From NCBI GenBank assembly GCA_013200995.1, contig CP053688.1:5022001-5086000 (forward strand): 64,000 nucleotides of DNA, written 5' to 3'. Position numbers and translations under genes: made by a program. Positions 1-64,000 of this stretch are shown piece by piece. Below the pieces are notes generated by a model. That model saw only the letters and a program-made list of their open reading frames with translations, was not told the DNA's origin and did no database searches. This stretch comes from Arthrobacter citreus. GTDB taxonomy: Bacteria > Bacillota > Bacilli > Bacillales > Bacillaceae_G. Position 1 is the stretch's first letter. Each line of letters begins with the position of its first letter.

Positions 1-420
1 CATATCAAAGAATTATTGCAATACAAAGCAATTGAGAAACCTGTATATGACTATACAATTCATACAAGATCTTCAGAAACAATCCCTGTAGAACCAAAAG
101 AAGTTATCATTTTAGAAGGTATTCTAGTTTTAGAAGACGAGCGTTTACGTGACTTAATGGATATAAAAATATTTGTAGATACGGATGCTGACTTACGAAT
201 TCTTCGTAGAATACAGCGAGATATAAAAGAACGTGGAAGAACAGTTGATTCTGTAGTAGATCAATATGTAAATGTTGTACGACCTATGCATAATCAATTC
301 TGTGAACCATCTAAAAAATTCGCTGATATTATTATACCTGAAGGCGGTCAGAACTTTGTTGCTATTGATTTAATGGCTACAAAAATTCAGACTATACTTG
401 AAAGAGTAAGTGTATTATAA
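1..420 (+). CDS. udk: uridine kinase, C-terminal part (cut by window start)
   Basis: Uridine/cytidine kinase phosphorylates uridine and cytidine to UMP and CMP in pyrimidine salvage. The frame is open from base 1 and ends at 420, giving 139 codons of about 210 in the family. The Walker A region is therefore off the left edge. Visible are the substrate-side segment [10 protein letters not shown], the strand LEGILVLED, and the LID-type stretch [13 protein letters not shown]. The ttg at 16 is internal and not a start. The next gene is greA, as in Bacillus subtilis, which supports the call. A terminator follows at 461. Family identity is seen in the sequence; activity is established family knowledge. 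Confidence 0.93.
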
Positions 421-460
421 TACCTTCATATGAGAGAATAATTCCTTAAAATAATTTTGG

Positions 461-497
461 AAAGATGGAGAAGCAAAAACTTCTTCATCTTTCTATA
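461..497 (+). terminator. terminator after udk
   Basis: A 13-bp stem (461-473 with 480-492, one G:T pair) encloses the loop CAAAAA and is followed by a short T-containing tail. It separates udk from greA. Confidence 0.7.
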
Positions 498-552
498 TAA
501 AAGAATGCGTTTTCAAAAATTGAATGTTTCATTAATTATTCTCATACACTGT

Positions 553-580
553 TTGTACAACCATTGTATAAACATATATT
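553..580 (+). promoter_or_regulatory. possible greA promoter
   Basis: TTGTAC (553-558) and TATATT (575-580) are separated by 16 bp, about 50 bp upstream of greA. Both hexamers are imperfect, so this is a tentative sigma-A promoter. Confidence 0.35.
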
Positions 581-629
581 TAGAAGTTCTACATAAAGAA
601 ACGGTGGATACTAAAAGGAGTGTACAAAA

Positions 630-1106
630 ATGGCTAACGAAAAAAAATTCCCTATGACTTTAGCAGGGAAACAAAAATTAGAACAAGAATTAGAAAACTT
701 AAAAACTGTAAAACGTGCAGAAGTTGTAGAGCGTATTAAAATTGCTCGTAGCTTCGGTGACCTTTCAGAGAACTCTGAATACGATGCAGCTAAAGATGAG
801 CAAGCGTTTGTAGAGGGTCGTATTACTACTTTAGAAAATATGATTCGTAATGCAGAAATTATTACTGAAAGCAACGAAGCATCAGATACAGTAACTTTAG
901 GTAAATCTGTTACTTTCTTAGAATTACCTGCAGGTGACGAAGAAACTTACACAATCGTAGGTAGTGCTGAGGCTGACCCATTTGAAGGTAAAATTTCAAA
1001 TGATTCTCCAATCGCTAGAAGCTTATTAGGTAAAACAGTTGGTGAAGAAGTAACTGTTAGTACTCCAGGTGGAGATATGCAAGTGAGAATTACTGCTGTT
1101 AAATAA
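630..1106 (+). CDS. greA: transcription elongation factor GreA
   Basis: GreA binds the RNA polymerase secondary channel and stimulates transcript cleavage in backtracked complexes. The protein has 158 residues, the usual length. An N-terminal coiled-coil half ([16 protein letters not shown], then the acidic tip around [14 protein letters not shown]) is followed by a C-terminal FKBP-like half ending with [11 protein letters not shown]. The ATG at 630 follows an AAGGAG ribosome site. The place between udk and pbpI matches B. subtilis. A hairpin overlapping the next gene's start lies 36 bp downstream. Confidence 0.97.
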
Positions 1107-1142
1107 TTTGATTTGTTTAACAATTTAATAGTTTGAAAAGAG

Positions 1143-1178
1143 AACACCCCGTCTACACTGTAGATGAGGTGTTTTTTT
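1143..1178 (+). terminator. greA terminator hairpin overlapping the pbpI ribosome site
   Basis: The arms 1143-1155 and 1161-1173 pair over 13 positions with one mismatch and one G:T pair. The loop is CACTG and a T run reaches 1178. The 3' arm contains GAGGTG, the apparent ribosome site of the next gene, whose ATG starts at 1179 directly after the T run. It may act as terminator, attenuator and translational switch. Confidence 0.75.
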
Positions 1179-2939
1179 ATGCATAGACGGATAAAAGCCA
1201 TTTTAATTATATTTACGTTATTATTTTCTTTAATCCTATACAGATGTTTAGATATAGGTGTACTTAATCAAAAGGATTTTGGGCCACAGAAGGTAAACTT
1301 AATTGAACGAAGCGTTGCTCAAAGGACTTTTCAATTTCGTATTGATAATGGTCGTGGAAAAATACTTGACCGTAATGGAAAACTATTAAGCGCAGCCTAT
1401 ACCCCAAAAGTTATTTTATTTCCCTTTTTAAAAACTATTAATTGGCCGATTGAAAAATTATCTCAAATCACAGGAGTATCGGTTACAAATATAAAAAATC
1501 AGTTTAATAATAAAAAAGAACCTTTTACATTGGATGGGATTAAGAAGACATTAACATCTGAAGAAATTGACGAAATTAATAATTTACATGTTTCTGGTTT
1601 AATTTCAATGCTGTCACAAGATAAAGATGATAAACAATTAGCAGAACATTTAATAGGAATTGCAAGAGAAAATAAAGAACAATATGAAAAGCAGTATGAG
1701 AGTGATCGAGACTATAAACCTAAGGAATTTGGAGTAATCGGATTAGAAGCTCAGTTTGAAGATTTCCTAAAATCTGATGGTACATCTAATCTAATGCTTC
1801 ATGTAGACAATTTAGGTAAACCAATGTTCGGAAATGAAGTAAAGTATGCCAAGCCAAGTAATCCCTTTTATCCAGTTTCCCTTTCTACAACACTGGATAA
1901 GAATTTACAGCAAATACTAGAACAATCAGTTGACCAAGCTAAACTTAAAAAAGGCGCAGCGGTACTAATTGACGTGAAGACGAACAAATTATTAGCTATG
2001 GTAAGTCGACCTACTATGGATTTCCAAAATTTATTTTCTCAAAATGACAATACAGCAACGAATTATGCATTATTAGCTAGTACTCCTGGGTCTGTTTTTA
2101 AAACAGTAGTAGCGGCTGCTGCGATTGATCAAGGAATTGTGAAAGATAATCAAATGTTTAATTGTAATAATAATCTAGTTGGTAAATACGAAGACGAAGA
2201 GAAAAAACGAAAAGGTAATTTAAACTTCCAACAAAGCTTCTATGAAAGCTGTAATTACACATTTGGACAATTAGGAAAGCAATTAACTTTAAAAAATAAA
2301 GATATGTTTCAAACTTATGCTAAAAAGCTAGGTTTAGATGGTCCCGTAGGTTGGACAGGTTCGGTTTATCACGAGGCTAGTTTTAGTCAATTTCAAAATG
2401 AGGGAAAACCAACTTATTTTGTAGGAAACAATTTAAGTGATAAACTCTTAAATTCATCCATTGGACAGCAGGATGTAAAAGTTTCACCTCTTGCAGTAGC
2501 CAATATGATGGCGACAATAGCGCGTGGAGGAAGCCCAAAACAAGTAAAGGTTGTAGATTCTGTATTATATAAAAACGGTACAGAAATGTTTAAATTTCCA
2601 GATCAAACATTGGCAGATGATTATTTAGCTCCAGATTCAATGGGAAAATTAAGAGAGCTATTAAGAGGAGTAGTAACGGATGCTAAAGGAACTGGAAGTA
2701 GATATGCTAGTTTACCGTATACATTAACTGGTAAAAGTGGTACTGCAGAAACAAAAGTAGTCGATGGTAAAATAGTTGAACAAAACAAATGGTTCGCAGG
2801 ATATTTCCCATATGACAAACCAAGATATGCATTTGCAGTAGTTAGTTTAAATGTTTCTAACGAAGTCACATCTACGTCTGATACTGTTACAAATTTAGTA
2901 AAATCTATTTATAACTTTGATAAAAGCCACACTAAATAA
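1179..2939 (+). CDS. pbpI: class B penicillin-binding protein (PbpI/YrrR type)
   Basis: This is a D,D-transpeptidase that cross-links peptidoglycan on the outer face of the membrane. It has one N-terminal membrane anchor (about residues 6-24), a dimerisation/pedestal region (about 50-210) and a transpeptidase domain (about 240-570). The penicillin-binding motifs are visible: SVFK near residue 304, SCN near 356 and KSGT near 518. The 586-residue length fits PbpI. The ATG at 1179 is preferred over the in-frame ATG at 1164, because GAGGTG at 1166 lies at the right distance and 1164 is inside the hairpin. Its place between greA and a yrrS-like gene matches B. subtilis yrrR. Confidence 0.92.
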   Translation: MHRRIKAILIIFTLLFSLILYRCLDIGVLNQKDFGPQKVNLIERSVAQRTFQFRIDNGRGKILDRNGKLLSAAYTPKVILFPFLKTINWPIEKLSQITGVSVTNIKNQFNNKKEPFTLDGIKKTLTSEEIDEINNLHVSGLISMLSQDKDDKQLAEHLIGIARENKEQYEKQYESDRDYKPKEFGVIGLEAQFEDFLKSDGTSNLMLHVDNLGKPMFGNEVKYAKPSNPFYPVSLSTTLDKNLQQILEQSVDQAKLKKGAAVLIDVKTNKLLAMVSRPTMDFQNLFSQNDNTATNYALLASTPGSVFKTVVAAAAIDQGIVKDNQMFNCNNNLVGKYEDEEKKRKGNLNFQQSFYESCNYTFGQLGKQLTLKNKDMFQTYAKKLGLDGPVGWTGSVYHEASFSQFQNEGKPTYFVGNNLSDKLLNSSIGQQDVKVSPLAVANMMATIARGGSPKQVKVVDSVLYKNGTEMFKFPDQTLADDYLAPDSMGKLRELLRGVVTDAKGTGSRYASLPYTLTGKSGTAETKVVDGKIVEQNKWFAGYFPYDKPRYAFAVVSLNVSNEVTSTSDTVTNLVKSIYNFDKSHTK

Positions 2940-3004
2940 CTTTTTTTCTTAATTAACTCTATGATAAAATAGGGAAAATTAGTTGTTTTTGGAGGATTTT
3001 GTCA

Positions 3005-3601
3005 ATGTCTTCGATTGAAACAAACAGAAGGGTCCAAAAGTTAAGAAGTGTACGAAGAGGGAATTATTTTTACCGTTTACTACTTATTCCACTTCTTTTT
3101 GGAATTATCTATTTAGGGATAAAAATTGCGCTACCAATCATTAAGCAAGAAAAAATGGAGCCTAAAACTGCAAAAGCTGAGCTAACTACATCAGTCCAAG
3201 AACCAAAGCAAATGACGGATATACCGAATCCATACCAAGCCAAATATCGTGAAAGAGTAAATGAGATTATTCGAGATTCAGTAAATGATGAAAATATAAT
3301 CGAGTCAACTGTGAAAGAATGGAAGCCTAATATAACGAAGCAAATTGAACCGCATATCGTTCGGTATAGTTATAAATCTCAAGACTTCTACGAAATGGAA
3401 GAAGCAGTTTCAAAAGCTACTTCTTTAACAAAAGAAGATTTCTCCGTGTGGCATCTCGGTAAAGGATACGATCTTCAAAGTATAAAAGTATATATAGCCA
3501 CAAATGACTTAAGCTATAAATATGTCGTTTACTTACACTGGGTTGAAAAAGAAGGGTGGCTCCCGATACTAGTCCAGGAAGTAAAGGCTTTAAAGTATTA
3601 A
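3005..3601 (+). CDS. yrrS: YrrS-like membrane-anchored protein (DUF1510)
   Basis: The protein has 198 residues, with a basic N-terminus, one membrane segment (about residues 23-45), a variable linker, and a C-terminal domain with the YrrS-type pattern: an EMEEAVSKAT helix, SVWHLGKG, and VVYLHWVEKEGWLPI near the end. Function is unknown. In B. subtilis yrrS follows the PBP gene yrrR, which suggests a link to cell-wall synthesis, but that is inference. The ATG at 3005 is chosen because GGAGG at 2991-2995 lies 9 bp upstream; the TTG at 2999 would be too close. The next gene is mtnN, without the usual yrrT methyltransferase between. Confidence 0.8.
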   Translation: MSSIETNRRVQKLRSVRRGNYFYRLLLIPLLFGIIYLGIKIALPIIKQEKMEPKTAKAELTTSVQEPKQMTDIPNPYQAKYRERVNEIIRDSVNDENIIESTVKEWKPNITKQIEPHIVRYSYKSQDFYEMEEAVSKATSLTKEDFSVWHLGKGYDLQSIKVYIATNDLSYKYVVYLHWVEKEGWLPILVQEVKALKY

Positions 3602-3685
3602 ATGCGGGTTGCATTCTGAAAGATGAAAGGTATGTCTGTATATGTTAAAATGATTAAAGTTTGATAGAAAGTAGGGAATAAAAGA

Positions 3686-4378
3686 ATGAAAATAGCTATT
3701 ATTGGAGCAATGGAAGAAGAAGTACATGTATTACGTGATAAATTAGATAACCTGAAAAAAGAAGAAATTGCAGGTTCAGAATATAATATTGGTACATATG
3801 AAGGTAAACAAGTAATTTTATTAAAGTCTGGGATTGGTAAAGTTAATGCAGCAATGGCAACTGCAATTCTATTAGAAAAATATCAGCCAGACGTTGTTAT
3901 TAATACAGGTTCTGCAGGTGGCTTACACACAGATTTAAATGTTGGTGATGTAGTGATTTCAACAGAAGTGCGTCACCATGACGTAGACGTAACTGCATTC
4001 AATTATGAATACGGCCAAGTACCAGGTATGCCAGCAGCATTCCCTTCAGATGACAAATTAAAGTCTATTGCTAAAAAATGTGCTGAAAAGATTAATGGAA
4101 TTCAAGTAGTTGAAGGACTAATTGTAACTGGGGACTCATTTATGAATGATCCTGTTAGAGTTGAGTTCGTAAAAGGAAAATTTGGGGATCTTTATGCTGT
4201 AGAAATGGAAGCAGCTGCAATTGCTCAAGTTTGTTTTGCCTTTAAAGTACCGTTTGTTGTAACGCGTGCATTATCAGATATTGCGGGTAAAGAATCAGAT
4301 ATTTCATTTGATCAATTCATTCATACTGCAGCAGTAAATTCAACATTAATGGTTGAGGAAATGATTAAAGCATTATAA
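3686..4378 (+). CDS. mtnN: 5'-methylthioadenosine/S-adenosylhomocysteine nucleosidase
   Basis: MtnN cleaves adenine from methylthioadenosine and S-adenosylhomocysteine, removing inhibitors of SAM-dependent reactions and feeding methionine recycling. The 230 residues match the family. Visible motifs are GAMEEEV near the N-terminus (catalytic Glu region), NTGSAGGL, the [11 protein letters not shown] substrate-binding segment and the RALSDIAG segment with the catalytic Asp. In B. subtilis it is followed by mccA and mccB (homocysteine to cysteine); here a terminator and an unrelated insertion follow instead. Confidence 0.96.
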
Positions 4379-4385
4379 TTCTGTT

Positions 4386-4419
4386 GGGAAAGATGTCTTT
4401 ATAGGCATCTTTCTTTATG
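4386..4419 (+). terminator. mtnN terminator, copy 1 of a 31-bp direct repeat
   Basis: The stem AAAGATGTC/GGCATCTTT (4389-4397 with 4404-4412) has the loop TTTATA and a T-rich tail. The segment 4386-4416 recurs without a mismatch at 5128-5158. Confidence 0.85.
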
Positions 4420-4483
4420 TTGTTGAAAAATGAGTTTGTCAATTAAGGCGTAATATTTTTCAATGTAAAGGAAGCTGTCTCTA

Positions 4484-4604
4484 GTTGATTTCCACTACAG
4501 GATTCTCGCTTTTCATTGGGCGAGACCTGAGCCTCCTCGGCAAGCCTGCGCTCAGGCTTCCCGCATCTCCCATTGGAGTCGAGAACCCCTCCGTTCCAAA
4601 CAAC
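4484..4604. repeat. GC-rich interspersed repeat, full copy
   Basis: A roughly 120-bp GC-rich island in AT-rich surroundings starts GTTGATTTCCACTACAGG and ends with CAAACAAC. It has inner complementary parts (ATTCTCG near 4503, CGAGAA near 4580). A shorter copy lies at 60279-60330 in reverse orientation. From memory this resembles intergenic repeats seen in many Bacillaceae genomes; I could not check that here. Confidence 0.65.
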
Positions 4605-4997
4605 TTCTTCAAAATAAAAAAGCAAAAACCTTATTGATTACATTTACTTAGAGAAAAATAAAAATTAAATACTCGATTATATTGCTAATATCGGTAAATC
4701 GTCTATTTATAAACTAGTAATGGAATTTCTTCTTCAAACAATTAACATATCTATATTTTTTATTCTGAAAAAGATCCATGACTAAGTTTATTAGTATTGC
4801 ACATACAAATTAACTATTAAAACAAATAAATAACATCATTAAAAAATTACAAATCTACCTTCAAATAGTTCGCCTAATAACATTTTAATTATTGACTATT
4901 TTATATTTCAACATGATCATTCTTGATAAAGTTGGTTGTAGTAGACTTCACTACGTCTTGATATGAGCATTCTGTTATTCATACTTTTGCTTTTTAC
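4605..4997. other. AT-rich non-coding stretch
   Basis: No open frame with a ribosome site, RNA motif or clear hairpin was seen on either strand. Confidence 0.5.
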
Positions 4998-5074
4998 TTA
5001 CTCTTGAACCGCTTATGAGTAACAATATTACAGATTTCTGCCTGATTATTTACTCATGAACTCTTTATGAGTAA
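4998..5074. repeat. tandem pair of TTACTC...GAGTAA hairpin elements
   Basis: Two copies lie 52 bp apart: TTACTCTTGAAC...TATGAGTAAC from 4998 and TTACTCATGAAC...TATGAGTAAC from 5050. Each holds an inverted repeat TTACTC/GAGTAA with a 13-bp centre. Function unknown; they could be binding sites or remnants of a repeat. Confidence 0.5.
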
Positions 5075-5127
5075 CAATTTTTCATATTCACAGTATTTTA
5101 CTATCGCGTGATACGTTCATGACGTTA

Positions 5128-5160
5128 GGGAAAGATGTCTTTATAGGCATCTTTCTTTTT
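5128..5160 (+). terminator. terminator, copy 2 of the mtnN terminator repeat
   Basis: The stem 5131-5139/5146-5154 with loop TTTATA is identical to the mtnN terminator 742 bp upstream and has a longer T run. No gene ends directly before it, so it looks like a duplicated segment. Confidence 0.8.
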
Positions 5161-5176
5161 TTATCCAAATATAATG

Positions 5177-5249
5177 AGTGAGTACTCACTTTTTATTGAC
5201 TAGTAATAAAAAGTGATTTAAGATGAAGTTGAAGAGTGAGTACTCACTC
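5177..5249 (+). promoter_or_regulatory. promoter with two TetR-type palindromic operators
   Basis: TTGACT (5196-5201) and TAAGAT (5219-5224) are separated by exactly 17 bp. AGTGAGTACTCACT lies upstream (5177-5190), and the same palindrome extended by one base per side (5234-5249) lies at the expected transcript start. The operator centres are 58 bp apart. The TetR gene ending this operon is the likely ligand-released repressor. Confidence 0.85.
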
Positions 5250-5294
5250 ATTGTGAAAAATATGAAAGTAAATATATTTGAACGGAGGATTAAG

Positions 5295-6014
5295 ATGAGC
5301 AATGTTGTTCAAATCCAACAGGTCGATCGTTTATTTGGAAAAAGAGCTGTGCTAAAAAATATTTCTATGACTATTCAAGAAGGGGAAATTTTTGGAATAT
5401 TAGGCCCATCAGGCTCTGGAAAAACAACTTTAATTAAATTGATTGCTGGAATTGATAAAAGTTCAAAAGGAGAGGTACTTGTTTATAACAAACAGATGCC
5501 TGATTTCTCCGTCCTGCCGTCGATAGGATACATGGGTCAATCTGATGCATTGTATAGTGATTTAACTGGTGCTGATAATTTAAGTTTCTTTGGTGCGCTA
5601 TATAATTTAAAAGGTAAAGAACTAAAGGCGAGAATTCAGGAAGTAGCTGAAATTGTTGGTTTAGAGGATGCATTAAGCAAACAAGTTAATCAATACTCTG
5701 GGGGAATGAAAAAGCGACTTTCTCTAGCAATTTCAATTCTGCATAAACCTACATTACTAATTCTGGATGAACCAACAGTTGGAATTGATCCTGTACTTAG
5801 AAAGCAAATATGGAATCAGTTTTTTGACATGAAAAAACAAGGCACTACGATCATTATTACAACCCATATCATGGAAGAAGCTGAAAAGTGCGAGCGTATT
5901 GGATTAATTAGAGAAGGTGAACTAATCGCATTAGACACGACTGAAAATTTAATCTCGAAATCAAAAACTGGCAAGATTGAAGACCTATATTTTAATAATG
6001 AGGTGAGTTCATGA
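5295..6014 (+). CDS. ABC transporter ATP-binding protein (DrrA-like exporter type)
   Basis: This is the nucleotide-binding subunit of an ABC-2 type exporter, 239 residues and cytoplasmic. Walker A GPSGSGKTT is at about residues 37-45. The signature YSGGMKKRLSLA and the Walker B segment LLILDEP follow, then THIMEEAEKCERI with the switch His. The ATG at 5295 is chosen because GGAGG (5284-5288) precedes it; earlier in-frame starts overlap the -10 box or an operator. The next gene overlaps by 4 bp (ATGA). With the permease and TetR gene it forms a self-regulated operon, suggesting export of a toxic compound; the substrate is unknown. Confidence 0.92.
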   Translation: MSNVVQIQQVDRLFGKRAVLKNISMTIQEGEIFGILGPSGSGKTTLIKLIAGIDKSSKGEVLVYNKQMPDFSVLPSIGYMGQSDALYSDLTGADNLSFFGALYNLKGKELKARIQEVAEIVGLEDALSKQVNQYSGGMKKRLSLAISILHKPTLLILDEPTVGIDPVLRKQIWNQFFDMKKQGTTIIITTHIMEEAEKCERIGLIREGELIALDTTENLISKSKTGKIEDLYFNNEVSS

Positions 6015-7027
6015 GAATCTTTGCTATTTCAAAACGAATCATTAAACAATTTTTAAAAGATAGAAGATCTCTTGCAATGATTTTCGTAGCACCTATTGTG
6101 TTATTATTTTTATTTTCTTATATCTTAAAACAAGATGATACAAAGCCTACATTAGCTCTTGTAGATGCCCCGCCAGCATTTGAACATGTAATGAAAGACT
6201 ATGCGAAAGTAAAAAATGTTAATCCTTCAAATATAAAAGTTAAATTGAAAAATATGAAGCTTGATGGTGCTGTCTTATTTAAGTCAGGAGAAATAGTGGT
6301 ACAGATTGAAGGGACTGATAAAGCAAGAACTACTGCAGTTATGGATGCGATTCAATCAGCAGTGAAGGAAATCACACCGTCTAATCTTAAAATTGTAATG
6401 GATCCAATTTACGGTAGTAAAAATATGGAATCGTTTGATTCGATTGGACCTATTTTTATTGGATTCTTCTCGTTTTTATTTGTTTTTATCTTATCAGGTA
6501 TTTCATTTGTGCGAGAAAGATTAACGACAACTTTAGAACGATTACTAGTTACACCTGTAAAAAGATGGGAAATTGTAGTAGGTTATATTCTAGGATTTGG
6601 ATTTTTTGCTCTTATACAATCAATTATTATCACAATCTTTTCAATCACAGTATTGGATATGTATAATGTAGGAAGCGCTTGGGAAGTTTGTGTAGTTAAT
6701 ATTTTGCTATCTCTTACTGCATTAACACTCGGAATGTTATTATCTGCATATGCAAATAATGAATTTCAAGTCGTGCAATTTATTCCAGTGATTGCTGTTC
6801 CTCAAATACTATTTTCAGGTATTTTTTCAACAGCATTCTTACCAAATTGGTTTAAAGTTATTGGAGGCATTTTACCACTGACATATGGAGCAGAGGCACT
6901 AAGAGGAATTATGATTAAAGGTCAGTCCCTTGTAGATGTTGGCTTCCAGCTATTAATTTTACTAGGATTTTCGATACTGTTTATTTCTTTAAACATAATT
7001 GCTTTAAAGAAACAGCGTTCAATTTAA
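6011..7027 (+). CDS. ABC-2 type transporter permease
   Basis: This 338-residue membrane subunit pairs with the ATPase just upstream (4-bp overlap). One membrane segment at about 24-44 is followed by an extracellular domain (about 45-140) and then about five membrane segments. IGPIFIGFFSFLFVFILSG starts the C-terminal membrane block, and RERLTTTLERLLVTPVKRWE is the coupling-helix region typical of ABC-2 exporters. The last hydrophobic segment ends near residue 332. Substrate unknown; TetR control suggests drug, dye or antimicrobial export. Confidence 0.9.
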   Translation: MRIFAISKRIIKQFLKDRRSLAMIFVAPIVLLFLFSYILKQDDTKPTLALVDAPPAFEHVMKDYAKVKNVNPSNIKVKLKNMKLDGAVLFKSGEIVVQIEGTDKARTTAVMDAIQSAVKEITPSNLKIVMDPIYGSKNMESFDSIGPIFIGFFSFLFVFILSGISFVRERLTTTLERLLVTPVKRWEIVVGYILGFGFFALIQSIIITIFSITVLDMYNVGSAWEVCVVNILLSLTALTLGMLLSAYANNEFQVVQFIPVIAVPQILFSGIFSTAFLPNWFKVIGGILPLTYGAEALRGIMIKGQSLVDVGFQLLILLGFSILFISLNIIALKKQRSI

Positions 7028-7030
7028 GGA

Positions 7031-7684
7031 GTGTTTCCAATTAAATTAGAAGAGTTTTTACCAGAAGAAAAATTACAGGAAATGAATGAAAAAGAAATAA
7101 AAATTCTTGAAGCAGCAATCGAAATATTTGCTGAAAAAGGCTTTGTTAGTACATCAACAAATGAAATAGCAAAAAAAGCAAATGTTGCTGAAGGTACAAT
7201 TTTTCGTTATTTCAAAACTAAAAAAGAATTATTAAAAAGCATCATAAAGCCCACTTTAGTAAAAACAATTGCTCCTTTTGAAATGGATCGTTTTTCTAAA
7301 GCAGTGTTTCATTTAGAACACAAAACATTTGAAGATTTTTTACATGCACTAATTAAAAATCGAATGGAATTTGTGAAAAAAAACAAGTCAGTAATAAAAA
7401 TAATCATACAAGAAATGCCATTTCAAGATGATATGCAAGAAGAATTAAAAAAACTTTTTAAAGAGAAAATGTATCCTAAAATTGCGCTTGTTTTACAATC
7501 GTTTATTGATAAAGGTCAAATAAAAGACATACCGATTCCAACCGTACTAAGATTGATTATTTCATCTGTTATTGGCCTTGTAGTATCGTCAATCGTGCTT
7601 GAAAATATTCCGTTATGGAATGAAGAGCAAGAAACACAACGCACTATCGAGTTTATTAAGGCAGGGTTAAATGCTAAAGAATAG
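7031..7684 (+). CDS. TetR/AcrR family repressor of the upstream ABC exporter
   Basis: The N-terminal helix-turn-helix is clear: [14 protein letters not shown], then [30 protein letters not shown] helical ligand-binding half follows. It is third in the ABC operon, and the palindromes around the operon promoter are probably its sites. The start is uncertain: GTG 7031 overlaps the SD (AAGGAG, 7026-7031), while the in-frame ATT at 7040 lies 8 bp after that SD and would give a typical [12 protein letters not shown]-terminus. ATG 7082 has only a weak SD and leaves a short lead before the first helix. The coordinates use GTG. Confidence 0.88.
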
Positions 7685-7709
7685 TTAAAAAGACTAGGTT
7701 CTTTTTGTG

Positions 7710-7762
7710 AAAGGGATGGCTAAAAAGTCAGGGAAACTGACTCGGTAGCGTCCCTTTTTTTA
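7710..7762 (+). terminator. terminator after the ABC/TetR operon
   Basis: The outer stem AAAGGGA/TCCCTTT (7710-7716 with 7751-7757) encloses an inner stem AGTCAG/CTGACT, with a T run after it. Confidence 0.8.
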
Positions 7763-7908
7763 ATGATAGAGTAATTAAGAAAGTGGGGAATTCAGCCTAC
7801 TTTTTCTTCCTAATACCTGTATTTCTTGCCTTTAATTACCTTCTCTTTTCGGGTATAAAATATGTTAAAGTTAATAAGTCAAAGAAGAGAAGGGAAGGTG
7901 CAGTAATC

Positions 7909-8142
7909 GTGAATATTAAAAATCTACAAGCAAAGGTAAATGATTTTAAAACATTCGGTGCAATAACAACAGCATTGGCTACTTTTTTCTATTTCGGGAC
8001 TCTTCTTCCAAAGGACGGATTAACTCAAACAAAAATATTGACGATTGAGAGTATCGTTTTTGCAATGTTGATCTTTGCATTAGGCTTTTTCCTTACATCA
8101 AATTATTTTAAACGAAAACTTCAAAAAGAAGAACAAGCATAA
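7909..8142 (+). CDS. yrhC: YrhC family membrane protein
   Basis: A small membrane protein of unknown function, 77 residues from the GTG at 7909. It begins with a short amphipathic part (LQAKVNDFKTFG), then two membrane segments (about 16-34 and 46-66) and a charged tail. Length and pattern resemble YrhC of B. subtilis, which ends the mtnN-mccA-mccB cluster; here it remains after the inserted ABC operon. AAGGTG at 7895-7900 is a suitable ribosome site. The frame is open back to a GTG at 7783, which would add 42 residues with another hydrophobic segment but has no good ribosome site. Confidence 0.65.
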   Translation: MNIKNLQAKVNDFKTFGAITTALATFFYFGTLLPKDGLTQTKILTIESIVFAMLIFALGFFLTSNYFKRKLQKEEQA

Positions 8143-8215
8143 AACCACTGAAAATGAATTGACTCCAATCGTTAGATTTGACTAACAATTGGAGTCGGAA
8201 CCATCATCAGTGGTT
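8143..8215. terminator. bidirectional terminator between yrhC and sigK
   Basis: The outer arms AACCACTG (8143-8150) and CAGTGGTT (8208-8215) enclose an inner stem GACTCCAAT/ATTGGAGTC. A/T runs on both sides suit convergent transcription. Confidence 0.75.
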
Positions 8216-8934
8216 TATTTTTTATCCTTTTTCTTTTCTTTTTCAGCCCTTAAAAACTCATGGTACATTTTCATTAAGGCACGTTTTTCAATTCTTGAAA
8301 CATAGCTTCTTGAAATGCCTAATTTCTTTGCAATTTCGCGTTGAGTTAATTCTTTATCCATATCAATTCCAAATCGTTGAATAATAACATCCTTTTCACG
8401 ATCATCTAGAATCTTAATGTATTGTTTGATTTTTTCAAGCTCCATATTTAGTTGAATTTGATCAACTACATCTTCTGTTTCCGTTTTTAAAATGTCTAAA
8501 AGTGAAATTTCGTTTCCTTCTTTGTCTTGCCCAATCGGGTCATGAAGGGAGACATCTTTTTTTGTTTTCTTTAGCGCACGTAAATGCATAAGTATCTCGT
8601 TTTCAATACATCTAGCCGCATATGTTGCTAATTTCGTTCCTTTACCTTGGACAAAGCTTTCGATTGCTTTAATTAAGCCAATAGTCCCGATTGAAATTAA
8701 ATCTTCAGCATCTTCACCAGTGTTTTCAAATTTTTTGACGATGTGAGCAACAAGCCTTAAATTATGTTCAATCAATAAATTTCGTGCTTCGCCATCACCG
8801 TTTGCCATACGATTTAAATAGAGCGTTTCTTCTGCTGAAGAAAGAGGCTGAGGGAAGGCATTATTTTTTACATACGAAACAAACACGAACACTTCTTTTA
8901 AGAACAGACTTAAAGCTGTAAATAAACCAGGCAT
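8215..8934 (-). CDS. sigK: sporulation sigma factor SigK, uninterrupted
   Basis: SigK directs late mother-cell transcription (coat, cortex, mother-cell lysis) in sporulation. The protein has 239 residues. A hydrophobic pro-sequence (about 1-20) precedes [14 protein letters not shown], matching pro-SigK, which is cleaved by SpoIVFB. Region 2 ([37 protein letters not shown] in part) and region 4 ([24 protein letters not shown]) are intact. Unlike B. subtilis 168, no skin-type element splits the gene. AGGAGT lies just upstream of the ATG at 8934. It is convergent with yrhC. Confidence 0.97.
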
Positions 8935-9051
8935 ATGATCACTCCTAAGGAAGGTAAGGTAAGTTGTTATTTATATGTTTATGTATTGTACAAATTCATT
9001 GTGTCTGTACCATAAAAAAAATGTAGTGGGTATAAAAAAAATGTTGAAAAT

Positions 9052-9065
9052 AGTAAGCGCTACCA
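9052..9065 (+). promoter_or_regulatory. possible CcpA (cre) site upstream of aroF
   Basis: AGTAAGCGCTACCA matches 13 of 14 positions of the cre pattern TGWAARCGYTWNCW. It is 57 bp upstream of the -35 of the aroF promoter. A chance match is possible. Confidence 0.4.
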
Positions 9066-9121
9066 ATTCAGTAATGATGTATCTTTTTAAAAATCGTTAC
9101 ATATTCTAAAAAAAATATGCA

Positions 9122-9151
9122 TTGACATCATATTTAAAAGTGCTTTATAAT
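9122..9151 (+). promoter_or_regulatory. sigma-A promoter of the aroF-tyrA leader
   Basis: Perfect TTGACA (9122-9127) and TATAAT (9146-9151) hexamers have an 18-bp spacer. The T-box leader starts downstream. Confidence 0.85.
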
Positions 9152-9194
9152 CCTCATTAATAACTTTTTTAATGAATCTTTTGACAATTAAATA

Positions 9195-9443
9195 CATTGC
9201 GCTGAAAAGGGCAAAGTAAGCATAGCTTCCCTGTTTAAGAGAGCTGACGAAGGCTGCGAGTCAGTACATAGGCTATGGTGAATTACATTCTTGGAGCAAT
9301 TTCTATTTCGTTATACGAAATTAGAAACGGTCATTATTTGATCGTTAACAAAATGAAGGTGGTGAGCAGAATTTTTGTTCACAACTAGGGTGGTACCGCG
9401 ATTAAATAATTCGTCCCTACTGTTTATTCAGTAGGGACTTTTT
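9195..9443 (+). promoter_or_regulatory. T-box leader, tyrosine specifier, controlling aroF-tyrA
   Basis: Uncharged tRNA binding switches the leader from terminator to antiterminator. Stem I is visible: AGTAAG (9215-9220), then CATAGC (9221-9226) pairing with GCTATG (9272-9277), then GTGAATTACA with the specifier TAC (9284-9286) in the usual GAA-N-codon-A setting, i.e. tyrosine. The T-box core AGGGTGGTACCGCG is at 9387-9400; its TGGT fits a tRNA ending ACCA. The terminator stem is 9413-9422/9429-9438 with a T run. Tyrosine specificity agrees with the genes controlled. Confidence 0.93.
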
Positions 9444-9517
9444 GTTTTCAATTTTACATACTTACTTCAAAGAAGTGGTATTGGAATAGAATTTTAAAAT
9501 TTGAGGAGGAAAAAGAA

Positions 9518-10600
9518 ATGAGTACAAATGAATTAGTGCAATTACGTGATAAGGTTGATGAAATTAATTTGAAAATCGTGGAATTATTAAACGAGCGTGG
9601 GGCAGTTGTTCAAGAGATAGGTAAACAGAAGATTAAACATGGTATTAAGCGTTTCGATCCAGTTCGTGAGCGTGAAGTTTTAGATATGATTGCAAATGTG
9701 AATGAAGGGCCATTTGAAACTTCAACATTACAACATATTTTTAAAACAATTTTCCAAGCAAGTTTAGAGTTACAAGAAGATGACCACAGAAAAGCTCTTT
9801 TAGTATCTAGAAAGAAAAAGCCTGAAAATACAATTGTCACAGTGAAAAACGATATTGTTCTTGGTGACGGTTCACAATCATTTATTATGGGACCATGTGC
9901 AGTTGAAAGCTATGAGCAAGTACGTGCAGTTGCACAAGCAATGAAACAACAAGGTTTAACAATGATGCGAGGCGGTGCATTTAAACCTAGAACTTCTCCA
10001 TACGATTTCCAAGGACTTGGATACGAAGGTCTTCAAATTTTAAGAGAAGTGGCAAATGAGTTTGATTTAGCGGTTATTAGTGAAATACTAAATCCAAATG
10101 ATGTTGAAAGATCATTAGAATATGTTGATGTCATTCAAATTGGTGCACGTAATATGCAAAACTTCGATTTACTGAAAACAGTTGGTCAAGTAAATAAACC
10201 TGTTTTATTAAAACGTGGATTGTCAGCAACAATTGAAGAATTTATTAATGCAGCAGAATACATTATTTCTCAAGGAAATGACCAAATTATTCTTTGTGAA
10301 AGAGGAATTCGTACTTATGAGAAAGCTACAAGAAATACATTAGATATCTCAGCTGTACCTATTCTTAAGAAAGAAACACATTTACCAGTTGTTGTCGATG
10401 TTACTCATTCTACAGGACGTAAAGACTTACTATTACCAACTGCAAAAGCGGCTCTAGCAATTGGAGCGGATGCAGTAATGGCTGAAGTACATCCAGACCC
10501 AGCAGTTGCTTTATCAGATTCAGCTCAACAAATGAATATTCCGCAATTTGAAGAGTTCATGTTTGAGTTAAAAGACTTCCGTTCAAAGCTTCAAGGGTAA
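9518..10600 (+). CDS. aroF: bifunctional DAHP synthase/chorismate mutase
   Basis: This enzyme makes DAHP from phosphoenolpyruvate and erythrose 4-phosphate, the first step of the shikimate pathway. An N-terminal AroQ chorismate mutase domain (about residues 1-90, [19 protein letters not shown]... RFDPVRE) is fused to a type I-beta DAHP synthase domain (about 100-355) with [24 protein letters not shown] and VDVTHSTG. In B. subtilis the orthologue is called aroA and precedes ccpA. The 360-residue length is normal. It is first of two genes under a tyrosine T-box, with tyrA 32 bp downstream of its stop, so it is tuned to tyrosine supply. Confidence 0.95.
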
Positions 10601-10632
10601 TTAAACTTAATGAAAGATAGGCGGTGAAAGCC

Positions 10633-11733
10633 TTGAAAAAGAACGTCCTTTTAATTGGCACTGGTTTAATTGGAGGCTCAATTGCCTTGGCAATAAAAAA
10701 AGTGCATGATGTGAATATCATTGGCTATGATATAAACGAAAAACAACTTGAAATAGGAAAAAAAATTCAAGTTTTAGATGAAACCTCGGTACAGCTTAAA
10801 ACCTGTGCCGAGAAGGCTCATCTAATTATCTTTTCTTGTCCTGTTGAGGAGTCAATAAAATATATACATATGTTAAGTGAATATGAACTAAAGAATGATG
10901 TCATATTAACAGATGTAGGTAGTACGAAAAGTGAAATTATGAGACACTCTAGGACACTTACAGATAAAGGATATTGCTTCATTGGTGGTCATCCGATGGC
11001 GGGTTCACACAAAACTGGTGTTGAGAGTGCGAAAGTTCATTTATTCGAAAATGCATATTATATTTTGACACCGAGTGAAAATACTGTAGATGGTCAAATT
11101 GATGAATTGAAAGAATGGCTTAAAGGAACAGGCTCACATTTTGTTGTGATTGATGAAGCAACACATGATCAAATTACAGGAGTGGTAAGTCACTTTCCAC
11201 ATCTAATCGCTTCTAATCTTGTAAAACAAGTTAAGAACTACTCAAAAGACGAGCCCTTAGTAACTTCTCTTGCTGCAGGTGGATTTAGAGACATTACAAG
11301 AATCGCATCAAGTAGTCCAAAAATGTGGACTGATATTGTGATTCAAAATAAAGATATTTTGCTTTCTCTAATTTCCAACTGGATAGATGATATGAAGCAA
11401 ATGTATCAGCTTGTAGATAATCAGAATAAAGATGAAATCTTTCAATATTTTAAGGACTCAAAAGACTATCGTGACAATATGCCAGTAAAAGCAAATGGTG
11501 CCATTCCAAGTTATTTTGATTTATATGTTGACGTCTTAGATCGTGTTGGTGAGCTTGCTAATATCACAACAATCCTATCTATTCATCAAGTTAGTATTAC
11601 TAATCTGAGAATTATTGAGTCACGCGAAGGCTTACCAGGTGTACTTCGAATAAGTCTTCAAACTGAAAATGACAGAGTGAAAGCAGAAAACTTCTTAAAT
11701 GTAAATGGATATGAGACGTATATTGTTTCATAA
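10633..11733 (+). CDS. tyrA: prephenate dehydrogenase with ACT domain
   Basis: TyrA oxidises prephenate to 4-hydroxyphenylpyruvate with NAD+, committing carbon to tyrosine. The nucleotide-binding motif GTGLIGG is at residues 9-15, the conserved GGHPMAGS segment follows, and a C-terminal ACT regulatory domain starts near 299 (DLYVDVLDRVGELANITTIL in part), typical of Bacillus TyrA with feedback control. The TTG at 10633 is preferred over GTG 10624, since AGGCGGTG precedes it at a suitable distance and the protein then begins MKKNVLLIGTG. It is co-transcribed with aroF. Confidence 0.94.
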   Translation: MKKNVLLIGTGLIGGSIALAIKKVHDVNIIGYDINEKQLEIGKKIQVLDETSVQLKTCAEKAHLIIFSCPVEESIKYIHMLSEYELKNDVILTDVGSTKSEIMRHSRTLTDKGYCFIGGHPMAGSHKTGVESAKVHLFENAYYILTPSENTVDGQIDELKEWLKGTGSHFVVIDEATHDQITGVVSHFPHLIASNLVKQVKNYSKDEPLVTSLAAGGFRDITRIASSSPKMWTDIVIQNKDILLSLISNWIDDMKQMYQLVDNQNKDEIFQYFKDSKDYRDNMPVKANGAIPSYFDLYVDVLDRVGELANITTILSIHQVSITNLRIIESREGLPGVLRISLQTENDRVKAENFLNVNGYETYIVS

Positions 11734-11734
11734 G

Positions 11735-11760
11735 AAAGCACTTTTAATAGTGCTTTTTTT
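11735..11760 (+). terminator. terminator of aroF-tyrA
   Basis: The stem AAAGCACT/AGTGCTTT has a 6-base loop and an uninterrupted T run. Confidence 0.9.
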
Positions 11761-11926
11761 TGGTTGGAAAGTTCGATTACTTGATATAGTTATGTCCTAT
11801 TTGCTAAAGCCTCTGACATTTCAAATAAAAATGAATAGTCAGTCTCTTTTAAGTACCAATTTTCTGAACTTTATATTATAATTTAGTAGGTTAGGTTATT
11901 AAAAAGTTAAACATGGAGGGATATCA

Positions 11927-13159
11927 ATGTCTCAGTTTGAAAAATCTTTAGAAAAATATGCTGAACTTGCTGTAAAAAGTGGAGTTAATATCGTAGAAGG
12001 ACAAACACTACAAATAAATGCACCAATCGGAGCTGCAGAATTCGTTCGTAAAGTTGTAAAATACGCTTACGAAGCAGGAGCAAAAAATGTAAATATCGAA
12101 TGGAACGATGATGTAATTACTCGTACAAAATACGAATTAGCACCAGAAGAAGTATTCTCAGAATTTCCAGGTTGGAAAGTTACTGCTTTAGAAGAATTAG
12201 CTGAAAACGGTGGAGCTGTGTTATCAGTAATCTCACCAAACCCTGAATTATTAAAAGGAATCGATCCAAAGCGTATTGCTACTTTTAATAAGACTGCTAG
12301 CTCAGCATTACATAAATATCGTGAATACATGATGGCTGACCGTATTCGTTGGTCAATCGTAGCGATTCCATGCGTGGAATGGGCAGAAAAAGTGTATCCA
12401 AATGAGCAAATTGACAAAGCTATGGAATTACTATGGGATTCAGTTTTCAAAATTTGCCGAGTTGACAATGAAAATCCAGTAGAAGCTTGGGTTAAACATA
12501 ACGATTTCTTACAAGAAAAAGTTGTTCAATTAAATGACAAGCGCTACAAAACATTACATTATACTGCACCTGGTACTGATTTAAAACTAGATTTAGTAGA
12601 TAATCATGTATGGAAAGGTGGCGGAGCAAACAGTGAGGATGGCAAATGGTTTAATCCAAACATTCCAACTGAAGAAGTTTTCTCTATGCCACATAGCCAC
12701 GGTGTAAACGGTACAGTTCAAGCTACTTTACCATTAAATTACGGTGGAAATTTAATCGAGAACTTCTCTTTAACATTTAAAGATGGTAAAGTTGTCGATT
12801 TCACAGCTGAAAAAGGCTATGATACACTGCAACACTTATTAGATACTGATGAAGGTGCTCGCCGTTTAGGTGAAGTTGCATTAGTACCACATGATTCACC
12901 TATTTCTAATACAGGTTTAATTTTCTTCAACACATTATATGATGAAAATGCTTCTTGCCACTTAGCATTAGGTAAAGCATATCCAAACAATATGAAGGAT
13001 GGAGAAAAATTACCTTCTGAAGAACAAGAAAAATTAGGAATCAACCAAAGCTTAACTCACGTTGATTTCATGATCGGTTCTCCAGAATTAAACATCGATG
13101 GTATTAAAGAAGATGGAACAGTTGAACCAATTATGAGAAATGGTAACTGGGCATTTTAA
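11927..13159 (+). CDS. M29 family metallo-aminopeptidase (AmpS type)
   Basis: A cytoplasmic cobalt/zinc-dependent aminopeptidase that removes N-terminal residues during peptide turnover, 410 residues as usual for AmpS/AmpT/PepS. Conserved family segments are IEWNDDVITRTKYELAP, LWDSVFKICRVD, HYTAPGTDLKLDL, NIPTEEVFSMPHSHGVNG (metal-ligand region) and the C-terminal HVDFMIGSPELNIDG. A GGAGGGAT ribosome site precedes the ATG. It stands alone with its own terminator. Confidence 0.93.
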   Translation: MSQFEKSLEKYAELAVKSGVNIVEGQTLQINAPIGAAEFVRKVVKYAYEAGAKNVNIEWNDDVITRTKYELAPEEVFSEFPGWKVTALEELAENGGAVLSVISPNPELLKGIDPKRIATFNKTASSALHKYREYMMADRIRWSIVAIPCVEWAEKVYPNEQIDKAMELLWDSVFKICRVDNENPVEAWVKHNDFLQEKVVQLNDKRYKTLHYTAPGTDLKLDLVDNHVWKGGGANSEDGKWFNPNIPTEEVFSMPHSHGVNGTVQATLPLNYGGNLIENFSLTFKDGKVVDFTAEKGYDTLQHLLDTDEGARRLGEVALVPHDSPISNTGLIFFNTLYDENASCHLALGKAYPNNMKDGEKLPSEEQEKLGINQSLTHVDFMIGSPELNIDGIKEDGTVEPIMRNGNWAF

Positions 13160-13169
13160 TAGAACATAA

Positions 13170-13207
13170 AAAAAGAGGGTATCTCATTATTTTGAGATAC
13201 CTTTTTT
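13170..13207 (+). terminator. terminator after the aminopeptidase gene
   Basis: The stem GGTATCTCA/TGAGATACC (13178-13186 with 13193-13201) has a T run; A-rich flanks may also serve the convergent gene. Confidence 0.88.
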
Positions 13208-13248
13208 GTTTAGACAAAGTCTTAAATATCTGATTTTCAGACTGAGGA

Positions 13249-13797
13249 TTAAGCAAGTTCTTGGAACACTTCATTACTTCTTAATACGGTAATAAAACCA
13301 TCTAAAATTGTATGGCTAACTGAAAATCCTTTACGTTTATAAAATTCAAGCGCGTCTTCATTTCCATTAGAAACAAAAATAAAATAATCCTCTACATCAT
13401 CAAACTGTTTCAGCCACTTCATAGACATTTTGAATAGTACAGAACCAACGCCATATTTTCGATATTCTTCTTTTATGTAAAATTGAGACAAACAACCAAC
13501 ATTCTTTATATGAACTGAGGATAGATCGAAAAATGTTGCAAATTCATTTGAATATGCCTCTTTTGGAGAAATATTTGAATAAACATAACCAACGACTTTG
13601 TCTTCATCTTTTACGATAACAATATAATTATGTATGGCTTTTTTTACTGAAGGAACCATTCGTGTATCAAAATTCATATGATCAAACAACTCTTGTTTGA
13701 TTGTCGCTTTTGCCTTTTGAAAAGTCATTAATTCATTACATAAATCTCTACATAATTCAATTTGATCTTCGTCGATCGCTTCATAAGTTAAATTCAT
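13249..13797 (-). CDS. GNAT family N-acetyltransferase
   Basis: A cytoplasmic acetyl-CoA-dependent acyltransferase of 182 residues; substrate unknown. The GNAT fold is visible: strands leading to VKDEDKVVGYVYS, then LSQFYIKEEYRKYGVGSVLF (motif A, acetyl-CoA loop) and VSNGNEDALEFYKRKGF (motif B). The ATG at 13797 has AGGAG (reverse complement of 13805-13809) at correct distance; a longer frame exists but lacks support. Monocistronic and convergent with the aminopeptidase gene. Confidence 0.88.
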   Translation of the reverse strand: MNLTYEAIDEDQIELCRDLCNELMTFQKAKATIKQELFDHMNFDTRMVPSVKKAIHNYIVIVKDEDKVVGYVYSNISPKEAYSNEFATFFDLSSVHIKNVGCLSQFYIKEEYRKYGVGSVLFKMSMKWLKQFDDVEDYFIFVSNGNEDALEFYKRKGFSVSHTILDGFITVLRSNEVFQELA

Positions 13798-13979
13798 CTT
13801 GTCACTCCTCATTAAAATCGAGATTTTTAGCATTAACTAATTTCATATGATTTAATTTTAATATATAAATTTATGAAAACAAATGAATTTATAAGTTGAA
13901 TCATTTTTGGTATATAATGGAAGGGTCAACTAGAATCAAAATTCATCACCTAAACATAAACCAAATGGAGGATGAAAAA

Positions 13980-14432
13980 ATGGAAGATCTAAATTATGAG
14001 TTTTATATTGGTGCTAAACCAGAGGAAGTTTGGAAGATATTTGTAACACCAGAAGGAACTAAGGCAATTTTTTTCGGTTGTATATTGAAGTCAACATTTG
14101 AAGTTGGGGCGCAATATGAATATATTGGACCAGGTGAAGATGGAGATCATACAGTACATGTTTATGGAAAAATATTAGCATTTGAGCCTTACAAAATGAT
14201 GAGTTATACAGAACATCCTGGTCCAGTTTACCGTGAAAATCATGCTGAATTAGAAACAAAAATTACTCTTACACTTGAAGAAGTGGGAGAGTGTACAAAG
14301 CTAACATTAGTTAACGATCAATGGCCAGAAAATCACCCTTCATATGAAAGTACAAAATCTAGTTGGCCGATGATATTAAGTAATGTAAAAACATATGCAG
14401 AATCAGGTAAAACATTAGATTTTGGCTGGTAA
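13980..14432 (+). CDS. SRPBCC (AHSA1-like) domain protein
   Basis: A small soluble START/Bet v1-like ligand-binding protein, 150 residues. Typical features are the N-terminal FYIGAKPEEVWKIFVTPEG and the ERK-type segment FEPYKMMSYTEH, with a C-terminal long helix WPMILSNVKTYAESGKTL. The ligand is unknown. The ATG at 13980 is chosen since GGAGG (13967-13971) lies 8 bp upstream; the upstream in-frame extension lacks a ribosome site. No ArsR-type regulator, often found beside such genes, is present. Confidence 0.85.
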   Translation: MEDLNYEFYIGAKPEEVWKIFVTPEGTKAIFFGCILKSTFEVGAQYEYIGPGEDGDHTVHVYGKILAFEPYKMMSYTEHPGPVYRENHAELETKITLTLEEVGECTKLTLVNDQWPENHPSYESTKSSWPMILSNVKTYAESGKTLDFGW

Positions 14433-14440
14433 ATATAAAA

Positions 14441-14476
14441 CTAAAAACCTCTGAGATTTTGTCAGAGGTTTTTAGT
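14441..14476. terminator. bidirectional terminator, SRPBCC gene and crcB
   Basis: A perfect 14-bp stem (14441-14454 with 14462-14475) has A/T runs on both outer sides between convergent genes. Confidence 0.9.
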
Positions 14477-14833
14477 TTATCGGAATAGATGAAAACCAAT
14501 ATATGCACAAAAAATACTTATAATTGTAGATAAAATGATGTAAGATAAAGCGGTTTTGAATTTTTTTGAGATGATTAATTGAATGGCTTCATAGCCAAAT
14601 GTAGAAAAGGTAGTAAAACCCCCTAATATTCCTACACCAATAAACAACCACATAGTTGTAGAGATGGACTGATCTAGATAAAGATGGTTAGTTAAACCTA
14701 AAATAAACGACCCGAGTATGTTTATAACGAAGGTGCCAAAAGGAAAAATTGTTGTATGCTTTTTATTAACATAATTACCAAGAGCATAACGACAAATTGC
14801 TCCAATTCCCCCACCTATTCCAATAATGATCAT
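14477..14833 (-). CDS. crcB: fluoride channel subunit CrcB/FluC (second of pair)
   Basis: FluC channels expel fluoride passively across the membrane. This 118-residue protein has four membrane segments, the N-terminal GGGIGAICRYALG motif, the NILGSFILG segment and the GFTTFSTF phenylalanine-rich pore segment. It overlaps the upstream crcB copy by 4 bp. Paired crcB genes usually encode a heterodimer; that is family knowledge and not shown here. Confidence 0.93.
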   Translation of the reverse strand: MIIIGIGGGIGAICRYALGNYVNKKHTTIFPFGTFVINILGSFILGLTNHLYLDQSISTTMWLFIGVGILGGFTTFSTFGYEAIQLIISKKFKTALSYIILSTIISIFCAYIGFHLFR

Positions 14834-15219
14834 GATGAGGTTACTCCTTTTGCTTTATTAAATTTCTCAACCGTTTTCACACCAAGATATGACAAACTTA
14901 TTCCAATTACTAAACTTAGTAGTATATAGGCAAAACTTACTAGCATCTTTTTTTCATCAATTAGAACCACATTTTCAAGTGAAAAGGTTGAAAATGTTGT
15001 AAACGCTCCAGTAAAACCTGTTCCAATTAATAAAGTGTATTCAGGTTTTAGATTAACTTTAGCCATCGGTAAGAAAAATCCTAAAAAGAAGCATCCAATT
15101 ATATTGATTAAAAATGTATGAATTGGAAAACCATTAGTTAGTGGATGAATTGCTGTCCCAAATAAGTATCGTAGAATTGCTCCAAAAAAACCTCCAACAA
15201 ATATAAGTAAATAGTTCAT
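14830..15219 (-). CDS. crcB: fluoride channel subunit CrcB/FluC (first of pair)
   Basis: A 129-residue four-segment membrane protein with GGFFGAILRYLFG, FLINIIGCFFLGF and GFTGAFTTFSTFS, the three FluC signatures. It is translationally coupled to the second copy (4-bp overlap), which suggests equal production of two dimer subunits. AGGTGATTT provides the ribosome site. Only about 24 bp separate it from the terminator of the gene upstream, so its promoter must overlap that hairpin or transcripts read through; no fluoride riboswitch was recognised. Confidence 0.93.
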   Translation of the reverse strand: MNYLLIFVGGFFGAILRYLFGTAIHPLTNGFPIHTFLINIIGCFFLGFFLPMAKVNLKPEYTLLIGTGFTGAFTTFSTFSLENVVLIDEKKMLVSFAYILLSLVIGISLSYLGVKTVEKFNKAKGVTSS

Positions 15220-15242
15220 AAATCACCTCATTAATACATGAT

Positions 15243-15268
15243 AAAAACGCTCACTAGGAGCGTTTTTG
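15243..15268 (-). terminator. terminator after the CPBP protease gene
   Basis: The stem AAAAACGCTC/GAGCGTTTTT (15243-15252 with 15258-15267) gives a T run in the minus direction. Confidence 0.85.
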
Positions 15269-16030
15269 TTAGTTTGTAGCATAAAAAAGAATAATCGAAA
15301 CTAAATTATTCAAAAAGTGGGCAAAAATCGTAACCTCAATTTTTTTTGTTTTGATATAAATAATACCAAAAATTAACCCAGCTAAAGAGTACGACAGTAA
15401 TGCATAGATAGAAAAACCAGCAAGCATATGCAATAAACCAAATCCAAATGAACTTACGATCAATCCAATAATCGGAGAATGTTTAAAAATAGAACCAATG
15501 ATTAATTTTCGTGTAATCCATTCTTCTTTAATCGGTGCTAATATTACAGCAGAAATAATCATAAGGGCCGGATTGGTACGCAGCAAGCCTTCAACTTCTT
15601 TTTGATTATCTGGAGTTGCTATCGAATAATTGAAATGTTGGAAAATTACATCAAGAAGTTGTGAAGAAACAATAAGAACCACATATGCGCCTAAAACAAT
15701 TACAATATCAATTACAGTAATGTTTATTCGTCTTAAAGTTAGAAGACCTTTTTTCTTCGTATAATAATATAGCCAAAATAAACTGAGGACACCAAAGATT
15801 GAATCCGCATAAATCGAAACAGTATTTAAAAGATTATAAAATTGTTCTCTAGTTAGACTAATATGCGCGGTTTTAACAAAAATCGCACCCCATATCGTTG
15901 CAATCACTAGAAGTAAGTTCAAACCAACTATAAATATTAAAAAATAGAAGACAAGTGTTTTTATGGCAGACTTACGTTCATTCGGTATATTTTCTGGTAT
16001 GAGTGTTTTATAGTTTAATTCATTATCCAA
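15269..16030 (-). CDS. CPBP family intramembrane glutamic endopeptidase
   Basis: A 253-residue polytopic membrane protein (about seven segments) of the CPBP/Abi (CaaX-protease-like) family. The family motifs are visible: KEEWITRK (EExxxR-type, catalytic Glu pair and Arg), GFGLLHM with the first His, and FAHFLNN near the C-terminus with the last His/Asn. Members process membrane proteins, and in some bacteria give bacteriocin self-immunity; no bacteriocin gene is near. Substrate unknown. It appears to be a single-gene transcript. Confidence 0.88.
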   Translation of the reverse strand: MDNELNYKTLIPENIPNERKSAIKTLVFYFLIFIVGLNLLLVIATIWGAIFVKTAHISLTREQFYNLLNTVSIYADSIFGVLSLFWLYYYTKKKGLLTLRRINITVIDIVIVLGAYVVLIVSSQLLDVIFQHFNYSIATPDNQKEVEGLLRTNPALMIISAVILAPIKEEWITRKLIIGSIFKHSPIIGLIVSSFGFGLLHMLAGFSIYALLSYSLAGLIFGIIYIKTKKIEVTIFAHFLNNLVSIILFYATN

Positions 16031-16306
16031 ATCGGCTCCTCCAATTTTTTGATCTATGATCTCAAACTTTCTAACAATCTAATTTATATTTATACTAACA
16101 TATCCTATTTTATCTTAAATATAAAGCTGAAAGAACCAAAATTAAATTAAATAAAACTAATTATTTTCAAACCATTTAAGATTCAATCTAGCTTGTGATA
16201 GAAAAGAGAACTTTAATTATGTGCAAAAGTACACAGAATGTTCTAATTATTGTAACTTTCATTTTGTTAGATGATTGTTAAATCATATTAATCTTTTTGT
16301 AATCGC
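16031..16306. other. AT-rich intergenic stretch
   Basis: No RNA motif or confident promoter could be picked out. It should hold the minus-strand promoter of the CPBP gene. Confidence 0.4.
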
Positions 16307-16561
16307 ATGAACTTAGATCGGGTTGCTGAGGTCATTTCTAATTACACAGGGATTTATTACTTCAAAAGCTTTTTTGTATCAGATAGTATACTTATTTTCT
16401 TTCTAATTATTTTAATCTTTGGATGCATAAATTTTTTGCGATCAGATCGCTTTACGAACAATATTTTTAAGTTTATTTTTGCACAAGTATTGTTCTTATC
16501 ATCATATTTATTTTGCTATTTTCTAATTGTATTTATGTTCTCCGTTTTATTTATAAAATGA
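16307..16561 (+). CDS. possible small membrane protein, unrecognised
   Basis: An 84-codon frame whose product would have two strongly hydrophobic segments (about residues 27-43 and 56-82). I recognise no family. No ribosome site precedes the ATG and composition is AT-rich, so it may be a chance frame. A bidirectional hairpin at 16606 would end its transcript, slightly favouring a real gene. Confidence 0.3.
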   Translation: MNLDRVAEVISNYTGIYYFKSFFVSDSILIFFLIILIFGCINFLRSDRFTNNIFKFIFAQVLFLSSYLFCYFLIVFMFSVLFIK

Positions 16562-16605
16562 TTGGTTTTTGCTAGTTGCTATCGGAAAGTACAGATAAAA
16601 ACATG

Positions 16606-16641
16606 AAGAAAACAAGGTATACTGATATACCTTGTTTTCTT
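16606..16641. terminator. bidirectional terminator
   Basis: A 16-bp inverted repeat (16606-16621 with 16626-16641) with loop CTGA lies downstream of the alarmone synthetase gene on the minus strand. Confidence 0.88.
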
Positions 16642-16655
16642 TAATCCTGCTCGAT

Positions 16656-17279
16656 TCAATTCAATTGCTCAACTTGATCCCTAATCCGCTCCATTTTAAA
16701 GTCTAATGAATTTACGGTTGCAGAAGCTTCATTCAAACTATCTATTATTTCTTTTGGAACCTTTTTATTGTATTTATAAAAAATCTTATGTTCAAGGCTT
16801 GCCCAAAAGTCCATCGCAACAGTTCTAATTTGAATCTCTACTTTTACCCTTTTTGTTTCAGATGCAAGGAAAATTGGGATTTCAATAATCATATGAAAAC
16901 TTTTATATCCATTTGATTTAGGCTTTTTAATATAATCTTTTACTTCTATTATATAAATGTCATCTTGCTGTTTTAAAAGTTCATAGATCATATAAATATC
17001 ACTAATAAATGAACAGCTAATACGAACCCCAGCTATATCATTAATATATTTTTCTAGATTATCGTTTGTTAATTCTAATCCCTTACGCTCAAGCTTTTCC
17101 ATTATACTTTCAGGTTTTTTTAATCGAGACTTTACGTGTTCAATTGGATTATGATTATGAGTTAAAGTAAATTCTTCATTTAATATTTTAATTTTAGTAT
17201 TGATTTCATCTAACGCAAATTTATATATTAAAAGTGTGTTAGTCCATTCACCTAAGCTTAGTTCTTTCAAGATAGGCAA
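16656..17279 (-). CDS. small alarmone synthetase (YwaC/RelP/SasA type)
   Basis: A cytoplasmic (p)ppGpp synthetase without hydrolase domain, 207 residues. It transfers pyrophosphate from ATP to GDP or GTP in stress responses. Diagnostic segments are LLIYKFALDEI, HNPIEHVKSRLKKPESI, DIAGVRISCSF, PKSNGYKSFHMIIEIP and VEIQIRTVAMDFWASLEHKI. These agree better with YwaC (RelP/SasA) than with YjbM (RelQ/SasB) as I remember them. In B. subtilis ywaC responds to cell-envelope stress; a possible CGTA-type -10 lies upstream but I found no convincing ECF -35. Monocistronic. Confidence 0.9.
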   Translation of the reverse strand: MPILKELSLGEWTNTLLIYKFALDEINTKIKILNEEFTLTHNHNPIEHVKSRLKKPESIMEKLERKGLELTNDNLEKYINDIAGVRISCSFISDIYMIYELLKQQDDIYIIEVKDYIKKPKSNGYKSFHMIIEIPIFLASETKRVKVEIQIRTVAMDFWASLEHKIFYKYNKKVPKEIIDSLNEASATVNSLDFKMERIRDQVEQLN

Positions 17280-17605
17280 CCTCCTAATGTATATTACGTA
17301 AGTATTCTATCAGTCCAATGTGAACTTAGTGTGAATTATTTGTAACAAGGAGATTAGTTCTAGACTTAGAGTATAGGAAGTGCAGAGAGACAATTATACA
17401 AGATCATGGGTTTAGGGTTCAGTAGGTGCATAGAATAGATTGTTTTAAAATATTCGATTCAAAAGCTTCAATCTTGAGTTTAAATTCATTAAATTAGTGC
17501 TAGATTAAAGTTAAAATAAACTACTGTGGGTTTTATTTTGGGTTTTGTTAGTTTTGAAATAATGTGTTATAAATTATATATATATTTTGAGTTAGGGGTA
17601 CATAG
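17280..17605. other. intergenic region between divergent alarmone synthetase gene and psd
   Basis: AT-rich, with ACGTAA near 17296 that could be a stress-sigma -10 for the minus-strand gene. No stable hairpin, RNA motif or coding frame with a ribosome site was found. Confidence 0.4.
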
Positions 17606-18385
17606 ATGAAACAGAGTTTTTATCGTTTGTTTATTGAATTAACTAATAATCGTTTTACTTCAGGTCTTTTGCGTAGGTTTTCTACTTCTAGATTGAGTAA
17701 GCTATTTATTAAGCCGTATATTAAAGCGTTTAATTTAAATATGGATGAGAGTAAAGAATCTTCTTTTTCTTCATTACATGCATTGTTCACTAGGGAATTA
17801 AAGCAAAATGCTAGACCGATCCATGCTGGTGAAAGTGAATTAGCTTGTCCGGTAGATGGTGTGTTAGAGTCATGTGGGAAAATTGAAATGGATATTAAAT
17901 TTGTCGTTAAAGGAAAAACATATAGCATTATTGATATGTTAGGTTCAAAGGAAATGGCAGATAAGTATGATGAGGGTTATTATATGGTGTTGTATTTAAG
18001 TCCTAGCCATTATCATCGTATGCATAGTCCAATTGAAGGCGAAGTTGTTTCTCAATTTGAATTAGGTTCAAAATCTTATCCTGTTAATAAAGCAGGTTTA
18101 ACGTACGGTAAAGATCCACTTTCAAAAAATTATCGCATTGTTTCAGAAGTATTATGCAATGATAATAATAAACATATTGCGATGATTAAAGTTGGTGCTA
18201 TGTTTGTTAATACAATCGTCGTAACTAAAAAAGAAAAACAATTAAAAAAAGGTGAAGAGGTAGGTTATTTTTCTTTTGGGTCTACGGTTGTGTTACTTTT
18301 TGAAGCAAATAGTTTTACACCGGATGAGAAACTACAGTCTGGACAAGCGATAAGAGTTGGTCAAAATCTTGGGAAATTAGTTTAA
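17606..18385 (+). CDS. psd: phosphatidylserine decarboxylase proenzyme
   Basis: Psd converts phosphatidylserine to phosphatidylethanolamine at the inner leaflet. The 259-residue proenzyme is self-cleaved at a GST motif, seen here as SFGSTVVLLFE near residue 224, where the Ser becomes the pyruvoyl group. SPSHYHRMHSPIEG carries conserved catalytic His residues and CPVDGVLESCG is also typical. Phosphatidylserine synthase (pssA) is not next to it. TTAGGGG provides a ribosome site; a terminator follows. Confidence 0.94.
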   Translation: MKQSFYRLFIELTNNRFTSGLLRRFSTSRLSKLFIKPYIKAFNLNMDESKESSFSSLHALFTRELKQNARPIHAGESELACPVDGVLESCGKIEMDIKFVVKGKTYSIIDMLGSKEMADKYDEGYYMVLYLSPSHYHRMHSPIEGEVVSQFELGSKSYPVNKAGLTYGKDPLSKNYRIVSEVLCNDNNKHIAMIKVGAMFVNTIVVTKKEKQLKKGEEVGYFSFGSTVVLLFEANSFTPDEKLQSGQAIRVGQNLGKLV

Positions 18386-18421
18386 AAATAATAAAAGTAT
18401 GCACTTTTTTTCACGAAATGG

Positions 18422-18452
18422 GAGCCATCGTATAGAAAGATGGTTCTTTTTC
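18422..18452 (+). terminator. psd terminator
   Basis: The stem GAGCCATC/GATGGTTC (18422-18429 with 18439-18446) has a T run. Confidence 0.85.
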
Positions 18453-18524
18453 TGTTATTGTAAAGAGTGCTTGTATTTTAATTTCACTTGTATTATTTGC
18501 GTATATTGAAAATAATAAAAATGA

Positions 18525-18665
18525 TTAAGATGTTTTTTTTATATAGAAATCTAGTCCTCTTCGTTTAATTTCTTTTTCAATTAAATAAATGAAGGCCGGA
18601 TCTAGCTGTAAACCAAGAGCTTTTTTGTATGACTCAAGTAACAACTCATCATTTAATTTGTACAT
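18525..18665 (-). CDS. sda: sporulation inhibitor Sda
   Basis: A 46-residue protein reading MYKLNDELLLESYKKALGL, then LDPAFIYLIEKEIKRRGLD and a short tail. Sda binds histidine kinase KinA and blocks entry into sporulation when DNA replication is perturbed. The helical-hairpin sequence is well conserved. It lies next to yqeG as in B. subtilis. Four DnaA-box-like sequences lie upstream, fitting the known DnaA control of sda. The SD GGAGGTG is about 20 bp from the ATG, with a short GCCC/GGGC hairpin between them, which is unusual. Confidence 0.94.
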   Translation of the reverse strand: MYKLNDELLLESYKKALGLQLDPAFIYLIEKEIKRRGLDFYIKKTS

Positions 18666-18672
18666 ATTTTTT

Positions 18673-18694
18673 GCCCGGTTGGGCGTTCACCTCC
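18673..18694 (-). promoter_or_regulatory. sda ribosome site separated from ATG by a small hairpin
   Basis: On the minus strand the order is GGAGGTG, AAC, GCCC-AACC-GGGC, AAAAAAT, ATG. If the 12-base hairpin folds, effective spacing falls to about 9-10 bases; unfolded it is about 20. Confidence 0.5.
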
Positions 18695-18767
18695 GAGTGA
18701 TTAGAATTTTTTTAATTTCTTTGTAAACTTAATGTATCAAATTTTTAAAAAGAGAACAACCGTTCGT

Positions 18768-18867
18768 TTATCCACAGAAATAGGTGGATAACTTGTGGGT
18801 AAATTGTTTATATTTTCTGAAAAAGTATGTTATAGGACTAAGGATAATGTGTATAGATTTATCCACA
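18768..18867. promoter_or_regulatory. cluster of DnaA boxes between sda and yqeG
   Basis: Perfect TTATCCACA lies at 18768-18776 and 18859-18867. One-mismatch boxes on the other strand lie at about 18783-18791 and 18794-18802. In B. subtilis DnaA acts on the sda promoter through such boxes; the same role is inferred here, and yqeG may also be affected. Confidence 0.85.
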
Positions 18868-18924
18868 GTTTAAATGGTTGTAGTTATTTGTCGAACGATT
18901 TATAGAATATATCGAGGTGTAATA

Positions 18925-19446
18925 ATGTTTAATAAATTTTTACCGAGTGAAACTGTTAATAATGTTTATGCAATTACGCCTGAGCATCTGAAAGGCTTAG
19001 GAATAAAGGGGATCATTACGGATCTAGATAATACGTTAGTAGAATGGCATAGACCACTAGCAACCCCTGAATTAACAAAATGGTTTAAAGGTATGGATGA
19101 TGCTGGGATTAAAATAACAGTTGTATCAAATAACAATGCTGAACGTGTTGGGAAATTTTGCGACCCTCTAGGCATTCCATTTATTCATCGAGCACGTAAG
19201 CCACTAGCTACTTCATATAAGAAGGCTTATAAACAAATGAATTTAAAACCGACTGAAGTTGTAATGATTGGTGATCAATTACTTACGGACGTATTTGGTG
19301 GTAATCGTCAAGGAATTCACACGATTTTAGTAGTTCCAGTTGCGAGTACGGATGGTATTTGGACAAGATTTAATCGAATGGTAGAACGTAGAATTCTTTC
19401 TTCTTTAAGAAAGCAAGGATTGCTACAGTGGGAGGATAAAAAGTGA
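18925..19446 (+). CDS. yqeG: YqeG family HAD IIIA-type phosphatase
   Basis: A cytoplasmic haloacid-dehalogenase-type phosphatase, 173 residues. Motif I is TDLDNTLVEWHRP, motif II VVSNNN, and motif III/IV spans KPLATSYKKAY to VMIGDQLLTDVFGGNR. Related proteins include mitochondrial phosphatidylglycerophosphate phosphatases, but the Bacillus substrate is not settled. The ATG at 18925 has GAGGTG 5 bases upstream; an in-frame ATG at 18874 lies just after a DnaA box and is less likely. It overlaps the start of yqeH. Confidence 0.9.
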   Translation: MFNKFLPSETVNNVYAITPEHLKGLGIKGIITDLDNTLVEWHRPLATPELTKWFKGMDDAGIKITVVSNNNAERVGKFCDPLGIPFIHRARKPLATSYKKAYKQMNLKPTEVVMIGDQLLTDVFGGNRQGIHTILVVPVASTDGIWTRFNRMVERRILSSLRKQGLLQWEDKK

Positions 19447-20552
19447 GTCATACAGAAATAAGATGTATTGGTTGTGGGGTTGAAATTCAATCTGAGGATA
19501 AAGAAAAGCTTGGATATGCACCTCCATCTTCATTAGAAAAAGATGAAATTATTTGTCAACGTTGTTTCCGTTTAAAAAACTATAATGAGATTCAGGATGT
19601 GGAGTTAACTGATTCTGACTTCATTCGTATTTTAAATGGAATTGGTTCAAAGGACTGTCTAGTCATAAAAGTAGTTGATGTTTTTGATTTTTCTGGTAGT
19701 TGGTTAAATGGGATCAATCGATTTGTTGGAAACAATAAAATTTTATTAGTTGGAAATAAAGCAGATTTAATTCCGAAATCAGTTAAGAAAAATAAGCTTA
19801 CTCAATGGATGAGTGGAACTGCAAAACGCTGGGGGCTAAGGCCAGTAGGTATTCATTTAGTTAGTGCAGTTAAAGGCACTGGTATTGATGAATTAGCAGA
19901 AAGTATTGAGAAGTATCGTGAAGGCAAGGATGTATATGTAGTAGGGTGTACAAATGTTGGAAAATCAACATTTATAAATACGATGATTAAACGTTATAGT
20001 GAAGAGAGCAGTAATATCATTACAACATCTCACTTTCCGGGTACAACACTTGACCTAATTCAAATACCACTTGATGAACATAGTGATTTAATCGATACTC
20101 CTGGAATCATTAATCATCATCAAATGGCTCATTTTGTTGATAAAAAAGGTTTGAAAATCATTACACCGAAAAAAGAAATTAAGCCGATGGTTTATCAATT
20201 AAATGAAGGTCAAACATTATTCTTTGGTGGCTTAGCTCGCTTTGATTATTTAGAAGGTGGAAGACGTTCTTTTACTTGTCATTTCTCAAACGAATTATCA
20301 ATTCATCGTACAAAACAAGAAAATGCCGATGAATTATACGAAAGACAAGCTGGTGAATTATTAGTTCCACCATATGGAGAACAAATTAATGAGTTACCTA
20401 AATTAGTAAGGCATGAATTTATGATAAAAGATGCTAAAACTGATATAGTTTATTCAGGGTTAGGATGGATTACAGTGAATGACCCAGGTGCTAAAATCGT
20501 TGCTTATGTACCAAAAGGTGTAGCTGTAACTCTTCGTAATTCTATTATATAA
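19443..20552 (+). CDS. yqeH: ribosome biogenesis GTPase YqeH
   Basis: YqeH is a circularly permuted GTPase needed for 30S subunit assembly. An N-terminal zinc finger (CIGCG ... CQRC) precedes the permuted G domain: G4 GNKADLIPKS comes before G1 GCTNVGKSTF, followed by G3 DTPG. A C-terminal RNA-binding part completes 369 residues. It starts with GTG overlapping the yqeG stop (GTGA), so the two are translationally coupled. Same order as in B. subtilis. Confidence 0.96.
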   Translation: MSHTEIRCIGCGVEIQSEDKEKLGYAPPSSLEKDEIICQRCFRLKNYNEIQDVELTDSDFIRILNGIGSKDCLVIKVVDVFDFSGSWLNGINRFVGNNKILLVGNKADLIPKSVKKNKLTQWMSGTAKRWGLRPVGIHLVSAVKGTGIDELAESIEKYREGKDVYVVGCTNVGKSTFINTMIKRYSEESSNIITTSHFPGTTLDLIQIPLDEHSDLIDTPGIINHHQMAHFVDKKGLKIITPKKEIKPMVYQLNEGQTLFFGGLARFDYLEGGRRSFTCHFSNELSIHRTKQENADELYERQAGELLVPPYGEQINELPKLVRHEFMIKDAKTDIVYSGLGWITVNDPGAKIVAYVPKGVAVTLRNSII

Positions 20553-20577
20553 GAATAATTTTGGGGGCTAAAGAGAA

Positions 20578-21414
20578 ATGAAAGACCAATACTATGTAAT
20601 CGGTCAGCCGATTGGTCATTCAATGTCACCAACTATGCATAATGAATGGTTTCTCTCTAATCATATTTCAGGTCACTATTCTGCAAAAGAAGTTGGGATA
20701 ACAGAATTAAAATCAGTTATGACAGAGTTTCGTTCAACTGTTAAAGGATTTAATGTAACAGCACCACTTAAAGTAGAAGTAATGCAGTATTTAGATGAAA
20801 TTGATCCATTAGCAAAAGCAATTGGAGCTGTTAATACGGTTATCAATAAAGATGGAAAATTATTTGGTAAAAATACTGATGGTATTGGATATATTAGAGG
20901 TCTATCTTATGTTTTGGAAAAACCGATTGAAGAAGAAACTATTTTAATTATTGGTGCAGGCGGTGCTGCTAGAGCAATTCTTTATAGCCTACTACACTTA
21001 GGAGTTAAGCATATTACCGTTACAAATCGAACGGTGGAAAAAGCAAAAGAGCTCTTAGATGGTAAGTTGATGAATGAGGTTAATATTATTTCAATTCAAG
21101 AGGCTGAAGAACAACTTGGAAGATTTTCGCTGATTATTCAAACGACTTCGGTTGGAATGAAGCCAAACGAAAATAGCACTCCTTTAGCACTAACTAATTT
21201 ATCACCAAATGCAATTGTATCGGATCTAATTTATAGCCCGTTTAAAACAGTATTTTTAAAAGAAGCTGAAGACAGAAATGTAGCTATACAAAACGGATTA
21301 CCGATGTTTATTTATCAAGGAGCATTAGCATTTCAAGAGTGGACAGGAATTTTTCCTAATACTATTGATGCTTATTCATTATTAGAAAGAAAACTTGGAG
21401 GAACAAAATGTTAA
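20578..21414 (+). CDS. aroE: shikimate dehydrogenase
   Basis: AroE reduces 3-dehydroshikimate to shikimate with NADPH. The 278 residues include SMSPTMHN (substrate binding), NVTAPLK with the catalytic Lys near 65, NTDG with the catalytic Asp near 101, the dinucleotide loop GAGGAARAI near 127 and the C-terminal YQGALAFQEW. In B. subtilis the orthologue (called aroD there) is in the same place. The yhbY start overlaps its end by 7 bp. Confidence 0.96.
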   Translation: MKDQYYVIGQPIGHSMSPTMHNEWFLSNHISGHYSAKEVGITELKSVMTEFRSTVKGFNVTAPLKVEVMQYLDEIDPLAKAIGAVNTVINKDGKLFGKNTDGIGYIRGLSYVLEKPIEEETILIIGAGGAARAILYSLLHLGVKHITVTNRTVEKAKELLDGKLMNEVNIISIQEAEEQLGRFSLIIQTTSVGMKPNENSTPLALTNLSPNAIVSDLIYSPFKTVFLKEAEDRNVAIQNGLPMFIYQGALAFQEWTGIFPNTIDAYSLLERKLGGTKC

Positions 21415-21698
21415 CAGGTAAACAAAAAAGATTTTTACGCTCAAAAGCTCATCACTTAAACCCTATTTTTCAAGTAGGTAAAGGTGGAGTAAATGAAAAT
21501 ATGGTTAAGCAAATTTCAGAAGCACTTGAAGTAAGAGAACTTTTAAAAGTAAGTATACTTCAAAACTGCGATGAGGACCGTTATGAAATAGCAGATCAAC
21601 TAGTTGAAGGTACAGACGCTGAACTAGTACAAGTAATTGGACATACAGTCGTTTTATATAAAGAGTCAGAAGAAAATAAAACAATCGTATTACCTTAA
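21408..21698 (+). CDS. yhbY: ribosome assembly RNA-binding protein YhbY
   Basis: A 96-residue CRM-domain protein (YqeI in B. subtilis) that binds precursor ribosomal RNA. Family features are LTGKQKRFLRSKAH at the start, VGKGG (the CRM GxxG-type loop) and ALEVRELLKVSILQN. It overlaps aroE. Only 37 bp separate its stop from yqeK; in B. subtilis nadD lies here and it is absent in this window. Confidence 0.94.
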   Translation: MLTGKQKRFLRSKAHHLNPIFQVGKGGVNENMVKQISEALEVRELLKVSILQNCDEDRYEIADQLVEGTDAELVQVIGHTVVLYKESEENKTIVLP

Positions 21699-21735
21699 TA
21701 AGTTAAATACCGTTAATTAGAGGAGAAGCGGATTA

Positions 21736-22323
21736 ATGGATAAACAAAAAGCACTTTCATTTGTAAAAGAAAAACTAACGAACGGGCGTTTTACACATAC
21801 TATTGGTGTGATGGAAACTTCAGTTAGACTTGCCGAAAAATATGGTGCGGATGTAAAAAAAGCAGAGTTAGCTGCAATTTTCCATGATGTCGCAAAATGC
21901 ATGCCGATTAAAGAGTTAAAAGCAATTATGGAAGAAAATGAACTTTCACTAAAGCTTTTAAAGTATAATAAAGAACTTTGGCATGCTCCTGTTGGTGCAT
22001 TTCTTACAAAACATGAATATGGAATTGATGATAAAGAAATTTTACGAGCAATCAAATACCATACAAGTGGTCATAAAGAGATGAATTTATTAGATAAAAT
22101 AATATATGTAGCAGACTATATTGAACCTAATCGTAACTTTCCTGGTGTGGAAGAAGCTCGTGAATTAGCCGAACAAAATTTGGATAGAGCATTATTATTC
22201 GCATTAAAAAATACGATTACATTTTTGATCAATAAAGAACAGACAGTCTACCCATTAACGGTTAAAACATATAACTCAATTTTAAAGCAAGTTCAAAGCC
22301 AGGGGGAACAAAAAAATGAATGA
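21736..22323 (+). CDS. yqeK: symmetrical Ap4A hydrolase YqeK (HD domain)
   Basis: A 195-residue HD-superfamily phosphohydrolase; YqeK enzymes split diadenosine tetraphosphate into two ADP. Metal-binding residues are visible: FTHTIGV (His), FHDVAK (HD pair near residues 49-50), LWHAPVGA (His), YHTSG (His) and VADYIEPNR (Asp). In many Bacillaceae it sits right after nadD; here nadD is missing upstream. rsfS overlaps its end by 8 bp. Confidence 0.94.
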   Translation: MDKQKALSFVKEKLTNGRFTHTIGVMETSVRLAEKYGADVKKAELAAIFHDVAKCMPIKELKAIMEENELSLKLLKYNKELWHAPVGAFLTKHEYGIDDKEILRAIKYHTSGHKEMNLLDKIIYVADYIEPNRNFPGVEEARELAEQNLDRALLFALKNTITFLINKEQTVYPLTVKTYNSILKQVQSQGEQKNE

Positions 22324-22672
22324 AAAAGAATTAATGATATTAGCAGTAAAAGCAGCAGACGACAAGAAAGCTGAAGATTTAGTTGTATTAGATATGAAGG
22401 GAATCTCTTCAATTGCAGATTATTTCATTATTTGCCAAGGGAATTCAGATAAGCAAGTTCAGGCAATTGCTAGAGAAGTAAAAGATCAAGCGTATCAACA
22501 TGGTAAAGATGTAAAACGTCTAGAAGGATTTGACGAAGCTCGTTGGGTATTAGTCGATATCGGTGATGTTGTCGTTCATATTTTCCATCGTGACGAAAGA
22601 AACTATTATAACTTAGAAAAGCTTTGGGGAGATGCGCCATCTCTTGATGTATACGGAGAAATTCTTTCATGA
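22316..22672 (+). CDS. rsfS: ribosomal silencing factor RsfS
   Basis: RsfS binds ribosomal protein L14 (uL14) and prevents 30S-50S joining under nutrient limitation. The 118 residues include DLVVLDMKGISSIADYFIIC, GNSDKQVQAIA and ARWVLVDIGDVVVHIFH, the conserved core. Coupled to yqeK (overlap) and to yqeM (4-bp overlap), same order as in B. subtilis (yqeL). Confidence 0.95.
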   Translation: MNEKELMILAVKAADDKKAEDLVVLDMKGISSIADYFIICQGNSDKQVQAIAREVKDQAYQHGKDVKRLEGFDEARWVLVDIGDVVVHIFHRDERNYYNLEKLWGDAPSLDVYGEILS

Positions 22673-23412
22673 CATACAATCGCTTCGCGTACTTGTATGA
22701 TCAATTAATGAATGACGTCCCTTATGAAAGATGGGTCGAATTCTTAAAAAATGTGTTTCAAAAGTATGATGTAAATCAACCTGAAATTTTAGATATCGGA
22801 TGTGGTACAGGAACTTTACCGATTCTTTTATCAAAATTGAACTATTCAGTTAGTGGGGTCGATTTATCTGAGGAAATGTTAAGTGTTGCGATGGCAAAAG
22901 CCGAACAGGAAAAAGTGAATATACCTTTTTTTCAACAAAATATGGTTGAACTAGAAGGATTTAATGAATTAGATTGTGTAACGATTTTCTGTGATTCACT
23001 TAATTATTTAGAAACGGAAGATCAAGTAAAACAAACATTTCGTAATGTACATGAAAGTTTAAAAGAAAATGGTTTGTTTTTATTTGATGTACATTCGCCT
23101 TATAAAATTGAAGAAATATTTGCTGAAGAGACATTTTTTATTGATGATGCAGAGTTAAGCTTAGTTTGGTCTTGTACACAAGGCGTGCAACCTTTAAGTG
23201 TTGAACATGATTTAGTTTTTTTTATGAAAGATGAACATCGTGATCTATATGAACGTTTTGAGGAATATCACAATCAACGAACATATCCAATCAATACGTA
23301 TAAAACATGGTTGAATGAAAATGGATTTGAAATAAAAGAAATCATTGCTGATTTTGATGAGTCGGTAGAAGAAATGTCTGAGCGAATCTTTTTTATAGCA
23401 ATGAAAAAATAA
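22669..23412 (+). CDS. yqeM: class I SAM-dependent methyltransferase YqeM
   Basis: A 247-residue methyltransferase with the SAM-binding motif LDIGCGTGTLP at about residues 40-50 and the acidic loop VDLSEEML. The N-terminus RFAYLYDQLMNDVPYERW is typical of YqeM. Substrate unknown. It closes the yqe operon and is followed by a strong terminator. Confidence 0.9.
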   Translation: MTYNRFAYLYDQLMNDVPYERWVEFLKNVFQKYDVNQPEILDIGCGTGTLPILLSKLNYSVSGVDLSEEMLSVAMAKAEQEKVNIPFFQQNMVELEGFNELDCVTIFCDSLNYLETEDQVKQTFRNVHESLKENGLFLFDVHSPYKIEEIFAEETFFIDDAELSLVWSCTQGVQPLSVEHDLVFFMKDEHRDLYERFEEYHNQRTYPINTYKTWLNENGFEIKEIIADFDESVEEMSERIFFIAMKK

Positions 23413-23453
23413 AAAACCCTTATAAGAAAACTCTTTTTCTTAAAGGGTTTTTT
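23411..23453 (+). terminator. terminator of the yqeG-yqeM operon
   Basis: The outer stem AAAAAACCCTT/AAGGGTTTTTT (23411-23421 with 23443-23453) encloses an AAGAAAA/TTTTCTT stem. Confidence 0.88.
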
Positions 23454-23531
23454 GCTTTATTAACCATATAAAATTAAATTTTGTATTTTTGTGTGCAATT
23501 GAATAAACAAGTACAATTAACAACAAGTTAA

Positions 23532-24347
23532 TCAAAACTGCTCCTTAACCCGTTCGATTTCTTGATCAAATTTATTATGTGTTTTTTCAAAGATTTCTTC
23601 AAATAAGTCCCCAACTCGGGCTTCAAGTACTTTGATTCCTTCACCAGTAATTCCGCCTTTTACACATACCTTTTCTTGAAGTGTTTCAAGCGTAAAATGT
23701 TTTTGTTCAATGAGTTTTCCAAACCCAATAATCATTTCTTCTGCTAAAATCGTTGCTTGCTCTTTTGAAATGGATGTTTGATATACAGCTGCATCAATAA
23801 ATTTTTGGAGTAAATAACTAAAAAATGCCGGTCCACAGCTTGCGATATCAGACGAGACTCTTGTAATATCCTCTGAAATCATAACAGGTTTAGAGACTTT
23901 CGAAAATAGCTCGATAATTTGCTCCTTATTTTTGGCTGTACACCTTTTTCCGAAATTAACTAAAGTAACACCACTCAATGCTTGGTTAGTTATGCTAGGA
24001 ATAACTCTTGCAACTTGACAAGGTAAAATGGCTTCTAATTGATCGACATTTATTGGACTTGTAATCGATATAACACAATGTTTTTTTGTGAAATATTTTT
24101 GTAAAGATGAAAGTAATGGTTGTATTTCTAATGGTTTTACGCATACGATTACAATTTCTGAAGAGGTGATGACTTCTTTTGCTGTCTCAACAACATTTAA
24201 ATCAGGATATATATTTTTTAGCTCATAAGCTTTATACATTGAACGGTTTGTAATTGTTAACTCGGAGGGCTTCAAGGCAATCGACTTTATAAATCCATTA
24301 AGCAAGATAGTTCCCATATTTCCTGTACCTATGATGCCTACGTTCAT
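23532..24347 (-). CDS. comER: ComER, pyrroline-5-carboxylate reductase-like protein
   Basis: A 271-residue member of the ProC family, encoded opposite to comEA as in B. subtilis. The N-terminal NAD(P)-binding motif is IGTGNMG and the C-terminal part has SDIASCGPAFFSYLLQ and GGITGEG as in ProC. It is not needed for transformation in B. subtilis, but has been linked to sporulation and biofilm control in some Bacillus species; that is from memory. The ATG at 24347 gives the usual length; a longer upstream frame overlaps comEA and was not used. Confidence 0.9.
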   Translation of the reverse strand: MNVGIIGTGNMGTILLNGFIKSIALKPSELTITNRSMYKAYELKNIYPDLNVVETAKEVITSSEIVIVCVKPLEIQPLLSSLQKYFTKKHCVISITSPINVDQLEAILPCQVARVIPSITNQALSGVTLVNFGKRCTAKNKEQIIELFSKVSKPVMISEDITRVSSDIASCGPAFFSYLLQKFIDAAVYQTSISKEQATILAEEMIIGFGKLIEQKHFTLETLQEKVCVKGGITGEGIKVLEARVGDLFEEIFEKTHNKFDQEIERVKEQF

Positions 24348-24436
24348 GAGTACATCCCTTCCTTTGCATACATTCTCTCCTACACTATATGATGAAAAGT
24401 CGAAAATAATGATATAAGTTAAAACGGAGGACGAAA

Positions 24437-25054
24437 ATGAAAAAGTTAATTCACAATAAACTAGTTTGGTTATGTCTATTAATTGTAGTAGTTCTAATAG
24501 TAAATTATTATCAAACTGAGCGTAAAAATGATGTTGTTTTTGCAAATCAATCTCATGAAGAAAGGGACGATGAAGAAAAGAAAACCGTGTCTAACAAAGA
24601 AATTAGTGCGCCAGCTCAATCAAAAGTTTTCATGGTTGATGTAAAAGGTGCAATTCAAAAACCAAGTGTCATTGAATGCAAGGAAGGAGATCGAGTCATT
24701 GATGTAATCAAATTAGCAGGAGGATTTCAAAAGAAAGCGGATGTGAATAAAGTAAATTTAGCTGAAAAAGTTTTTGATGAGATGGTAATCTATGTACCAT
24801 TGATTGGTGAAGAAATAGAGGTTGTTCCGTCTTCGACTAATAATAATACTGAAAAAAATGAAGCAATTGATATTAATCATGCAACACAATCAGAATTAGA
24901 AAAAATACCTGGAATTGGTCCAACAAAAGCAAAAAATATATTAGATTATATTGAATCTAATGGGCCGTTAACTTCGATTGAACAATTAGATGCAGTAAAT
25001 GGAATTGGCAAAAAATCTCTTGAACAAATGACTCCATTTATTTTAATTCGATAA
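24437..25054 (+). CDS. comEA: DNA-binding competence protein ComEA
   Basis: ComEA is the membrane-anchored receptor that pulls transforming double-stranded DNA into the envelope. An N-terminal membrane anchor (about residues 8-24) is followed by an SLBB-like segment (VDVKGAIQKP ... DVIKLAGGF) and a C-terminal helix-hairpin-helix pair (about 144-205: LEKIPGIGPTKAKNIL, LDAVNGIGKKSLEQM). GGAGGACG precedes the ATG. comEC begins 6 bp after its stop; comEB, normally between them in B. subtilis, is absent. Confidence 0.95.
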   Translation: MKKLIHNKLVWLCLLIVVVLIVNYYQTERKNDVVFANQSHEERDDEEKKTVSNKEISAPAQSKVFMVDVKGAIQKPSVIECKEGDRVIDVIKLAGGFQKKADVNKVNLAEKVFDEMVIYVPLIGEEIEVVPSSTNNNTEKNEAIDINHATQSELEKIPGIGPTKAKNILDYIESNGPLTSIEQLDAVNGIGKKSLEQMTPFILIR

Positions 25055-25060
25055 ATTATA

Positions 25061-27388
25061 ATGAGTATTTTTCTAGCCTATATAGTTATTGTACAAATCA
25101 TTACAACAGTCCTTTTTAAAGATTATAATTTGATTTATTTATTGATTTTACTTATTCTAAGTTTATTTTTAGTTATGAAAAGAAAATGGTCAATTCTATT
25201 TGCTTGTCTAATTTCAATCCTATTTACCTCGTTAATATGTTTTTTACAAAATAATATAATTAATTCCCCTAACCCAAAACCTGCTCAAAGTGTTCGAGGT
25301 GTAATTATTTCGTCCCCTATAATAGATGGAAATAAAATTTCTTTTACATTTAAACTTAATAATCAAAAAGTCTTACTTAATAGCTTTGCTAATTCTAAGG
25401 ACCAATTAAAAGTATTTCAAAACCGACAAATTGGTGAGATTTGCGATGTAACAGGTGATGTTGATCTACCTCAAAAAAATTCGAACCCATACTTATTTAA
25501 TTATCAAAAATATTTATTAAACCAAGGGATTCAGTGGACTATTACAACTAATCCAAAAAGTTTAATGAAATGTAAAAATGGAACTCGAACATTACTTCAA
25601 TCTTTAGTTTATAACCGACAAGCTTTAACTAACTATGTTGAAGATCATTTTGATTCCATTACAGAAGGGTATATAAATGCTCTATTATTTGGTGATCGCT
25701 CAAAAATGAACGTAGACACAGAATCGCAATATCAGATTGTAGGAATTGTTCATTTACTTGCAATTAGTGGTTCACACATTAGTTTATTGAGTCTTTGCAT
25801 TTATTTTTTATTAATTAGAGTAGGTGTAACGAAAGAAACTAGTTTATTTATAACCATTGTTTGTATTATTTCCTATGGCTTTTTAGCAGGCGCATCAGCG
25901 TCAGTTGTAAGGGCAGTTATTATTGGGGCTTTAGTTTGCATATTTAGACTAGCAAAAATAAAAGTGGACCTAACTTCGCTCTTATATCTTTCTTGTATAG
26001 TGATGTTATTGATAAGACCAAATTATATAGATGATCTAGGCTTTCAATTTTCCTTTGTGACAAGTTTTGTGCTTATTTTAACGAGTAAGCAGATCTCGAA
26101 TTATAAAACATGGTATGCCAAAGCCTTATTTACTTCGAGTATTACTCAATTAGTTTCCATACCTATATTACTTTACAATTTTCACGAATTGTCGCCTTAT
26201 AGCATTTTTATCAACTTAATTTTCATCCCATTTATCAGTTTTATCGTTATGCCACTCTGTATTATTTGTTTTAGTCTTAGTTTAATAACACCAGCTTTAA
26301 GTGTTTATTTTACATTTCTTTTAACGTTTTTCATTAATTTGTCAGATGAATTACTTAGTCTTTGTATGCAATTACCATTTATTAAATTAATTTTTACACA
26401 CCCGTCAAGGGAGATTCTGTTTCTCTATATAATCCTTATATTTTTAATTTTATATTTCATGGAATCTGAAAAAGAAAAGAAAGTAGTTATTAATTGTGTA
26501 ATCGGATTTTTCATTCTTATCATTGGGCATTTATTTTTTTCTTTTATCAATCCAATCGGAAAAGTAATGTTCATTGATGTAGGACAAGGTGATTGTATTC
26601 TTATTAAACTGCCATTTAATAAGGGGAACTATGTAATTGATACCGGTGGCAAACTAATTATTAATGAAGAAGATTGGATGAAGCGTAAAAAGCCTTTTTC
26701 TACTGGTAGTGATATTTTAATACCAATATTAAAAGGAGAGGGAATAAGTAAAATAGATAGATTAATCTTCACACATGGTGATATTGATCATGTTGGTGGA
26801 GGGCTAGAGGTATTACAATCTTTCCATGTAAATCAATTAATCGTCGGTGACAAACATACATTTACAGAAGCAGAAAAAGAAAGAATTACTTTAGCAATGA
26901 ATAAAGGGATTGAGGTGAAGAAAATAAGTGAAGGAAATAAGTGGAAAGTAGGTAGTAATTATTTTGAGATTATTTCTCCAATTAAAAACTATAAAGGAGA
27001 GGAAAACCATGGATCAATTGTTATTAAATCAAACATAGGTGGGAAGAGTTGGTTGTTTACGGGTGATTTAGATGAAAGTGGTGAAATTGAGCTTATCTCT
27101 AAATACAAAAATGTAAAGGCAGATGTTTTAAAAATAGGGCATCATGGCAGTAATACATCGACTTCTAACGAGCTTTTAAAGGCAGTTTCGCCTAAAGTTG
27201 GTATTATCTCAGTTGGTACAAAAAATCGTTATGGTCATCCAAAGCAAGAAGTACTGAGTCGATTACAGAAATATAATGTTAAAATCCTTCGAACTGATGA
27301 AAATGGTGCAATAACTTATGAATTTAAAAGTGGTCAAGGTACCTTTTATGTGTTTAAAGCATACCGTAAAGCAAAGAACAGAAATTAA
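25061..27388 (+). CDS. comEC: competence channel protein ComEC/Rec2
   Basis: ComEC forms the membrane channel for single-stranded DNA in transformation. The 775 residues show N-terminal hydrophobic segments and an OB-like soluble part (about 80-190), a multi-span competence domain (about 200-490, starting GYINALLFGDRSKM, with HLLAISGSHISLLS), and a C-terminal metallo-beta-lactamase domain with FIDVGQGDCILI, THGDIDHVGG near 570 and HHGSNTS near 693, probably the nuclease. All parts look intact. Confidence 0.95.
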   Translation: MSIFLAYIVIVQIITTVLFKDYNLIYLLILLILSLFLVMKRKWSILFACLISILFTSLICFLQNNIINSPNPKPAQSVRGVIISSPIIDGNKISFTFKLNNQKVLLNSFANSKDQLKVFQNRQIGEICDVTGDVDLPQKNSNPYLFNYQKYLLNQGIQWTITTNPKSLMKCKNGTRTLLQSLVYNRQALTNYVEDHFDSITEGYINALLFGDRSKMNVDTESQYQIVGIVHLLAISGSHISLLSLCIYFLLIRVGVTKETSLFITIVCIISYGFLAGASASVVRAVIIGALVCIFRLAKIKVDLTSLLYLSCIVMLLIRPNYIDDLGFQFSFVTSFVLILTSKQISNYKTWYAKALFTSSITQLVSIPILLYNFHELSPYSIFINLIFIPFISFIVMPLCIICFSLSLITPALSVYFTFLLTFFINLSDELLSLCMQLPFIKLIFTHPSREILFLYIILIFLILYFMESEKEKKVVINCVIGFFILIIGHLFFSFINPIGKVMFIDVGQGDCILIKLPFNKGNYVIDTGGKLIINEEDWMKRKKPFSTGSDILIPILKGEGISKIDRLIFTHGDIDHVGGGLEVLQSFHVNQLIVGDKHTFTEAEKERITLAMNKGIEVKKISEGNKWKVGSNYFEIISPIKNYKGEENHGSIVIKSNIGGKSWLFTGDLDESGEIELISKYKNVKADVLKIGHHGSNTSTSNELLKAVSPKVGIISVGTKNRYGHPKQEVLSRLQKYNVKILRTDENGAITYEFKSGQGTFYVFKAYRKAKNRN

Positions 27389-27420
27389 CAAAAAAATAAA
27401 AAGACTGCCAAGGCAGTCTC
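27388..27420 (-). terminator. yqzM terminator
   Basis: The stem AGACTGCC/GGCAGTCT (27402-27409 with 27412-27419) gives a T-rich tail in the minus direction. It may also end comEC transcripts. Confidence 0.8.
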
Positions 27421-27438
27421 ATCATTTGATTCTATGTA

Positions 27439-27573
27439 TTATCGTGCAACATACTCCACAATTGTTGCAATGATAAAGAGAATAGCGAAGAAACCAAATG
27501 AAACAGCAAAGCCAACGCCTGAATCTGTAGAATCATTACGCTTACTTTGAACGTTTTTTTCAAATGTATTCAC
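27439..27573 (-). CDS. yqzM: YqzM family small membrane protein
   Basis: A 44-residue protein reading MNTFEKNVQSKRNDSTDSG, then one hydrophobic segment (VGFAVSFGFFAILFIIATI) and VEYVAR. It matches the small YqzM protein of Bacillus in size, sequence and location between comEC and holA. Function unknown. It starts with GTG at 27573; GGAGGGG (27580-27586) lies 6 bases upstream. Confidence 0.9.
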   Translation of the reverse strand: MNTFEKNVQSKRNDSTDSGVGFAVSFGFFAILFIIATIVEYVAR

Positions 27574-27652
27574 AAATAACCCCTCCTAATTCACAATTTT
27601 AGTATAAATCAATATAACTAAAAAATCCATAGTATGTTTGTTTTAGTTATAC

Positions 27653-27689
27653 CGTTTTAAATAAAGAAACCGGATCTTTATTTAAAACG
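27653..27689. repeat. perfect 14-bp inverted repeat
   Basis: CGTTTTAAATAAAG (27653-27666) pairs with 27676-27689 over a 9-base loop. No T run follows on the plus strand. It could be a terminator relic or a protein site between yqzM and holA. Confidence 0.5.
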
Positions 27690-27701
27690 TTAATATAAAT
27701 T

Positions 27702-27730
27702 AGAGATTAGTATTTACTAATCTCTTCCTT
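27702..27730 (+). terminator. possible terminator or attenuator before holA
   Basis: AGAGATTAG/CTAATCTCT (27702-27710 with 27717-27725) is followed by TCCTTCT. The tail is poor in T, so this is weak. Confidence 0.4.
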
Positions 27731-27784
27731 CTCATGTAGGACATGTTATACTGTATAAAGAAAATTAGTGTAGGGGAGCAAAAC

Positions 27785-28789
27785 ATGATTAATGATTTAC
27801 ATAAAAAATTGAAAAAAGATGTGTCCCCAATGTATTTGTTGGTTGGTACTGAAGATTTTTTACTTCAAGAAGCAGAAAACTTAATCGTGAAAGCGGCTTT
27901 ACAAGGTGAGATTGATGACTTTAACTATCAAACATATGATTTAAAAGAGGCTTATTTAAATGAGGCTCTAGAGGACGCTCAAACACCGTCATTTTTTGGT
28001 GGGAATAAAGTCATTGTTATAAAATCATGTGTTTTTTTAACAGCTCAAAAAGAAAAAATTGTACAAGATATCGAGCCGTTATTTAATTATATTGATAATC
28101 CATCTCCCTTTACAACTGTTGTTTTTATTGCTCCTTATGAAAAGTTGGACGAGCGAAAAAAGGTCACAAAAGCATTTAAAAAACAAGTTGAGTTAGTTGA
28201 ATGCCACCCGGTTGAAGTAAACAATTTAGATGGTTGGATTAAAGAACAATTCATTGGAAATGTAACAATTACTAAAGAGGCTATTGAAAAATTAAAGCTA
28301 CTAGTTGGAAATAATTTATCAATTTTAAAACTTGAATGTGAGAAGCTTCAATTATTTATAGGAAACGAAGGCGAAGTTACCGAAGACCTTGTAGAAATGA
28401 TGGTTGCAAAAACGATTGAGCAAAATGTTTTTTCACTTATAGAAAAAACAGCAGTTAGACAGACGACTGATGCACTAAAAATCCTTCATGAATTATTGTA
28501 TATAGGTGAAGAGCCAATAAAAATTGTAGCATTATTAGCTAGTCAATTTAGATTGTTGTACGGAATAAAACAATTATCAAGTAGCGGATATTCTAATAAT
28601 CAAATTGCTTCATCAGTTGGCGTATCACCTGGAAGAGTATTTTATGGACAAAAGCAAGCAAATAACTTTCAAGTTAGTGAGTTGAAAGAAGCAATTAGAT
28701 TAATTGCTGAAGTTGATTATAAAATGAAGACTGGTCAAGGTGATAAAATTATGATCCTTGAAATGTTGATTCTTCAGTTAAATAAATAA
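27785..28789 (+). CDS. holA: DNA polymerase III subunit delta
   Basis: The delta subunit opens the sliding clamp within the clamp loader. The 334 residues carry YLLVGTEDFLLQEAE at the N-terminus, a degenerate AAA+ fold (FFGGNKVIVIKSC ... TTVVFIAPYEKLDERKK) and the C-terminal collar (EEPIKIVALLASQFRLLYGIKQL). Delta lacks a working Walker A, as expected. The ATG at 27785 has GGGGAG 6 bases upstream. Same location as yqeN in B. subtilis. Confidence 0.95.
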   Translation: MINDLHKKLKKDVSPMYLLVGTEDFLLQEAENLIVKAALQGEIDDFNYQTYDLKEAYLNEALEDAQTPSFFGGNKVIVIKSCVFLTAQKEKIVQDIEPLFNYIDNPSPFTTVVFIAPYEKLDERKKVTKAFKKQVELVECHPVEVNNLDGWIKEQFIGNVTITKEAIEKLKLLVGNNLSILKLECEKLQLFIGNEGEVTEDLVEMMVAKTIEQNVFSLIEKTAVRQTTDALKILHELLYIGEEPIKIVALLASQFRLLYGIKQLSSSGYSNNQIASSVGVSPGRVFYGQKQANNFQVSELKEAIRLIAEVDYKMKTGQGDKIMILEMLILQLNK

Positions 28790-28838
28790 ATTCGGAATAA
28801 AAATTGTTAATCATTTATAAAAATATATAGCAAAATCT

Positions 28839-28876
28839 GGCAGACCATTTTTAAATAAATTTGGACTGCCTTTTTA
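28839..28876 (+). terminator. holA terminator
   Basis: GGCAGACCA and TGGACTGCC pair with one mismatch (28839-28847 with 28862-28870), followed by a T run. Confidence 0.75.
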
Positions 28877-28927
28877 TATAGTGAACAAATACTTAAAAAT
28901 AATTAAGATCTATGGAGGGTAGTGTGA

Positions 28928-29733
28928 ATGAAGGGAATTCCTAATGATATAAATAAAGTATTAAATACATACTTAGATACCGTTGGATTGAAATTACCTA
29001 ATTTTCTTCATTCTTATTATCTTCATGGTCGTCTGCATTAGGTGCATTTAAGAATGGGATTAGCGATATCGATTTTATTGCTGTTGTAAATCGTTAAGTA
29101 ACTGAAAATGATTTGAAAATCCTAAAAAAAATTCATCGGGATATGCAAAGAAAGTACTCTAAAACCATTCTGGGTGGATGGTATATAAGTACAAAAGATT
29201 TTCTTTCCTTAAATGAAGATAGAGTTTTATGTATTCGATTCAATGATGGGAAGTGTCATGGGTTTAAAAAGTTTGAAAAGAACTCCATAGATGTTTTTCA
29301 ATTAAAAAAATACGGCATTACAGTAAAAGGAATAAATGTTGAAGATTTAGATCTTTCGATAAACTGGGAAATCTTACAATCTGATATGAGATATAATCTT
29401 AATTCTTATTGGCTTAACTGGGTAAAAAACAGTAAGAAGTTCTTTAATTTAAACTATTTAAGTTTGTTTGTTAGCGTTAGAAGTATTGAATGGGGCGTTT
29501 TAGGAGTGTCTCGTCTTTATTATACATTTAAAGAAAAAGATATCACCTCGAAAGTCGGAGCGGGTGAATATGCTTTGAAGATTGTGCCACATAGATGGCA
29601 TAAGATTATTAAAGAGGCAATGAGATTACGAAATGACAATAAAAAATCTTTTTACAAATCGATTTTAAAAAGAAGAAAAGATGCAATAGGTTATATGGAG
29701 TTTATGATTGAAGAATGTAACAAGCTATTTTAA
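28928..29733 (+). pseudogene. decayed aminoglycoside-nucleotidyltransferase-like gene
   Basis: Reading from the ATG at 28928 (GGAGG 9 bp upstream) gives LPNFLHSYYLHG, then the frame is lost. One base is missing after 29029: adding a T restores HGSSALGAFKNGISDIDFIAVV, the nucleotidyltransferase motif with the DID metal ligands. A second lesion is a TAA at 29095-29097, where NRKVTENDLK would be expected. The rest (29098-29733) is open and has the helical C-terminal half of AadA/DUF4111-type enzymes. The intact protein would have about 268 residues. It sits between holA and rpsT, which are normally close together, suggesting insertion then decay. Sequencing error is possible but two separate lesions argue against it. 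Confidence 0.85.
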
Positions 29734-29750
29734 ATTAAAAATTGTACGAA

Positions 29751-29780
29751 AAAATGGTGTCTCAAATGAGACACCATTTA
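29751..29780. terminator. rpsT terminator (bidirectional)
   Basis: ATGGTGTCTCA/TGAGACACCAT with loop AA and A/T runs on both sides lies between the pseudogene and rpsT. Confidence 0.88.
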
Positions 29781-29785
29781 ATTCA

Positions 29786-30052
29786 TTACGCGTTCATAGC
29801 GTTAACTTTTTTAGCTAAACGAGACTTTTGACGTGAAGCAGCGTTTTTATGGATTAGATTGCTGTTAGCAGCTTTGTCTAATTTTTTAGAAGCAGTTAAT
29901 AAAGCTTCTTGCGCTTTTTCAGTTTCGTTATTAGTAACTAAAGCTTCAACAGTTTTCACAGCAGTACGCATTTCTGATTTAAGAGATGCGTTGTGAGCAC
30001 GATGAGCCTCAGCTGTTTTTACACGTTTAATAGCTGATTTAATATTTGGCAT
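29786..30052 (-). CDS. rpsT: 30S ribosomal protein S20
   Basis: A primary binder of 16S rRNA, 88 residues, rich in Lys, Ala and Arg: [18 protein letters not shown] at the start and [19 protein letters not shown] near the end. The ATG at 30052 follows GGAGGTGA; a longer frame would add residues not found in S20. It is divergent from gpr, as in B. subtilis. Confidence 0.97.
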
Positions 30053-30273
30053 ACCTTTCACCTCCCGAATGCAGTCGAGAAATTTGCCCTCGAATACAAA
30101 TAGAACAAAACTTATTTTATCAAAACAAGTCCCATTTGGCAATAGAAATTCATAAAGCTATTTTCGCCTTTTTAAAAGAAAATTAAACTACTCGTTTAGA
30201 AATGGTAACATCTAGCTAAACTAGTTAAGAAAAGACTTGTTAAATTTCGATGAGTATTGTGGAGGCTGGATAG

Positions 30274-31374
30274 ATGAGCGAGTTAGATTTAAGTCAATAT
30301 AGTGTTCGAACAGATTTAGCAGTAGAAGCAAAAGAGATGCTAGAGGAGCGTGAACAGACAAAGGAAGAAATTACCGGCTTAATCGTTAAAGAACGAGAAG
30401 TTGATGGTGTGAGTATTTCTCATGTTCATATTAAAGAATCTGCATCTGAAAGAATCGGTAAGAAACCAGGGAATTATTTAACATTACAAGTTCAAGGTAT
30501 TCGTGAGCAAGATACTGATCTTCAAGACAAGGTTGAAAAAGTTTTTGCAAACGAGTTTTCGGCTTTTATTAAAAATTTAGGTATTACAGAAGATCAAACA
30601 TGTTTAGTTGTTGGGTTAGGAAACTGGAATGTAACACCTGATGCACTCGGGCCAATGGTTGTAGAAAATTTAGTTGTTACAAAACATCTTTTTGAGTTGC
30701 AGCCAGAAAGTGTTCAAGATGGATATCGTCCAGTTTGTGCCTTATCTCCGGGTGTAATGGGGATCACAGGTATTGAAACGAGCGATATCATATCAGGAGT
30801 CATTGATAAAGTTAAGCCAGATTTTGTAATCGCAATTGATGCACTTGCAGCAAGATCTATTGAACGAGTTAATACAACGATTCAAATAACAGATAATGGT
30901 ATTCATCCAGGATCTGGAATAGGGAATAAACGCAAGGAATTGAGTAAGGAAACATTAGGTATTCCCGTAATTGCTATAGGTGTTCCGACGGTTGTTGATG
31001 CTGTTGCGATTACAAGTGACACAATTGACTTCATTTTAAAACATTTTGGACGAGAGATAAAAGAGGGAGACAAGCCAGCGAAAGCGCTAATCCCTTCAGG
31101 AATGGCATTTGGTGAAAAGAAAAAGTATACCGAGGAAGATATGCCTAATGAAAAAGAACGAATGGCATTTATGGGGATTGTTGGAACACTTGAAGAAAAT
31201 GAAAAACGTAAATTAATTCATGAAGTACTATCACCACTTGGTCATAACTTAATGGTTACACCAAAAGAAGTGGATACATTTATAGAGGATATGGCAAATA
31301 TAATTGCTGGCGGTATGAATGCAGCACTACATTCTAAAATTAATCAAGACAATATTGGCTCATATACTCATTAA
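30274..31374 (+). CDS. gpr: spore germination protease GPR
   Basis: GPR is made in the forespore as a zymogen and degrades small acid-soluble spore proteins at germination. The 366 residues start with a short pro-region ([19 protein letters not shown], self-cleaved in the family). Conserved core segments are [39 protein letters not shown] and [21 protein letters not shown] precedes the ATG. Transcription by a forespore sigma factor is expected, but I could not define the promoter. Confidence 0.96.
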
Positions 31375-31398
31375 TATTTCATAAGTGAGGAGAAGCAA

Positions 31399-31749
31399 AT
31401 GAGATATGCGGTTAGGTATTTTTCATTAATCATTATTTTTTCAATTTTGATTATAACTTGTATGCAAATTGCAAAAGACGGAATTAGTAAAGTAACTTCG
31501 ACTGATTACTATCATGTCAATGATGTGGTAAAAATTTCAAAAGAAGATGGGAAGGCTGGTCCAGTACTGTTTGGAAAAGATTATACAAAAGATGGACTAG
31601 CAGTTAGAGAAGATCATTTAGAAAGATTAGGAGCATTTAATTACTTTACAGTTGTTGGTAAAGGACTTTCCCGTTTTGTTACGTATGTAACTGAAAAAGG
31701 TGTAATGATTGTTGAAAAAATTCCTTCAATTATTGATAGCTTTAATTAG
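31399..31749 (+). CDS. yqxA: YqxA-like protein (DUF3679)
   Basis: A 116-residue protein with one N-terminal membrane segment (about 5-24) followed by ITCMQIAKDGI and a soluble tail with HLERLGAFNYFTVVGKGLS. Size, topology and position just before lepA match YqxA of B. subtilis, function unknown. AGTGAGGAGAAG precedes the ATG. In B. subtilis spoIIP lies between gpr and yqxA; here only 24 bp separate them. Confidence 0.7.
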   Translation: MRYAVRYFSLIIIFSILIITCMQIAKDGISKVTSTDYYHVNDVVKISKEDGKAGPVLFGKDYTKDGLAVREDHLERLGAFNYFTVVGKGLSRFVTYVTEKGVMIVEKIPSIIDSFN

Positions 31750-31788
31750 ACCTTCTAAACTTCATTCGACATATACTGCTAATAGAGA

Positions 31789-31818
31789 TTGAATATTGCC
31801 CTGTTTTTTTGATATAAT
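31789..31818 (+). promoter_or_regulatory. lepA promoter
   Basis: TTGAAT (31789-31794) and perfect TATAAT (31813-31818) with an 18-bp spacer lie about 40 bp upstream of the lepA ATG. Confidence 0.7.
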
Positions 31819-31858
31819 CAAAACTATCTATGCTGTCGAGAAATTTAGGAGTGATGAA

Positions 31859-33679
31859 ATGAATAAAGAGTCAAGGTCAGAAAGACAAAAGAGAATTAGA
31901 AACTTTTCAATCATCGCACACATTGACCATGGAAAATCTACATTAGCAGATAGAATTCTTGAGAAAACAAATGCATTAACTCAGCGTGAGATGAAGTCTC
32001 AGCTATTAGACTCAATGGATTTAGAGCGTGAACGTGGAATTACCATAAAATTAAATGCTGTGCAGTTACAATATAAAGCGAAAAATGGTGAAGAGTATAT
32101 TCTTCATTTAATCGATACACCAGGACATGTAGACTTTACTTATGAGGTTTCTCGTAGTTTAGCAGCATGTGAAGGGGCAGTCTTAGTAGTAGATGCTGCA
32201 CAAGGTATCGAAGCTCAAACATTAGCAAACGTATATTTAGCATTAGATAATGATTTAGAAATCTTACCAGTTATTAATAAAATTGACTTACCAAGTGCTG
32301 ATCCAGAACGAGTACGCCAAGAAGTTGAAGAAGTAATTGGTTTAGATGCTTCTGAAGCGGTATTAGCTTCTGCAAAAGCTGGAATCGGTATTGAAGAAAT
32401 TTTAGAGCAAGTAGTTGCAAAAGTACCAGCTCCAACTGGTGATCCAGATGCACCATTAAAAGCACTAATTTTTGATTCATTATTCGATCCATACCGTGGA
32501 GTTGTAGCGTATATTCGTATCATCGAAGGAACGGTTAAGGTTGGTCAAAAAATTAAGATGATGGCTACTGGAAAAGAATTTGAAGTTGTTGAAGCTGGTG
32601 TGTTCACTCCACGTACAACTCAAAGAGAAGAACTAACAGTTGGGGATGTAGGTTTCCTTACTGCTTCAATTAAAAATGTTGGAGATACACGTGTTGGTGA
32701 TACGATTACATTAGCAGATAATCCTGCAACAGAACCACTTGCTGGTTACCGTAAAATGAACCCGATGGTATTCTGTGGTTTATATCCAATTGATACTTCT
32801 AAATACAATGACTTACGTGATGCTTTAGAAAAACTTCAATTAAATGATGCAGCACTTCAATTTGAAGCAGAAACTTCTCAAGCTTTAGGTTTTGGTTTCC
32901 GTTGTGGATTCTTAGGATTATTACACATGGAAATCATTCAAGAGCGTATTGAACGTGAATTTAAAATTGACCTAATTACAACAGCACCAAGTGTTATCTA
33001 TAGTGTGTACACGACAAAAGGCGATATGATTACGGTTGATAACCCTGCGCATATGCCAGATCCTCAATCGATTGAACGTGTTGAAGAGCCTTATGTTAAA
33101 GCAAAAATCATGGTGCCAAATGAATATGTTGGGGCAATCATGGAGCTTTGCCAAAAGAAACGTGGTAACTTTATCGATATGCAGTATTTAGATGCAAATC
33201 GTGTTTCAATCACTTATGAAATTCCATTATCTGAAATTGTTTATGATTTCTTTGACCAATTAAAATCAAGTACAAAAGGCTATGCGTCATTTGACTATGA
33301 ATTAATTGGCTACAAAGCGTCTAAACTTGTGAAAATGGATATTTTATTAAATGGTGAGCAAGTAGATGCTTTATCATTTATCGTTCACAGAGATTCTGCT
33401 TACGATCGTGGTAAAATTATCGTTGAAAAACTAAAAGAGCTTATCCCAAGACAACAGTTCGAAGTACCAGTTCAAGCGGCAATCGGACAAAAAATTGTTG
33501 CTCGTTCAACAATCAAATCAATGGGTAAAAACGTATTAGCTAAATGTTACGGTGGGGATATTTCTCGTAAACGTAAGCTATTAGATAAGCAAAAAGAAGG
33601 TAAAAAGCGAATGAAAGCTGTTGGATCTGTTGAAGTTCCACAAGAAGCGTTTATGGCTGTTTTACGTATGGATGACTAA
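31859..33679 (+). CDS. lepA: elongation factor 4 (LepA)
   Basis: A ribosome-associated translational GTPase, 606 residues. The G domain has AHIDHGKST near residue 19, DTPGHVDF and NKIDLP; the EF-G-like domains and the LepA-specific C-terminal domain ([27 protein letters not shown] in part, then a basic end) follow. The ATG at 31859 has AGGAG 7 bases upstream; the frame extends 63 bp further upstream through the promoter and that part is not coding. Confidence 0.97.
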
Positions 33680-33705
33680 GGAAACAATTTGTCATTGATT
33701 TCTTG

Positions 33706-33745
33706 AAAAAAGCCCAATAACCAAATTTGGTTATTGGGCTTTTTA
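33706..33745 (+). terminator. lepA terminator
   Basis: A near-perfect inverted repeat centred at 33725 (GCCCAATAACCAAA and its complement) is followed by TTTTT. Confidence 0.93.
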
Positions 33746-34005
33746 TAGAGTTATTTTGAGAGGATTTAACATATTATCTTCTACAAAACAATTGGTAACA
33801 TCTTTTAGTCGATTGAAGAATTGAAAATATGGTTGATTAATTGACAAATTCTTTTTTCAAACAGCTTGTAATAATATTTAATTTTTTAACAGAACGTAAG
33901 AAGTGAATAAAAACAAAAAAACAATTAATACTGTTTAATGATACTAAAGCTATTAATTAGACAAATATTTTAAGAAGATATACAATCAAAAAAGTTGAAA
34001 GTAGA
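33746..34005. other. AT-rich intergenic region before hemW
   Basis: No coding frame with a ribosome site and no recognised RNA motif. It should contain the hemW promoter. Confidence 0.4.
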
Positions 34006-34053
34006 AAAAGTCCCTGAATCTGCACCTAAGTTGGTATCGGATCAGGGGCTTTT
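34006..34053 (+). terminator. terminator-like hairpin in the hemW leader
   Basis: AAAAGTCCCTGA and TCAGGGGCTTTT pair over 12 bp (one G:T) around a 24-base loop, ending 25 bp before the hemW ATG. It could be an upstream terminator or an attenuator. Confidence 0.6.
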
Positions 34054-34078
34054 CGTTACATAGAAAAGAGGAGAAGGT

Positions 34079-35215
34079 ATGGCATCTTCCGTTTATATTC
34101 ATATACCCTTTTGTCAGCAGATTTGTTATTACTGCGACTTTAATAAATTTATGATGGACCGTCAGCCGGTTGATCAATATTTAGAATATCTAGAGAAAGA
34201 AATTATTGAAAGTTTAAATAGAAATCCGATAACTGATTTGAAAACAGTTTTCGTAGGCGGAGGTACGCCAACTGCATTAACTTTAGATCAAACTCAAGTG
34301 TTAGTTGATATGATTAACAACCATATTATAAAAGGAAAAAAGGGAATAGAGATAACTTTTGAAAGTAATCCTAATGAAATTTCAAAAGAGAAGCTACAAA
34401 TTTTAAAAGATGGTGGAGTGAATCGAATTAGCTTTGGGGCACAAACATTCGATGAAGGTCTACTTAAAAAAATTGGACGAACTCATTCACCTAATGAAAT
34501 AGAAGAAGCAATTCAAACAGCGAAAGCGGTTGGAATTGATAATATTAATCTTGATTTAATGTATGCCCTGCCAGGTCAAACGATGGAACAATTCGTTGAT
34601 TCATTGGATAAAGCGATGGCGTTACCGATTCAGCATATTTCAGCGTATTCATTAATTATTGAACCGAAAACAGTTTTTTACATAGAAATGAATAGGGGCA
34701 AGCTTAAGCCTGCTCCTGAAGAAGATGAAGCAGCTATGTATGACTTTTTAATGAAGTATCTAGAAGAAAAAGGTTTTCATCAATATGAAATCAGTAATTT
34801 TGAAAAGAATGGCCTAGAAAGTAAGCATAATCTTGTTTACTGGAATAATGATGAGTATTTTGGATTTGGTGCTGGCGCACACGGATATATAAATGGAATT
34901 CGATATTCGAATGCTGGTCCGTTAAAGAAATATTTTCAATTGATTGATGAGACTGGTGTGCCGATTGTTCATGAACATACAGTAACTCAGCAAGAAAAAA
35001 TGGAAGAAGAAATGTTTTTAGGTTTGCGAAAAATGCAAGGAGTATCGGAAAGAAAATTCCAAGAAAAATTTGGTTCAAACTTTAATGAAGTATTTCCGAA
35101 TGTAATAGAAAAACTAAACAAAGATGGATTAGTTGAAATGAATGGGGAATTCCTTAGACTAACTCATAAAGGAAAACTTCTAGGAAATGAAGTATTTCAA
35201 GCATTTTTAATTTAG
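34079..35215 (+). CDS. hemW: radical SAM heme chaperone HemW
   Basis: HemW binds heme and delivers it to membrane proteins; it was formerly called HemN-like coproporphyrinogen oxidase. The 378 residues have the radical SAM cluster motif CQQICYYC (Cys 12, 16, 19), FVGGGTPTAL, ESNPNEIS and GAQTFDEGLL, and the C-terminal HemN-type domain (EEEMFLGLRKMQGV). GAGGAGAAGG precedes the ATG. It lies between lepA and hrcA as in B. subtilis. Confidence 0.93.
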   Translation: MASSVYIHIPFCQQICYYCDFNKFMMDRQPVDQYLEYLEKEIIESLNRNPITDLKTVFVGGGTPTALTLDQTQVLVDMINNHIIKGKKGIEITFESNPNEISKEKLQILKDGGVNRISFGAQTFDEGLLKKIGRTHSPNEIEEAIQTAKAVGIDNINLDLMYALPGQTMEQFVDSLDKAMALPIQHISAYSLIIEPKTVFYIEMNRGKLKPAPEEDEAAMYDFLMKYLEEKGFHQYEISNFEKNGLESKHNLVYWNNDEYFGFGAGAHGYINGIRYSNAGPLKKYFQLIDETGVPIVHEHTVTQQEKMEEEMFLGLRKMQGVSERKFQEKFGSNFNEVFPNVIEKLNKDGLVEMNGEFLRLTHKGKLLGNEVFQAFLI

Positions 35216-35280
35216 GTGGATGGTGGGAAAGGCAGGAAATTAACTTTCCCTCAGTTCCTTTTTAATCCTTTACACTTCTC

Positions 35281-35286
35281 TTGACA
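35281..35286 (+). promoter_or_regulatory. -35 box of the hrcA-dnaK operon promoter
   Basis: A perfect TTGACA. The -10 is not clear; TAAGTT at 35304-35309 has the right 17-bp distance. CIRCE follows directly. Confidence 0.6.
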
Positions 35287-35319
35287 TAGTAAAAAGGATT
35301 TGTTAAGTTAATAATATAT

Positions 35320-35346
35320 TTAGCACTCACTAGACAAGAGTGCTAA
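35320..35346 (+). promoter_or_regulatory. CIRCE element (HrcA operator)
   Basis: TTAGCACTC-N9-GAGTGCTAA is a perfect CIRCE inverted repeat directly before hrcA. HrcA binds it and represses the operon, with GroEL modulating HrcA (family knowledge). Confidence 0.98.
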
Positions 35347-35360
35347 TAGAGGTGATAAAC

Positions 35361-36389
35361 ATGTTGACTGAAAGACAGTTATTGATACTACAAATTATTA
35401 TCGATGACTTTATTCGCATGGCACAACCTGTAGGTTCAAGGAGTTTATCTAAAAAAGAAGGTATTTCATTTAGTTCAGCAACGATACGAAATGAGATGGC
35501 TGATTTGGAGGAACTTGGATATATTGAAAAGCCTCATAGCTCTGCGGGTCGAATCCCTTCTGAAAAAGGGTATCGTTTTTATGTAGACCATTTGTTATCA
35601 CCACAGCTTGTTAATGACGATGATGTTCGTTCGATAAAAGGTATTTTTGCCGAGCGTATTTTTGAAATAGAAAAGCTAGTTAAAAATTCGGCTGATATAT
35701 TATCTGATTTAACAAATTACACAACAATTGCACTCGGTCCAAAGGTTACTGAAAATAGGGTTAAAAATATTCAGTTAATTCCAATAGGACCTAATACAGC
35801 CGTATCAATTATTGTAACTGACACAGGGATTGTTAAAAATCGAACAGTTACAATACCACCTGGTGTATCGATGAGTGATATTGAAAAAATGGTAAATATT
35901 TTAAATGAGCGACTAGTAAATGTTCCAATTCATCAAATAAATGACAAGCTTTATAAGGAAATTGCGATGATCTTGCGTTCGCACATTTCAAATTATGAAA
36001 GTGTTATTAAGATGTTTGGTGGCACTATTGACGTACCGATTGAACAAAAACTGTTTTTAAGTGGAAAAACAAATATTTTAGCACAACCTGAATTTCATAA
36101 TGTTGAGACGATGAAAATATTGTTAAACATGATCGAAAAGCAAGATGAACTAAAAAGTATTATTCCGTTTGAACAGATGGGTTTAAGTGTCAAGATTGGT
36201 AAAGAAAATGAAAAGTCTGGATTAGAAAATGTAAGTATCATTAGCGCAACCTACTCTTTAGGTGAAGATCAAATTGGTACAATTGCAGTATTAGGCCCAA
36301 CTCGAATGGAGTATTCTCGAGTAATTTCATTAATGCATTTAATCACAGGACAATTGAATTTATTATTTTCATCTAAGGATGTTGAATAA
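35361..36389 (+). CDS. hrcA: heat-inducible transcription repressor HrcA
   Basis: HrcA represses class I heat-shock operons by binding CIRCE. The 342 residues start [18 protein letters not shown]; the winged-helix part includes [33 protein letters not shown] in overlapping pieces, followed by the HrcA GAF-like dimerisation domain. The ATG at 35361 follows GAGGTGA (35349-35355); the CIRCE lies 14 bp upstream, so it self-regulates. Confidence 0.97.
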
Positions 36390-36446
36390 ATCCATTGTGA
36401 AAAGAAACAATGGATTACATATAAAAAATTAGGAGGTGAAGGTGAC

Positions 36447-37034
36447 ATGACAGAACGTCAGGAAGAACTTTTAAATGATGAAGCTGTAAATGATGAAGTA
36501 GTGAATGAAGAAACTACTGTTGAAGAGCCTTCAATCTTTACAGAAGAAAAAACAGAAGACCAATCTGAAGTAGTTGATTCGACTGATGATGAGCTTTCAA
36601 AGCTTCGTGCTGAAGTAGATGAGAAGGAAAATAAATACTTACGTCTACATGCTGACTTCGAAAATTATAAGCGTCGAGCACTTTTAGACCAACAAGCTTT
36701 AATGACTTATCGTGCTCAAAGCTTAGTATCTGATTTATTACCAGTACTAGATAATTTCGAACGCGCATTACAAGTTGAAGCAACAGAAGAGCAAACTGCT
36801 TCTTTAAAACAAGGTATGGAAATGGTGTACCGTTTGTTAGTAGAAGCTGTGAAAAAAGAAGGAGTAGAAGAAATCCCAGCACTTGGTGAACAATTCGATC
36901 CGAATTTCCATCAAGCTGTTATGCAAGAAAGTGATGCTTCTAAACCATCTAATGAAGTTCTACAAGAATTTCAAAAAGGCTATAAACTAAAGGATCGAGT
37001 AATCCGTGCATCAATGGTTAAAGTAAACGAGTAA
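36447..37034 (+). CDS. grpE: nucleotide exchange factor GrpE
   Basis: GrpE releases ADP from DnaK. The 195 residues have a long acidic disordered N-terminus (about 1-45), then the coiled-coil helix ([28 protein letters not shown] in part) and a C-terminal beta domain ending [20 protein letters not shown] gives a strong ribosome site. Second gene of the CIRCE operon. Confidence 0.96.
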
Positions 37035-37109
37035 TCATACTTGCGTCTATTTAGACGCTAATATAAATATAAAATTAAAATACTAAAAGATAACTTTTGT
37101 AGATTTTAG

Positions 37110-38945
<1,836 letters not shown>

Positions 38946-38974
38946 ATTAGAATATAAATATCTAAAAAATGAGG

Positions 38975-39010
38975 AAGTCAAAGTCAGGGTAGCCTTGGCT
39001 TTGACTTTTT
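38975..39010 (+). terminator. hairpin between dnaK and dnaJ
   Basis: AAGTCAAAG/CTTTGACTT (38975-38983 with 38999-39007), extended by weaker pairs, has a TTTTT tail. Probably a partial terminator lowering dnaJ relative to dnaK. Confidence 0.75.
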
Positions 39011-39170
39011 CTCATGTTAAGAAAGTATAAAATGGTAGCGAAATGAGCTCTCGATCTAGTTGCCAATTTTAGGAATAAAGGATAAGTGAAGCTAGGCCTC
39101 TGACTTCTCCTAAAAGATAAGTTAGTCGACAAGTTTTCTTTATTTTCTTTAAGAAAAGCATAGGATATGT

Positions 39171-39176
39171 TAAAAT
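39171..39176 (+). promoter_or_regulatory. possible -10 of a dnaJ promoter
   Basis: TAAAAT lies 34 bp before the dnaJ ATG without a good -35. Given the hairpin after dnaK, a separate weak promoter is plausible. Confidence 0.3.
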
Positions 39177-39209
39177 ATTCTTTATGTGAAAGGAGCGGAT
39201 TGAAACACT

Positions 39210-40334
39210 ATGAGTAAACGTGATTACTATGATGTGCTTGGCGTGAGTAAAAGTGCATCACAAGATGAAATAAAAAAATCGTTTCGTAAATTAGCAAAAA
39301 CATATCATCCGGATGTTAATAAGGATCCTGATGCCCCTGAAAAGTTTAAAGAGGTACAAGAAGCATACGAAAACTTATCAGACGATCAAAAACGCGCTCA
39401 TTATGATCAGTTTGGTCATACAGATCCTAACCAAGGATTCGGTGGTGGCGGCGGATTCGGTGGCTTTGAAGATATTTTCAGTCAGTTTTTTGGTGGTGGT
39501 GGCGGTGGACGACGTCGTGATCCGAACGCACCAAGAGCTGGAGCTGATTTACAATATACAATGACAATTCAGTTTGAAGAAGCGGCATTTGGAATGGAAA
39601 GAGAAATTGAAATTCCAACTGAAGAAACTTGTCATACATGTAGCGGTTCAGGTGCGAAGCCTGGTACGTCAAAAGAAACATGTAATCATTGTCATGGTTC
39701 AGGTCAAATGAGTGTTGAACAAAATACGCCATTTGGACGTATTGTAAACCGTACGACATGTTCACACTGTCAAGGTACTGGACAGATGATTAAAGATAAA
39801 TGTAATACTTGTCATGGCGCTGGTCGAGTGAAAACTCGTAAGAAAATCATGGTAAAAGTACCAGCTGGTATTGATGACGGACAACAAATTCGTCTTTCAG
39901 GTCAAGGAGAACCAGGTAAAAATGGTGGTCCTGCTGGAGACTTGTATATTGCATTCCACGTTCGTGAGCATGAATTCTTCGAAAGAGATGGAAATGATGT
40001 TTACTGTGAACTTCCATTAACTTTTGCACAAGCTGCATTAGGTGATGAAGTTGAGGTTCCAACATTACATGGTAAAGTTAAAACAAAAATTCCTGCTGGA
40101 ACGCAAACTGGTACAAGAATGCGTTTAAAAGGTAAAGGAATTAAAGATGTACGTGGATATGGTCAAGGGGATCAACACGTTATCATAAAAGTTATCACAC
40201 CAACAAAACTAACAAGCCGTCAAAAAGAATTGCTTGAAGAGTTTTATAATATTGGAAAAGGTCAAAAAGACGATAAACATGATTCTTTCTTTACAAAGTT
40301 AAAACGTGCAGTAAAGAATTTTGGCGAACAGTAA
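39210..40334 (+). CDS. dnaJ: co-chaperone DnaJ (Hsp40)
   Basis: DnaJ delivers substrates to DnaK and stimulates its ATPase. The 374 residues are a full type I protein: J domain with YHPDVNKD near residue 33, a Gly/Phe-rich region ([20 protein letters not shown]), four zinc-binding repeats ([32 protein letters not shown]) and the C-terminal substrate-binding domain. The ATG at 39210 follows AAAGGAG, somewhat distant. It ends the heat-shock gene group. Confidence 0.97.
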
Positions 40335-40479
40335 AATAAGTTATTAATTCAGTACGTTAGTATAGGTAAAAAGTGGAAACACTAAATAGAAGAAGTTATA
40401 AAATGGCACCCTCTAAATCTGATTATGATTAGAGGGTATTGCCAAGTATAGAAGAGAGTATGAATGGAGTTGGTAGTTA

Positions 40480-41430
40480 ATGAAATGGTCAGAGTTAAGT
40501 ATTCACACTACACAGGATGCGGTTGAACCGATTTCTAATATTTTACACGAAGCTGGTGCAAGTGGTGTTGTCATTGAGGATGTGTTTGATTTGACGAAGG
40601 AGCGAGCACAGGTTTACGGTGAAATCTACCAGCTTAACCCAAAAGATTATCCAGAGGAAGGTGTAATTGTTAAAGCATACCTTCCTGTGAATAGTTTTTT
40701 AAACGATACGATCGATGGAATTAAAGAAGCTATTAATAATTTAATAGCGTTTGATATTGATTTAGGTAAAAATACATTTGCTGTTCACGAAGTAAACGAA
40801 GAAGATTGGGCCACTGCTTGGAAAAAGTATTATCATCCAATCGCAATTTCAGATCGTTTTACAATTGTACCATCTTGGGAAGAGTATGAACCAAAATCAT
40901 CTGACGAGTTAATTATCGAGTTAGACCCTGGTATGGCATTTGGTACTGGTACACATCCGACAACAGTTATGTGTATACGTGCCCTTGAGAAAGTCGTAAA
41001 ATCAACAGACAGAGTAATCGATGTTGGGACAGGTTCAGGAGTACTAAGTATTGCAGCGGCTAAACTTGGTTCTTCAAATATTGAAGCTTATGACTTAGAC
41101 GATGTGGCAGTTCGAAGTGCTAGGGAAAATGTTGAATTAAACAAAGTAGATGATGTAGTAAAAGTTGGACAAGGTAACTTACTACAAGGTATTGAAGGAC
41201 CGTTCCAAGTTGTAGTTGCTAATTTACTTGCTGAGATTATCCTTCGTTTTGTTGACGATGTATATAATGTTTTAGAACCAGGTGGAACATTTATTTCTTC
41301 AGGCATAATTGGGGCTAAGCAACAAGATATTGAAGATGAATTGAAACGTGTTGGTTTTGTAGTGTTGGAAGTATTACATTTAGATGACTGGGTTGCAATT
41401 ATTGCAAAAAAACCAGCTCAAGGAATGTAA
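40480..41430 (+). CDS. prmA: ribosomal protein L11 methyltransferase
   Basis: PrmA trimethylates L11 with SAM. The 316 residues have an N-terminal L11-recognition domain (about 1-55), then [30 protein letters not shown], the SAM loop [16 protein letters not shown] and [10 protein letters not shown]. rsmE begins one base after its stop. The order prmA-rsmE-mtaB matches B. subtilis yqeT-yqeU-yqeV. Confidence 0.96.
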
Positions 41431-41431
41431 T

Positions 41432-42184
41432 ATGCAAAGATATTTTATAGAAGAAACGCAACTTCAGAATGATACTGTTACAATAACTGGTGATGATGCA
41501 CATCATATCGCAAATGTTATGCGAATGAAACCAGAACAAGAAATTATTTGTATAGTACAAGGATCTTCAACTGTTCGTTGTTCACTTACAAATATTTCTA
41601 GTGAACAAATAACTGCTGCTGTTGTAGAATATGTTGAGAATACTAATGAACTACCAATATCAATTACGATTGCTAGTGGTCTACCAAAAGGTGATAAACT
41701 AGAATTGATCATACAAAAAAGTACAGAACTTGGAGCAAGTAGTTTTTTACCATTTGCTGCAGCTAGATCAATTGTTAAACTAGACGATAAAAAAGCTGGT
41801 AAAAAAGTTGAAAGATGGCAAAAGATTGCAAAGGAAGCGGCTGAACAATCTTACCGATTTATAGTGCCAACTGTTGAACAACCAGTTTCTTTTCAACAAT
41901 TACTTAACTCAATACAGCATTATGATGCGTGTATTGTTGCATATGAAGAAAGTGCAAAAATAGGAGAATCAGCAGGGCTTGTTCAAACATTCCAGTCATT
42001 AAAAGAAGGCTCGCGATTATTAGTCGTGTTTGGCCCAGAGGGTGGTCTGTCTGATAAAGAAGTTGATCAGCTAGAAGCAAAAGGTGCTATGTTATGTGGG
42101 CTTGGGCCTCGAATTTTACGTACTGAAACTGCACCATTTTATGTTTTAGCTGCTGCCTCCTTTCATTTTGAATTAATGAGGTGA
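41432..42184 (+). CDS. rsmE: 16S rRNA (uracil-1498-N3)-methyltransferase
   Basis: A SPOUT-class methyltransferase of 250 residues. An N-terminal PUA-like part (MQRYFIEETQ ... DDAHHIANVMRM) precedes the knotted SAM fold with IQKSTELGASSFLPF, FGPEGGLSDKEV and LGPRILRTETAP. The ATG at 41432 has AAGGA 7 bases upstream; an open extension overlapping prmA is not needed. Confidence 0.95.
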   Translation: MQRYFIEETQLQNDTVTITGDDAHHIANVMRMKPEQEIICIVQGSSTVRCSLTNISSEQITAAVVEYVENTNELPISITIASGLPKGDKLELIIQKSTELGASSFLPFAAARSIVKLDDKKAGKKVERWQKIAKEAAEQSYRFIVPTVEQPVSFQQLLNSIQHYDACIVAYEESAKIGESAGLVQTFQSLKEGSRLLVVFGPEGGLSDKEVDQLEAKGAMLCGLGPRILRTETAPFYVLAAASFHFELMR

Positions 42185-42188
42185 AGAA

Positions 42189-43523
42189 ATGCCAGAAGTA
42201 GCTTTTCATACATTAGGCTGTAAAGTTAACCATTACGAAACAGAAGCAATTTGGCAGCTGTTTAAAGCAGCGGGCTATGATCGTACTGAATATGAAAGTA
42301 AAGCTGATGTTTATGTAATTAATACGTGTACAGTTACAAATACAGGTGACAAAAAAAGTAGGCAAGTAATCCGACGTGCTGTGCGTAAAAACCCAGATGC
42401 AGTAATTTGTGTAACTGGATGTTATGCACAAACATCTCCAGCGGAAATCATGGCGATTCCTGGGGTGGATATTGTTGTTGGTACACAGGATCGTACTAAA
42501 ATGCTTGATTATATTGAACAATTTCGCGTAGAACGTCAACCAATTAATGGCGTAGGAAATATTATGAAAGCTCGAGTTTATGAAGAGTTAGACGTACCTG
42601 CTTTTACAGATCGTACGCGTGCTTCTTTAAAAATTCAAGAGGGCTGTAATAACTTCTGTACGTTCTGTATTATTCCTTGGGCTCGTGGTTTAATGCGCTC
42701 ACGTGATCCAAAGGAAGTTGTTAAACAAGCAACTCAATTAGTTGAATCAGGCTATAAAGAAATCGTTTTAACTGGTATTCATACAGGTGGATACGGTCAA
42801 GACATGAAGGATTATAACTTATCAATGCTATTAAAAGATTTACAAACAGTTGAAGGCTTAAAGCGTGTTCGTATTTCTTCAATCGAAGCTAGTCAAATTA
42901 CAGATGAAGTAATCGAAGTACTTCGTCATTCAAATATTGTAGTACGTCATTTACACGTACCTTTACAATCAGGATCTGATACTGTCTTAAAACGTATGCG
43001 TCGTAAATATACTATGGCAGAATTTGCTGAAAGAATTGAAAAATTACGTGAAGTATTACCAAACTGTTCAATTACATCTGATGTAATCGTAGGATTCCCA
43101 GGTGAAACTGAAGAAGAGTTTATGGAAACATACAACTTCATTCTAGACAATAAATTCTCAGAATTACACGTATTCCCATATTCAAAACGTACTGGTACAC
43201 CAGCTGCACGTATGGAAGATCAAGTTGACGAAGAAATTAAAAATCAACGCGTACACCGTTTAATTGAATTATCAAATCAACTTGCAAAAGAATACGCATC
43301 AATGTTTGATGGAGATGTATTAGAAGTTATTCCGGAAGAAAAATATGCGGAAAATGGCGCAGTTGGACAATTAATTGGTTACACAGACAATTATCTAAAA
43401 GTCGTGTTCGAAGGAACAGAAGACATGATCGGTAAAATTGTAAAAGTCAAAATCGCTGAAGCTGGTTATCCAGTAAATAAAGGTGAATTTGTCCGAGTTT
43501 TAGAAGACGTTACTGTTAACTAA
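42189..43523 (+). CDS. mtaB: tRNA (t6A37) methylthiotransferase MtaB
   Basis: MtaB converts t6A37 to ms2t6A37 in tRNAs reading ANN codons. The 444 residues show the N-terminal UPF0004 domain (FHTLGCKVNHYETEA, NTCTVTN, CVTGCYAQ with cluster Cys), the radical SAM cluster CNNFCTFC near residues 153-160 and a C-terminal TRAM domain. GAGGTGAAG overlaps the rsmE stop, so coupling is likely. It is the last gene of the conserved block. Confidence 0.96.
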   Translation: MPEVAFHTLGCKVNHYETEAIWQLFKAAGYDRTEYESKADVYVINTCTVTNTGDKKSRQVIRRAVRKNPDAVICVTGCYAQTSPAEIMAIPGVDIVVGTQDRTKMLDYIEQFRVERQPINGVGNIMKARVYEELDVPAFTDRTRASLKIQEGCNNFCTFCIIPWARGLMRSRDPKEVVKQATQLVESGYKEIVLTGIHTGGYGQDMKDYNLSMLLKDLQTVEGLKRVRISSIEASQITDEVIEVLRHSNIVVRHLHVPLQSGSDTVLKRMRRKYTMAEFAERIEKLREVLPNCSITSDVIVGFPGETEEEFMETYNFILDNKFSELHVFPYSKRTGTPAARMEDQVDEEIKNQRVHRLIELSNQLAKEYASMFDGDVLEVIPEEKYAENGAVGQLIGYTDNYLKVVFEGTEDMIGKIVKVKIAEAGYPVNKGEFVRVLEDVTVN

Positions 43524-43534
43524 GAACTATAAAT

Positions 43535-43582
43535 AAAAGGATAGATATTCTAGAAAAAATCTAGGGCATCTATCCTTTTTTA
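43535..43582 (+). terminator. terminator after mtaB
   Basis: The outer stem 43535-43546/43568-43579 and an inner CTAGA/TCTAG stem are followed by a T run. Confidence 0.9.
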
Positions 43583-43664
43583 TTTTGGCTTGATAAAAAA
43601 TGGCCGAACTATTTAGTATGTATTCCAAACATCCATACAAAATATAAATACGGAGGTGATTCAT

Positions 43665-43859
43665 ATGACAAAGCACAATCGATCAAGAGATACTGACGAT
43701 AACCATATCCACGTTGCTACCAACTCATACTTAGATACGAGTGAGAATGATTCTAATAAAATTAATTATGACGAAGGTGGTAGCCCGTACTTAGATACAA
43801 GTGATGATGCATCATCCGCAGCAAACACAAGACGCGGAGCTCCATATTTGAATACATGA
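43665..43859 (+). CDS. small disordered protein with three YLDT-type repeats, unrecognised
   Basis: A 64-residue hydrophilic protein (MTKHNRSRDTDDNHIHVATN, then repeats) that I do not recognise. The motif YLDT or YLNT recurs at residues 22-25, 42-45 and 61-64, with contexts NSYLDTSEND, GSPYLDTSDD and GAPYLNT; the last copy is the C-terminus. It has no membrane segment and no Cys, and is rich in Asp, Asn and Ser. GGAGGTGAT (43652-43660), a full match to the 16S rRNA tail, lies 4 bases before the ATG, so it is probably well translated. Own terminator. A small spore or stress protein is possible but unproven. Confidence 0.75.
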   Translation: MTKHNRSRDTDDNHIHVATNSYLDTSENDSNKINYDEGGSPYLDTSDDASSAANTRRGAPYLNT

Positions 43860-43891
43860 TAATAGCAGATTGAGCAATGGGTAGAGGAACT

Positions 43892-43936
43892 AAAAAAAAC
43901 CAAACATCCCCATCACGGTAAGGTTTGGTTTTTTTC
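43892..43936. terminator. bidirectional terminator
   Basis: AAAAAACCAAAC and GTTTGGTTTTTT around a 17-base loop end both the YLDT gene and the convergent oxidoreductase gene. Confidence 0.85.
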
Positions 43937-43950
43937 CCTTTCCCTGCTCC

Positions 43951-44619
43951 CTAATCTAATGCTGCTTTATTAATATCTTCAACTTCAATAAATGGTTTAG
44001 GGTACCCATTCTTTGCAATATTGATCATTGCTCGACCAATTTGTTGCGAAGTTGTTATCGAGTTCGGGAAGAGTTTTTTTAAGACAGGATAAATCGGTTT
44101 TGTTATGTCATAAATGCTTTGATATAATTTAGTTTTTGATTTTATATCCTTATGTGGAATAATTGCACCGGGACGGAACATATATGCACCCTTAAACGGT
44201 AATTTTAATAAGTCATTTTCTGTTTTTCCTTTTACTCTTGCCCACATAGTGCGACCTTTTTCCGTGGTATCAGTGCCAGAACCTGTAACGTAAATAAAAG
44301 TCATTTGCAGATTCAATTTCGATAATGTGCGTGCGATTGAGATTGTAAGATCATAAGTAATTTTGCGATATTCTTCCTCTGACATCCTAAAGGATGATAC
44401 GCCAAGACAAAAGAAACAAGCATCAAATCCTGTTAACTGATTTTCAATTTGAGATAAATCAAACAGATTATTGTGTTTAATTTCATGAAATTTATCGTGT
44501 TGGATTCCAGTCACACTGCGACCAACTGAGTAAATCGAATTGACAGTTGGATCTTGCAAGCATTCTTTTAAAACACTCTGACCAACCATTCCGGTTGCTC
44601 CAAAAAGTATAACTTTCAT
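43951..44619 (-). CDS. NAD(P)-binding oxidoreductase, atypical SDR
   Basis: A 222-residue Rossmann protein of the NmrA/HTATIP2-like atypical SDR group. The dinucleotide loop GATGMVGQS is at residues 7-15, then CFFCLGVSSF and FIYVTGSGTDTTEKG. Substrate unknown. It follows the TetR gene (63-bp gap), and its leader at 44644-44663 carries a copy of the operator found before that gene, so the TetR protein probably controls it directly. Confidence 0.85.
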   Translation of the reverse strand: MKVILFGATGMVGQSVLKECLQDPTVNSIYSVGRSVTGIQHDKFHEIKHNNLFDLSQIENQLTGFDACFFCLGVSSFRMSEEEYRKITYDLTISIARTLSKLNLQMTFIYVTGSGTDTTEKGRTMWARVKGKTENDLLKLPFKGAYMFRPGAIIPHKDIKSKTKLYQSIYDITKPIYPVLKKLFPNSITTSQQIGRAMINIAKNGYPKPFIEVEDINKAALD

Positions 44620-44643
44620 AACGTAACCTCCTAAATTTTATTA

Positions 44644-44663
44644 ATAAATAAACATTCATTTAA
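44644..44663. promoter_or_regulatory. operator copy 2, before the oxidoreductase gene
   Basis: ATAAATAAACATTCATTTAA matches the palindrome before the TetR gene at 16 of 20 positions. Confidence 0.65.
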
Positions 44664-44681
44664 AAATGAAGAAGATGAGGT

Positions 44682-45254
44682 TTATGCCTTAATAGCATCC
44701 CAGCTCATCTGTATAGCTTTATTAAGTGTACTTTCATCAAGGGTGAATTGACCTTTGATATGATTCTTTGCTAATTGTGAGATCGGTAACATCGAATACA
44801 TAACTAATAAGTTAACGTCCTCTTGTTTAATTAATAATTGTTTTTTTCCGTTTTCAAACATGTCAAAGACTTGTGCAAACAGATTAGAGCTTTCATCAAG
44901 GCACCAATTTTGTAGTAAAGGTGAGTTAGATACTTGCTCTATAAAGAGGAAGTAATCACTATTCTTCATTATAAATTCAACGAAGTTTCTTGTATAATTT
45001 TCAAATTGTAGTCTAGTAGATTCAGTATTGTCAACGCCTTTAATAACGGAGTCACTCATTAATCGTTTGGATTTTAGATAACTCTCTTTTAACATGTCCT
45101 CCTTATTTTCGAAATAAATATAAATGGTTGCAGCAGATACATTTGCTTTTTTAGCGATTTTTGAAATAGATATTTCTGAAAAACCAATTTCATTTACAAG
45201 TTGAATCGTAGCGTTAAAAATTGCTTCTGTTTTATTTTCATCTCTAAGTCTCAT
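44682..45254 (-). CDS. TetR/AcrR family transcriptional regulator
   Basis: A 190-residue repressor-type protein. The HTH is at about residues 8-55: EAIFNATIQLVNEIGF, ISISKIAKKANVSAATIYIYFENKEDML. A helical ligand domain follows. ATG 45254 is chosen over TTG 45260; neither has a strong SD. A perfect palindrome lies 9 bp upstream, suggesting autoregulation, and the adjacent oxidoreductase is the likely target. Confidence 0.88.
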   Translation of the reverse strand: MRLRDENKTEAIFNATIQLVNEIGFSEISISKIAKKANVSAATIYIYFENKEDMLKESYLKSKRLMSDSVIKGVDNTESTRLQFENYTRNFVEFIMKNSDYFLFIEQVSNSPLLQNWCLDESSNLFAQVFDMFENGKKQLLIKQEDVNLLVMYSMLPISQLAKNHIKGQFTLDESTLNKAIQMSWDAIKA

Positions 45255-45263
45255 GAGCAAATA

Positions 45264-45283
45264 ATAAATGATTATTCATTTAT
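45264..45283. promoter_or_regulatory. operator copy 1, before the TetR gene
   Basis: ATAAATGA-TTAT-TCATTTAT is a perfect 8-bp inverted repeat with a 4-bp centre. Confidence 0.75.
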
Positions 45284-45452
45284 AGTCAATGTTAAACCCG
45301 AAAAATGAGTATTTAGATTATGTAAAAAAACATTAAAAAATACTAATAAAACAAGTAGTTAGTATCTAATTGAGATGAATTATCGAATGTAATTAGGGAA
45401 TAGTAAAATTTGTAGTTTCAAAAGTCTTATTATTTAGAAGGATGGTGTCATT

Positions 45453-46319
45453 ATGAATGAATTCGAGTGGGACAAGTCTTATTCTGCTAAGAATAAGGAA
45501 TTTAAAATTATCAAATACGGTAAAAAAAGTTTAGGGACGATTGTGCTTTCATCAATGCTTGCGTTAGGAATGTCATCTACTAGTTATGCATTTGGTAAAG
45601 GTTCAGAAGGTCCAGATGTATATGTTGTACAAGGTATGTTGAAATCGATAGGTAGTTACTCAGGTAAGATTACTGGACATTATAATTATTTAACGATTAA
45701 AGGTGTAAAATATTATCAAAAGACACATGGATTACCAGTTACTGGTGCAGTAGATCCGAATACTTTTTCATCAATCATGCACTCATATGAATCAGTAAAA
45801 GCTGGCGGAGGAACTGGCGGCGCAGGTGAAGGCGGCGGTGCTGGTGGCGGCGCAGGTGAAGGCGGCGGTGCTGGCGGAGGAGCTGGTGGCGGCGCAGGTG
45901 AAGGCGGCGGTGCTGGCGGAGGAGCTGGTGGTGGCGCAGGTGAAGGTGGCGGTGCTGGCGGAGGAGCTGGTGGTGGCGCAGGTGAAGGCGGCGGTGCTGG
46001 CGGAGGAGCTGGTGGTGGCGCAGGTGAAGGCGGCGGTGCTGGCGGAGGAGCTGGTGGCGGCGCAGGTGAAGGCGGTGGCCAAGGTGGAGGAACTGGTGGT
46101 GGCACAGGTGAAGGCGGCGGCCAAGGTGGCGGAACAGAGCAACCTCAACCAGGTAAAGGCGGAACAGAACAACCTCAACCAGGAAAAGGTGGAACAGAAC
46201 AGCCTCAACCAGGTAAAGGCGGAACGGAACAGCCTCAACCAGGTAAAGGTGGAAATGAACAACCTGAGCCAGAAAAAGGTGGCAATGAAAATCCTCCACC
46301 AAGTAAAGGTGGAAATTAA
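45453..46319 (+). CDS. secreted peptidoglycan-binding-like protein with long glycine-rich repeats
   Basis: This 288-residue protein has a signal-like segment (basic 24-25, hydrophobic 28-40, cleavage probably after SYA at 46), a peptidoglycan-binding-domain-like part (about 50-110: VYVVQGMLKSIGSYSGKITG, VKYYQKTHGLPVTGAVDPNT), then about 170 residues of low complexity. Five copies of the 14-residue unit AGEGGGAGGGAGGG plus variants are followed by four TEQPQPGKGG units and two altered ones (NEQPEPEKGG, NENPPPSKGG). The DNA there is a 42-bp tandem repeat, much richer in GC than its surroundings. The PQPGKGG tail could lie in or span the wall. Function unknown; the repeat array should vary in length between strains. 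Confidence 0.85.
   Translation: MNEFEWDKSYSAKNKEFKIIKYGKKSLGTIVLSSMLALGMSSTSYAFGKGSEGPDVYVVQGMLKSIGSYSGKITGHYNYLTIKGVKYYQKTHGLPVTGAVDPNTFSSIMHSYESVKAGGGTGGAGEGGGAGGGAGEGGGAGGGAGGGAGEGGGAGGGAGGGAGEGGGAGGGAGGGAGEGGGAGGGAGGGAGEGGGAGGGAGGGAGEGGGQGGGTGGGTGEGGGQGGGTEQPQPGKGGTEQPQPGKGGTEQPQPGKGGTEQPQPGKGGNEQPEPEKGGNENPPPSKGGN
45805..46128 (+). repeat. 42-bp tandem repeats coding the glycine-rich array
   Basis: The units encode AGEGGGAGGGAGGG, about five full copies plus shorter or changed ones at both ends. GC content is far above that of the window. Confidence 0.85.
46129..46316 (+). repeat. 30-bp tandem repeats coding TEQPQPGKGG
   Basis: Four near-identical units and two diverged ones at the 3' end of the glycine-rich gene. 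Confidence 0.85.
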
Positions 46320-46360
46320 GAAGCTTATAGTTGAAACAATGATCGTATAATCGATTAGAA

Positions 46361-46406
46361 GAGGGTGAACCAAAAGTCTAACTTTTAGGTGCATCCTCAT
46401 TTTTAA
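46361..46406 (+). terminator. terminator after the glycine-rich protein gene
   Basis: The inner stem AAAAGT/ACTTTT, a CC/GG step and the outer GAGGG/TCCTC stem are followed by ATTTTT. Confidence 0.8.
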
Positions 46407-46561
46407 TTTGATAGGAAATACTTAATAGAAGAGTAGTCGAAATAACGGGTGGAATGCAATTAAGAAGCCAAAAACTTAAAATAAAAGCCCGCGCACAAAT
46501 ATAATTCAGAATCAGCTAATATTAGTAAAAATGCAATTATAATTAAAATGAATCTAAATGG
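46407..46561. other. intergenic stretch, nothing recognised
   Basis: AT-rich; no coding frame or motif seen. Confidence 0.4.
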
Positions 46562-46617
46562 AAAAAGGGGCCTCCTATTCGCCAGTTATGCTGACTTTTA
46601 GGACTGCCCCTATTTTT
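46562..46617 (-). terminator. terminator of the symporter operon
   Basis: AAAAAGGGGC and GCCCCTATTTTT pair around an inner CCAGT/ACTGG-like stem. In the minus direction it begins at the stop codon of the carrier gene and ends in a T run. Confidence 0.75.
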
Positions 46618-47935
46618 CCGAGATCGTAAAGTTTTTTTTATGAGTAAATAAGCTGATTGAAAAACAAATCATTATAATAATTATAGAAAATAATGAACTT
46701 AACCAAATACTTTGAAATTCGCCTACATACGGTTGAACAACATAAGATAGTATAATACTTATTATGATACTTAAAGGTACGTAGTTAGCTGTCTTTCCTT
46801 TACTAAAGACAATAACCAAAATTGGAAACAACAATGCTGAATAGACATTTCCTGAGTAAAATAATAGTTCGATAATATTTTTTGATTGAATAACTGTTGA
46901 GAAAAATATAATAACTCCGATAACGACCGACAAAAGATAGGCCATTCTTATTTTTTGTTGATCACTTTTTGTTTTTTTTAATGGCTCAATTATATTAAGA
47001 ACGATTAAGCTAGTAAGTGAGTGAAGTACTGCACCGAATGTCGAGGTAATCGCATTAAATGCACATAAAACAAAAAGAATGAAAAAGAATGGTGTTGTAA
47101 TTTTATTTGCTAAACCAACTAATATTGATTGAATATCTGTAAATCCACCTGTAAAAATGACAATGATAAAAAGACACGAAAATGAAAGAGGGAAAATTCC
47201 CCATATTAGCCCAGATAACGAGAATGTTAGCGGAATTTTCTTAGCTTCAATCATAAATAATCGATGCCATGAAGTAATGTCGAAGAAAAACTGACCAAAT
47301 CCTACTAACAGACCTGAAAATAGAAATCCCCATAAATCGTAATGATCCATGACTAACATGTATGGATGATATAATTTAATTCCATCATATACAGGTTGAA
47401 CGCCTTCTTTTACGAAAAAATATAAAGGGATTAAGATTGCAGCTGCAAACATTGTAATCACTTGAAATCCTGCTAATCCATGTATCATCTTTAATCCACC
47501 AAAGCCAGCAAATAGGACACAAAAACAAATAAAAATGAAAATTTCAGTATACAGTGGTAAATTAAATAAAAAATGAAATAAAGTAGATGCTGACATAGAT
47601 TGAATATATAATATGTGCAGGCTAGTTAAGATTAATATACCAATCATAATCCAATAACCAAATGGATGGAGCTTTTTCTTCAAATAATCTCCTATTGTTA
47701 AACAATCAGGAAATTCTCCACGAACTTTTTTCCCAATAAAACTAAATACAAACAAAGCAATAGCTCCTAAAAATGCATAACCAATTCCACCAAATACGCC
47801 ATATTTAATCATAGATTCTGGCGAAGATAAAATTGTAGTACCTGTTACCCAACGTGCCAAGAGAGAAATGATTCCCATTCCCATGCCAATTTGAATAGAG
47901 CCTTGCACGTATTCTCTAAATGAACGTGAATGCAC
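46610..47935 (-). CDS. sodium:solute symporter-like membrane carrier
   Basis: A 441-residue protein with about 13 membrane segments. The pattern resembles the SSS family (LeuT fold): IISLLARWVTGTTILSSPESM near the N-terminus and VGFGQFFFDITSWHRLFMIEAKK in the middle, like the DQ-W-QR segment of SSS carriers. Substrate unknown. It overlaps nothing but lies 3 bp after the response regulator gene, so kinase, regulator and carrier form one operon. It may import the same kind of compound as the ABC system beside it, or help sense it; both are inference. Confidence 0.8.
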   Translation of the reverse strand: MHSRSFREYVQGSIQIGMGMGIISLLARWVTGTTILSSPESMIKYGVFGGIGYAFLGAIALFVFSFIGKKVRGEFPDCLTIGDYLKKKLHPFGYWIMIGILILTSLHILYIQSMSASTLFHFLFNLPLYTEIFIFICFCVLFAGFGGLKMIHGLAGFQVITMFAAAILIPLYFFVKEGVQPVYDGIKLYHPYMLVMDHYDLWGFLFSGLLVGFGQFFFDITSWHRLFMIEAKKIPLTFSLSGLIWGIFPLSFSCLFIIVIFTGGFTDIQSILVGLANKITTPFFFILFVLCAFNAITSTFGAVLHSLTSLIVLNIIEPLKKTKSDQQKIRMAYLLSVVIGVIIFFSTVIQSKNIIELLFYSGNVYSALLFPILVIVFSKGKTANYVPLSIIISIILSYVVQPYVGEFQSIWLSSLFSIIIIMICFSISLFTHKKNFTISEK

Positions 47936-47938
47936 TGT

Positions 47939-48637
47939 TTATTTTCCTTTCTCACGATACTCTTTTGGAGTAATGCCCTCAATTTTACGGAACAAAGTAC
48001 TAAAATAATGTTGACTATTAAAGCCTGAGTTTTCTGCAACATCAGATATATTCCAGTTTGAGTTATTTTTTAAGAATCGCTTAGCTGCTTGGATTCTAAA
48101 ATCTATTAAATATTCTGAAAATGAAACACCAACTTCTTCATGAAATTTCCTACTTAAATAAGTATGATTTGTATGTACTTCGCGAGCAACGTCTGAAAGT
48201 GATAGTTTTTCAGCGAAATGATCATGAATATATAAAAGCGTTTGATGGATTAAACTAGAATACTGATTTGATGTGTCGGTTTCACTATATTTTGAGAGAA
48301 CTTTATACAATTCACTTTCAATAACAGGTTTTGTTAAATAATCTAAAACTCCGATTCGGATTGACTGTTGGGCATAATCAAAACTTTGATATGCTGTGAC
48401 CATAATAATATCGACATCTTTATTTTGTGCTCTTAGCTCTTCTCCAAACTCAAGACCAGAACGTCCTGGAAGATTAATGTCTAGAAATGCGATGTTAATT
48501 TTATGATTTTGATTAATTGTAATTGCTTGGCAAGCATCAGCAGCTTTATAGAATTTCCAAAGTGGAAATATATTTTTAATCAAATATTCCATTTGTTCAA
48601 GCTCTAGGGGTTCATCATCTACTAATAAGACATTCAT
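47939..48637 (-). CDS. response regulator with AraC-type DNA-binding domain
   Basis: This 232-residue protein has an N-terminal receiver (VDDEP at 7-10, phospho-acceptor Asp about 53 in FLDINLPGRSG, conserved DYLTKPV) and a C-terminal AraC/XylS domain with two HTHs (LSLSDVAREVHTNHTYLSRKF; NISDVAENSGFNSQHYFSTLFRK). Its start overlaps the kinase stop (ATGA). AraC-type regulators often bind direct repeats about two helical turns apart; three such 21-bp-period repeats occur at 53431, 58210 and 60416, making it the best candidate to bind them. Confidence 0.92.
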   Translation of the reverse strand: MNVLLVDDEPLELEQMEYLIKNIFPLWKFYKAADACQAITINQNHKINIAFLDINLPGRSGLEFGEELRAQNKDVDIIMVTAYQSFDYAQQSIRIGVLDYLTKPVIESELYKVLSKYSETDTSNQYSSLIHQTLLYIHDHFAEKLSLSDVAREVHTNHTYLSRKFHEEVGVSFSEYLIDFRIQAAKRFLKNNSNWNISDVAENSGFNSQHYFSTLFRKIEGITPKEYREKGK

Positions 48638-49401
48638 TTTATAGCTCCCTCCTTTACATTTGAGTCATATATTAGTGGCCAAACGACCTTAACGTTTGTA
48701 CCTAATTCATTTGAGGCAATTAATACATGTCCATTGCTACCAAAATATAGTTTTAGCCTCTTTTTTATATTGTCTAGCCCGTGACCTTCATTATTTGAAA
48801 ATGAGTTTGTCATACCCATTAAGCCATTATCGATTACTTCTAAGCAAACTAGTTCAGAATCTTGATAAAAACGAATATGAAGTAAAGCCTCACCAATTTT
48901 TTTTTCTAAACCATGTTTAAAAGAATTTTCTACTAAGGTTTGCAAAATAAATGGAGGAACTAAAGCATCATATAATTCATTTGGACAATCTAACTGAGTT
49001 TTAAGTCGCTCACCAAACCGTAGAGTTTGTATATCTAAATAATATTGAGTATATTGTATTTCTTGCGCTAGCGGAATTAAGGGCTCTGAAGACTTATATT
49101 TAAATTTTAAAAATTGAGAGAATGTTTCAAGTGCCCTGATTAATTCCGATGTTCGATTTAAACGAGCTAAGCTAAGTATGACATTTAGTGTATTAAACAA
49201 AAAGTGTGGTTGAATTTGCTGATTCAACTTGTTATATTGAGCTTCTTGGAGTGCGTGCTCTAAACGAATTTCTCTATTCTTATTTTCAAGTAAGTCGATC
49301 CTTTTTTCAAAAATAAATAAAAATAATAAAGCAATAGCTCCCATAATAGGAGCTAAAATAAATAGCATAATTAGTAAAGTAAATCCCTCGTAGCTAAGCA
49401 T
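48634..49401 (-). CDS. LytS/YesM-type sensor histidine kinase
   Basis: A 255-residue kinase with one or two N-terminal membrane segments (about 6-33), a coiled linker, the HisK domain with QIQPHFLFNTLN (phospho-acceptor His) and an HATPase with ENSFKHGLEK and GHGLDNIKKRL. It has almost no extracellular part, so the signal may be sensed within the membrane or through a partner such as the co-encoded carrier. ATG 49401 is chosen because GGAGGT sits 4-5 bases upstream; the TTG at 49413 overlaps that SD. Confidence 0.9.
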   Translation of the reverse strand: MLSYEGFTLLIMLFILAPIMGAIALLFLFIFEKRIDLLENKNREIRLEHALQEAQYNKLNQQIQPHFLFNTLNVILSLARLNRTSELIRALETFSQFLKFKYKSSEPLIPLAQEIQYTQYYLDIQTLRFGERLKTQLDCPNELYDALVPPFILQTLVENSFKHGLEKKIGEALLHIRFYQDSELVCLEVIDNGLMGMTNSFSNNEGHGLDNIKKRLKLYFGSNGHVLIASNELGTNVKVVWPLIYDSNVKEGAIK

Positions 49402-49455
49402 GAAAACCTCCAATAGGGCAGGTATAAGGGAATGAGGCTTCCCGTTTTTTTCTTA

Positions 49456-49489
49456 AAATCAAAGAACCCCGATGGGGATTCTTTGATTT
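49456..49489 (-). terminator. terminator of the ABC importer operon
   Basis: A long stem (49456-49470 with 49474-49489, one bulge) with loop GAT lies directly after the last ATPase gene on the minus strand and before the kinase gene. Confidence 0.75.
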
Positions 49490-49499
49490 CATTCCTCAA

Positions 49500-50486
49500 T
49501 TATACTACAATGTGGCAAGCAACCTGATGATTTTGCTCGGATAATTTTAATTCAGGTACTCTTGTTTTACAAATATCGATCGCAAAAGGGCATCTTGTGT
49601 GGAAACGGCAGCCACTTGGGGGATCAATCGGAGAAGGTACGTCTCCTGTTAATATAATTCTTTCTCTTTGATGCACTGGATTTGGAACTGGAATTGCTGA
49701 TAATAGTGCACGTGTATATGGGTGTTGCGGATTGTCAAATATTGATTTTTTATCGGCTATCTCGACTATTTTTCCTAAATACATTACCATCACACGATCT
49801 GAGATATGTCTTACTACACCTAAATCATGCGAGATGAAAAGAAAGGTAAGAGAGAATTTTTTCTGTAATGATTTAAGTAAGTTTAGTACTTGAGCTTGGA
49901 TTGAAACGTCTAACGCAGAAACAGCTTCATCACAAATAATTAGTTTTGGATCGACTGCAAGTGCACGAGCAATTCCGACACGTTGGCGCTGTCCTCCACT
50001 AAATTCATGAGGATAACGCTCCATCGCTTCAGGTCTTAAACCAACATGTTCAAGTAATTCTTCAATTCTAGCTCTACGTTCTTCTTTTGGAACAACATTT
50101 TGAATAGCTAATGCCTCTCCTAAAATTTGTCCAATCGTTTGTCTAGGATTAAGAGAAGCAAATGGATCTTGAAAGATTACTTGTAAATCCTTTCTTATTT
50201 TGCGCATTTCTTTTTTTCCTAAGCTTAATAAATCTTTTTCTTTAAAATGAATGCTTCCACTTGTAGGCTCGTCTAATCTTAAGATCGCTCTACCGGTAGT
50301 AGATTTACCGCAACCGGATTCTCCTACAATGCTTAATGTTTCGCCCTCATAAATATGGAAACTAATATCGTCTACAGCCTTTACATGATTAATTGTTCTT
50401 CCTAAAATGCCACCCTTAATAGGAAAGTATTGTTTTAAATGATCTACATTAAGTAGTATTTTTTTATCCACTAGTTGTAATGCCAT
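49500..50486 (-). CDS. oligopeptide-type ABC importer ATPase (DppF/OppF-like)
   Basis: A 328-residue ATPase: Walker A GESGCGKSTTG, Q-loop VIFQDPFASLNPR, signature FSGGQRQRVGIARAL, Walker B LIICDEAVSALD, H-loop ISHDLGVVRHISD. The C-terminal extension typical of Opp/Dpp ATPases has four Cys (GCRFHTRCPFAIDIC ... ACH), an iron-sulfur or metal motif. Last of four genes; it overlaps the previous one by one base. The name does not prove peptide transport: this family also imports nickel, sugars and other small compounds. Confidence 0.92.
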   Translation of the reverse strand: MALQLVDKKILLNVDHLKQYFPIKGGILGRTINHVKAVDDISFHIYEGETLSIVGESGCGKSTTGRAILRLDEPTSGSIHFKEKDLLSLGKKEMRKIRKDLQVIFQDPFASLNPRQTIGQILGEALAIQNVVPKEERRARIEELLEHVGLRPEAMERYPHEFSGGQRQRVGIARALAVDPKLIICDEAVSALDVSIQAQVLNLLKSLQKKFSLTFLFISHDLGVVRHISDRVMVMYLGKIVEIADKKSIFDNPQHPYTRALLSAIPVPNPVHQRERIILTGDVPSPIDPPSGCRFHTRCPFAIDICKTRVPELKLSEQNHQVACHIVV

Positions 50487-51511
50487 TATTCAATCCCTAC
50501 TTTCTCTTGAAGCGTATCTGTTTCCCATTTTGATGTGTACATCCAACAACTAACTTCCGAATTTTTGTCAATTGTGTTTAAGTCTGGTACTGACGCATGG
50601 CAAATTTCTTTAGCATGTGCACAGCGGGGAGCAAAACTACAGCCTTTTGGCATATTGAATGGGCTCGGTACAGTACCAGGTATCGTAGTTAATTCATCTT
50701 GATCCATATCCAGACGTGGAAGAGAGTTTAATAAACCGATTGTGTATGGATGTTTAGGGCTATTAAATAGTTCTTTTGCTGAAGTATATTCAACAATTCT
50801 TCCGGCGTACATTACAGCCACTCGATCACAAGTCTCATAAACAACACCTAAATCATGCGTGATTAAGATAACGGCTGTACCGAAATCTTTTTGGAGTGAT
50901 TTAATTAATTCCAGAATCTGAGCTTGAATTGTAACATCAAGAGCTGTAGTCGGTTCATCTGCGATTAGCACTTCTGGGTGACAAGCAAGTGCCATTGCAA
51001 TCATAACCCTTTGTCGCATTCCACCACTAAGCTCATGTGGTTCTTGTTTTGCACGTTTTTCAGGAGAGGGGATTCCTACAAGTCGCAGCATTTCAACTGC
51101 TTTATCCCAAGCTTCCTTTTTGTTTAATTTTTGGTGAAGACGAATCGCTTCTGCAATTTGTTCGCCAGCTGAATAAACAGGGTTTAAAGATGTCATTGGC
51201 TCTTGAAAGATCATTGAAATTTCATTACCTCGTATTGAACGCATCTGTTTTTCAGTTTTTGCAAGTAAGTCTTCACCTTTAAAAAGAATACTACCACCAG
51301 CAATCTTTCCTGGAGGAGAGGGGATTAATCGTAATAGGGACAAGGAAGTAATACTCTTACCGCTACCAGACTCTCCTACAATTCCAAGTGTCTCACCTTT
51401 TTTTAAGTTAAAGCTTATTCCATTAACTGCCTTACTAACACCGTCATCTGTATAAAAGTGGGTTTGTAGATTTTTAACCTCAAGAATTGTTTCATCAAAT
51501 TGTTTTTTCAT
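50486..51511 (-). CDS. oligopeptide-type ABC importer ATPase (DppD/OppD-like)
   Basis: A 341-residue ATPase: Walker [13 protein letters not shown]-loop [13 protein letters not shown], signature [15 protein letters not shown], Walker [14 protein letters not shown]-loop [13 protein letters not shown], and a C-terminal Cys-containing extension ([15 protein letters not shown] ... CW). Third gene of the operon; forms the heteromeric ATPase pair with the following gene. Confidence 0.92.
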
Positions 51512-51523
51512 AGTAGGACCTCC

Positions 51524-52444
51524 TTAATTCAAGTCAACTCGTTTATTAAAGTAACGGTAGAGAATATCAACAGCTAGATTCATAAATACGAAGATAATTG
51601 AAGCGATTAATACGCCACCTTGAACCATAGGTAAATCTCTTGTTCTAATTGCATCAACAATTAATCTACCAAGTCCATTAATTGCAAAAACTGACTCGGT
51701 TAAAACGGTACCACCAAGTAATGCACCAAATTGTAGACCAACAACAGTAATAACTGGAATTAATGCATTTTTTAGACCATGTTTGTAAATAATGACATGT
51801 TCCTTTAAACCTTTTGCTCTTGCCGTACGCATATAGTCTTGACGAACAACTTCTAACATACTTGATCTAGTCATTCTAGCTACAATTGCAGCACCACCTG
51901 CACCTAAAGTTAAGGCTGGTAGTACCATATGTTTAAACGTTCCCCAGCCAGCAACTGGAAATATATGAAGATTAACTGAAAAGAAGTAAATCAGCATTAA
52001 ACCAAACCAGAAACTTGGTAAAGAGATTCCTAGTAAAGCAATAATCATAATTGTAATATCAGCTGCAGAATACTGTTTAGTCGCTGATATAATACCTGCT
52101 AGCATACCAAGTACGACTGTAATGAAAATACTAGCCAGTGCAAGTTCAATTGTAATTGGCAAACGAATCATAATCTCATCTAATACTGGACGATTATTTC
52201 GAATAGATTCACCAAAATCACCTTGTAGTACATGAGCAATATAATCGAAATACTGAATAATGACCGGTCGATCAAAGCCAAGTTGATGACGAATCATTTC
52301 GATTGTTTGTTTCGTAGCACCTTCCCCAGCAAGTAGAGTTGCTGGATCACCAGGGACCATCTGCATAATTAAAAAAACGACTAAACTTACACCAATTAAA
52401 ACTGGAATAGTTTGTATAATTCTTCTGACAATAAATAGAAACAT
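51524..52444 (-). CDS. ABC importer permease (DppB-like)
   Basis: A 306-residue permease with six membrane segments. The N-terminal MFLFIVRRIIQTIPVLIGVSL and MVPGDPA segments are family hallmarks, and ARAKGLKEHVIIYKHGLKNALIP is the ATPase-coupling EAA loop. Second gene of the operon after the DppC-like gene, an order reversed from the common B-C order. Confidence 0.92.
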   Translation of the reverse strand: MFLFIVRRIIQTIPVLIGVSLVVFLIMQMVPGDPATLLAGEGATKQTIEMIRHQLGFDRPVIIQYFDYIAHVLQGDFGESIRNNRPVLDEIMIRLPITIELALASIFITVVLGMLAGIISATKQYSAADITIMIIALLGISLPSFWFGLMLIYFFSVNLHIFPVAGWGTFKHMVLPALTLGAGGAAIVARMTRSSMLEVVRQDYMRTARAKGLKEHVIIYKHGLKNALIPVITVVGLQFGALLGGTVLTESVFAINGLGRLIVDAIRTRDLPMVQGGVLIASIIFVFMNLAVDILYRYFNKRVDLN

Positions 52445-52456
52445 ATACTTTCCTCC

Positions 52457-53359
52457 TTATTTTTTCATCCTTGGATCAAGTGCATCTCTTAGCCCATCCC
52501 CGAAAATATTAAATCCTAATACAAGTGTTGAAATCGCGATACCCGGAAATAAGGCAATATGTGGTGCAGTAAATAAATAATCACGTCCACTACTTAACAT
52601 CGCTCCCCATTCTGGAGATGGTGGCTGTGCGCCTAGTCCGAGATATGACAAGCCTGCTGCTGATAGAATAGCTGTAGCAAGTTTTAACGTAGCTTGGACA
52701 ATTATTGGTGAAAGAATATTCGGTAAAATATGTTTGAAAATAATTGTTGCATCAGTTGCACCTAAAGCGCGAATTGCATCGATATATTCAAGTTTTCTGA
52801 CGGATAACGTAGATCCTCTAACGATTCGTGCAAACATTGGAACTGAAAAGATACCGACAGCAACCATAACATTAATTAGACTAGGACCTAGTGCACTAAT
52901 AATTGCAAGTGCCAGTAAAATACCTGGGAATGCAAGTAAAACATCAACAACCCTCATAATGATCGTATCCATCCATTTTCCGTAATAACCTGCGATCAGC
53001 CCAAGAGTGATTCCGAAAACGGCTCCAAATAAGACAGATACAAAACCTACTGAAATTGAAAGACGGCTTCCATATATTATCCTACTTAAAATATCTCTTC
53101 CTTTATCATCAGTTCCCATCCAATGTTCCATCGATGGCGTCTGAAGTTTGTGCATTAAATCAATTGCAAAAGGATCCTTTGGTGAAATTAATGGTGCAAA
53201 AATGGCTACTAAAATATAAAAAAGTACTATATATCCTCCAACTAGTGCCAATTTATTTTTTTTAAACTTCCTATAGAATACTTTCCATCTTTTAAGTTTT
53301 TGAGATTTTCTTTTTTCTAGTTTAATTTCAGTATTACTTAATACTGTCTCTGCTTTCAT
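52457..53359 (-). CDS. ABC importer permease (DppC-like)
   Basis: A 300-residue permease with a cytoplasmic N-terminus, six membrane segments, the typical HWMGTDDKGRDILSRIIYGSR segment after the first one and the EAA loop IRALGATDATIIFKHILPN. ATG 53359 is chosen because GGGGGA lies 8 bases upstream; an in-frame TTG further up lacks an SD. First gene of the importer operon, divergent from binding protein 1 across 211 bp that hold the activator-like repeat. Confidence 0.92.
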   Translation of the reverse strand: MKAETVLSNTEIKLEKRKSQKLKRWKVFYRKFKKNKLALVGGYIVLFYILVAIFAPLISPKDPFAIDLMHKLQTPSMEHWMGTDDKGRDILSRIIYGSRLSISVGFVSVLFGAVFGITLGLIAGYYGKWMDTIIMRVVDVLLAFPGILLALAIISALGPSLINVMVAVGIFSVPMFARIVRGSTLSVRKLEYIDAIRALGATDATIIFKHILPNILSPIIVQATLKLATAILSAAGLSYLGLGAQPPSPEWGAMLSSGRDYLFTAPHIALFPGIAISTLVLGFNIFGDGLRDALDPRMKK

Positions 53360-53430
53360 ATTTCTTCCCCCTTTTCTTTGTTTAAATTTATTCAAAATTG
53401 GAATTGAAGTAAATATAATGCGGAAAAGCA

Positions 53431-53493
53431 GTAAAGATAATTAAAAAACGAGTAAAGATTCTGAAAATATAAAATTTTATTTTTTTTTATAAT
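53431..53493 (+). promoter_or_regulatory. direct-repeat activator site and promoter of binding protein 1
   Basis: GTAAAGAT lies at 53431-53438 and 53452-53459 (21-bp period). TATAAT is at 53488-53493, 36 bp from the start of repeat 2. No good -35 is present. Same geometry as at 58210 and 60416. Confidence 0.8.
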
Positions 53494-53570
53494 TTGATTA
53501 AGCCTAACGTACTCGAATAAATGGTGAACTAGAGAATCATAGGGCAATTAAAAAGAGGGGGAAGAAAACA

Positions 53571-55127
53571 ATGAAGAAAAAAACAGCTGGAGTACTATTT
53601 GCATCATTATTTACAATTTCAACTGTTCTAGCAGGATGTACATCTGACACAACAAGCAGTAGTGCAACAGGAACAAAAGCGAAAGCAGGGGGAACTTTAG
53701 TTGTCGCTAGATTATCCGATGCAACTACATTAGATCCACAATTTATTACTGATATACCATCAGCAAATGTAGTGTACGAAAAGGTTTATGAAACATTAGT
53801 TGAACCAGATAAAAATATGGAGCCCAAGCCTCTTTTAGCAACAGAATGGAAACAAGTAAATAACGTGACTTGGGAATTTAAACTTCGAGAAGGCGTTAAA
53901 TTCCATGATGGTACACCATTTAATGCAGATGCAGTAAAAACTACTTTTGATCGAGTGCTTGATCCAAAAACTGCATCACCACAAGCGGGTAAGTTTGCAA
54001 TGATTAAAGAAGTTAAAGTAGTTAACGACACGACTGTACAATTTATTTTGAAATACCCATACGCACCACTTTTATCAATTTTAATGAGTAGTGAAGGGAG
54101 TATTATTAGTCCAAAATCAATAAAAGATAATAGTGATAAAATTGGACAAAATCCAGTAGGAACTGGTCCATATGTATTTAAATCTTGGAAATCAGGTGAA
54201 GAAATAAAAATTGCAAAAAATAATGACTACTGGGGAAATAAACCTAAGATTGATGGTGTAGTCTTTAAAGTAGTTCCTGAAGATGCTACAAGATTAGCTA
54301 TGATAGAAACTGGTGAAGCGCAAGTAACTGACCAAGTACCAGTAACAGAAATTGATCGAATTGAAGCATCAGACACAATGGACTTATATCGTACAGATGG
54401 ACTAGCTGTTGAATACTTAAGCTTCAATGTTAAGAAAAAGCCGTTTAATGATGTGCGTGTTAGAAAAGCAATTGCACATGCAATTGAAGTAGATTCAATC
54501 ATTAAAGGTGTATATAACGACGTTGGAACAAAAGCGAACTCAACGATGAGTCCGAAAGTATTTGGTTATGATCCTGACATTAAAGGTTATGATTACGATA
54601 TTAATGAATCTAAAAAGCTATTAAAAGAAGCCGGAGTTAAAGATGGACTAACATTTACGCTAACAACTAGTGATCGTAAAGAAAGAATAAATATGGCTGA
54701 AGTAATCCAATCACAATTAAAAGGTATTGGTATCAATGTTAAAATCCAAGTTCTTGAGTACGGAGCTTATATTGATACAATCGCAAAAGGTGAACATCAA
54801 GTTGCAATTGGCGGATGGGGTAATGCTACTGGTGATGGGGACTATAATCAATTTAATTTATTTGATAGTCAATCCCAAGGTGCAGCAGGAAATAGTTCTT
54901 TCTATAGTAACCCAGAAGTAGATAAATTAATTGAATCAGCAAGACAGGAGCCAGATAGCGAAAAACGTAAACAACTATATGCTGATGCACAAAAAATTGA
55001 AAGTGAAGATGTACCATATGTTCCTATTCGTAACTACGAGCATTTAGCAGTTACTAGCTCTTCGGTTAAAGGACTATGGTTAAACCCAGCAAGTTATTTA
55101 ATGCTTGACGATGTAACAGTGAAATAA
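53571..55127 (+). CDS. extracellular solute-binding lipoprotein, family 5 (copy 1)
   Basis: A 518-residue lipoprotein that should capture the substrate and pass it to the DppBC-like permeases. The lipobox is LAGC with Cys 23. A Ser/Thr linker, then GGTLVVARLSDATTLDPQF, and the family signature around LREGVKFHDGTPFNADAVK are visible. It is similar throughout to the second binding protein at 58319. AGAGGGGGAAG precedes the ATG. A terminator after it would make it more abundant than the downstream enzymes. Confidence 0.93.
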   Translation: MKKKTAGVLFASLFTISTVLAGCTSDTTSSSATGTKAKAGGTLVVARLSDATTLDPQFITDIPSANVVYEKVYETLVEPDKNMEPKPLLATEWKQVNNVTWEFKLREGVKFHDGTPFNADAVKTTFDRVLDPKTASPQAGKFAMIKEVKVVNDTTVQFILKYPYAPLLSILMSSEGSIISPKSIKDNSDKIGQNPVGTGPYVFKSWKSGEEIKIAKNNDYWGNKPKIDGVVFKVVPEDATRLAMIETGEAQVTDQVPVTEIDRIEASDTMDLYRTDGLAVEYLSFNVKKKPFNDVRVRKAIAHAIEVDSIIKGVYNDVGTKANSTMSPKVFGYDPDIKGYDYDINESKKLLKEAGVKDGLTFTLTTSDRKERINMAEVIQSQLKGIGINVKIQVLEYGAYIDTIAKGEHQVAIGGWGNATGDGDYNQFNLFDSQSQGAAGNSSFYSNPEVDKLIESARQEPDSEKRKQLYADAQKIESEDVPYVPIRNYEHLAVTSSSVKGLWLNPASYLMLDDVTVK

Positions 55128-55137
55128 GTAATTCCAT

Positions 55138-55173
55138 GAAACAGCATAATTAAATTATGCTGTTTCAGTTTTT
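55138..55173 (+). terminator. hairpin after binding protein 1
   Basis: GAAACAGCATAAT and its complement (55138-55150 with 55154-55166) have a TTTTT tail. Read-through to the amidohydrolase genes is probable as they lack an obvious own promoter. Confidence 0.88.
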
Positions 55174-55204
55174 AAAGAGAAGTTTGTAGGTAGGAGGAGA
55201 AAAT

Positions 55205-56683
55205 ATGATTGATTTGTTATTAATAAATGGCACTATAATCACAATGGATACAGAAAGAAGAATTATCCAAAATGGCTCTGTTGCGATTCATAATGGAAGA
55301 ATTGTGGACATTGATTTGACTGAGAACATGAAAACTAAGTATGAAGCGCATAAAGTAATTGATTGTAGTCATCAATGTATTTTACCAGGGCTAATAGATG
55401 TTCATGGTCATGGCGGTCATTCAATGTTTAAAACAATTGCAATGGAAAATATCGATTTTTGGATGCCAATTATGACGAATACGTATAAACATTTCGTGAC
55501 AGATGATTTTTGGTATTACGAAGGAAAGCTATCAGCTCTTGAACGATTAAAAGCAGGTATTACAACAGGTGTTAGTGTGTTAGGTTCAGTACCAAGATCT
55601 GATGATCCAATATTTGCGATCAACCATGCGAAAGCATACAACGAAGTAGGAGTCCGCGAAGTAGTTTGTACAGGTCCATGTAACCCACCTTGGCCACATT
55701 CATTTAGTAGATGGGTTGACGGGAAAAGAATTGAAAAAGAAGTAACTTACGAAGAAGTTTTAAAAGGAGCAGAAGCGGTTATTGAAGCTTTGAATCATGC
55801 AAATGGAGACAAAACGAGAGCCTTTATAACGCCATTTGTCATTGTAACGTCTGTTGACCCTTCAAATCCAACATCTCCAGATCGACTTTACGGTTTAACT
55901 CAACATGATCTTTACCAAGCGAAAAAAATTAGAGAGATAGCTAGAAAATATAATACAAGAATTCATTCAGATGCATTTGGAGGAATGATTCATTTAGCAA
56001 TTCAAGATAAAGAAAATGCATTATTAGGCCCAGATGTCCATCTTCAGCACTGTCGAGGAATTTCATTCGATGAAGCGAAAATTTTAGCTGAAACTGGAAC
56101 GAATATTAGTGCTTCTCCAGGTTTTGGCCAAGTAAATGCACGTACTCCAATTACAGAATTAATTGAAATGGGAGCAACAGTTGCAATTTCAACTGATGGT
56201 ACTTCCCCTTCAACAAGCTTTGATTTATTCCAAGCAATGAGGAAAACTCAGTTTGTCCATCAGGCTGCACTAAGAGACTATTATTATTTACCGCCTGGAA
56301 AGCTTTTAGAAATGATTACAATTGATGCAGCAAAATGTATCGGTTGGGACGATGAAATTGGCTCACTTGAAATTGGTAAAAAAGCAGATGTCATCACAGT
56401 TAATCTCCACCAACCACATTTGACACCTGAGTTTATGCACGTTCATCGATTGGTTTTTCAAGCAGTCGCAAATGATGTTGATCATGTGATTGTTGATGGA
56501 AAGCTAATTATGGAAGGTAGAAATGTACATACAGTTCATGAAAGTACAGTTTTAAATGAAGCAAATGAAGAAGCATTTGAAACAATTAAACGTGCTGGAC
56601 TAGAAAAGTATATGCAGCCTACAAAGTATTTCTGGGGGCATGCTCGTGCCTATGTTGACGAGATGAGATATGTTGAAAACTAA
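55205..56683 (+). CDS. amidohydrolase family metalloenzyme 1 (TrzA/AtzA/SsnA-like)
   Basis: A 492-residue TIM-barrel metal hydrolase. The small beta domain at both ends is typical (NGTIITMDTERRII at the start, KADVITVN near the end). The first metal motif is PGLIDVHGHGGHS (HxH), followed by RIHSDAFGG (His), VHLQHCRG (His) and AISTDGTSPS (Asp). Such enzymes deaminate or hydrolyse ring C-N bonds in purines, pyrimidines, triazines and cyclic amides. Substrate unknown; encoded behind a binding-protein gene. Confidence 0.88.
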   Translation: MIDLLLINGTIITMDTERRIIQNGSVAIHNGRIVDIDLTENMKTKYEAHKVIDCSHQCILPGLIDVHGHGGHSMFKTIAMENIDFWMPIMTNTYKHFVTDDFWYYEGKLSALERLKAGITTGVSVLGSVPRSDDPIFAINHAKAYNEVGVREVVCTGPCNPPWPHSFSRWVDGKRIEKEVTYEEVLKGAEAVIEALNHANGDKTRAFITPFVIVTSVDPSNPTSPDRLYGLTQHDLYQAKKIREIARKYNTRIHSDAFGGMIHLAIQDKENALLGPDVHLQHCRGISFDEAKILAETGTNISASPGFGQVNARTPITELIEMGATVAISTDGTSPSTSFDLFQAMRKTQFVHQAALRDYYYLPPGKLLEMITIDAAKCIGWDDEIGSLEIGKKADVITVNLHQPHLTPEFMHVHRLVFQAVANDVDHVIVDGKLIMEGRNVHTVHESTVLNEANEEAFETIKRAGLEKYMQPTKYFWGHARAYVDEMRYVEN

Positions 56684-56711
56684 AATAATCTTTTTTTGAA
56701 GGGAGAAAAGA

Positions 56712-58184
56712 ATGAAAACGAAGCTAAAAGGAAGATACGTAATTGGTTTTAATGGAAGTGAACATGTCATATTGGAAGATGCAGAAGTTGTTTATGAAAA
56801 GGACACGATTTTATTTGTTGGAAAAAACTATTTAGATGAAGTAGATCAAGTAATTGACGTAGGAAATGCGATCCTTAGTCCTGGTTTTATTGATTTAAAC
56901 GCTCTAGGTGACATTGATCATGATATTTTGCACTTAGAGGCGAAATCAAATAGACAAAAAAATCTCCTTTGGTCTGAACAATACGTAAAAGAGGGACATC
57001 ATGAACTAATGAGTGAAGAGGAGGAAGCATTTAAATCTTTATATGCTTATTCTCAACTAATCTTAAATGGAATTACTACGGCCATGCCGATTACATCCGT
57101 TTTTTATAAAAATTGGGCTGAAACTTTTGAAGAGTTAGAAGCCGCAGCGAACCATGCGGGAAAACTAGGGTTGAGAATTTATCTTGGACCAAGCTATCAA
57201 GCAGGAATTCGAGTAGTCGAGCCAGATGGAAAGATTAAAATGCATTGGGATGAAAAAGCGGGCGAGGAAGGATTAGACAGAGCGATAAGGTTTTTTGAAA
57301 CCTTCGATGGCGCATTTGACGGGTTAATCCGAGGGATGTTAGCCCCAGAAAGAATTGAAACACAGACTGAAGAAATTTTAATAAAAACAAAATATTACAG
57401 TGAAAAATTAAATGTTCCTATCAAGCTTCATGCTGCGCAAGGAAGTTTTGAGTTTAATACAATTCTAAAAGAACACGGAGTTACACCAATTAAATATTTA
57501 TATAATCTTGGATTTTTAGGTCCAAATACAGGCATTCCACACGCTCATTTTGTATCAGGCTATAGTGGAGCCAATTACAATATTGATAATGATATTTCGC
57601 TTCTGAAAGAAACAAATACTACTGTCATCCATTGTCCCCTTATTATAGGAAGACATGGAGAAGGGCTTGAATCATTTGCAAAATATAGAAAAGAAGGAAT
57701 CAATATTGCATTAGGTACCGACACTTTCCCACCAGACATATTTCAAAATGTACGTACTGGTAGTATGCTTTCAAGATTTGTTGAAAAAGAAGTTGAAGGA
57801 TCTACATACGCTGATTTCTTCAATTCTATTACCTTAGGAGCAGCGGCATTTCTTAATCGGGAAGATTTAGGAAGAATTGCTGTTGGTGCAAAAGCGGATA
57901 TTATTGCGATTGATTTAGATGGATTTCACATGGGCGTTATGGATGATCCAATTCGAACAATGTTTGTAAGTGGTTCAGGCAGAGATGTAAAACTATCAAT
58001 TATAAATGGAAAAATCGTGATGGAAGATCAAGTGATTCCTAATCTTGATATGGAAGATTTAAAGCAAAAAGCACAATTCTATTTTAATAAGATGAGAAAA
58101 GGTTATATGGAAAGAGATTACGAGCAACTTCCTGAAAATGAACTATTTCCATCATCATTTAAATTAGTCAATTCACTAGAGTAG
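56712..58184 (+). CDS. amidohydrolase-like protein 2, HxH motif missing
   Basis: A 490-residue amidohydrolase-superfamily protein. The normal PGFIDxHxH is replaced by SPGFIDLNALGDIDHD, so the first two metal His are absent at their usual place. Later ligand positions look kept: PIKLHAAQG (His), GIPHAHFVSGY (His) and ALGTDTFPPD (Asp). KADIIAIDLDG and IINGKIV mark the C-terminal beta domain. It lies 28 bp after amidohydrolase 1, so they share a transcript. It may be a mononuclear variant or use other ligands such as the His in DIDHD. Confidence 0.85.
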   Translation: MKTKLKGRYVIGFNGSEHVILEDAEVVYEKDTILFVGKNYLDEVDQVIDVGNAILSPGFIDLNALGDIDHDILHLEAKSNRQKNLLWSEQYVKEGHHELMSEEEEAFKSLYAYSQLILNGITTAMPITSVFYKNWAETFEELEAAANHAGKLGLRIYLGPSYQAGIRVVEPDGKIKMHWDEKAGEEGLDRAIRFFETFDGAFDGLIRGMLAPERIETQTEEILIKTKYYSEKLNVPIKLHAAQGSFEFNTILKEHGVTPIKYLYNLGFLGPNTGIPHAHFVSGYSGANYNIDNDISLLKETNTTVIHCPLIIGRHGEGLESFAKYRKEGINIALGTDTFPPDIFQNVRTGSMLSRFVEKEVEGSTYADFFNSITLGAAAFLNREDLGRIAVGAKADIIAIDLDGFHMGVMDDPIRTMFVSGSGRDVKLSIINGKIVMEDQVIPNLDMEDLKQKAQFYFNKMRKGYMERDYEQLPENELFPSSFKLVNSLE

Positions 58185-58209
58185 GCAGAAGCAAAAAAAT
58201 GAAAAACTA

Positions 58210-58272
58210 GTAAAGATACTGAAAAAACAGGTAAAGATATTCAAAAATAATTATCAGAATATTTTATATAAT
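58210..58272 (+). promoter_or_regulatory. direct-repeat activator site and promoter of binding protein 2
   Basis: GTAAAGAT lies at 58210-58217 and 58231-58238 (21-bp period). TATAAT is at 58267-58272, 36 bp from the start of repeat 2. Confidence 0.8.
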
Positions 58273-58318
58273 TAGATAAATATTTGTAAGACAAACTAAT
58301 ACTTGGGAGGCAATGCCA

Positions 58319-59884
58319 TTGAAATTAAAATCGGAATTCGGTAAATTTTTTCTAGTATTATTTTCTGCAGTGACAATTACAGGATGTTCATCTAATCAAG
58401 ATGTTGGGACAAAAACAAATGGACAAGCACATGATTCAAATGGAGGAAATACGCTAGTAATTGCTCGGCAGTCTGATGCAGAAAATTTAGATCAGCAATT
58501 TATGTCTACTATAAATGCTGCGAGTATTACTCATCATAAAATTTATGAAGGTCTTGTACAACGTGATAGTAACAATGAAATTCAACCATTGTTAGCAGAA
58601 TCTTGGAATCAAATCGACGATACAACATGGGAATTTAAACTAAGGCATGGTGTAAAATTCCACGATGGCACTCCATTTAATGCAGAAGCAGTAAAAAAGA
58701 CGTTTGATCGCTTATTAGATCCAAAAGTAGCATCGCCAAGAGCGGTTGTATTCAAAATGGTAAAAGAAGTGAAAGTAGTTGATGAATATACAGTTCAATT
58801 TATTTTAAGTGAGCCTTTTTCACCACTTCTTTCGATTTTAGCAAACCATGAAGGTGGCATTATAAGTCCTAAAACGATTGATAAATATGGAAAAAATATT
58901 ATCCAAGAGCCAAACGGAACCGGTCCTTTTAAATTTGAATCATGGTCTCCTGGTCAAGAAATTACATTAGTTAAAAATGAAGATTACTGGGGCACTAAAC
59001 CGAAAATCGATAAAGTTGAATTCAAAGTAGTTCCAGAAGACTCAACAAGAATTTCCATGATTGAAACAGGAGAAGCTCAAATTGCTGAACCACTCCCAGT
59101 AGCAGTAATGGACCAAGTTGAATCATCTTCTGCAATGGAAGTCTATCGAAGTGAAGGATTCGGTACAGAATACATCGGTTTCAATGTAACGAAAAAACCA
59201 TTTAATGATGTACGTGTTCGTAAAGCAATTGCTCATGCTGTTGAAATGGATTCAATTATTAAAGGGGTATTTAATAACGTCGGTAAACAAGCGAACTCCG
59301 CAATGGGATCAAAAGTATTCGGATACGATGATCAATTAAAAGCCTATGATTACAATTTAAAAGAAGCTAAAAAACTATTAACAGAAGCAGGCTACCCAAA
59401 TGGATTTGAAGCCACAATTCTTACAATGGATAGCAAAGAACGAGTAAATTTAGCAGAAGTACTTCAATCACAATTAAAAGGAATCGGCATTAATTTAAAA
59501 GTACAAGTGATGGAATACGGTTCATTCGTTGAAAAAGTAAATAAAGGTCAATCACAAATGTTTATCATTAGCTGGAGAAACGCAACAGGAGATGCTGATT
59601 ACAATCAGTACAACCTATTCCACTCAGACTCACGCGGAGCGGCTGGAAACACATTCTTCTATAGCAATCCAAAAGTAGATGACCTAATTAATGAAGGTCG
59701 AAAAGAAAAAGACGAAACAAAACGCAAAGAAATCTATGCAAAAGCGCAAGAAATCGAAATGGATGACGCTCCATATATTCCAGTAAGAGTAATCGAAAAT
59801 GTCGCAGCAATCTCAAAAAATGTAAAAGGATTCTCAATTAGTCCTTCAGGTTATTTAGAGATTAATGACGTGACGATTAAGTAA
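58319..59884 (+). CDS. extracellular solute-binding lipoprotein, family 5 (copy 2)
   Basis: A 521-residue lipoprotein with lipobox TITGC (Cys 23), closely related to binding protein 1 over its whole length (shared KFHDGTPFNAEAVK-type signature, RVRKAIAHAVEMDSIIKGV, LQSQLKGIGI). No permease genes accompany it, so it probably shares the DppBCDF-like importer. Start: GGGAGG (58305-58310) is only 2 bases from ATG 58313 but 8 from the in-frame TTG 58319, which also gives a neat signal peptide; TTG is used here. Confidence 0.92.
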   Translation: MKLKSEFGKFFLVLFSAVTITGCSSNQDVGTKTNGQAHDSNGGNTLVIARQSDAENLDQQFMSTINAASITHHKIYEGLVQRDSNNEIQPLLAESWNQIDDTTWEFKLRHGVKFHDGTPFNAEAVKKTFDRLLDPKVASPRAVVFKMVKEVKVVDEYTVQFILSEPFSPLLSILANHEGGIISPKTIDKYGKNIIQEPNGTGPFKFESWSPGQEITLVKNEDYWGTKPKIDKVEFKVVPEDSTRISMIETGEAQIAEPLPVAVMDQVESSSAMEVYRSEGFGTEYIGFNVTKKPFNDVRVRKAIAHAVEMDSIIKGVFNNVGKQANSAMGSKVFGYDDQLKAYDYNLKEAKKLLTEAGYPNGFEATILTMDSKERVNLAEVLQSQLKGIGINLKVQVMEYGSFVEKVNKGQSQMFIISWRNATGDADYNQYNLFHSDSRGAAGNTFFYSNPKVDDLINEGRKEKDETKRKEIYAKAQEIEMDDAPYIPVRVIENVAAISKNVKGFSISPSGYLEINDVTIK

Positions 59885-59902
59885 TAATTTTTGTTTATAT
59901 GA

Positions 59903-59944
59903 AAAGAGGGGATCCCAATAAATTATGGGATTCCCTCTTTTTTT
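59903..59944 (+). terminator. terminator after binding protein 2
   Basis: The stem AAAGAGGGGATCCCA/TGGGATTCCCTCTTT is followed by a T run. Confidence 0.9.
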
Positions 59945-59997
59945 ATGGAAACAGTAGTTTTAGGAATATCTGAGAATTCAAATAAGGAAGGAAGAGC

Positions 59998-60066
59998 TGC
60001 AAATAAAAAAGGTGAATCGCAAATAAACAACAGACTGCAAATAAAATTCCAATAATCGCAAATAAG
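59998..60066. repeat. spaced GCAAATAA array
   Basis: TGCAAATAAA, CGCAAATAAA, TGCAAATAAA and CGCAAATAAG have GC at 59999, 60019, 60037 and 60058, i.e. 20, 18 and 21 bp apart. A fifth copy is at 60231-60240. They are not in a gene. Confidence 0.6.
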
Positions 60067-60278
60067 ATTGAGTATTACCTATACAAGGTAGGGGATAATG
60101 CAATGAAACTTCCATAAATTTATTGATTCTTAAATGAAAAAATAGCAAATCTGTTTCAATCTGTGCCAAAACGAATAAAAAATAGATAGAACAATGTAAT
60201 TATCTATGGAAAAAGATCAATAAAATCAACTGCAAATAAAAAGACCATCAGATATACCCCACTCCTAATATATTTGAG

Positions 60279-60330
60279 GAGGAGGCAAGCTCGCTCCCCT
60301 GAAAGAGAGTATCCTGTAGTGGAAATCAAC
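60279..60330. repeat. partial reverse copy of the GC-rich interspersed repeat
   Basis: The reverse complement of 60311-60330 is identical to 4484-4503, and the following bases (down to 60279) align loosely with the same repeat. The far half is missing. Confidence 0.65.
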
Positions 60331-60415
60331 CTGAGTTTACTTATTTAATGGAAAATTCTTAGTTCAACTGAGTAATAAGTTCCTACTCTACATTTTAATA
60401 AATATAAACCAACTA

Positions 60416-60478
60416 GTAAAAATACTTTAAAAATATGTAAACATACTAAAATCAAAATATTCTAAACAGATTTATAAT
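60416..60478 (+). promoter_or_regulatory. direct-repeat activator site and promoter of the tandem deaminase genes
   Basis: GTAAAAAT (60416-60423) and GTAAACAT (60437-60444) have a 21-bp period. TATAAT is at 60473-60478, 36 bp from the start of repeat 2. The repeats are less perfect than at the other two sites. Confidence 0.7.
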
Positions 60479-60522
60479 GGAAATAGAATCAAAATTTAAA
60501 GTGGGATGGAAGGGTGAGTAGA

Positions 60523-61770
60523 TTGTCAAAAGTATATTGGTTAACGAATGTGAGTCTAGAAAATGGTTTTACTTATAATGACAATGAAGTAATTAACGGA
60601 ACGGCAACTGGAAAGTACAATGTGAAAATTGAAAATGAAAAAATCGCTGCTATTCAATTAGCTAGTGAAGTAATAACTGATCAATTACCGCAATATGATG
60701 TGCAAGGCCTTCTAATGGTTCCTTCATTTAAAGAGATGCATATTCATATTGATAAAACTTACTATGGTGGACCTTGGAAAGCGTGTATGCCTGCAACTAA
60801 TGGTGTGAGAACACGTATTGAAGAAGAACAAATTTTATTACCTAAACTATTACCAACTGCTAAAGATAGAGCAGAAAAGATGCTTGATTTATTACTAAGT
60901 CACGGTGCGACGCATATTCGTACACATTGTAATATTGACCCGGTTATCGGATTAAAAAACTTAGAAGCTACTTTACAGGCTTTAGAAGGATATAAAGATA
61001 AATTAACACACGAAATTGTTGCATTTCCACAGCATGGACTTTTAAGAAGTAACTCTGTTGAACTAGTTAGAGAAGCGATGAAATATGGAGCAAATCTAGT
61101 AGGTGGAGTTGACCCCGCTTCAATCGATGAAAATATTGAGCGCTCTCTTGAGACGATTATGGACATAGCAGTTGAATCAAATTCTGATATCGATGTTCAT
61201 TTACATGACCCAGATCATCTTGGATTATTTACAATGCAAAGATTAGCAACATTAACTGAAAAAGCAGGATGGCAAGGAAGAGTTACAGTGAGTCATGCGA
61301 GTGGTTTAGCAGACCTTTCTGTTCCAGATGCTACTGCGATTGCTGAGAGATTTGCTGATTTAGGAATTTCGATTACTTCGACTGTACCAATTTTTAGAAC
61401 AATTCCAATTCCTTTACTAAGTGAAAAAGGCGTAAAAGTAGAATTAGGAAATGACAGCATTACAGATCATTGGTCTCCATTTGGAATAGGCGATAATCTT
61501 GAAAAAGTTGGACGACTTGCTGAACGTTTTAGATTTATTGAAGAAAAATCACTTCATAATAGTCTTGGATTTATTACAGGAGGCGTGACTCCTTTAAATA
61601 ATGAAGGGGAAAGAGCATGGCCGAATGTTGGTGATGAAGCAAGCATCGTACTTGTAGAAGCTACTTGCAGTGCAGAAGCTGTAGCGAGACGTGCCAAACG
61701 TGCTGCTGTTATTTTTAAAGGTAATGTTGTAAGTGGTTCAATTTCTAATCTTGAATCAACAACAGTTTAA
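60523..61770 (+). CDS. cytosine deaminase/AtzC-like amidohydrolase, tandem copy 1
   Basis: A 415-residue metal hydrolase resembling cytosine deaminase and N-isopropylammelide hydrolase. Metal ligands: EMHIHIDK (HxH), VHLHDPDH (His), VTVSHAS (His) and ELGNDSITDHW (Asp). VAFPQHGLL is a substrate-side segment of this group. The TTG at 60523 is chosen since the two following paralogues start at the equivalent place (MNQSYWLTN, MISSYWLKN) and AAGGGTGA precedes it; GTG 60514 overlaps that SD. First of three tandem genes under an activator-type promoter. Confidence 0.88.
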   Translation: MSKVYWLTNVSLENGFTYNDNEVINGTATGKYNVKIENEKIAAIQLASEVITDQLPQYDVQGLLMVPSFKEMHIHIDKTYYGGPWKACMPATNGVRTRIEEEQILLPKLLPTAKDRAEKMLDLLLSHGATHIRTHCNIDPVIGLKNLEATLQALEGYKDKLTHEIVAFPQHGLLRSNSVELVREAMKYGANLVGGVDPASIDENIERSLETIMDIAVESNSDIDVHLHDPDHLGLFTMQRLATLTEKAGWQGRVTVSHASGLADLSVPDATAIAERFADLGISITSTVPIFRTIPIPLLSEKGVKVELGNDSITDHWSPFGIGDNLEKVGRLAERFRFIEEKSLHNSLGFITGGVTPLNNEGERAWPNVGDEASIVLVEATCSAEAVARRAKRAAVIFKGNVVSGSISNLESTTV

Positions 61771-61793
61771 GCTTGACTAAAGAGAGTGATGAG

Positions 61794-63035
61794 ATGAATC
61801 AATCATATTGGCTTACGAATGTAAAACTTGATAGCGGTTTTGTTATTGAAAATGGAAGAGTCGAAAGTACTGAGACTACACTTTATAATTTACTGATTAC
61901 TGATGGGAAAATTGAAAGATTACAATTGGCTGATTTTCCATTGCAAACGGATCTTCCTGTGCAGGATGCAAAGAATTTACTTGCTCTACCTGCCTTTAAA
62001 GAAATGCATAATCATTTGGATAAAACTTATCTTGGATTACCTTGGAAGGCTTGTATTCCTGCTGCAAATTTAGTTGAGAGATTAAATTTGGAAGCTGCGG
62101 AATTAGTTGAATTAGCGGAGACGGGGCAGCATCGTGCTGAACATATGCTTCATCTACTATTAAAAGGTGGAGCAACTCATGTTCGAACACATGTAAACGT
62201 TGATCCGTATATCGGCTTGAAAAATTTAGAAGAAATTCAAAAAGCACTTTTTACGTATAAGGATAAAATGACACACGAGATTGTTGCATTTCCTCAACAT
62301 GGATTACTTCGAACAAATAGTATGTCATTCATGAAAACAGCGATGAGAGAGGGAGCGACCATTGTCGGTGGGCTAGATCCTGGTGGCATTGATCAAAATA
62401 TTGAGCTTTCATTATTTGAAATGGTTGATCTTGCGGTACAGTTTGATGCTGATATAGATATTCATATACATGACCCAGGTCATCTTGGTTTTTATACAAT
62501 ACAAAAACTAACTTCATTTATCGAACAAGCTGGTTGGCATAATCGCGTAGCCGTAAGTCATGCATTTGCACTTGGTGATGTACCGATAAATGAATCTACT
62601 GAAATGGCTAGTAAGCTAGCAAGCTTAGGTGTGTCGATAATGTCGACTGTGCCGATTAACAGAGTAATGCCTCCAGTTGATCTACTTCATTCAAAAGGTG
62701 TACATGTAGCTTTAGGTTGTGATGGTTTCTATGATTCTTGGTCACCACATGGAACTGGAGATATGTTAGAAAAAGCTGGCCGTCTAGCTGAGAGATACAA
62801 TTGGAAAGATGAGTACGGGCTATCTCAAACATTGCAATTTATTACTGGTGGCTTAAAGACTCTTGATGAAAAAGGAAATCAATTGTGGCCAAAGGTTGGA
62901 GATGAAGCAAATTTAGTTTTAGTAGATGCATCATGTTCTGCTGAAGCTGTAGCAAGACGAGCAAAACGTGCTGCTGTAATTGCGAATGGAAATATTGTTT
63001 ACGGTGGACTGAATTATGAATCTGCTTTGAAGTAA
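61794..63035 (+). CDS. cytosine deaminase/AtzC-like amidohydrolase, tandem copy 2
   Basis: A 413-residue paralogue of the previous gene with the same ligand set: EMHNHLDKTY, IHIHDPGH, VAVSHAF and ALGCDGFYDSW. HxH is kept as H-N-H. The C-terminus VDASCSAEAVARRAKRAAVI is almost shared with copy 1. ATG 61794 gives an N-terminus parallel to the other copies. The gap to copy 1 is 23 bp. Differences near the active site (GCDGFYDSWSPHG here, GNDSITDHWSPFG in copy 1) suggest different substrates. Confidence 0.88.
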   Translation: MNQSYWLTNVKLDSGFVIENGRVESTETTLYNLLITDGKIERLQLADFPLQTDLPVQDAKNLLALPAFKEMHNHLDKTYLGLPWKACIPAANLVERLNLEAAELVELAETGQHRAEHMLHLLLKGGATHVRTHVNVDPYIGLKNLEEIQKALFTYKDKMTHEIVAFPQHGLLRTNSMSFMKTAMREGATIVGGLDPGGIDQNIELSLFEMVDLAVQFDADIDIHIHDPGHLGFYTIQKLTSFIEQAGWHNRVAVSHAFALGDVPINESTEMASKLASLGVSIMSTVPINRVMPPVDLLHSKGVHVALGCDGFYDSWSPHGTGDMLEKAGRLAERYNWKDEYGLSQTLQFITGGLKTLDEKGNQLWPKVGDEANLVLVDASCSAEAVARRAKRAAVIANGNIVYGGLNYESALK

Positions 63036-63065
63036 ATAGAAGAATTACAAGAAGGAGTGAACTTC

Positions 63066-64000
63066 ATGATATCTAGCTATTGGTTAAAGAATGCTCGATT
63101 AGAAATTGGCTACGAAAAAGAAAACGATAGAGTAGTAGGTACTGCTACTGAATTATTTCATCTATTAATTGAAAAAGGAAAAATTACTAAAATAACAAAA
63201 GATGAAGCGTCGATTACAAATGAATTTACAGTTCGTGATGCAGGTGGATTACTTGTTTTACCATCTTTTATTGAAAAGCATGTACATCTTGATAAGACAT
63301 TAATGGGAGATGTGTGGAGAGCTTGCACTCCAACTTCTAGTGTAATTGAACGATTTGAATATGAAAAAATGGCTTTACCGACGATTGCGTCAAGTACGAA
63401 GGAGCGCGCAGAGGCTTTACTTGAAATCCTTTTAGCTTCTGGTTCTACACATGTGAGAACACATGTTGATATTTATCCAGAAGTTGGGATCAGAAATTTA
63501 GAACAAGTTGAACAAGCATTAACTAATTATTCTAACCGTCTTAGCTCCGAAGTTGTTGCATTTGCTCAGCATGGTTTATTAAGATCCAATGCTTTCAATT
63601 ATGTGAGAGAAGCATTAAGAAATGGAGCAGGAATTGTTGGTTCAGTTGACCCTGCAGTTGTAGACCAAAATATTGAAGAGTCGCTATATCAACTTTATAA
63701 TTTAGCGGTTGAAGCTGATGCGGACATCGATATTCATTTACATGATCCAGGTCATCTAGGTGCATTTACGATGAAACGTATTGTAGAATTTACGAAGCAA
63801 GCAGGTTGGGAAGGCAGAGTAGCAATCAGCCATGCATTTGGAATAGGTGATGTTCCAAGACAGGAAGCATACGAACTTGCAAATAGCTTTAGAGACGCAG
63901 GAATTTCGATTGTCACAAGTGTACCAATTAATAGACAAATGCCTCCAGTTGATTTATTAAATGAACGAGGTGTGGAAGTAGCAGTTGGTAATGATAATAT
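63066..64000 (+). CDS. cytosine deaminase/AtzC-like amidohydrolase, tandem copy 3 (cut by window end)
   Basis: The frame is open from ATG 63066 (AAGGAG 8 bases upstream) to the window end, 311 codons with no stop. Ligands are EKHVHLDKTL (HxH), IHLHDPGH, VAISHAF and, at the very edge, VAVGNDN (Asp). VVAFAQHGLL and VGSVDPA are shared with its neighbours. About 100 residues should lie beyond the window. Third tandem paralogue, 30 bp after copy 2. Confidence 0.88.
   Translation, partial: MISSYWLKNARLEIGYEKENDRVVGTATELFHLLIEKGKITKITKDEASITNEFTVRDAGGLLVLPSFIEKHVHLDKTLMGDVWRACTPTSSVIERFEYEKMALPTIASSTKERAEALLEILLASGSTHVRTHVDIYPEVGIRNLEQVEQALTNYSNRLSSEVVAFAQHGLLRSNAFNYVREALRNGAGIVGSVDPAVVDQNIEESLYQLYNLAVEADADIDIHLHDPGHLGAFTMKRIVEFTKQAGWEGRVAISHAFGIGDVPRQEAYELANSFRDAGISIVTSVPINRQMPPVDLLNERGVEVAVGNDN

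Follow-up and report, generated by a model that had tools for sequence, protein, structure and literature searches.

A stretch of 64,000 nucleotides from Arthrobacter citreus very probably carries a local two-component regulon, in which a response regulator with a receiver (REC) and an AraC-type DNA-binding domain would activate genes for nutrient uptake and hydrolysis through paired 18-bp units. The sites, their geometry, their conservation and their linkage to the regulator gene are direct observations.

Results

Paired repeats with a fixed geometry precede three promoters

The window, by which we mean the whole stretch analysed, covers positions 5,022,001-5,086,000 of contig CP053688.1 (assembly GCA_013200995.1, forward strand); its host is a soil bacillus. 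In a preliminary description of this DNA, three repeat pairs with a 21-bp period had been placed upstream of TATAAT boxes that begin 36 bp after the start of repeat 2, and the coordinates, sequences, period and distance all proved exact (Table 1). The reported lack of a proper -35 element holds at sites 1, 2 and 3, because TTGACA is matched at no more than 2, 2 and 3 of 6 positions over spacers of 15-19 bp; with a 17-bp spacer, the hexamers AAATAT, AAAATA and AATCAA match at 0/6, 2/6 and 1/6, respectively. The 8-bp repeats lie where they had been placed; however, the unit is about 18 bp long, comprising GTAAAGAT and a second A-rich box some 11 bp further on, so the second half extends into the -35 region. 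The three window promoters share the weak or absent -35 element of class II-type (AraC-like) activator promoters, and homologous loci show the two-turn direct repeats, the fixed -10 distance and the downstream repeat reaching -35. A third box at 53409 had been overlooked.

Table 1. Coordinates of the sites, promoter elements and genes in the window.
Feature	Position	Strand	Remarks
SLC5/SSS-fold protein, proposed sensor or co-sensor	46610..47935	-	Gene comes immediately after that of the response regulator
Response regulator, REC + AraC-type DNA-binding domain, proposed activator	47939..48637	-	Pfam PF00072, PF12833, PF00165
Histidine kinase	48634..49413	-	PF06580, 3.1e-21 at 48637-49413; one hydrophobic N-terminal segment by eye
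dppF, dppD, dppB, dppC-type ABC transporter genes	49500..53359	-	Divergent from SBP1
Third box GTAAATAT at site 1	53409..53416	+	22 bp before repeat 1; faces divergent dpp operon
Site 1	53431..53469	+	Two 18-bp units, 53431-53448 and 53452-53469; 21-bp period; 53.2 bits
SBP1 promoter -10 box TATAAT	53488..53493	+	
SBP1, family-5 solute-binding protein	53571..55127	+	PF00496
AH1, amidohydrolase	55205..56683	+	
AH2, amidohydrolase, PRK06151 subfamily	56712..58184	+	656 bits vs cut-off 416
Site 2	58210..58248	+	Two 18-bp units; 21-bp period; 44.3 bits
SBP2 promoter -10 box TATAAT	58267..58272	+	
SBP2, family-5 solute-binding protein	58313..59884	+	PF00496
Site 3	60416..60454	+	Two 18-bp units, GTAAAAAT and GTAAACAT; 21-bp period; 46.0 bits
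Deaminase promoter -10 box TATAAT	60473..60478	+	
DA1, deaminase-like amidohydrolase, PRK06846 subfamily	60514..61770	+	611 bits vs cut-off 447
DA2, tandem relative of DA1, PRK06846 subfamily	61773..63035	+	581 bits vs cut-off 447
Third tandem deaminase-like ORF	63057..64000	+	By eye; runs off window

Allowing up to two mismatches in 16, the window contains four pairs; TATAAT follows at +36 in three and is lacking in the fourth, at 20846. Windows simulated with a first-order Markov model (n = 100, both strands) held on average 0.15 pairs and none with TATAAT. In the 5.47-Mb genome, GTAAANAT-N13-GTAAANAT has five matches, of which three are the window sites, and its reversed control has two. 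A longer pattern, written from the three window sites themselves, matches exactly at those sites only, nowhere at one or two mismatches and 17 times at three (reversed control, 19 matches in total); frequent occurrence at unrelated promoters, which would have told against a regulon, was thus not seen. The simulated windows, genome scans and reversed controls led us to reject a chance origin of the three sites. An RNA element was also rejected, since the repeats precede the -10 boxes and an Rfam scan of 44000-64000 at gathering thresholds returned no match.

The sites are conserved and linked to the regulator gene

When the spacing was left free, the repeats were 21 bp apart in 74 of 75 homologous loci, and the distance to the -10 box was 36 bp in 65 loci and 35 bp in nine (together 74/75). 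The third box is likewise recurrent, with GTAAA at exactly -22 in 65/75. Within the genus, where 12 genomes were searched, the regulator was found in ten others; sites 1 and 2 are present in all ten of these stretches and site 3 in nine, the remaining stretch ending before it.

The search of related genomes suggested in the preliminary description was carried out across the order, where a stricter pattern has 50 matches spread over 33 of 397 genomes and its reversed control has none. The regulator is present in 31 of these 33 genomes vs 25 of the 364 others (Fisher p = 1.9e-28, uncorrected for kinship; the genomes are related, so the counts are not independent events), and 46 of the 50 sites lie within 15 kb of its gene. 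The pattern is present in every one of the 24 genomes in which the regulator shares 55% identity or more with that of the window. In the 25 of 56 regulator-positive genomes where the strict pattern is missing, regulator identity never exceeds 54%. Two of the 33 genomes have the pattern without the regulator: in G121 the site is at the 5' end of an unrelated ORF, and in G250 it precedes a binding-protein-like ORF (both read by eye), which suggests that another regulator may use such a site.

A weight matrix, trained on 12 hand-picked strict-pattern sites (three from the window), found 146 sites over 80 loci, three of which (L060, L069, L081) gave none above threshold, and no site in reversed sequence over all 91 stretches scanned. 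Among stretches with diverged regulators, one of eight (L153) has a site above threshold. The system was seen in Bacillus relatives, Paenibacillus and Brevibacillus.

Binding proteins and amidohydrolases lie next to the sites

In the window, Pfam and subfamily matches agree with the assignment of the genes downstream of the sites as binding protein 1, binding protein 2 and tandem deaminases (SBP1, SBP2 and DA1-DA2). With the window's proteins as sole queries, 127 of the 146 sites are separated by 28-277 nt from the point where similarity to SBP (98), DA (19) or AH (10) begins; ten others are at a locus end with no gene in view, and nine, three of them in L047, L056 and L078, are more than 300 nt from the matched gene. 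The other six of these nine were examined. The distant site in L039 precedes a family-1 binding protein (Pfam), as do those in L045, L048 and L051 judging by the likeness of the first residues; a Cytobacillus site (L073) precedes an allantoinase, and the one in L044, at an ankyrin/TPR ORF, is perhaps a chance match. Sites away from the divergent position include this Cytobacillus site, those on the other strand in Rossellomorea (L057-L059, L061) and one on another contig in G287.

The regulator, its kinase and the divergent dpp operon

The response regulator has the REC-AraC architecture of the YesN type (PF00072, 1.2e-22; PF12833, 2.8e-21) and is adjoined, as in that type, by a PF06580-type kinase. 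Across 29 sequences, the phospho-acceptor and active-site residues D7, D8, D53 and K103 are invariant and both HTH motifs are well conserved. In the kinase, PF06580 is the sole Pfam domain, and no sensor domain was recognised. Given the co-occurrence, identity and distance counts above, this neighbouring regulator is much the best candidate for the protein that binds the three sites; the preliminary description had chosen it too, although its term "ligand" should read binder. The suggestion that the three promoters form one regulon is likewise supported by the linkage, the co-occurrence and the near-constant 21-bp period.

The divergent dpp operon is a possible fourth regulated unit, judging from the position of the third box. 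Here dppC was assigned by Pfam and dppF, dppD and dppB by eye from ORFs and tblastn position; the dppC start at 53359 was picked by eye from the ribosome site, the ORF list having 53395. In many of 26 representative loci the third box is followed, some 20 bp further out, by a TTTGATAAT-like box, and inspection of the dpp promoter by eye in the 26 revealed no standard -35/-10 pair. An automatic scan of 47850-53600 gave fewer promoter-like sites than shuffled sequence (16 vs 22.2).

Other explanations of the repeats

That the repeats are phased A-tracts serving as UP elements or curved DNA, recognised by no specific protein, is very improbable. Their units are rich in A, recur with roughly the helical period (by eye) and lie in a window of 66% A+T, but A-tracts do not need the G and T of the first two positions, which persist even in distant loci (repeat 2 starts with GTAAA in 68/75), and the pattern is absent elsewhere in this AT-rich genome; on both grounds A-tracts alone were rejected. 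We also consider it unlikely that the response regulator is simply a neighbour and that the sites are bound by a different protein, whether another AraC-family member or a global regulator such as CodY. Using what we take to be the CodY consensus, CodY-like boxes with 3 and 2 mismatches were found at sites 1 and 2, among 19 such positions in the 64,000-nt window, and one with 3 mismatches lies around repeat 2 in 37/75 loci; G250, with the pattern and no regulator, points the same way. However, site 3 has no such box (5 mismatches at best) and sites 1 and 2 have their boxes at different offsets, for which reasons CodY alone was rejected. Three sites clustered in a single region, and co-occurrence with one particular response regulator, are moreover not what would be expected of a global regulator.

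The regulator could instead bind and repress, or act both ways, the divergent dpp promoter being blocked through the third box. This box, present in 65/75 loci, sits at the would-be -35 region of that promoter, whose -10 is a guess; yet the sites at the three forward promoters lie upstream of a -10 box with no -35 element, the usual activator layout, and in Caldicellulosiruptor three of five AraC-domain two-component regulators, with tandem-repeat sites upstream of promoter elements, were read as activators (PMC8579813). Repression or dual action is accordingly improbable and activation by the local regulator is preferred; the CodY-like boxes overlapping or following repeat 2 at sites 1 and 2 make another input possible.

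A stand-alone SLC5-fold protein as plausible sensor

In 42 of the 56 regulator-positive genomes, an SLC5-fold gene lies directly behind the regulator. An AlphaFold model from 27 sequences (mean pLDDT 79, pTM 0.82) has this fold, with best Foldseek rows at TMq 0.73-0.79 to DUR3, CHT1, SiaT and SGLT2; by sequence the SSF match is weak (23 bits vs 22.8), the sodium-site residues vary in an alignment read by eye, and the alignment members L056, L071 and L084 matched no family at the cut-offs of the libraries against which they were scanned. The SLC5-fold protein and the kinase are separate genes, not a fusion, in the window and in 30 listed loci, and a Pfam scan at E 0.001 gave SSF and His_kinase alone, with no STAC domain, a model that may not be in the library. 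An SLC5 match is missing in 14 regulator-positive genomes. In the eight of these that were retrieved, an ORF of 348-489 aa lies behind the kinase and regulator genes; its product, scanned in seven of these diverged systems (all but L155), matched no Pfam/NCBIfam family above cut-off. This third gene stays directly behind the pair, and the genes beyond it have changed.

Discussion

From these observations we infer binding, phosphorylation and activation, as well as a substrate class and control of dpp. The kinase would phosphorylate the response regulator, two molecules of which would sit side by side on the same DNA face on the two 18-bp units, one AraC-type domain per unit, with one HTH motif reading GTAAAGAT and the other the A-rich box. 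The downstream molecule would reach the -35 region and recruit RNA polymerase at the TATAAT promoters, which have no -35 element, and SBP1-AH1-AH2, SBP2 and the deaminase operon would be switched on together; such joint switch-on leads us to propose import and hydrolysis of an N-heterocyclic or amide compound. The third box may tie the divergent ABC transporter into the regulon. The SLC5-fold protein is a plausible sensor and, tentatively, half of a split transceptor: standing alone in the membrane, it might sense the nutrient and drive the sensor-less PF06580-type kinase through its single hydrophobic segment, the cell answering through the 21-bp promoters.

At araBAD, the I1-I2 half-sites of AraC are direct repeats 21 bp (two helical turns) apart, the downstream one reaching -35. 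The window sites have the same period and reach; unlike AraC, however, the window regulator has a receiver domain in place of the sugar-binding domain, and the site sequence differs. AraC-domain two-component regulators of Caldicellulosiruptor bescii also adjoin transporter genes, with tandem repeats upstream of promoters for three of five (PMC8579813), but their targets concern carbohydrates whereas those in the window are amidohydrolases and family-5 binding proteins. The best reading is a regulon new in membership and known in principle; a literature search in one library, over titles and abstract starts, returned no description of it or of a kinase of this kind with an SLC5 partner standing alone.

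DcuS has its own sensor domains and DctA lies outside the SLC5 family, whereas the window kinase has no recognised sensor domain. The proposal of a transporter-type protein as kinase partner nevertheless resembles DctA-DcuS, described as a transporter co-sensor (PMC8307970). CbrA/CbrB and CrbS/CrbR involve SLC5 histidine kinases (PMC7096432, PMC9100948); the window system also ties an SLC5 protein to a histidine kinase, but its SLC5-fold gene is separate, no STAC domain appeared in the Pfam scan and the kinase is PF06580-type.

Together these sites outline a regulon that is sharply delimited, open to testing and made up of genes for amidohydrolases, deaminase-like enzymes and binding proteins. 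Searches with the site can bring in further members, the Cytobacillus allantoinase being one, and so help to guess at the substrate. Should the SLC5-fold neighbour prove to be the sensor, the fused CbrA-type receptors would have in it a counterpart encoded apart from its kinase, and signalling from a transporter fold to a kinase could be studied in a tractable system.

Three promoters share one repeat geometry

The preliminary description placed all three repeat pairs, and the TATAAT box of each, exactly where the sequence has them. A family-5 solute-binding protein (SBP1) and two amidohydrolases (AH) follow site 1, a second family-5 binding protein (SBP2) follows site 2, and site 3 leads into the tandem deaminase-like amidohydrolases (DA), a run that a third copy continues across the window end. 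On the opposite strand, four ABC transporter genes (dpp) diverge from site 1, and beyond them come a kinase, a REC-AraC response regulator (RR) and an SLC5-like protein. The genome comprises 5.47 Mb, with the window on its largest contig (5,022,001-5,086,000), and since the nearest named relatives of the RR include Gottfriedia strains (84-97% identity), the organism is probably a Gottfriedia species. Two further ORFs, described by eye, are listed in the table.

Coordinates of the features (counted along the window unless a locus is named)
Feature	Position	Strand	Remark
ORF	45453-46319		peptidoglycan-binding-like start, then long Gly-rich and Gln-Pro-Gly-Lys repeats
SLC5-fold protein	46610-47935		gene after RR
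RR	47939-48637	-	REC-AraC
Kinase	48634-49413		
Third GTAAA box	53409-53416		upstream of site 1
Site 1	53431		ahead of SBP1
CodY-like box	53455-53469		3 mismatches
Site 2	58210		ahead of SBP2
CodY-like box	58249-58263		2 mismatches
Site 3	60416		ahead of DA1
Third DA copy	63057 onward		L158 57-1307
Permease-like ORF	65581 (start)		past window end; perhaps NCS2 type
Second RR	L044 9983-10717		
Second RR	L098 10001-10696		

The window holds four repeat pairs, three of them with TATAAT at +36; simulated windows held 0.15 pairs, and none with TATAAT at +36. This arrangement is beyond chance. In a whole-genome search, GTAAANATNNNNNAAANNNNNGTAAANATNNTNAAA, a pattern derived from the three sites themselves, matched exactly at three places; allowing one or two mismatches added nothing, and 17 matches appeared at three mismatches. 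The reversed control of this pattern gave 19 matches in all. The motif is therefore not frequent at unrelated promoters of this genome; had it been, that would have spoken against a regulon by the preliminary description's own criterion.

Within the genus (12 members searched), all ten stretches from other members having the RR retain sites 1 and 2; nine also retain site 3, and the remaining one stops short of its position. By eye, the sequence upstream of the first repeat of site 3 is highly variable in these stretches, and the repeats, spacing and -10 are constant. A wider set was formed from the best 80 of 129 RR homologues (97 to 53% identical), including Gottfriedia, Peribacillus, Neobacillus, Cytobacillus, Rossellomorea, Sporosarcina, Psychrobacillus, Paenibacillus and Brevibacillus, and 75 of these 80 loci carry a dppC homologue. 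When periods of 17-25 bp and distances to the -10 of 30-42 bp were allowed, and the top-scoring arrangement ahead of the divergent gene was taken, these 75 loci gave a period of 21 bp in 74 and 22 in one, and a distance of 36 bp in 65, 35 in nine and 37 in one. All 75 scored above the best of the other strand or reversed sequence (lowest 17.6 vs 14.8). At fixed spacing, three of the 80 loci had no site of at least 25 bits.

The pattern follows the response regulator

A local regulon with the AraC-type regulator as best candidate had been proposed, and the distribution of a strict pattern, GTMAANAT-N13-GTAAANAT-N27/28-TATAAT, across 397 genomes of the order supports it. The pattern occurs 50 times, in 33 genomes and 14 of 135 genera (reversed control, 0), and the RR in 56 genomes (E at most 1e-45). 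Both are found in 31 genomes, the pattern only in 2, the RR only in 25 and neither in 339 (Fisher p = 1.9e-28, uncorrected for kinship). Where the RR is at least 55% identical to that of the window, the pattern is present in 24 of 24 genomes; in the 25 RR genomes without it, RR identity is always 54% or less. Moreover, 46 of the 50 sites lie within 15 kb of the RR gene, G299 being included by its coordinate. Across an alignment of 29 RR sequences, the receiver-domain residues do not vary, and conservation is good in both HTH motifs.

Among the distant sites, that of G015, on another contig, is similar to site 3, and that of G287, also on another contig, precedes a cytidine-deaminase-family ORF and an MctP-like fragment scoring far below the cut-off (48 vs 625 bits). 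The remaining two are in genomes without the RR. We conclude that the RR very probably activates a local regulon through these promoters, binding and activation being predicted; we hold this slightly less firmly because in G250, which lacks the RR, a site precedes a binding-protein-like ORF.

Two loci (L044, L098) carry a second RR, 68% identical to that of the window, which has no adjoining kinase match. It is oriented divergently to an AH2 match, and the repeats there are variants, GTATGAAT or GTAATAAT; L085 and L094 are similar.

Repeat unit and neighbouring boxes

The repeat unit, previously given as 8 bp, spans about 18 bp in 12 training sites: GTAAANAT, a T at the third base after it and an A-rich box about 11-13 bases from the unit start. 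Since an AraC-type domain contains two HTH motifs, the natural reading is that each unit would be read by one such domain. With this length, the second half of repeat 2 extends into the -35 region, where, as already described, no -35 hexamer is present.

A third GTAAA box, toward the divergent dpp genes, lies exactly 22 bp upstream of repeat 1 in 65 of the 75 loci from the best 80 of 129; among offsets of 15 to 29, it otherwise lies at 27 in seven loci and at 23 and 28 in one each. By eye, none was found at window sites 2 and 3. On the dpp strand, many of 26 representative loci also have a TTTGATAAT-like box some 20 bp further on. From these two boxes, we read the dpp promoter as a candidate member of the same array, whether activated or repressed. 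Sites 1 and 2 each have a CodY-like box that overlaps repeat 2 or lies after it, and none is present at site 3.

Signal input

In the kinase, a single hydrophobic segment at the N-terminus (by eye), bearing an AP..GA stretch that is invariant in 27 sequences, leads into the kinase domain; Pfam found no sensor domain in this protein. The gene after the RR gives a weak SSF match (23 bits vs 22.8), and its AlphaFold model (mean pLDDT 79, pTM 0.82) matches DUR3, CHT1, SiaT and SGLT structures. Searched with its alignment (E 1e-15), the 56 RR-positive genomes show exactly one match in 42 and none in 14. Because all 42 matches sit directly downstream of the RR, on the same strand and with 9-77 nt between matches, we propose that this protein may be a sensor or co-sensor, by analogy with fused CbrA-type receptors; there SLC5 is joined to the kinase, whereas here the partner is separate. 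The simple alternative is a plain transporter for the inducer. That a stand-alone SLC5-fold protein senses for the kinase is possible, though somewhat doubtful, and is held slightly less firmly because of the 14 genomes without a recognisable match. In six more diverged kinase-RR loci (L150, L151, L152, L155, L156, L157), the third gene is an unassigned ORF of 429-489 aa and the next is formamidase/acetamidase-like (Pfam on L150 alone, PF03069).

Paper searches in one library found no description of this regulon. That an AraC-type activator can work from paired direct repeats where a promoter lacks a -35 is already known in principle; a possible novelty is the separated SLC5-fold partner.

Candidate target genes

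With the window's proteins as the only queries, matrix sites were assigned by the start of similarity to SBP, AH or DA. Of 146 sites in the 80 loci (best 80 of 129), 127 lie within 300 nt of such a start (range 28-277 nt; 117 within 130 nt), 10 are at a locus end and 9 are farther off. The last include one ahead of an allantoinase in Cytobacillus (TIGR03178, 617 bits vs 358), one near a family-1 binding protein in Brevibacillus and one near an ankyrin/TPR ORF in L044, which may be chance. The closest solved relatives of DA1 are N-isopropylammelide isopropylaminohydrolases, then cytosine deaminases, and that of AH1 is an atrazine chlorohydrolase. Together with the genes near the sites, these relatives point to N-heterocycle or amide compounds as the substrates of the regulon, perhaps used as a nitrogen source.
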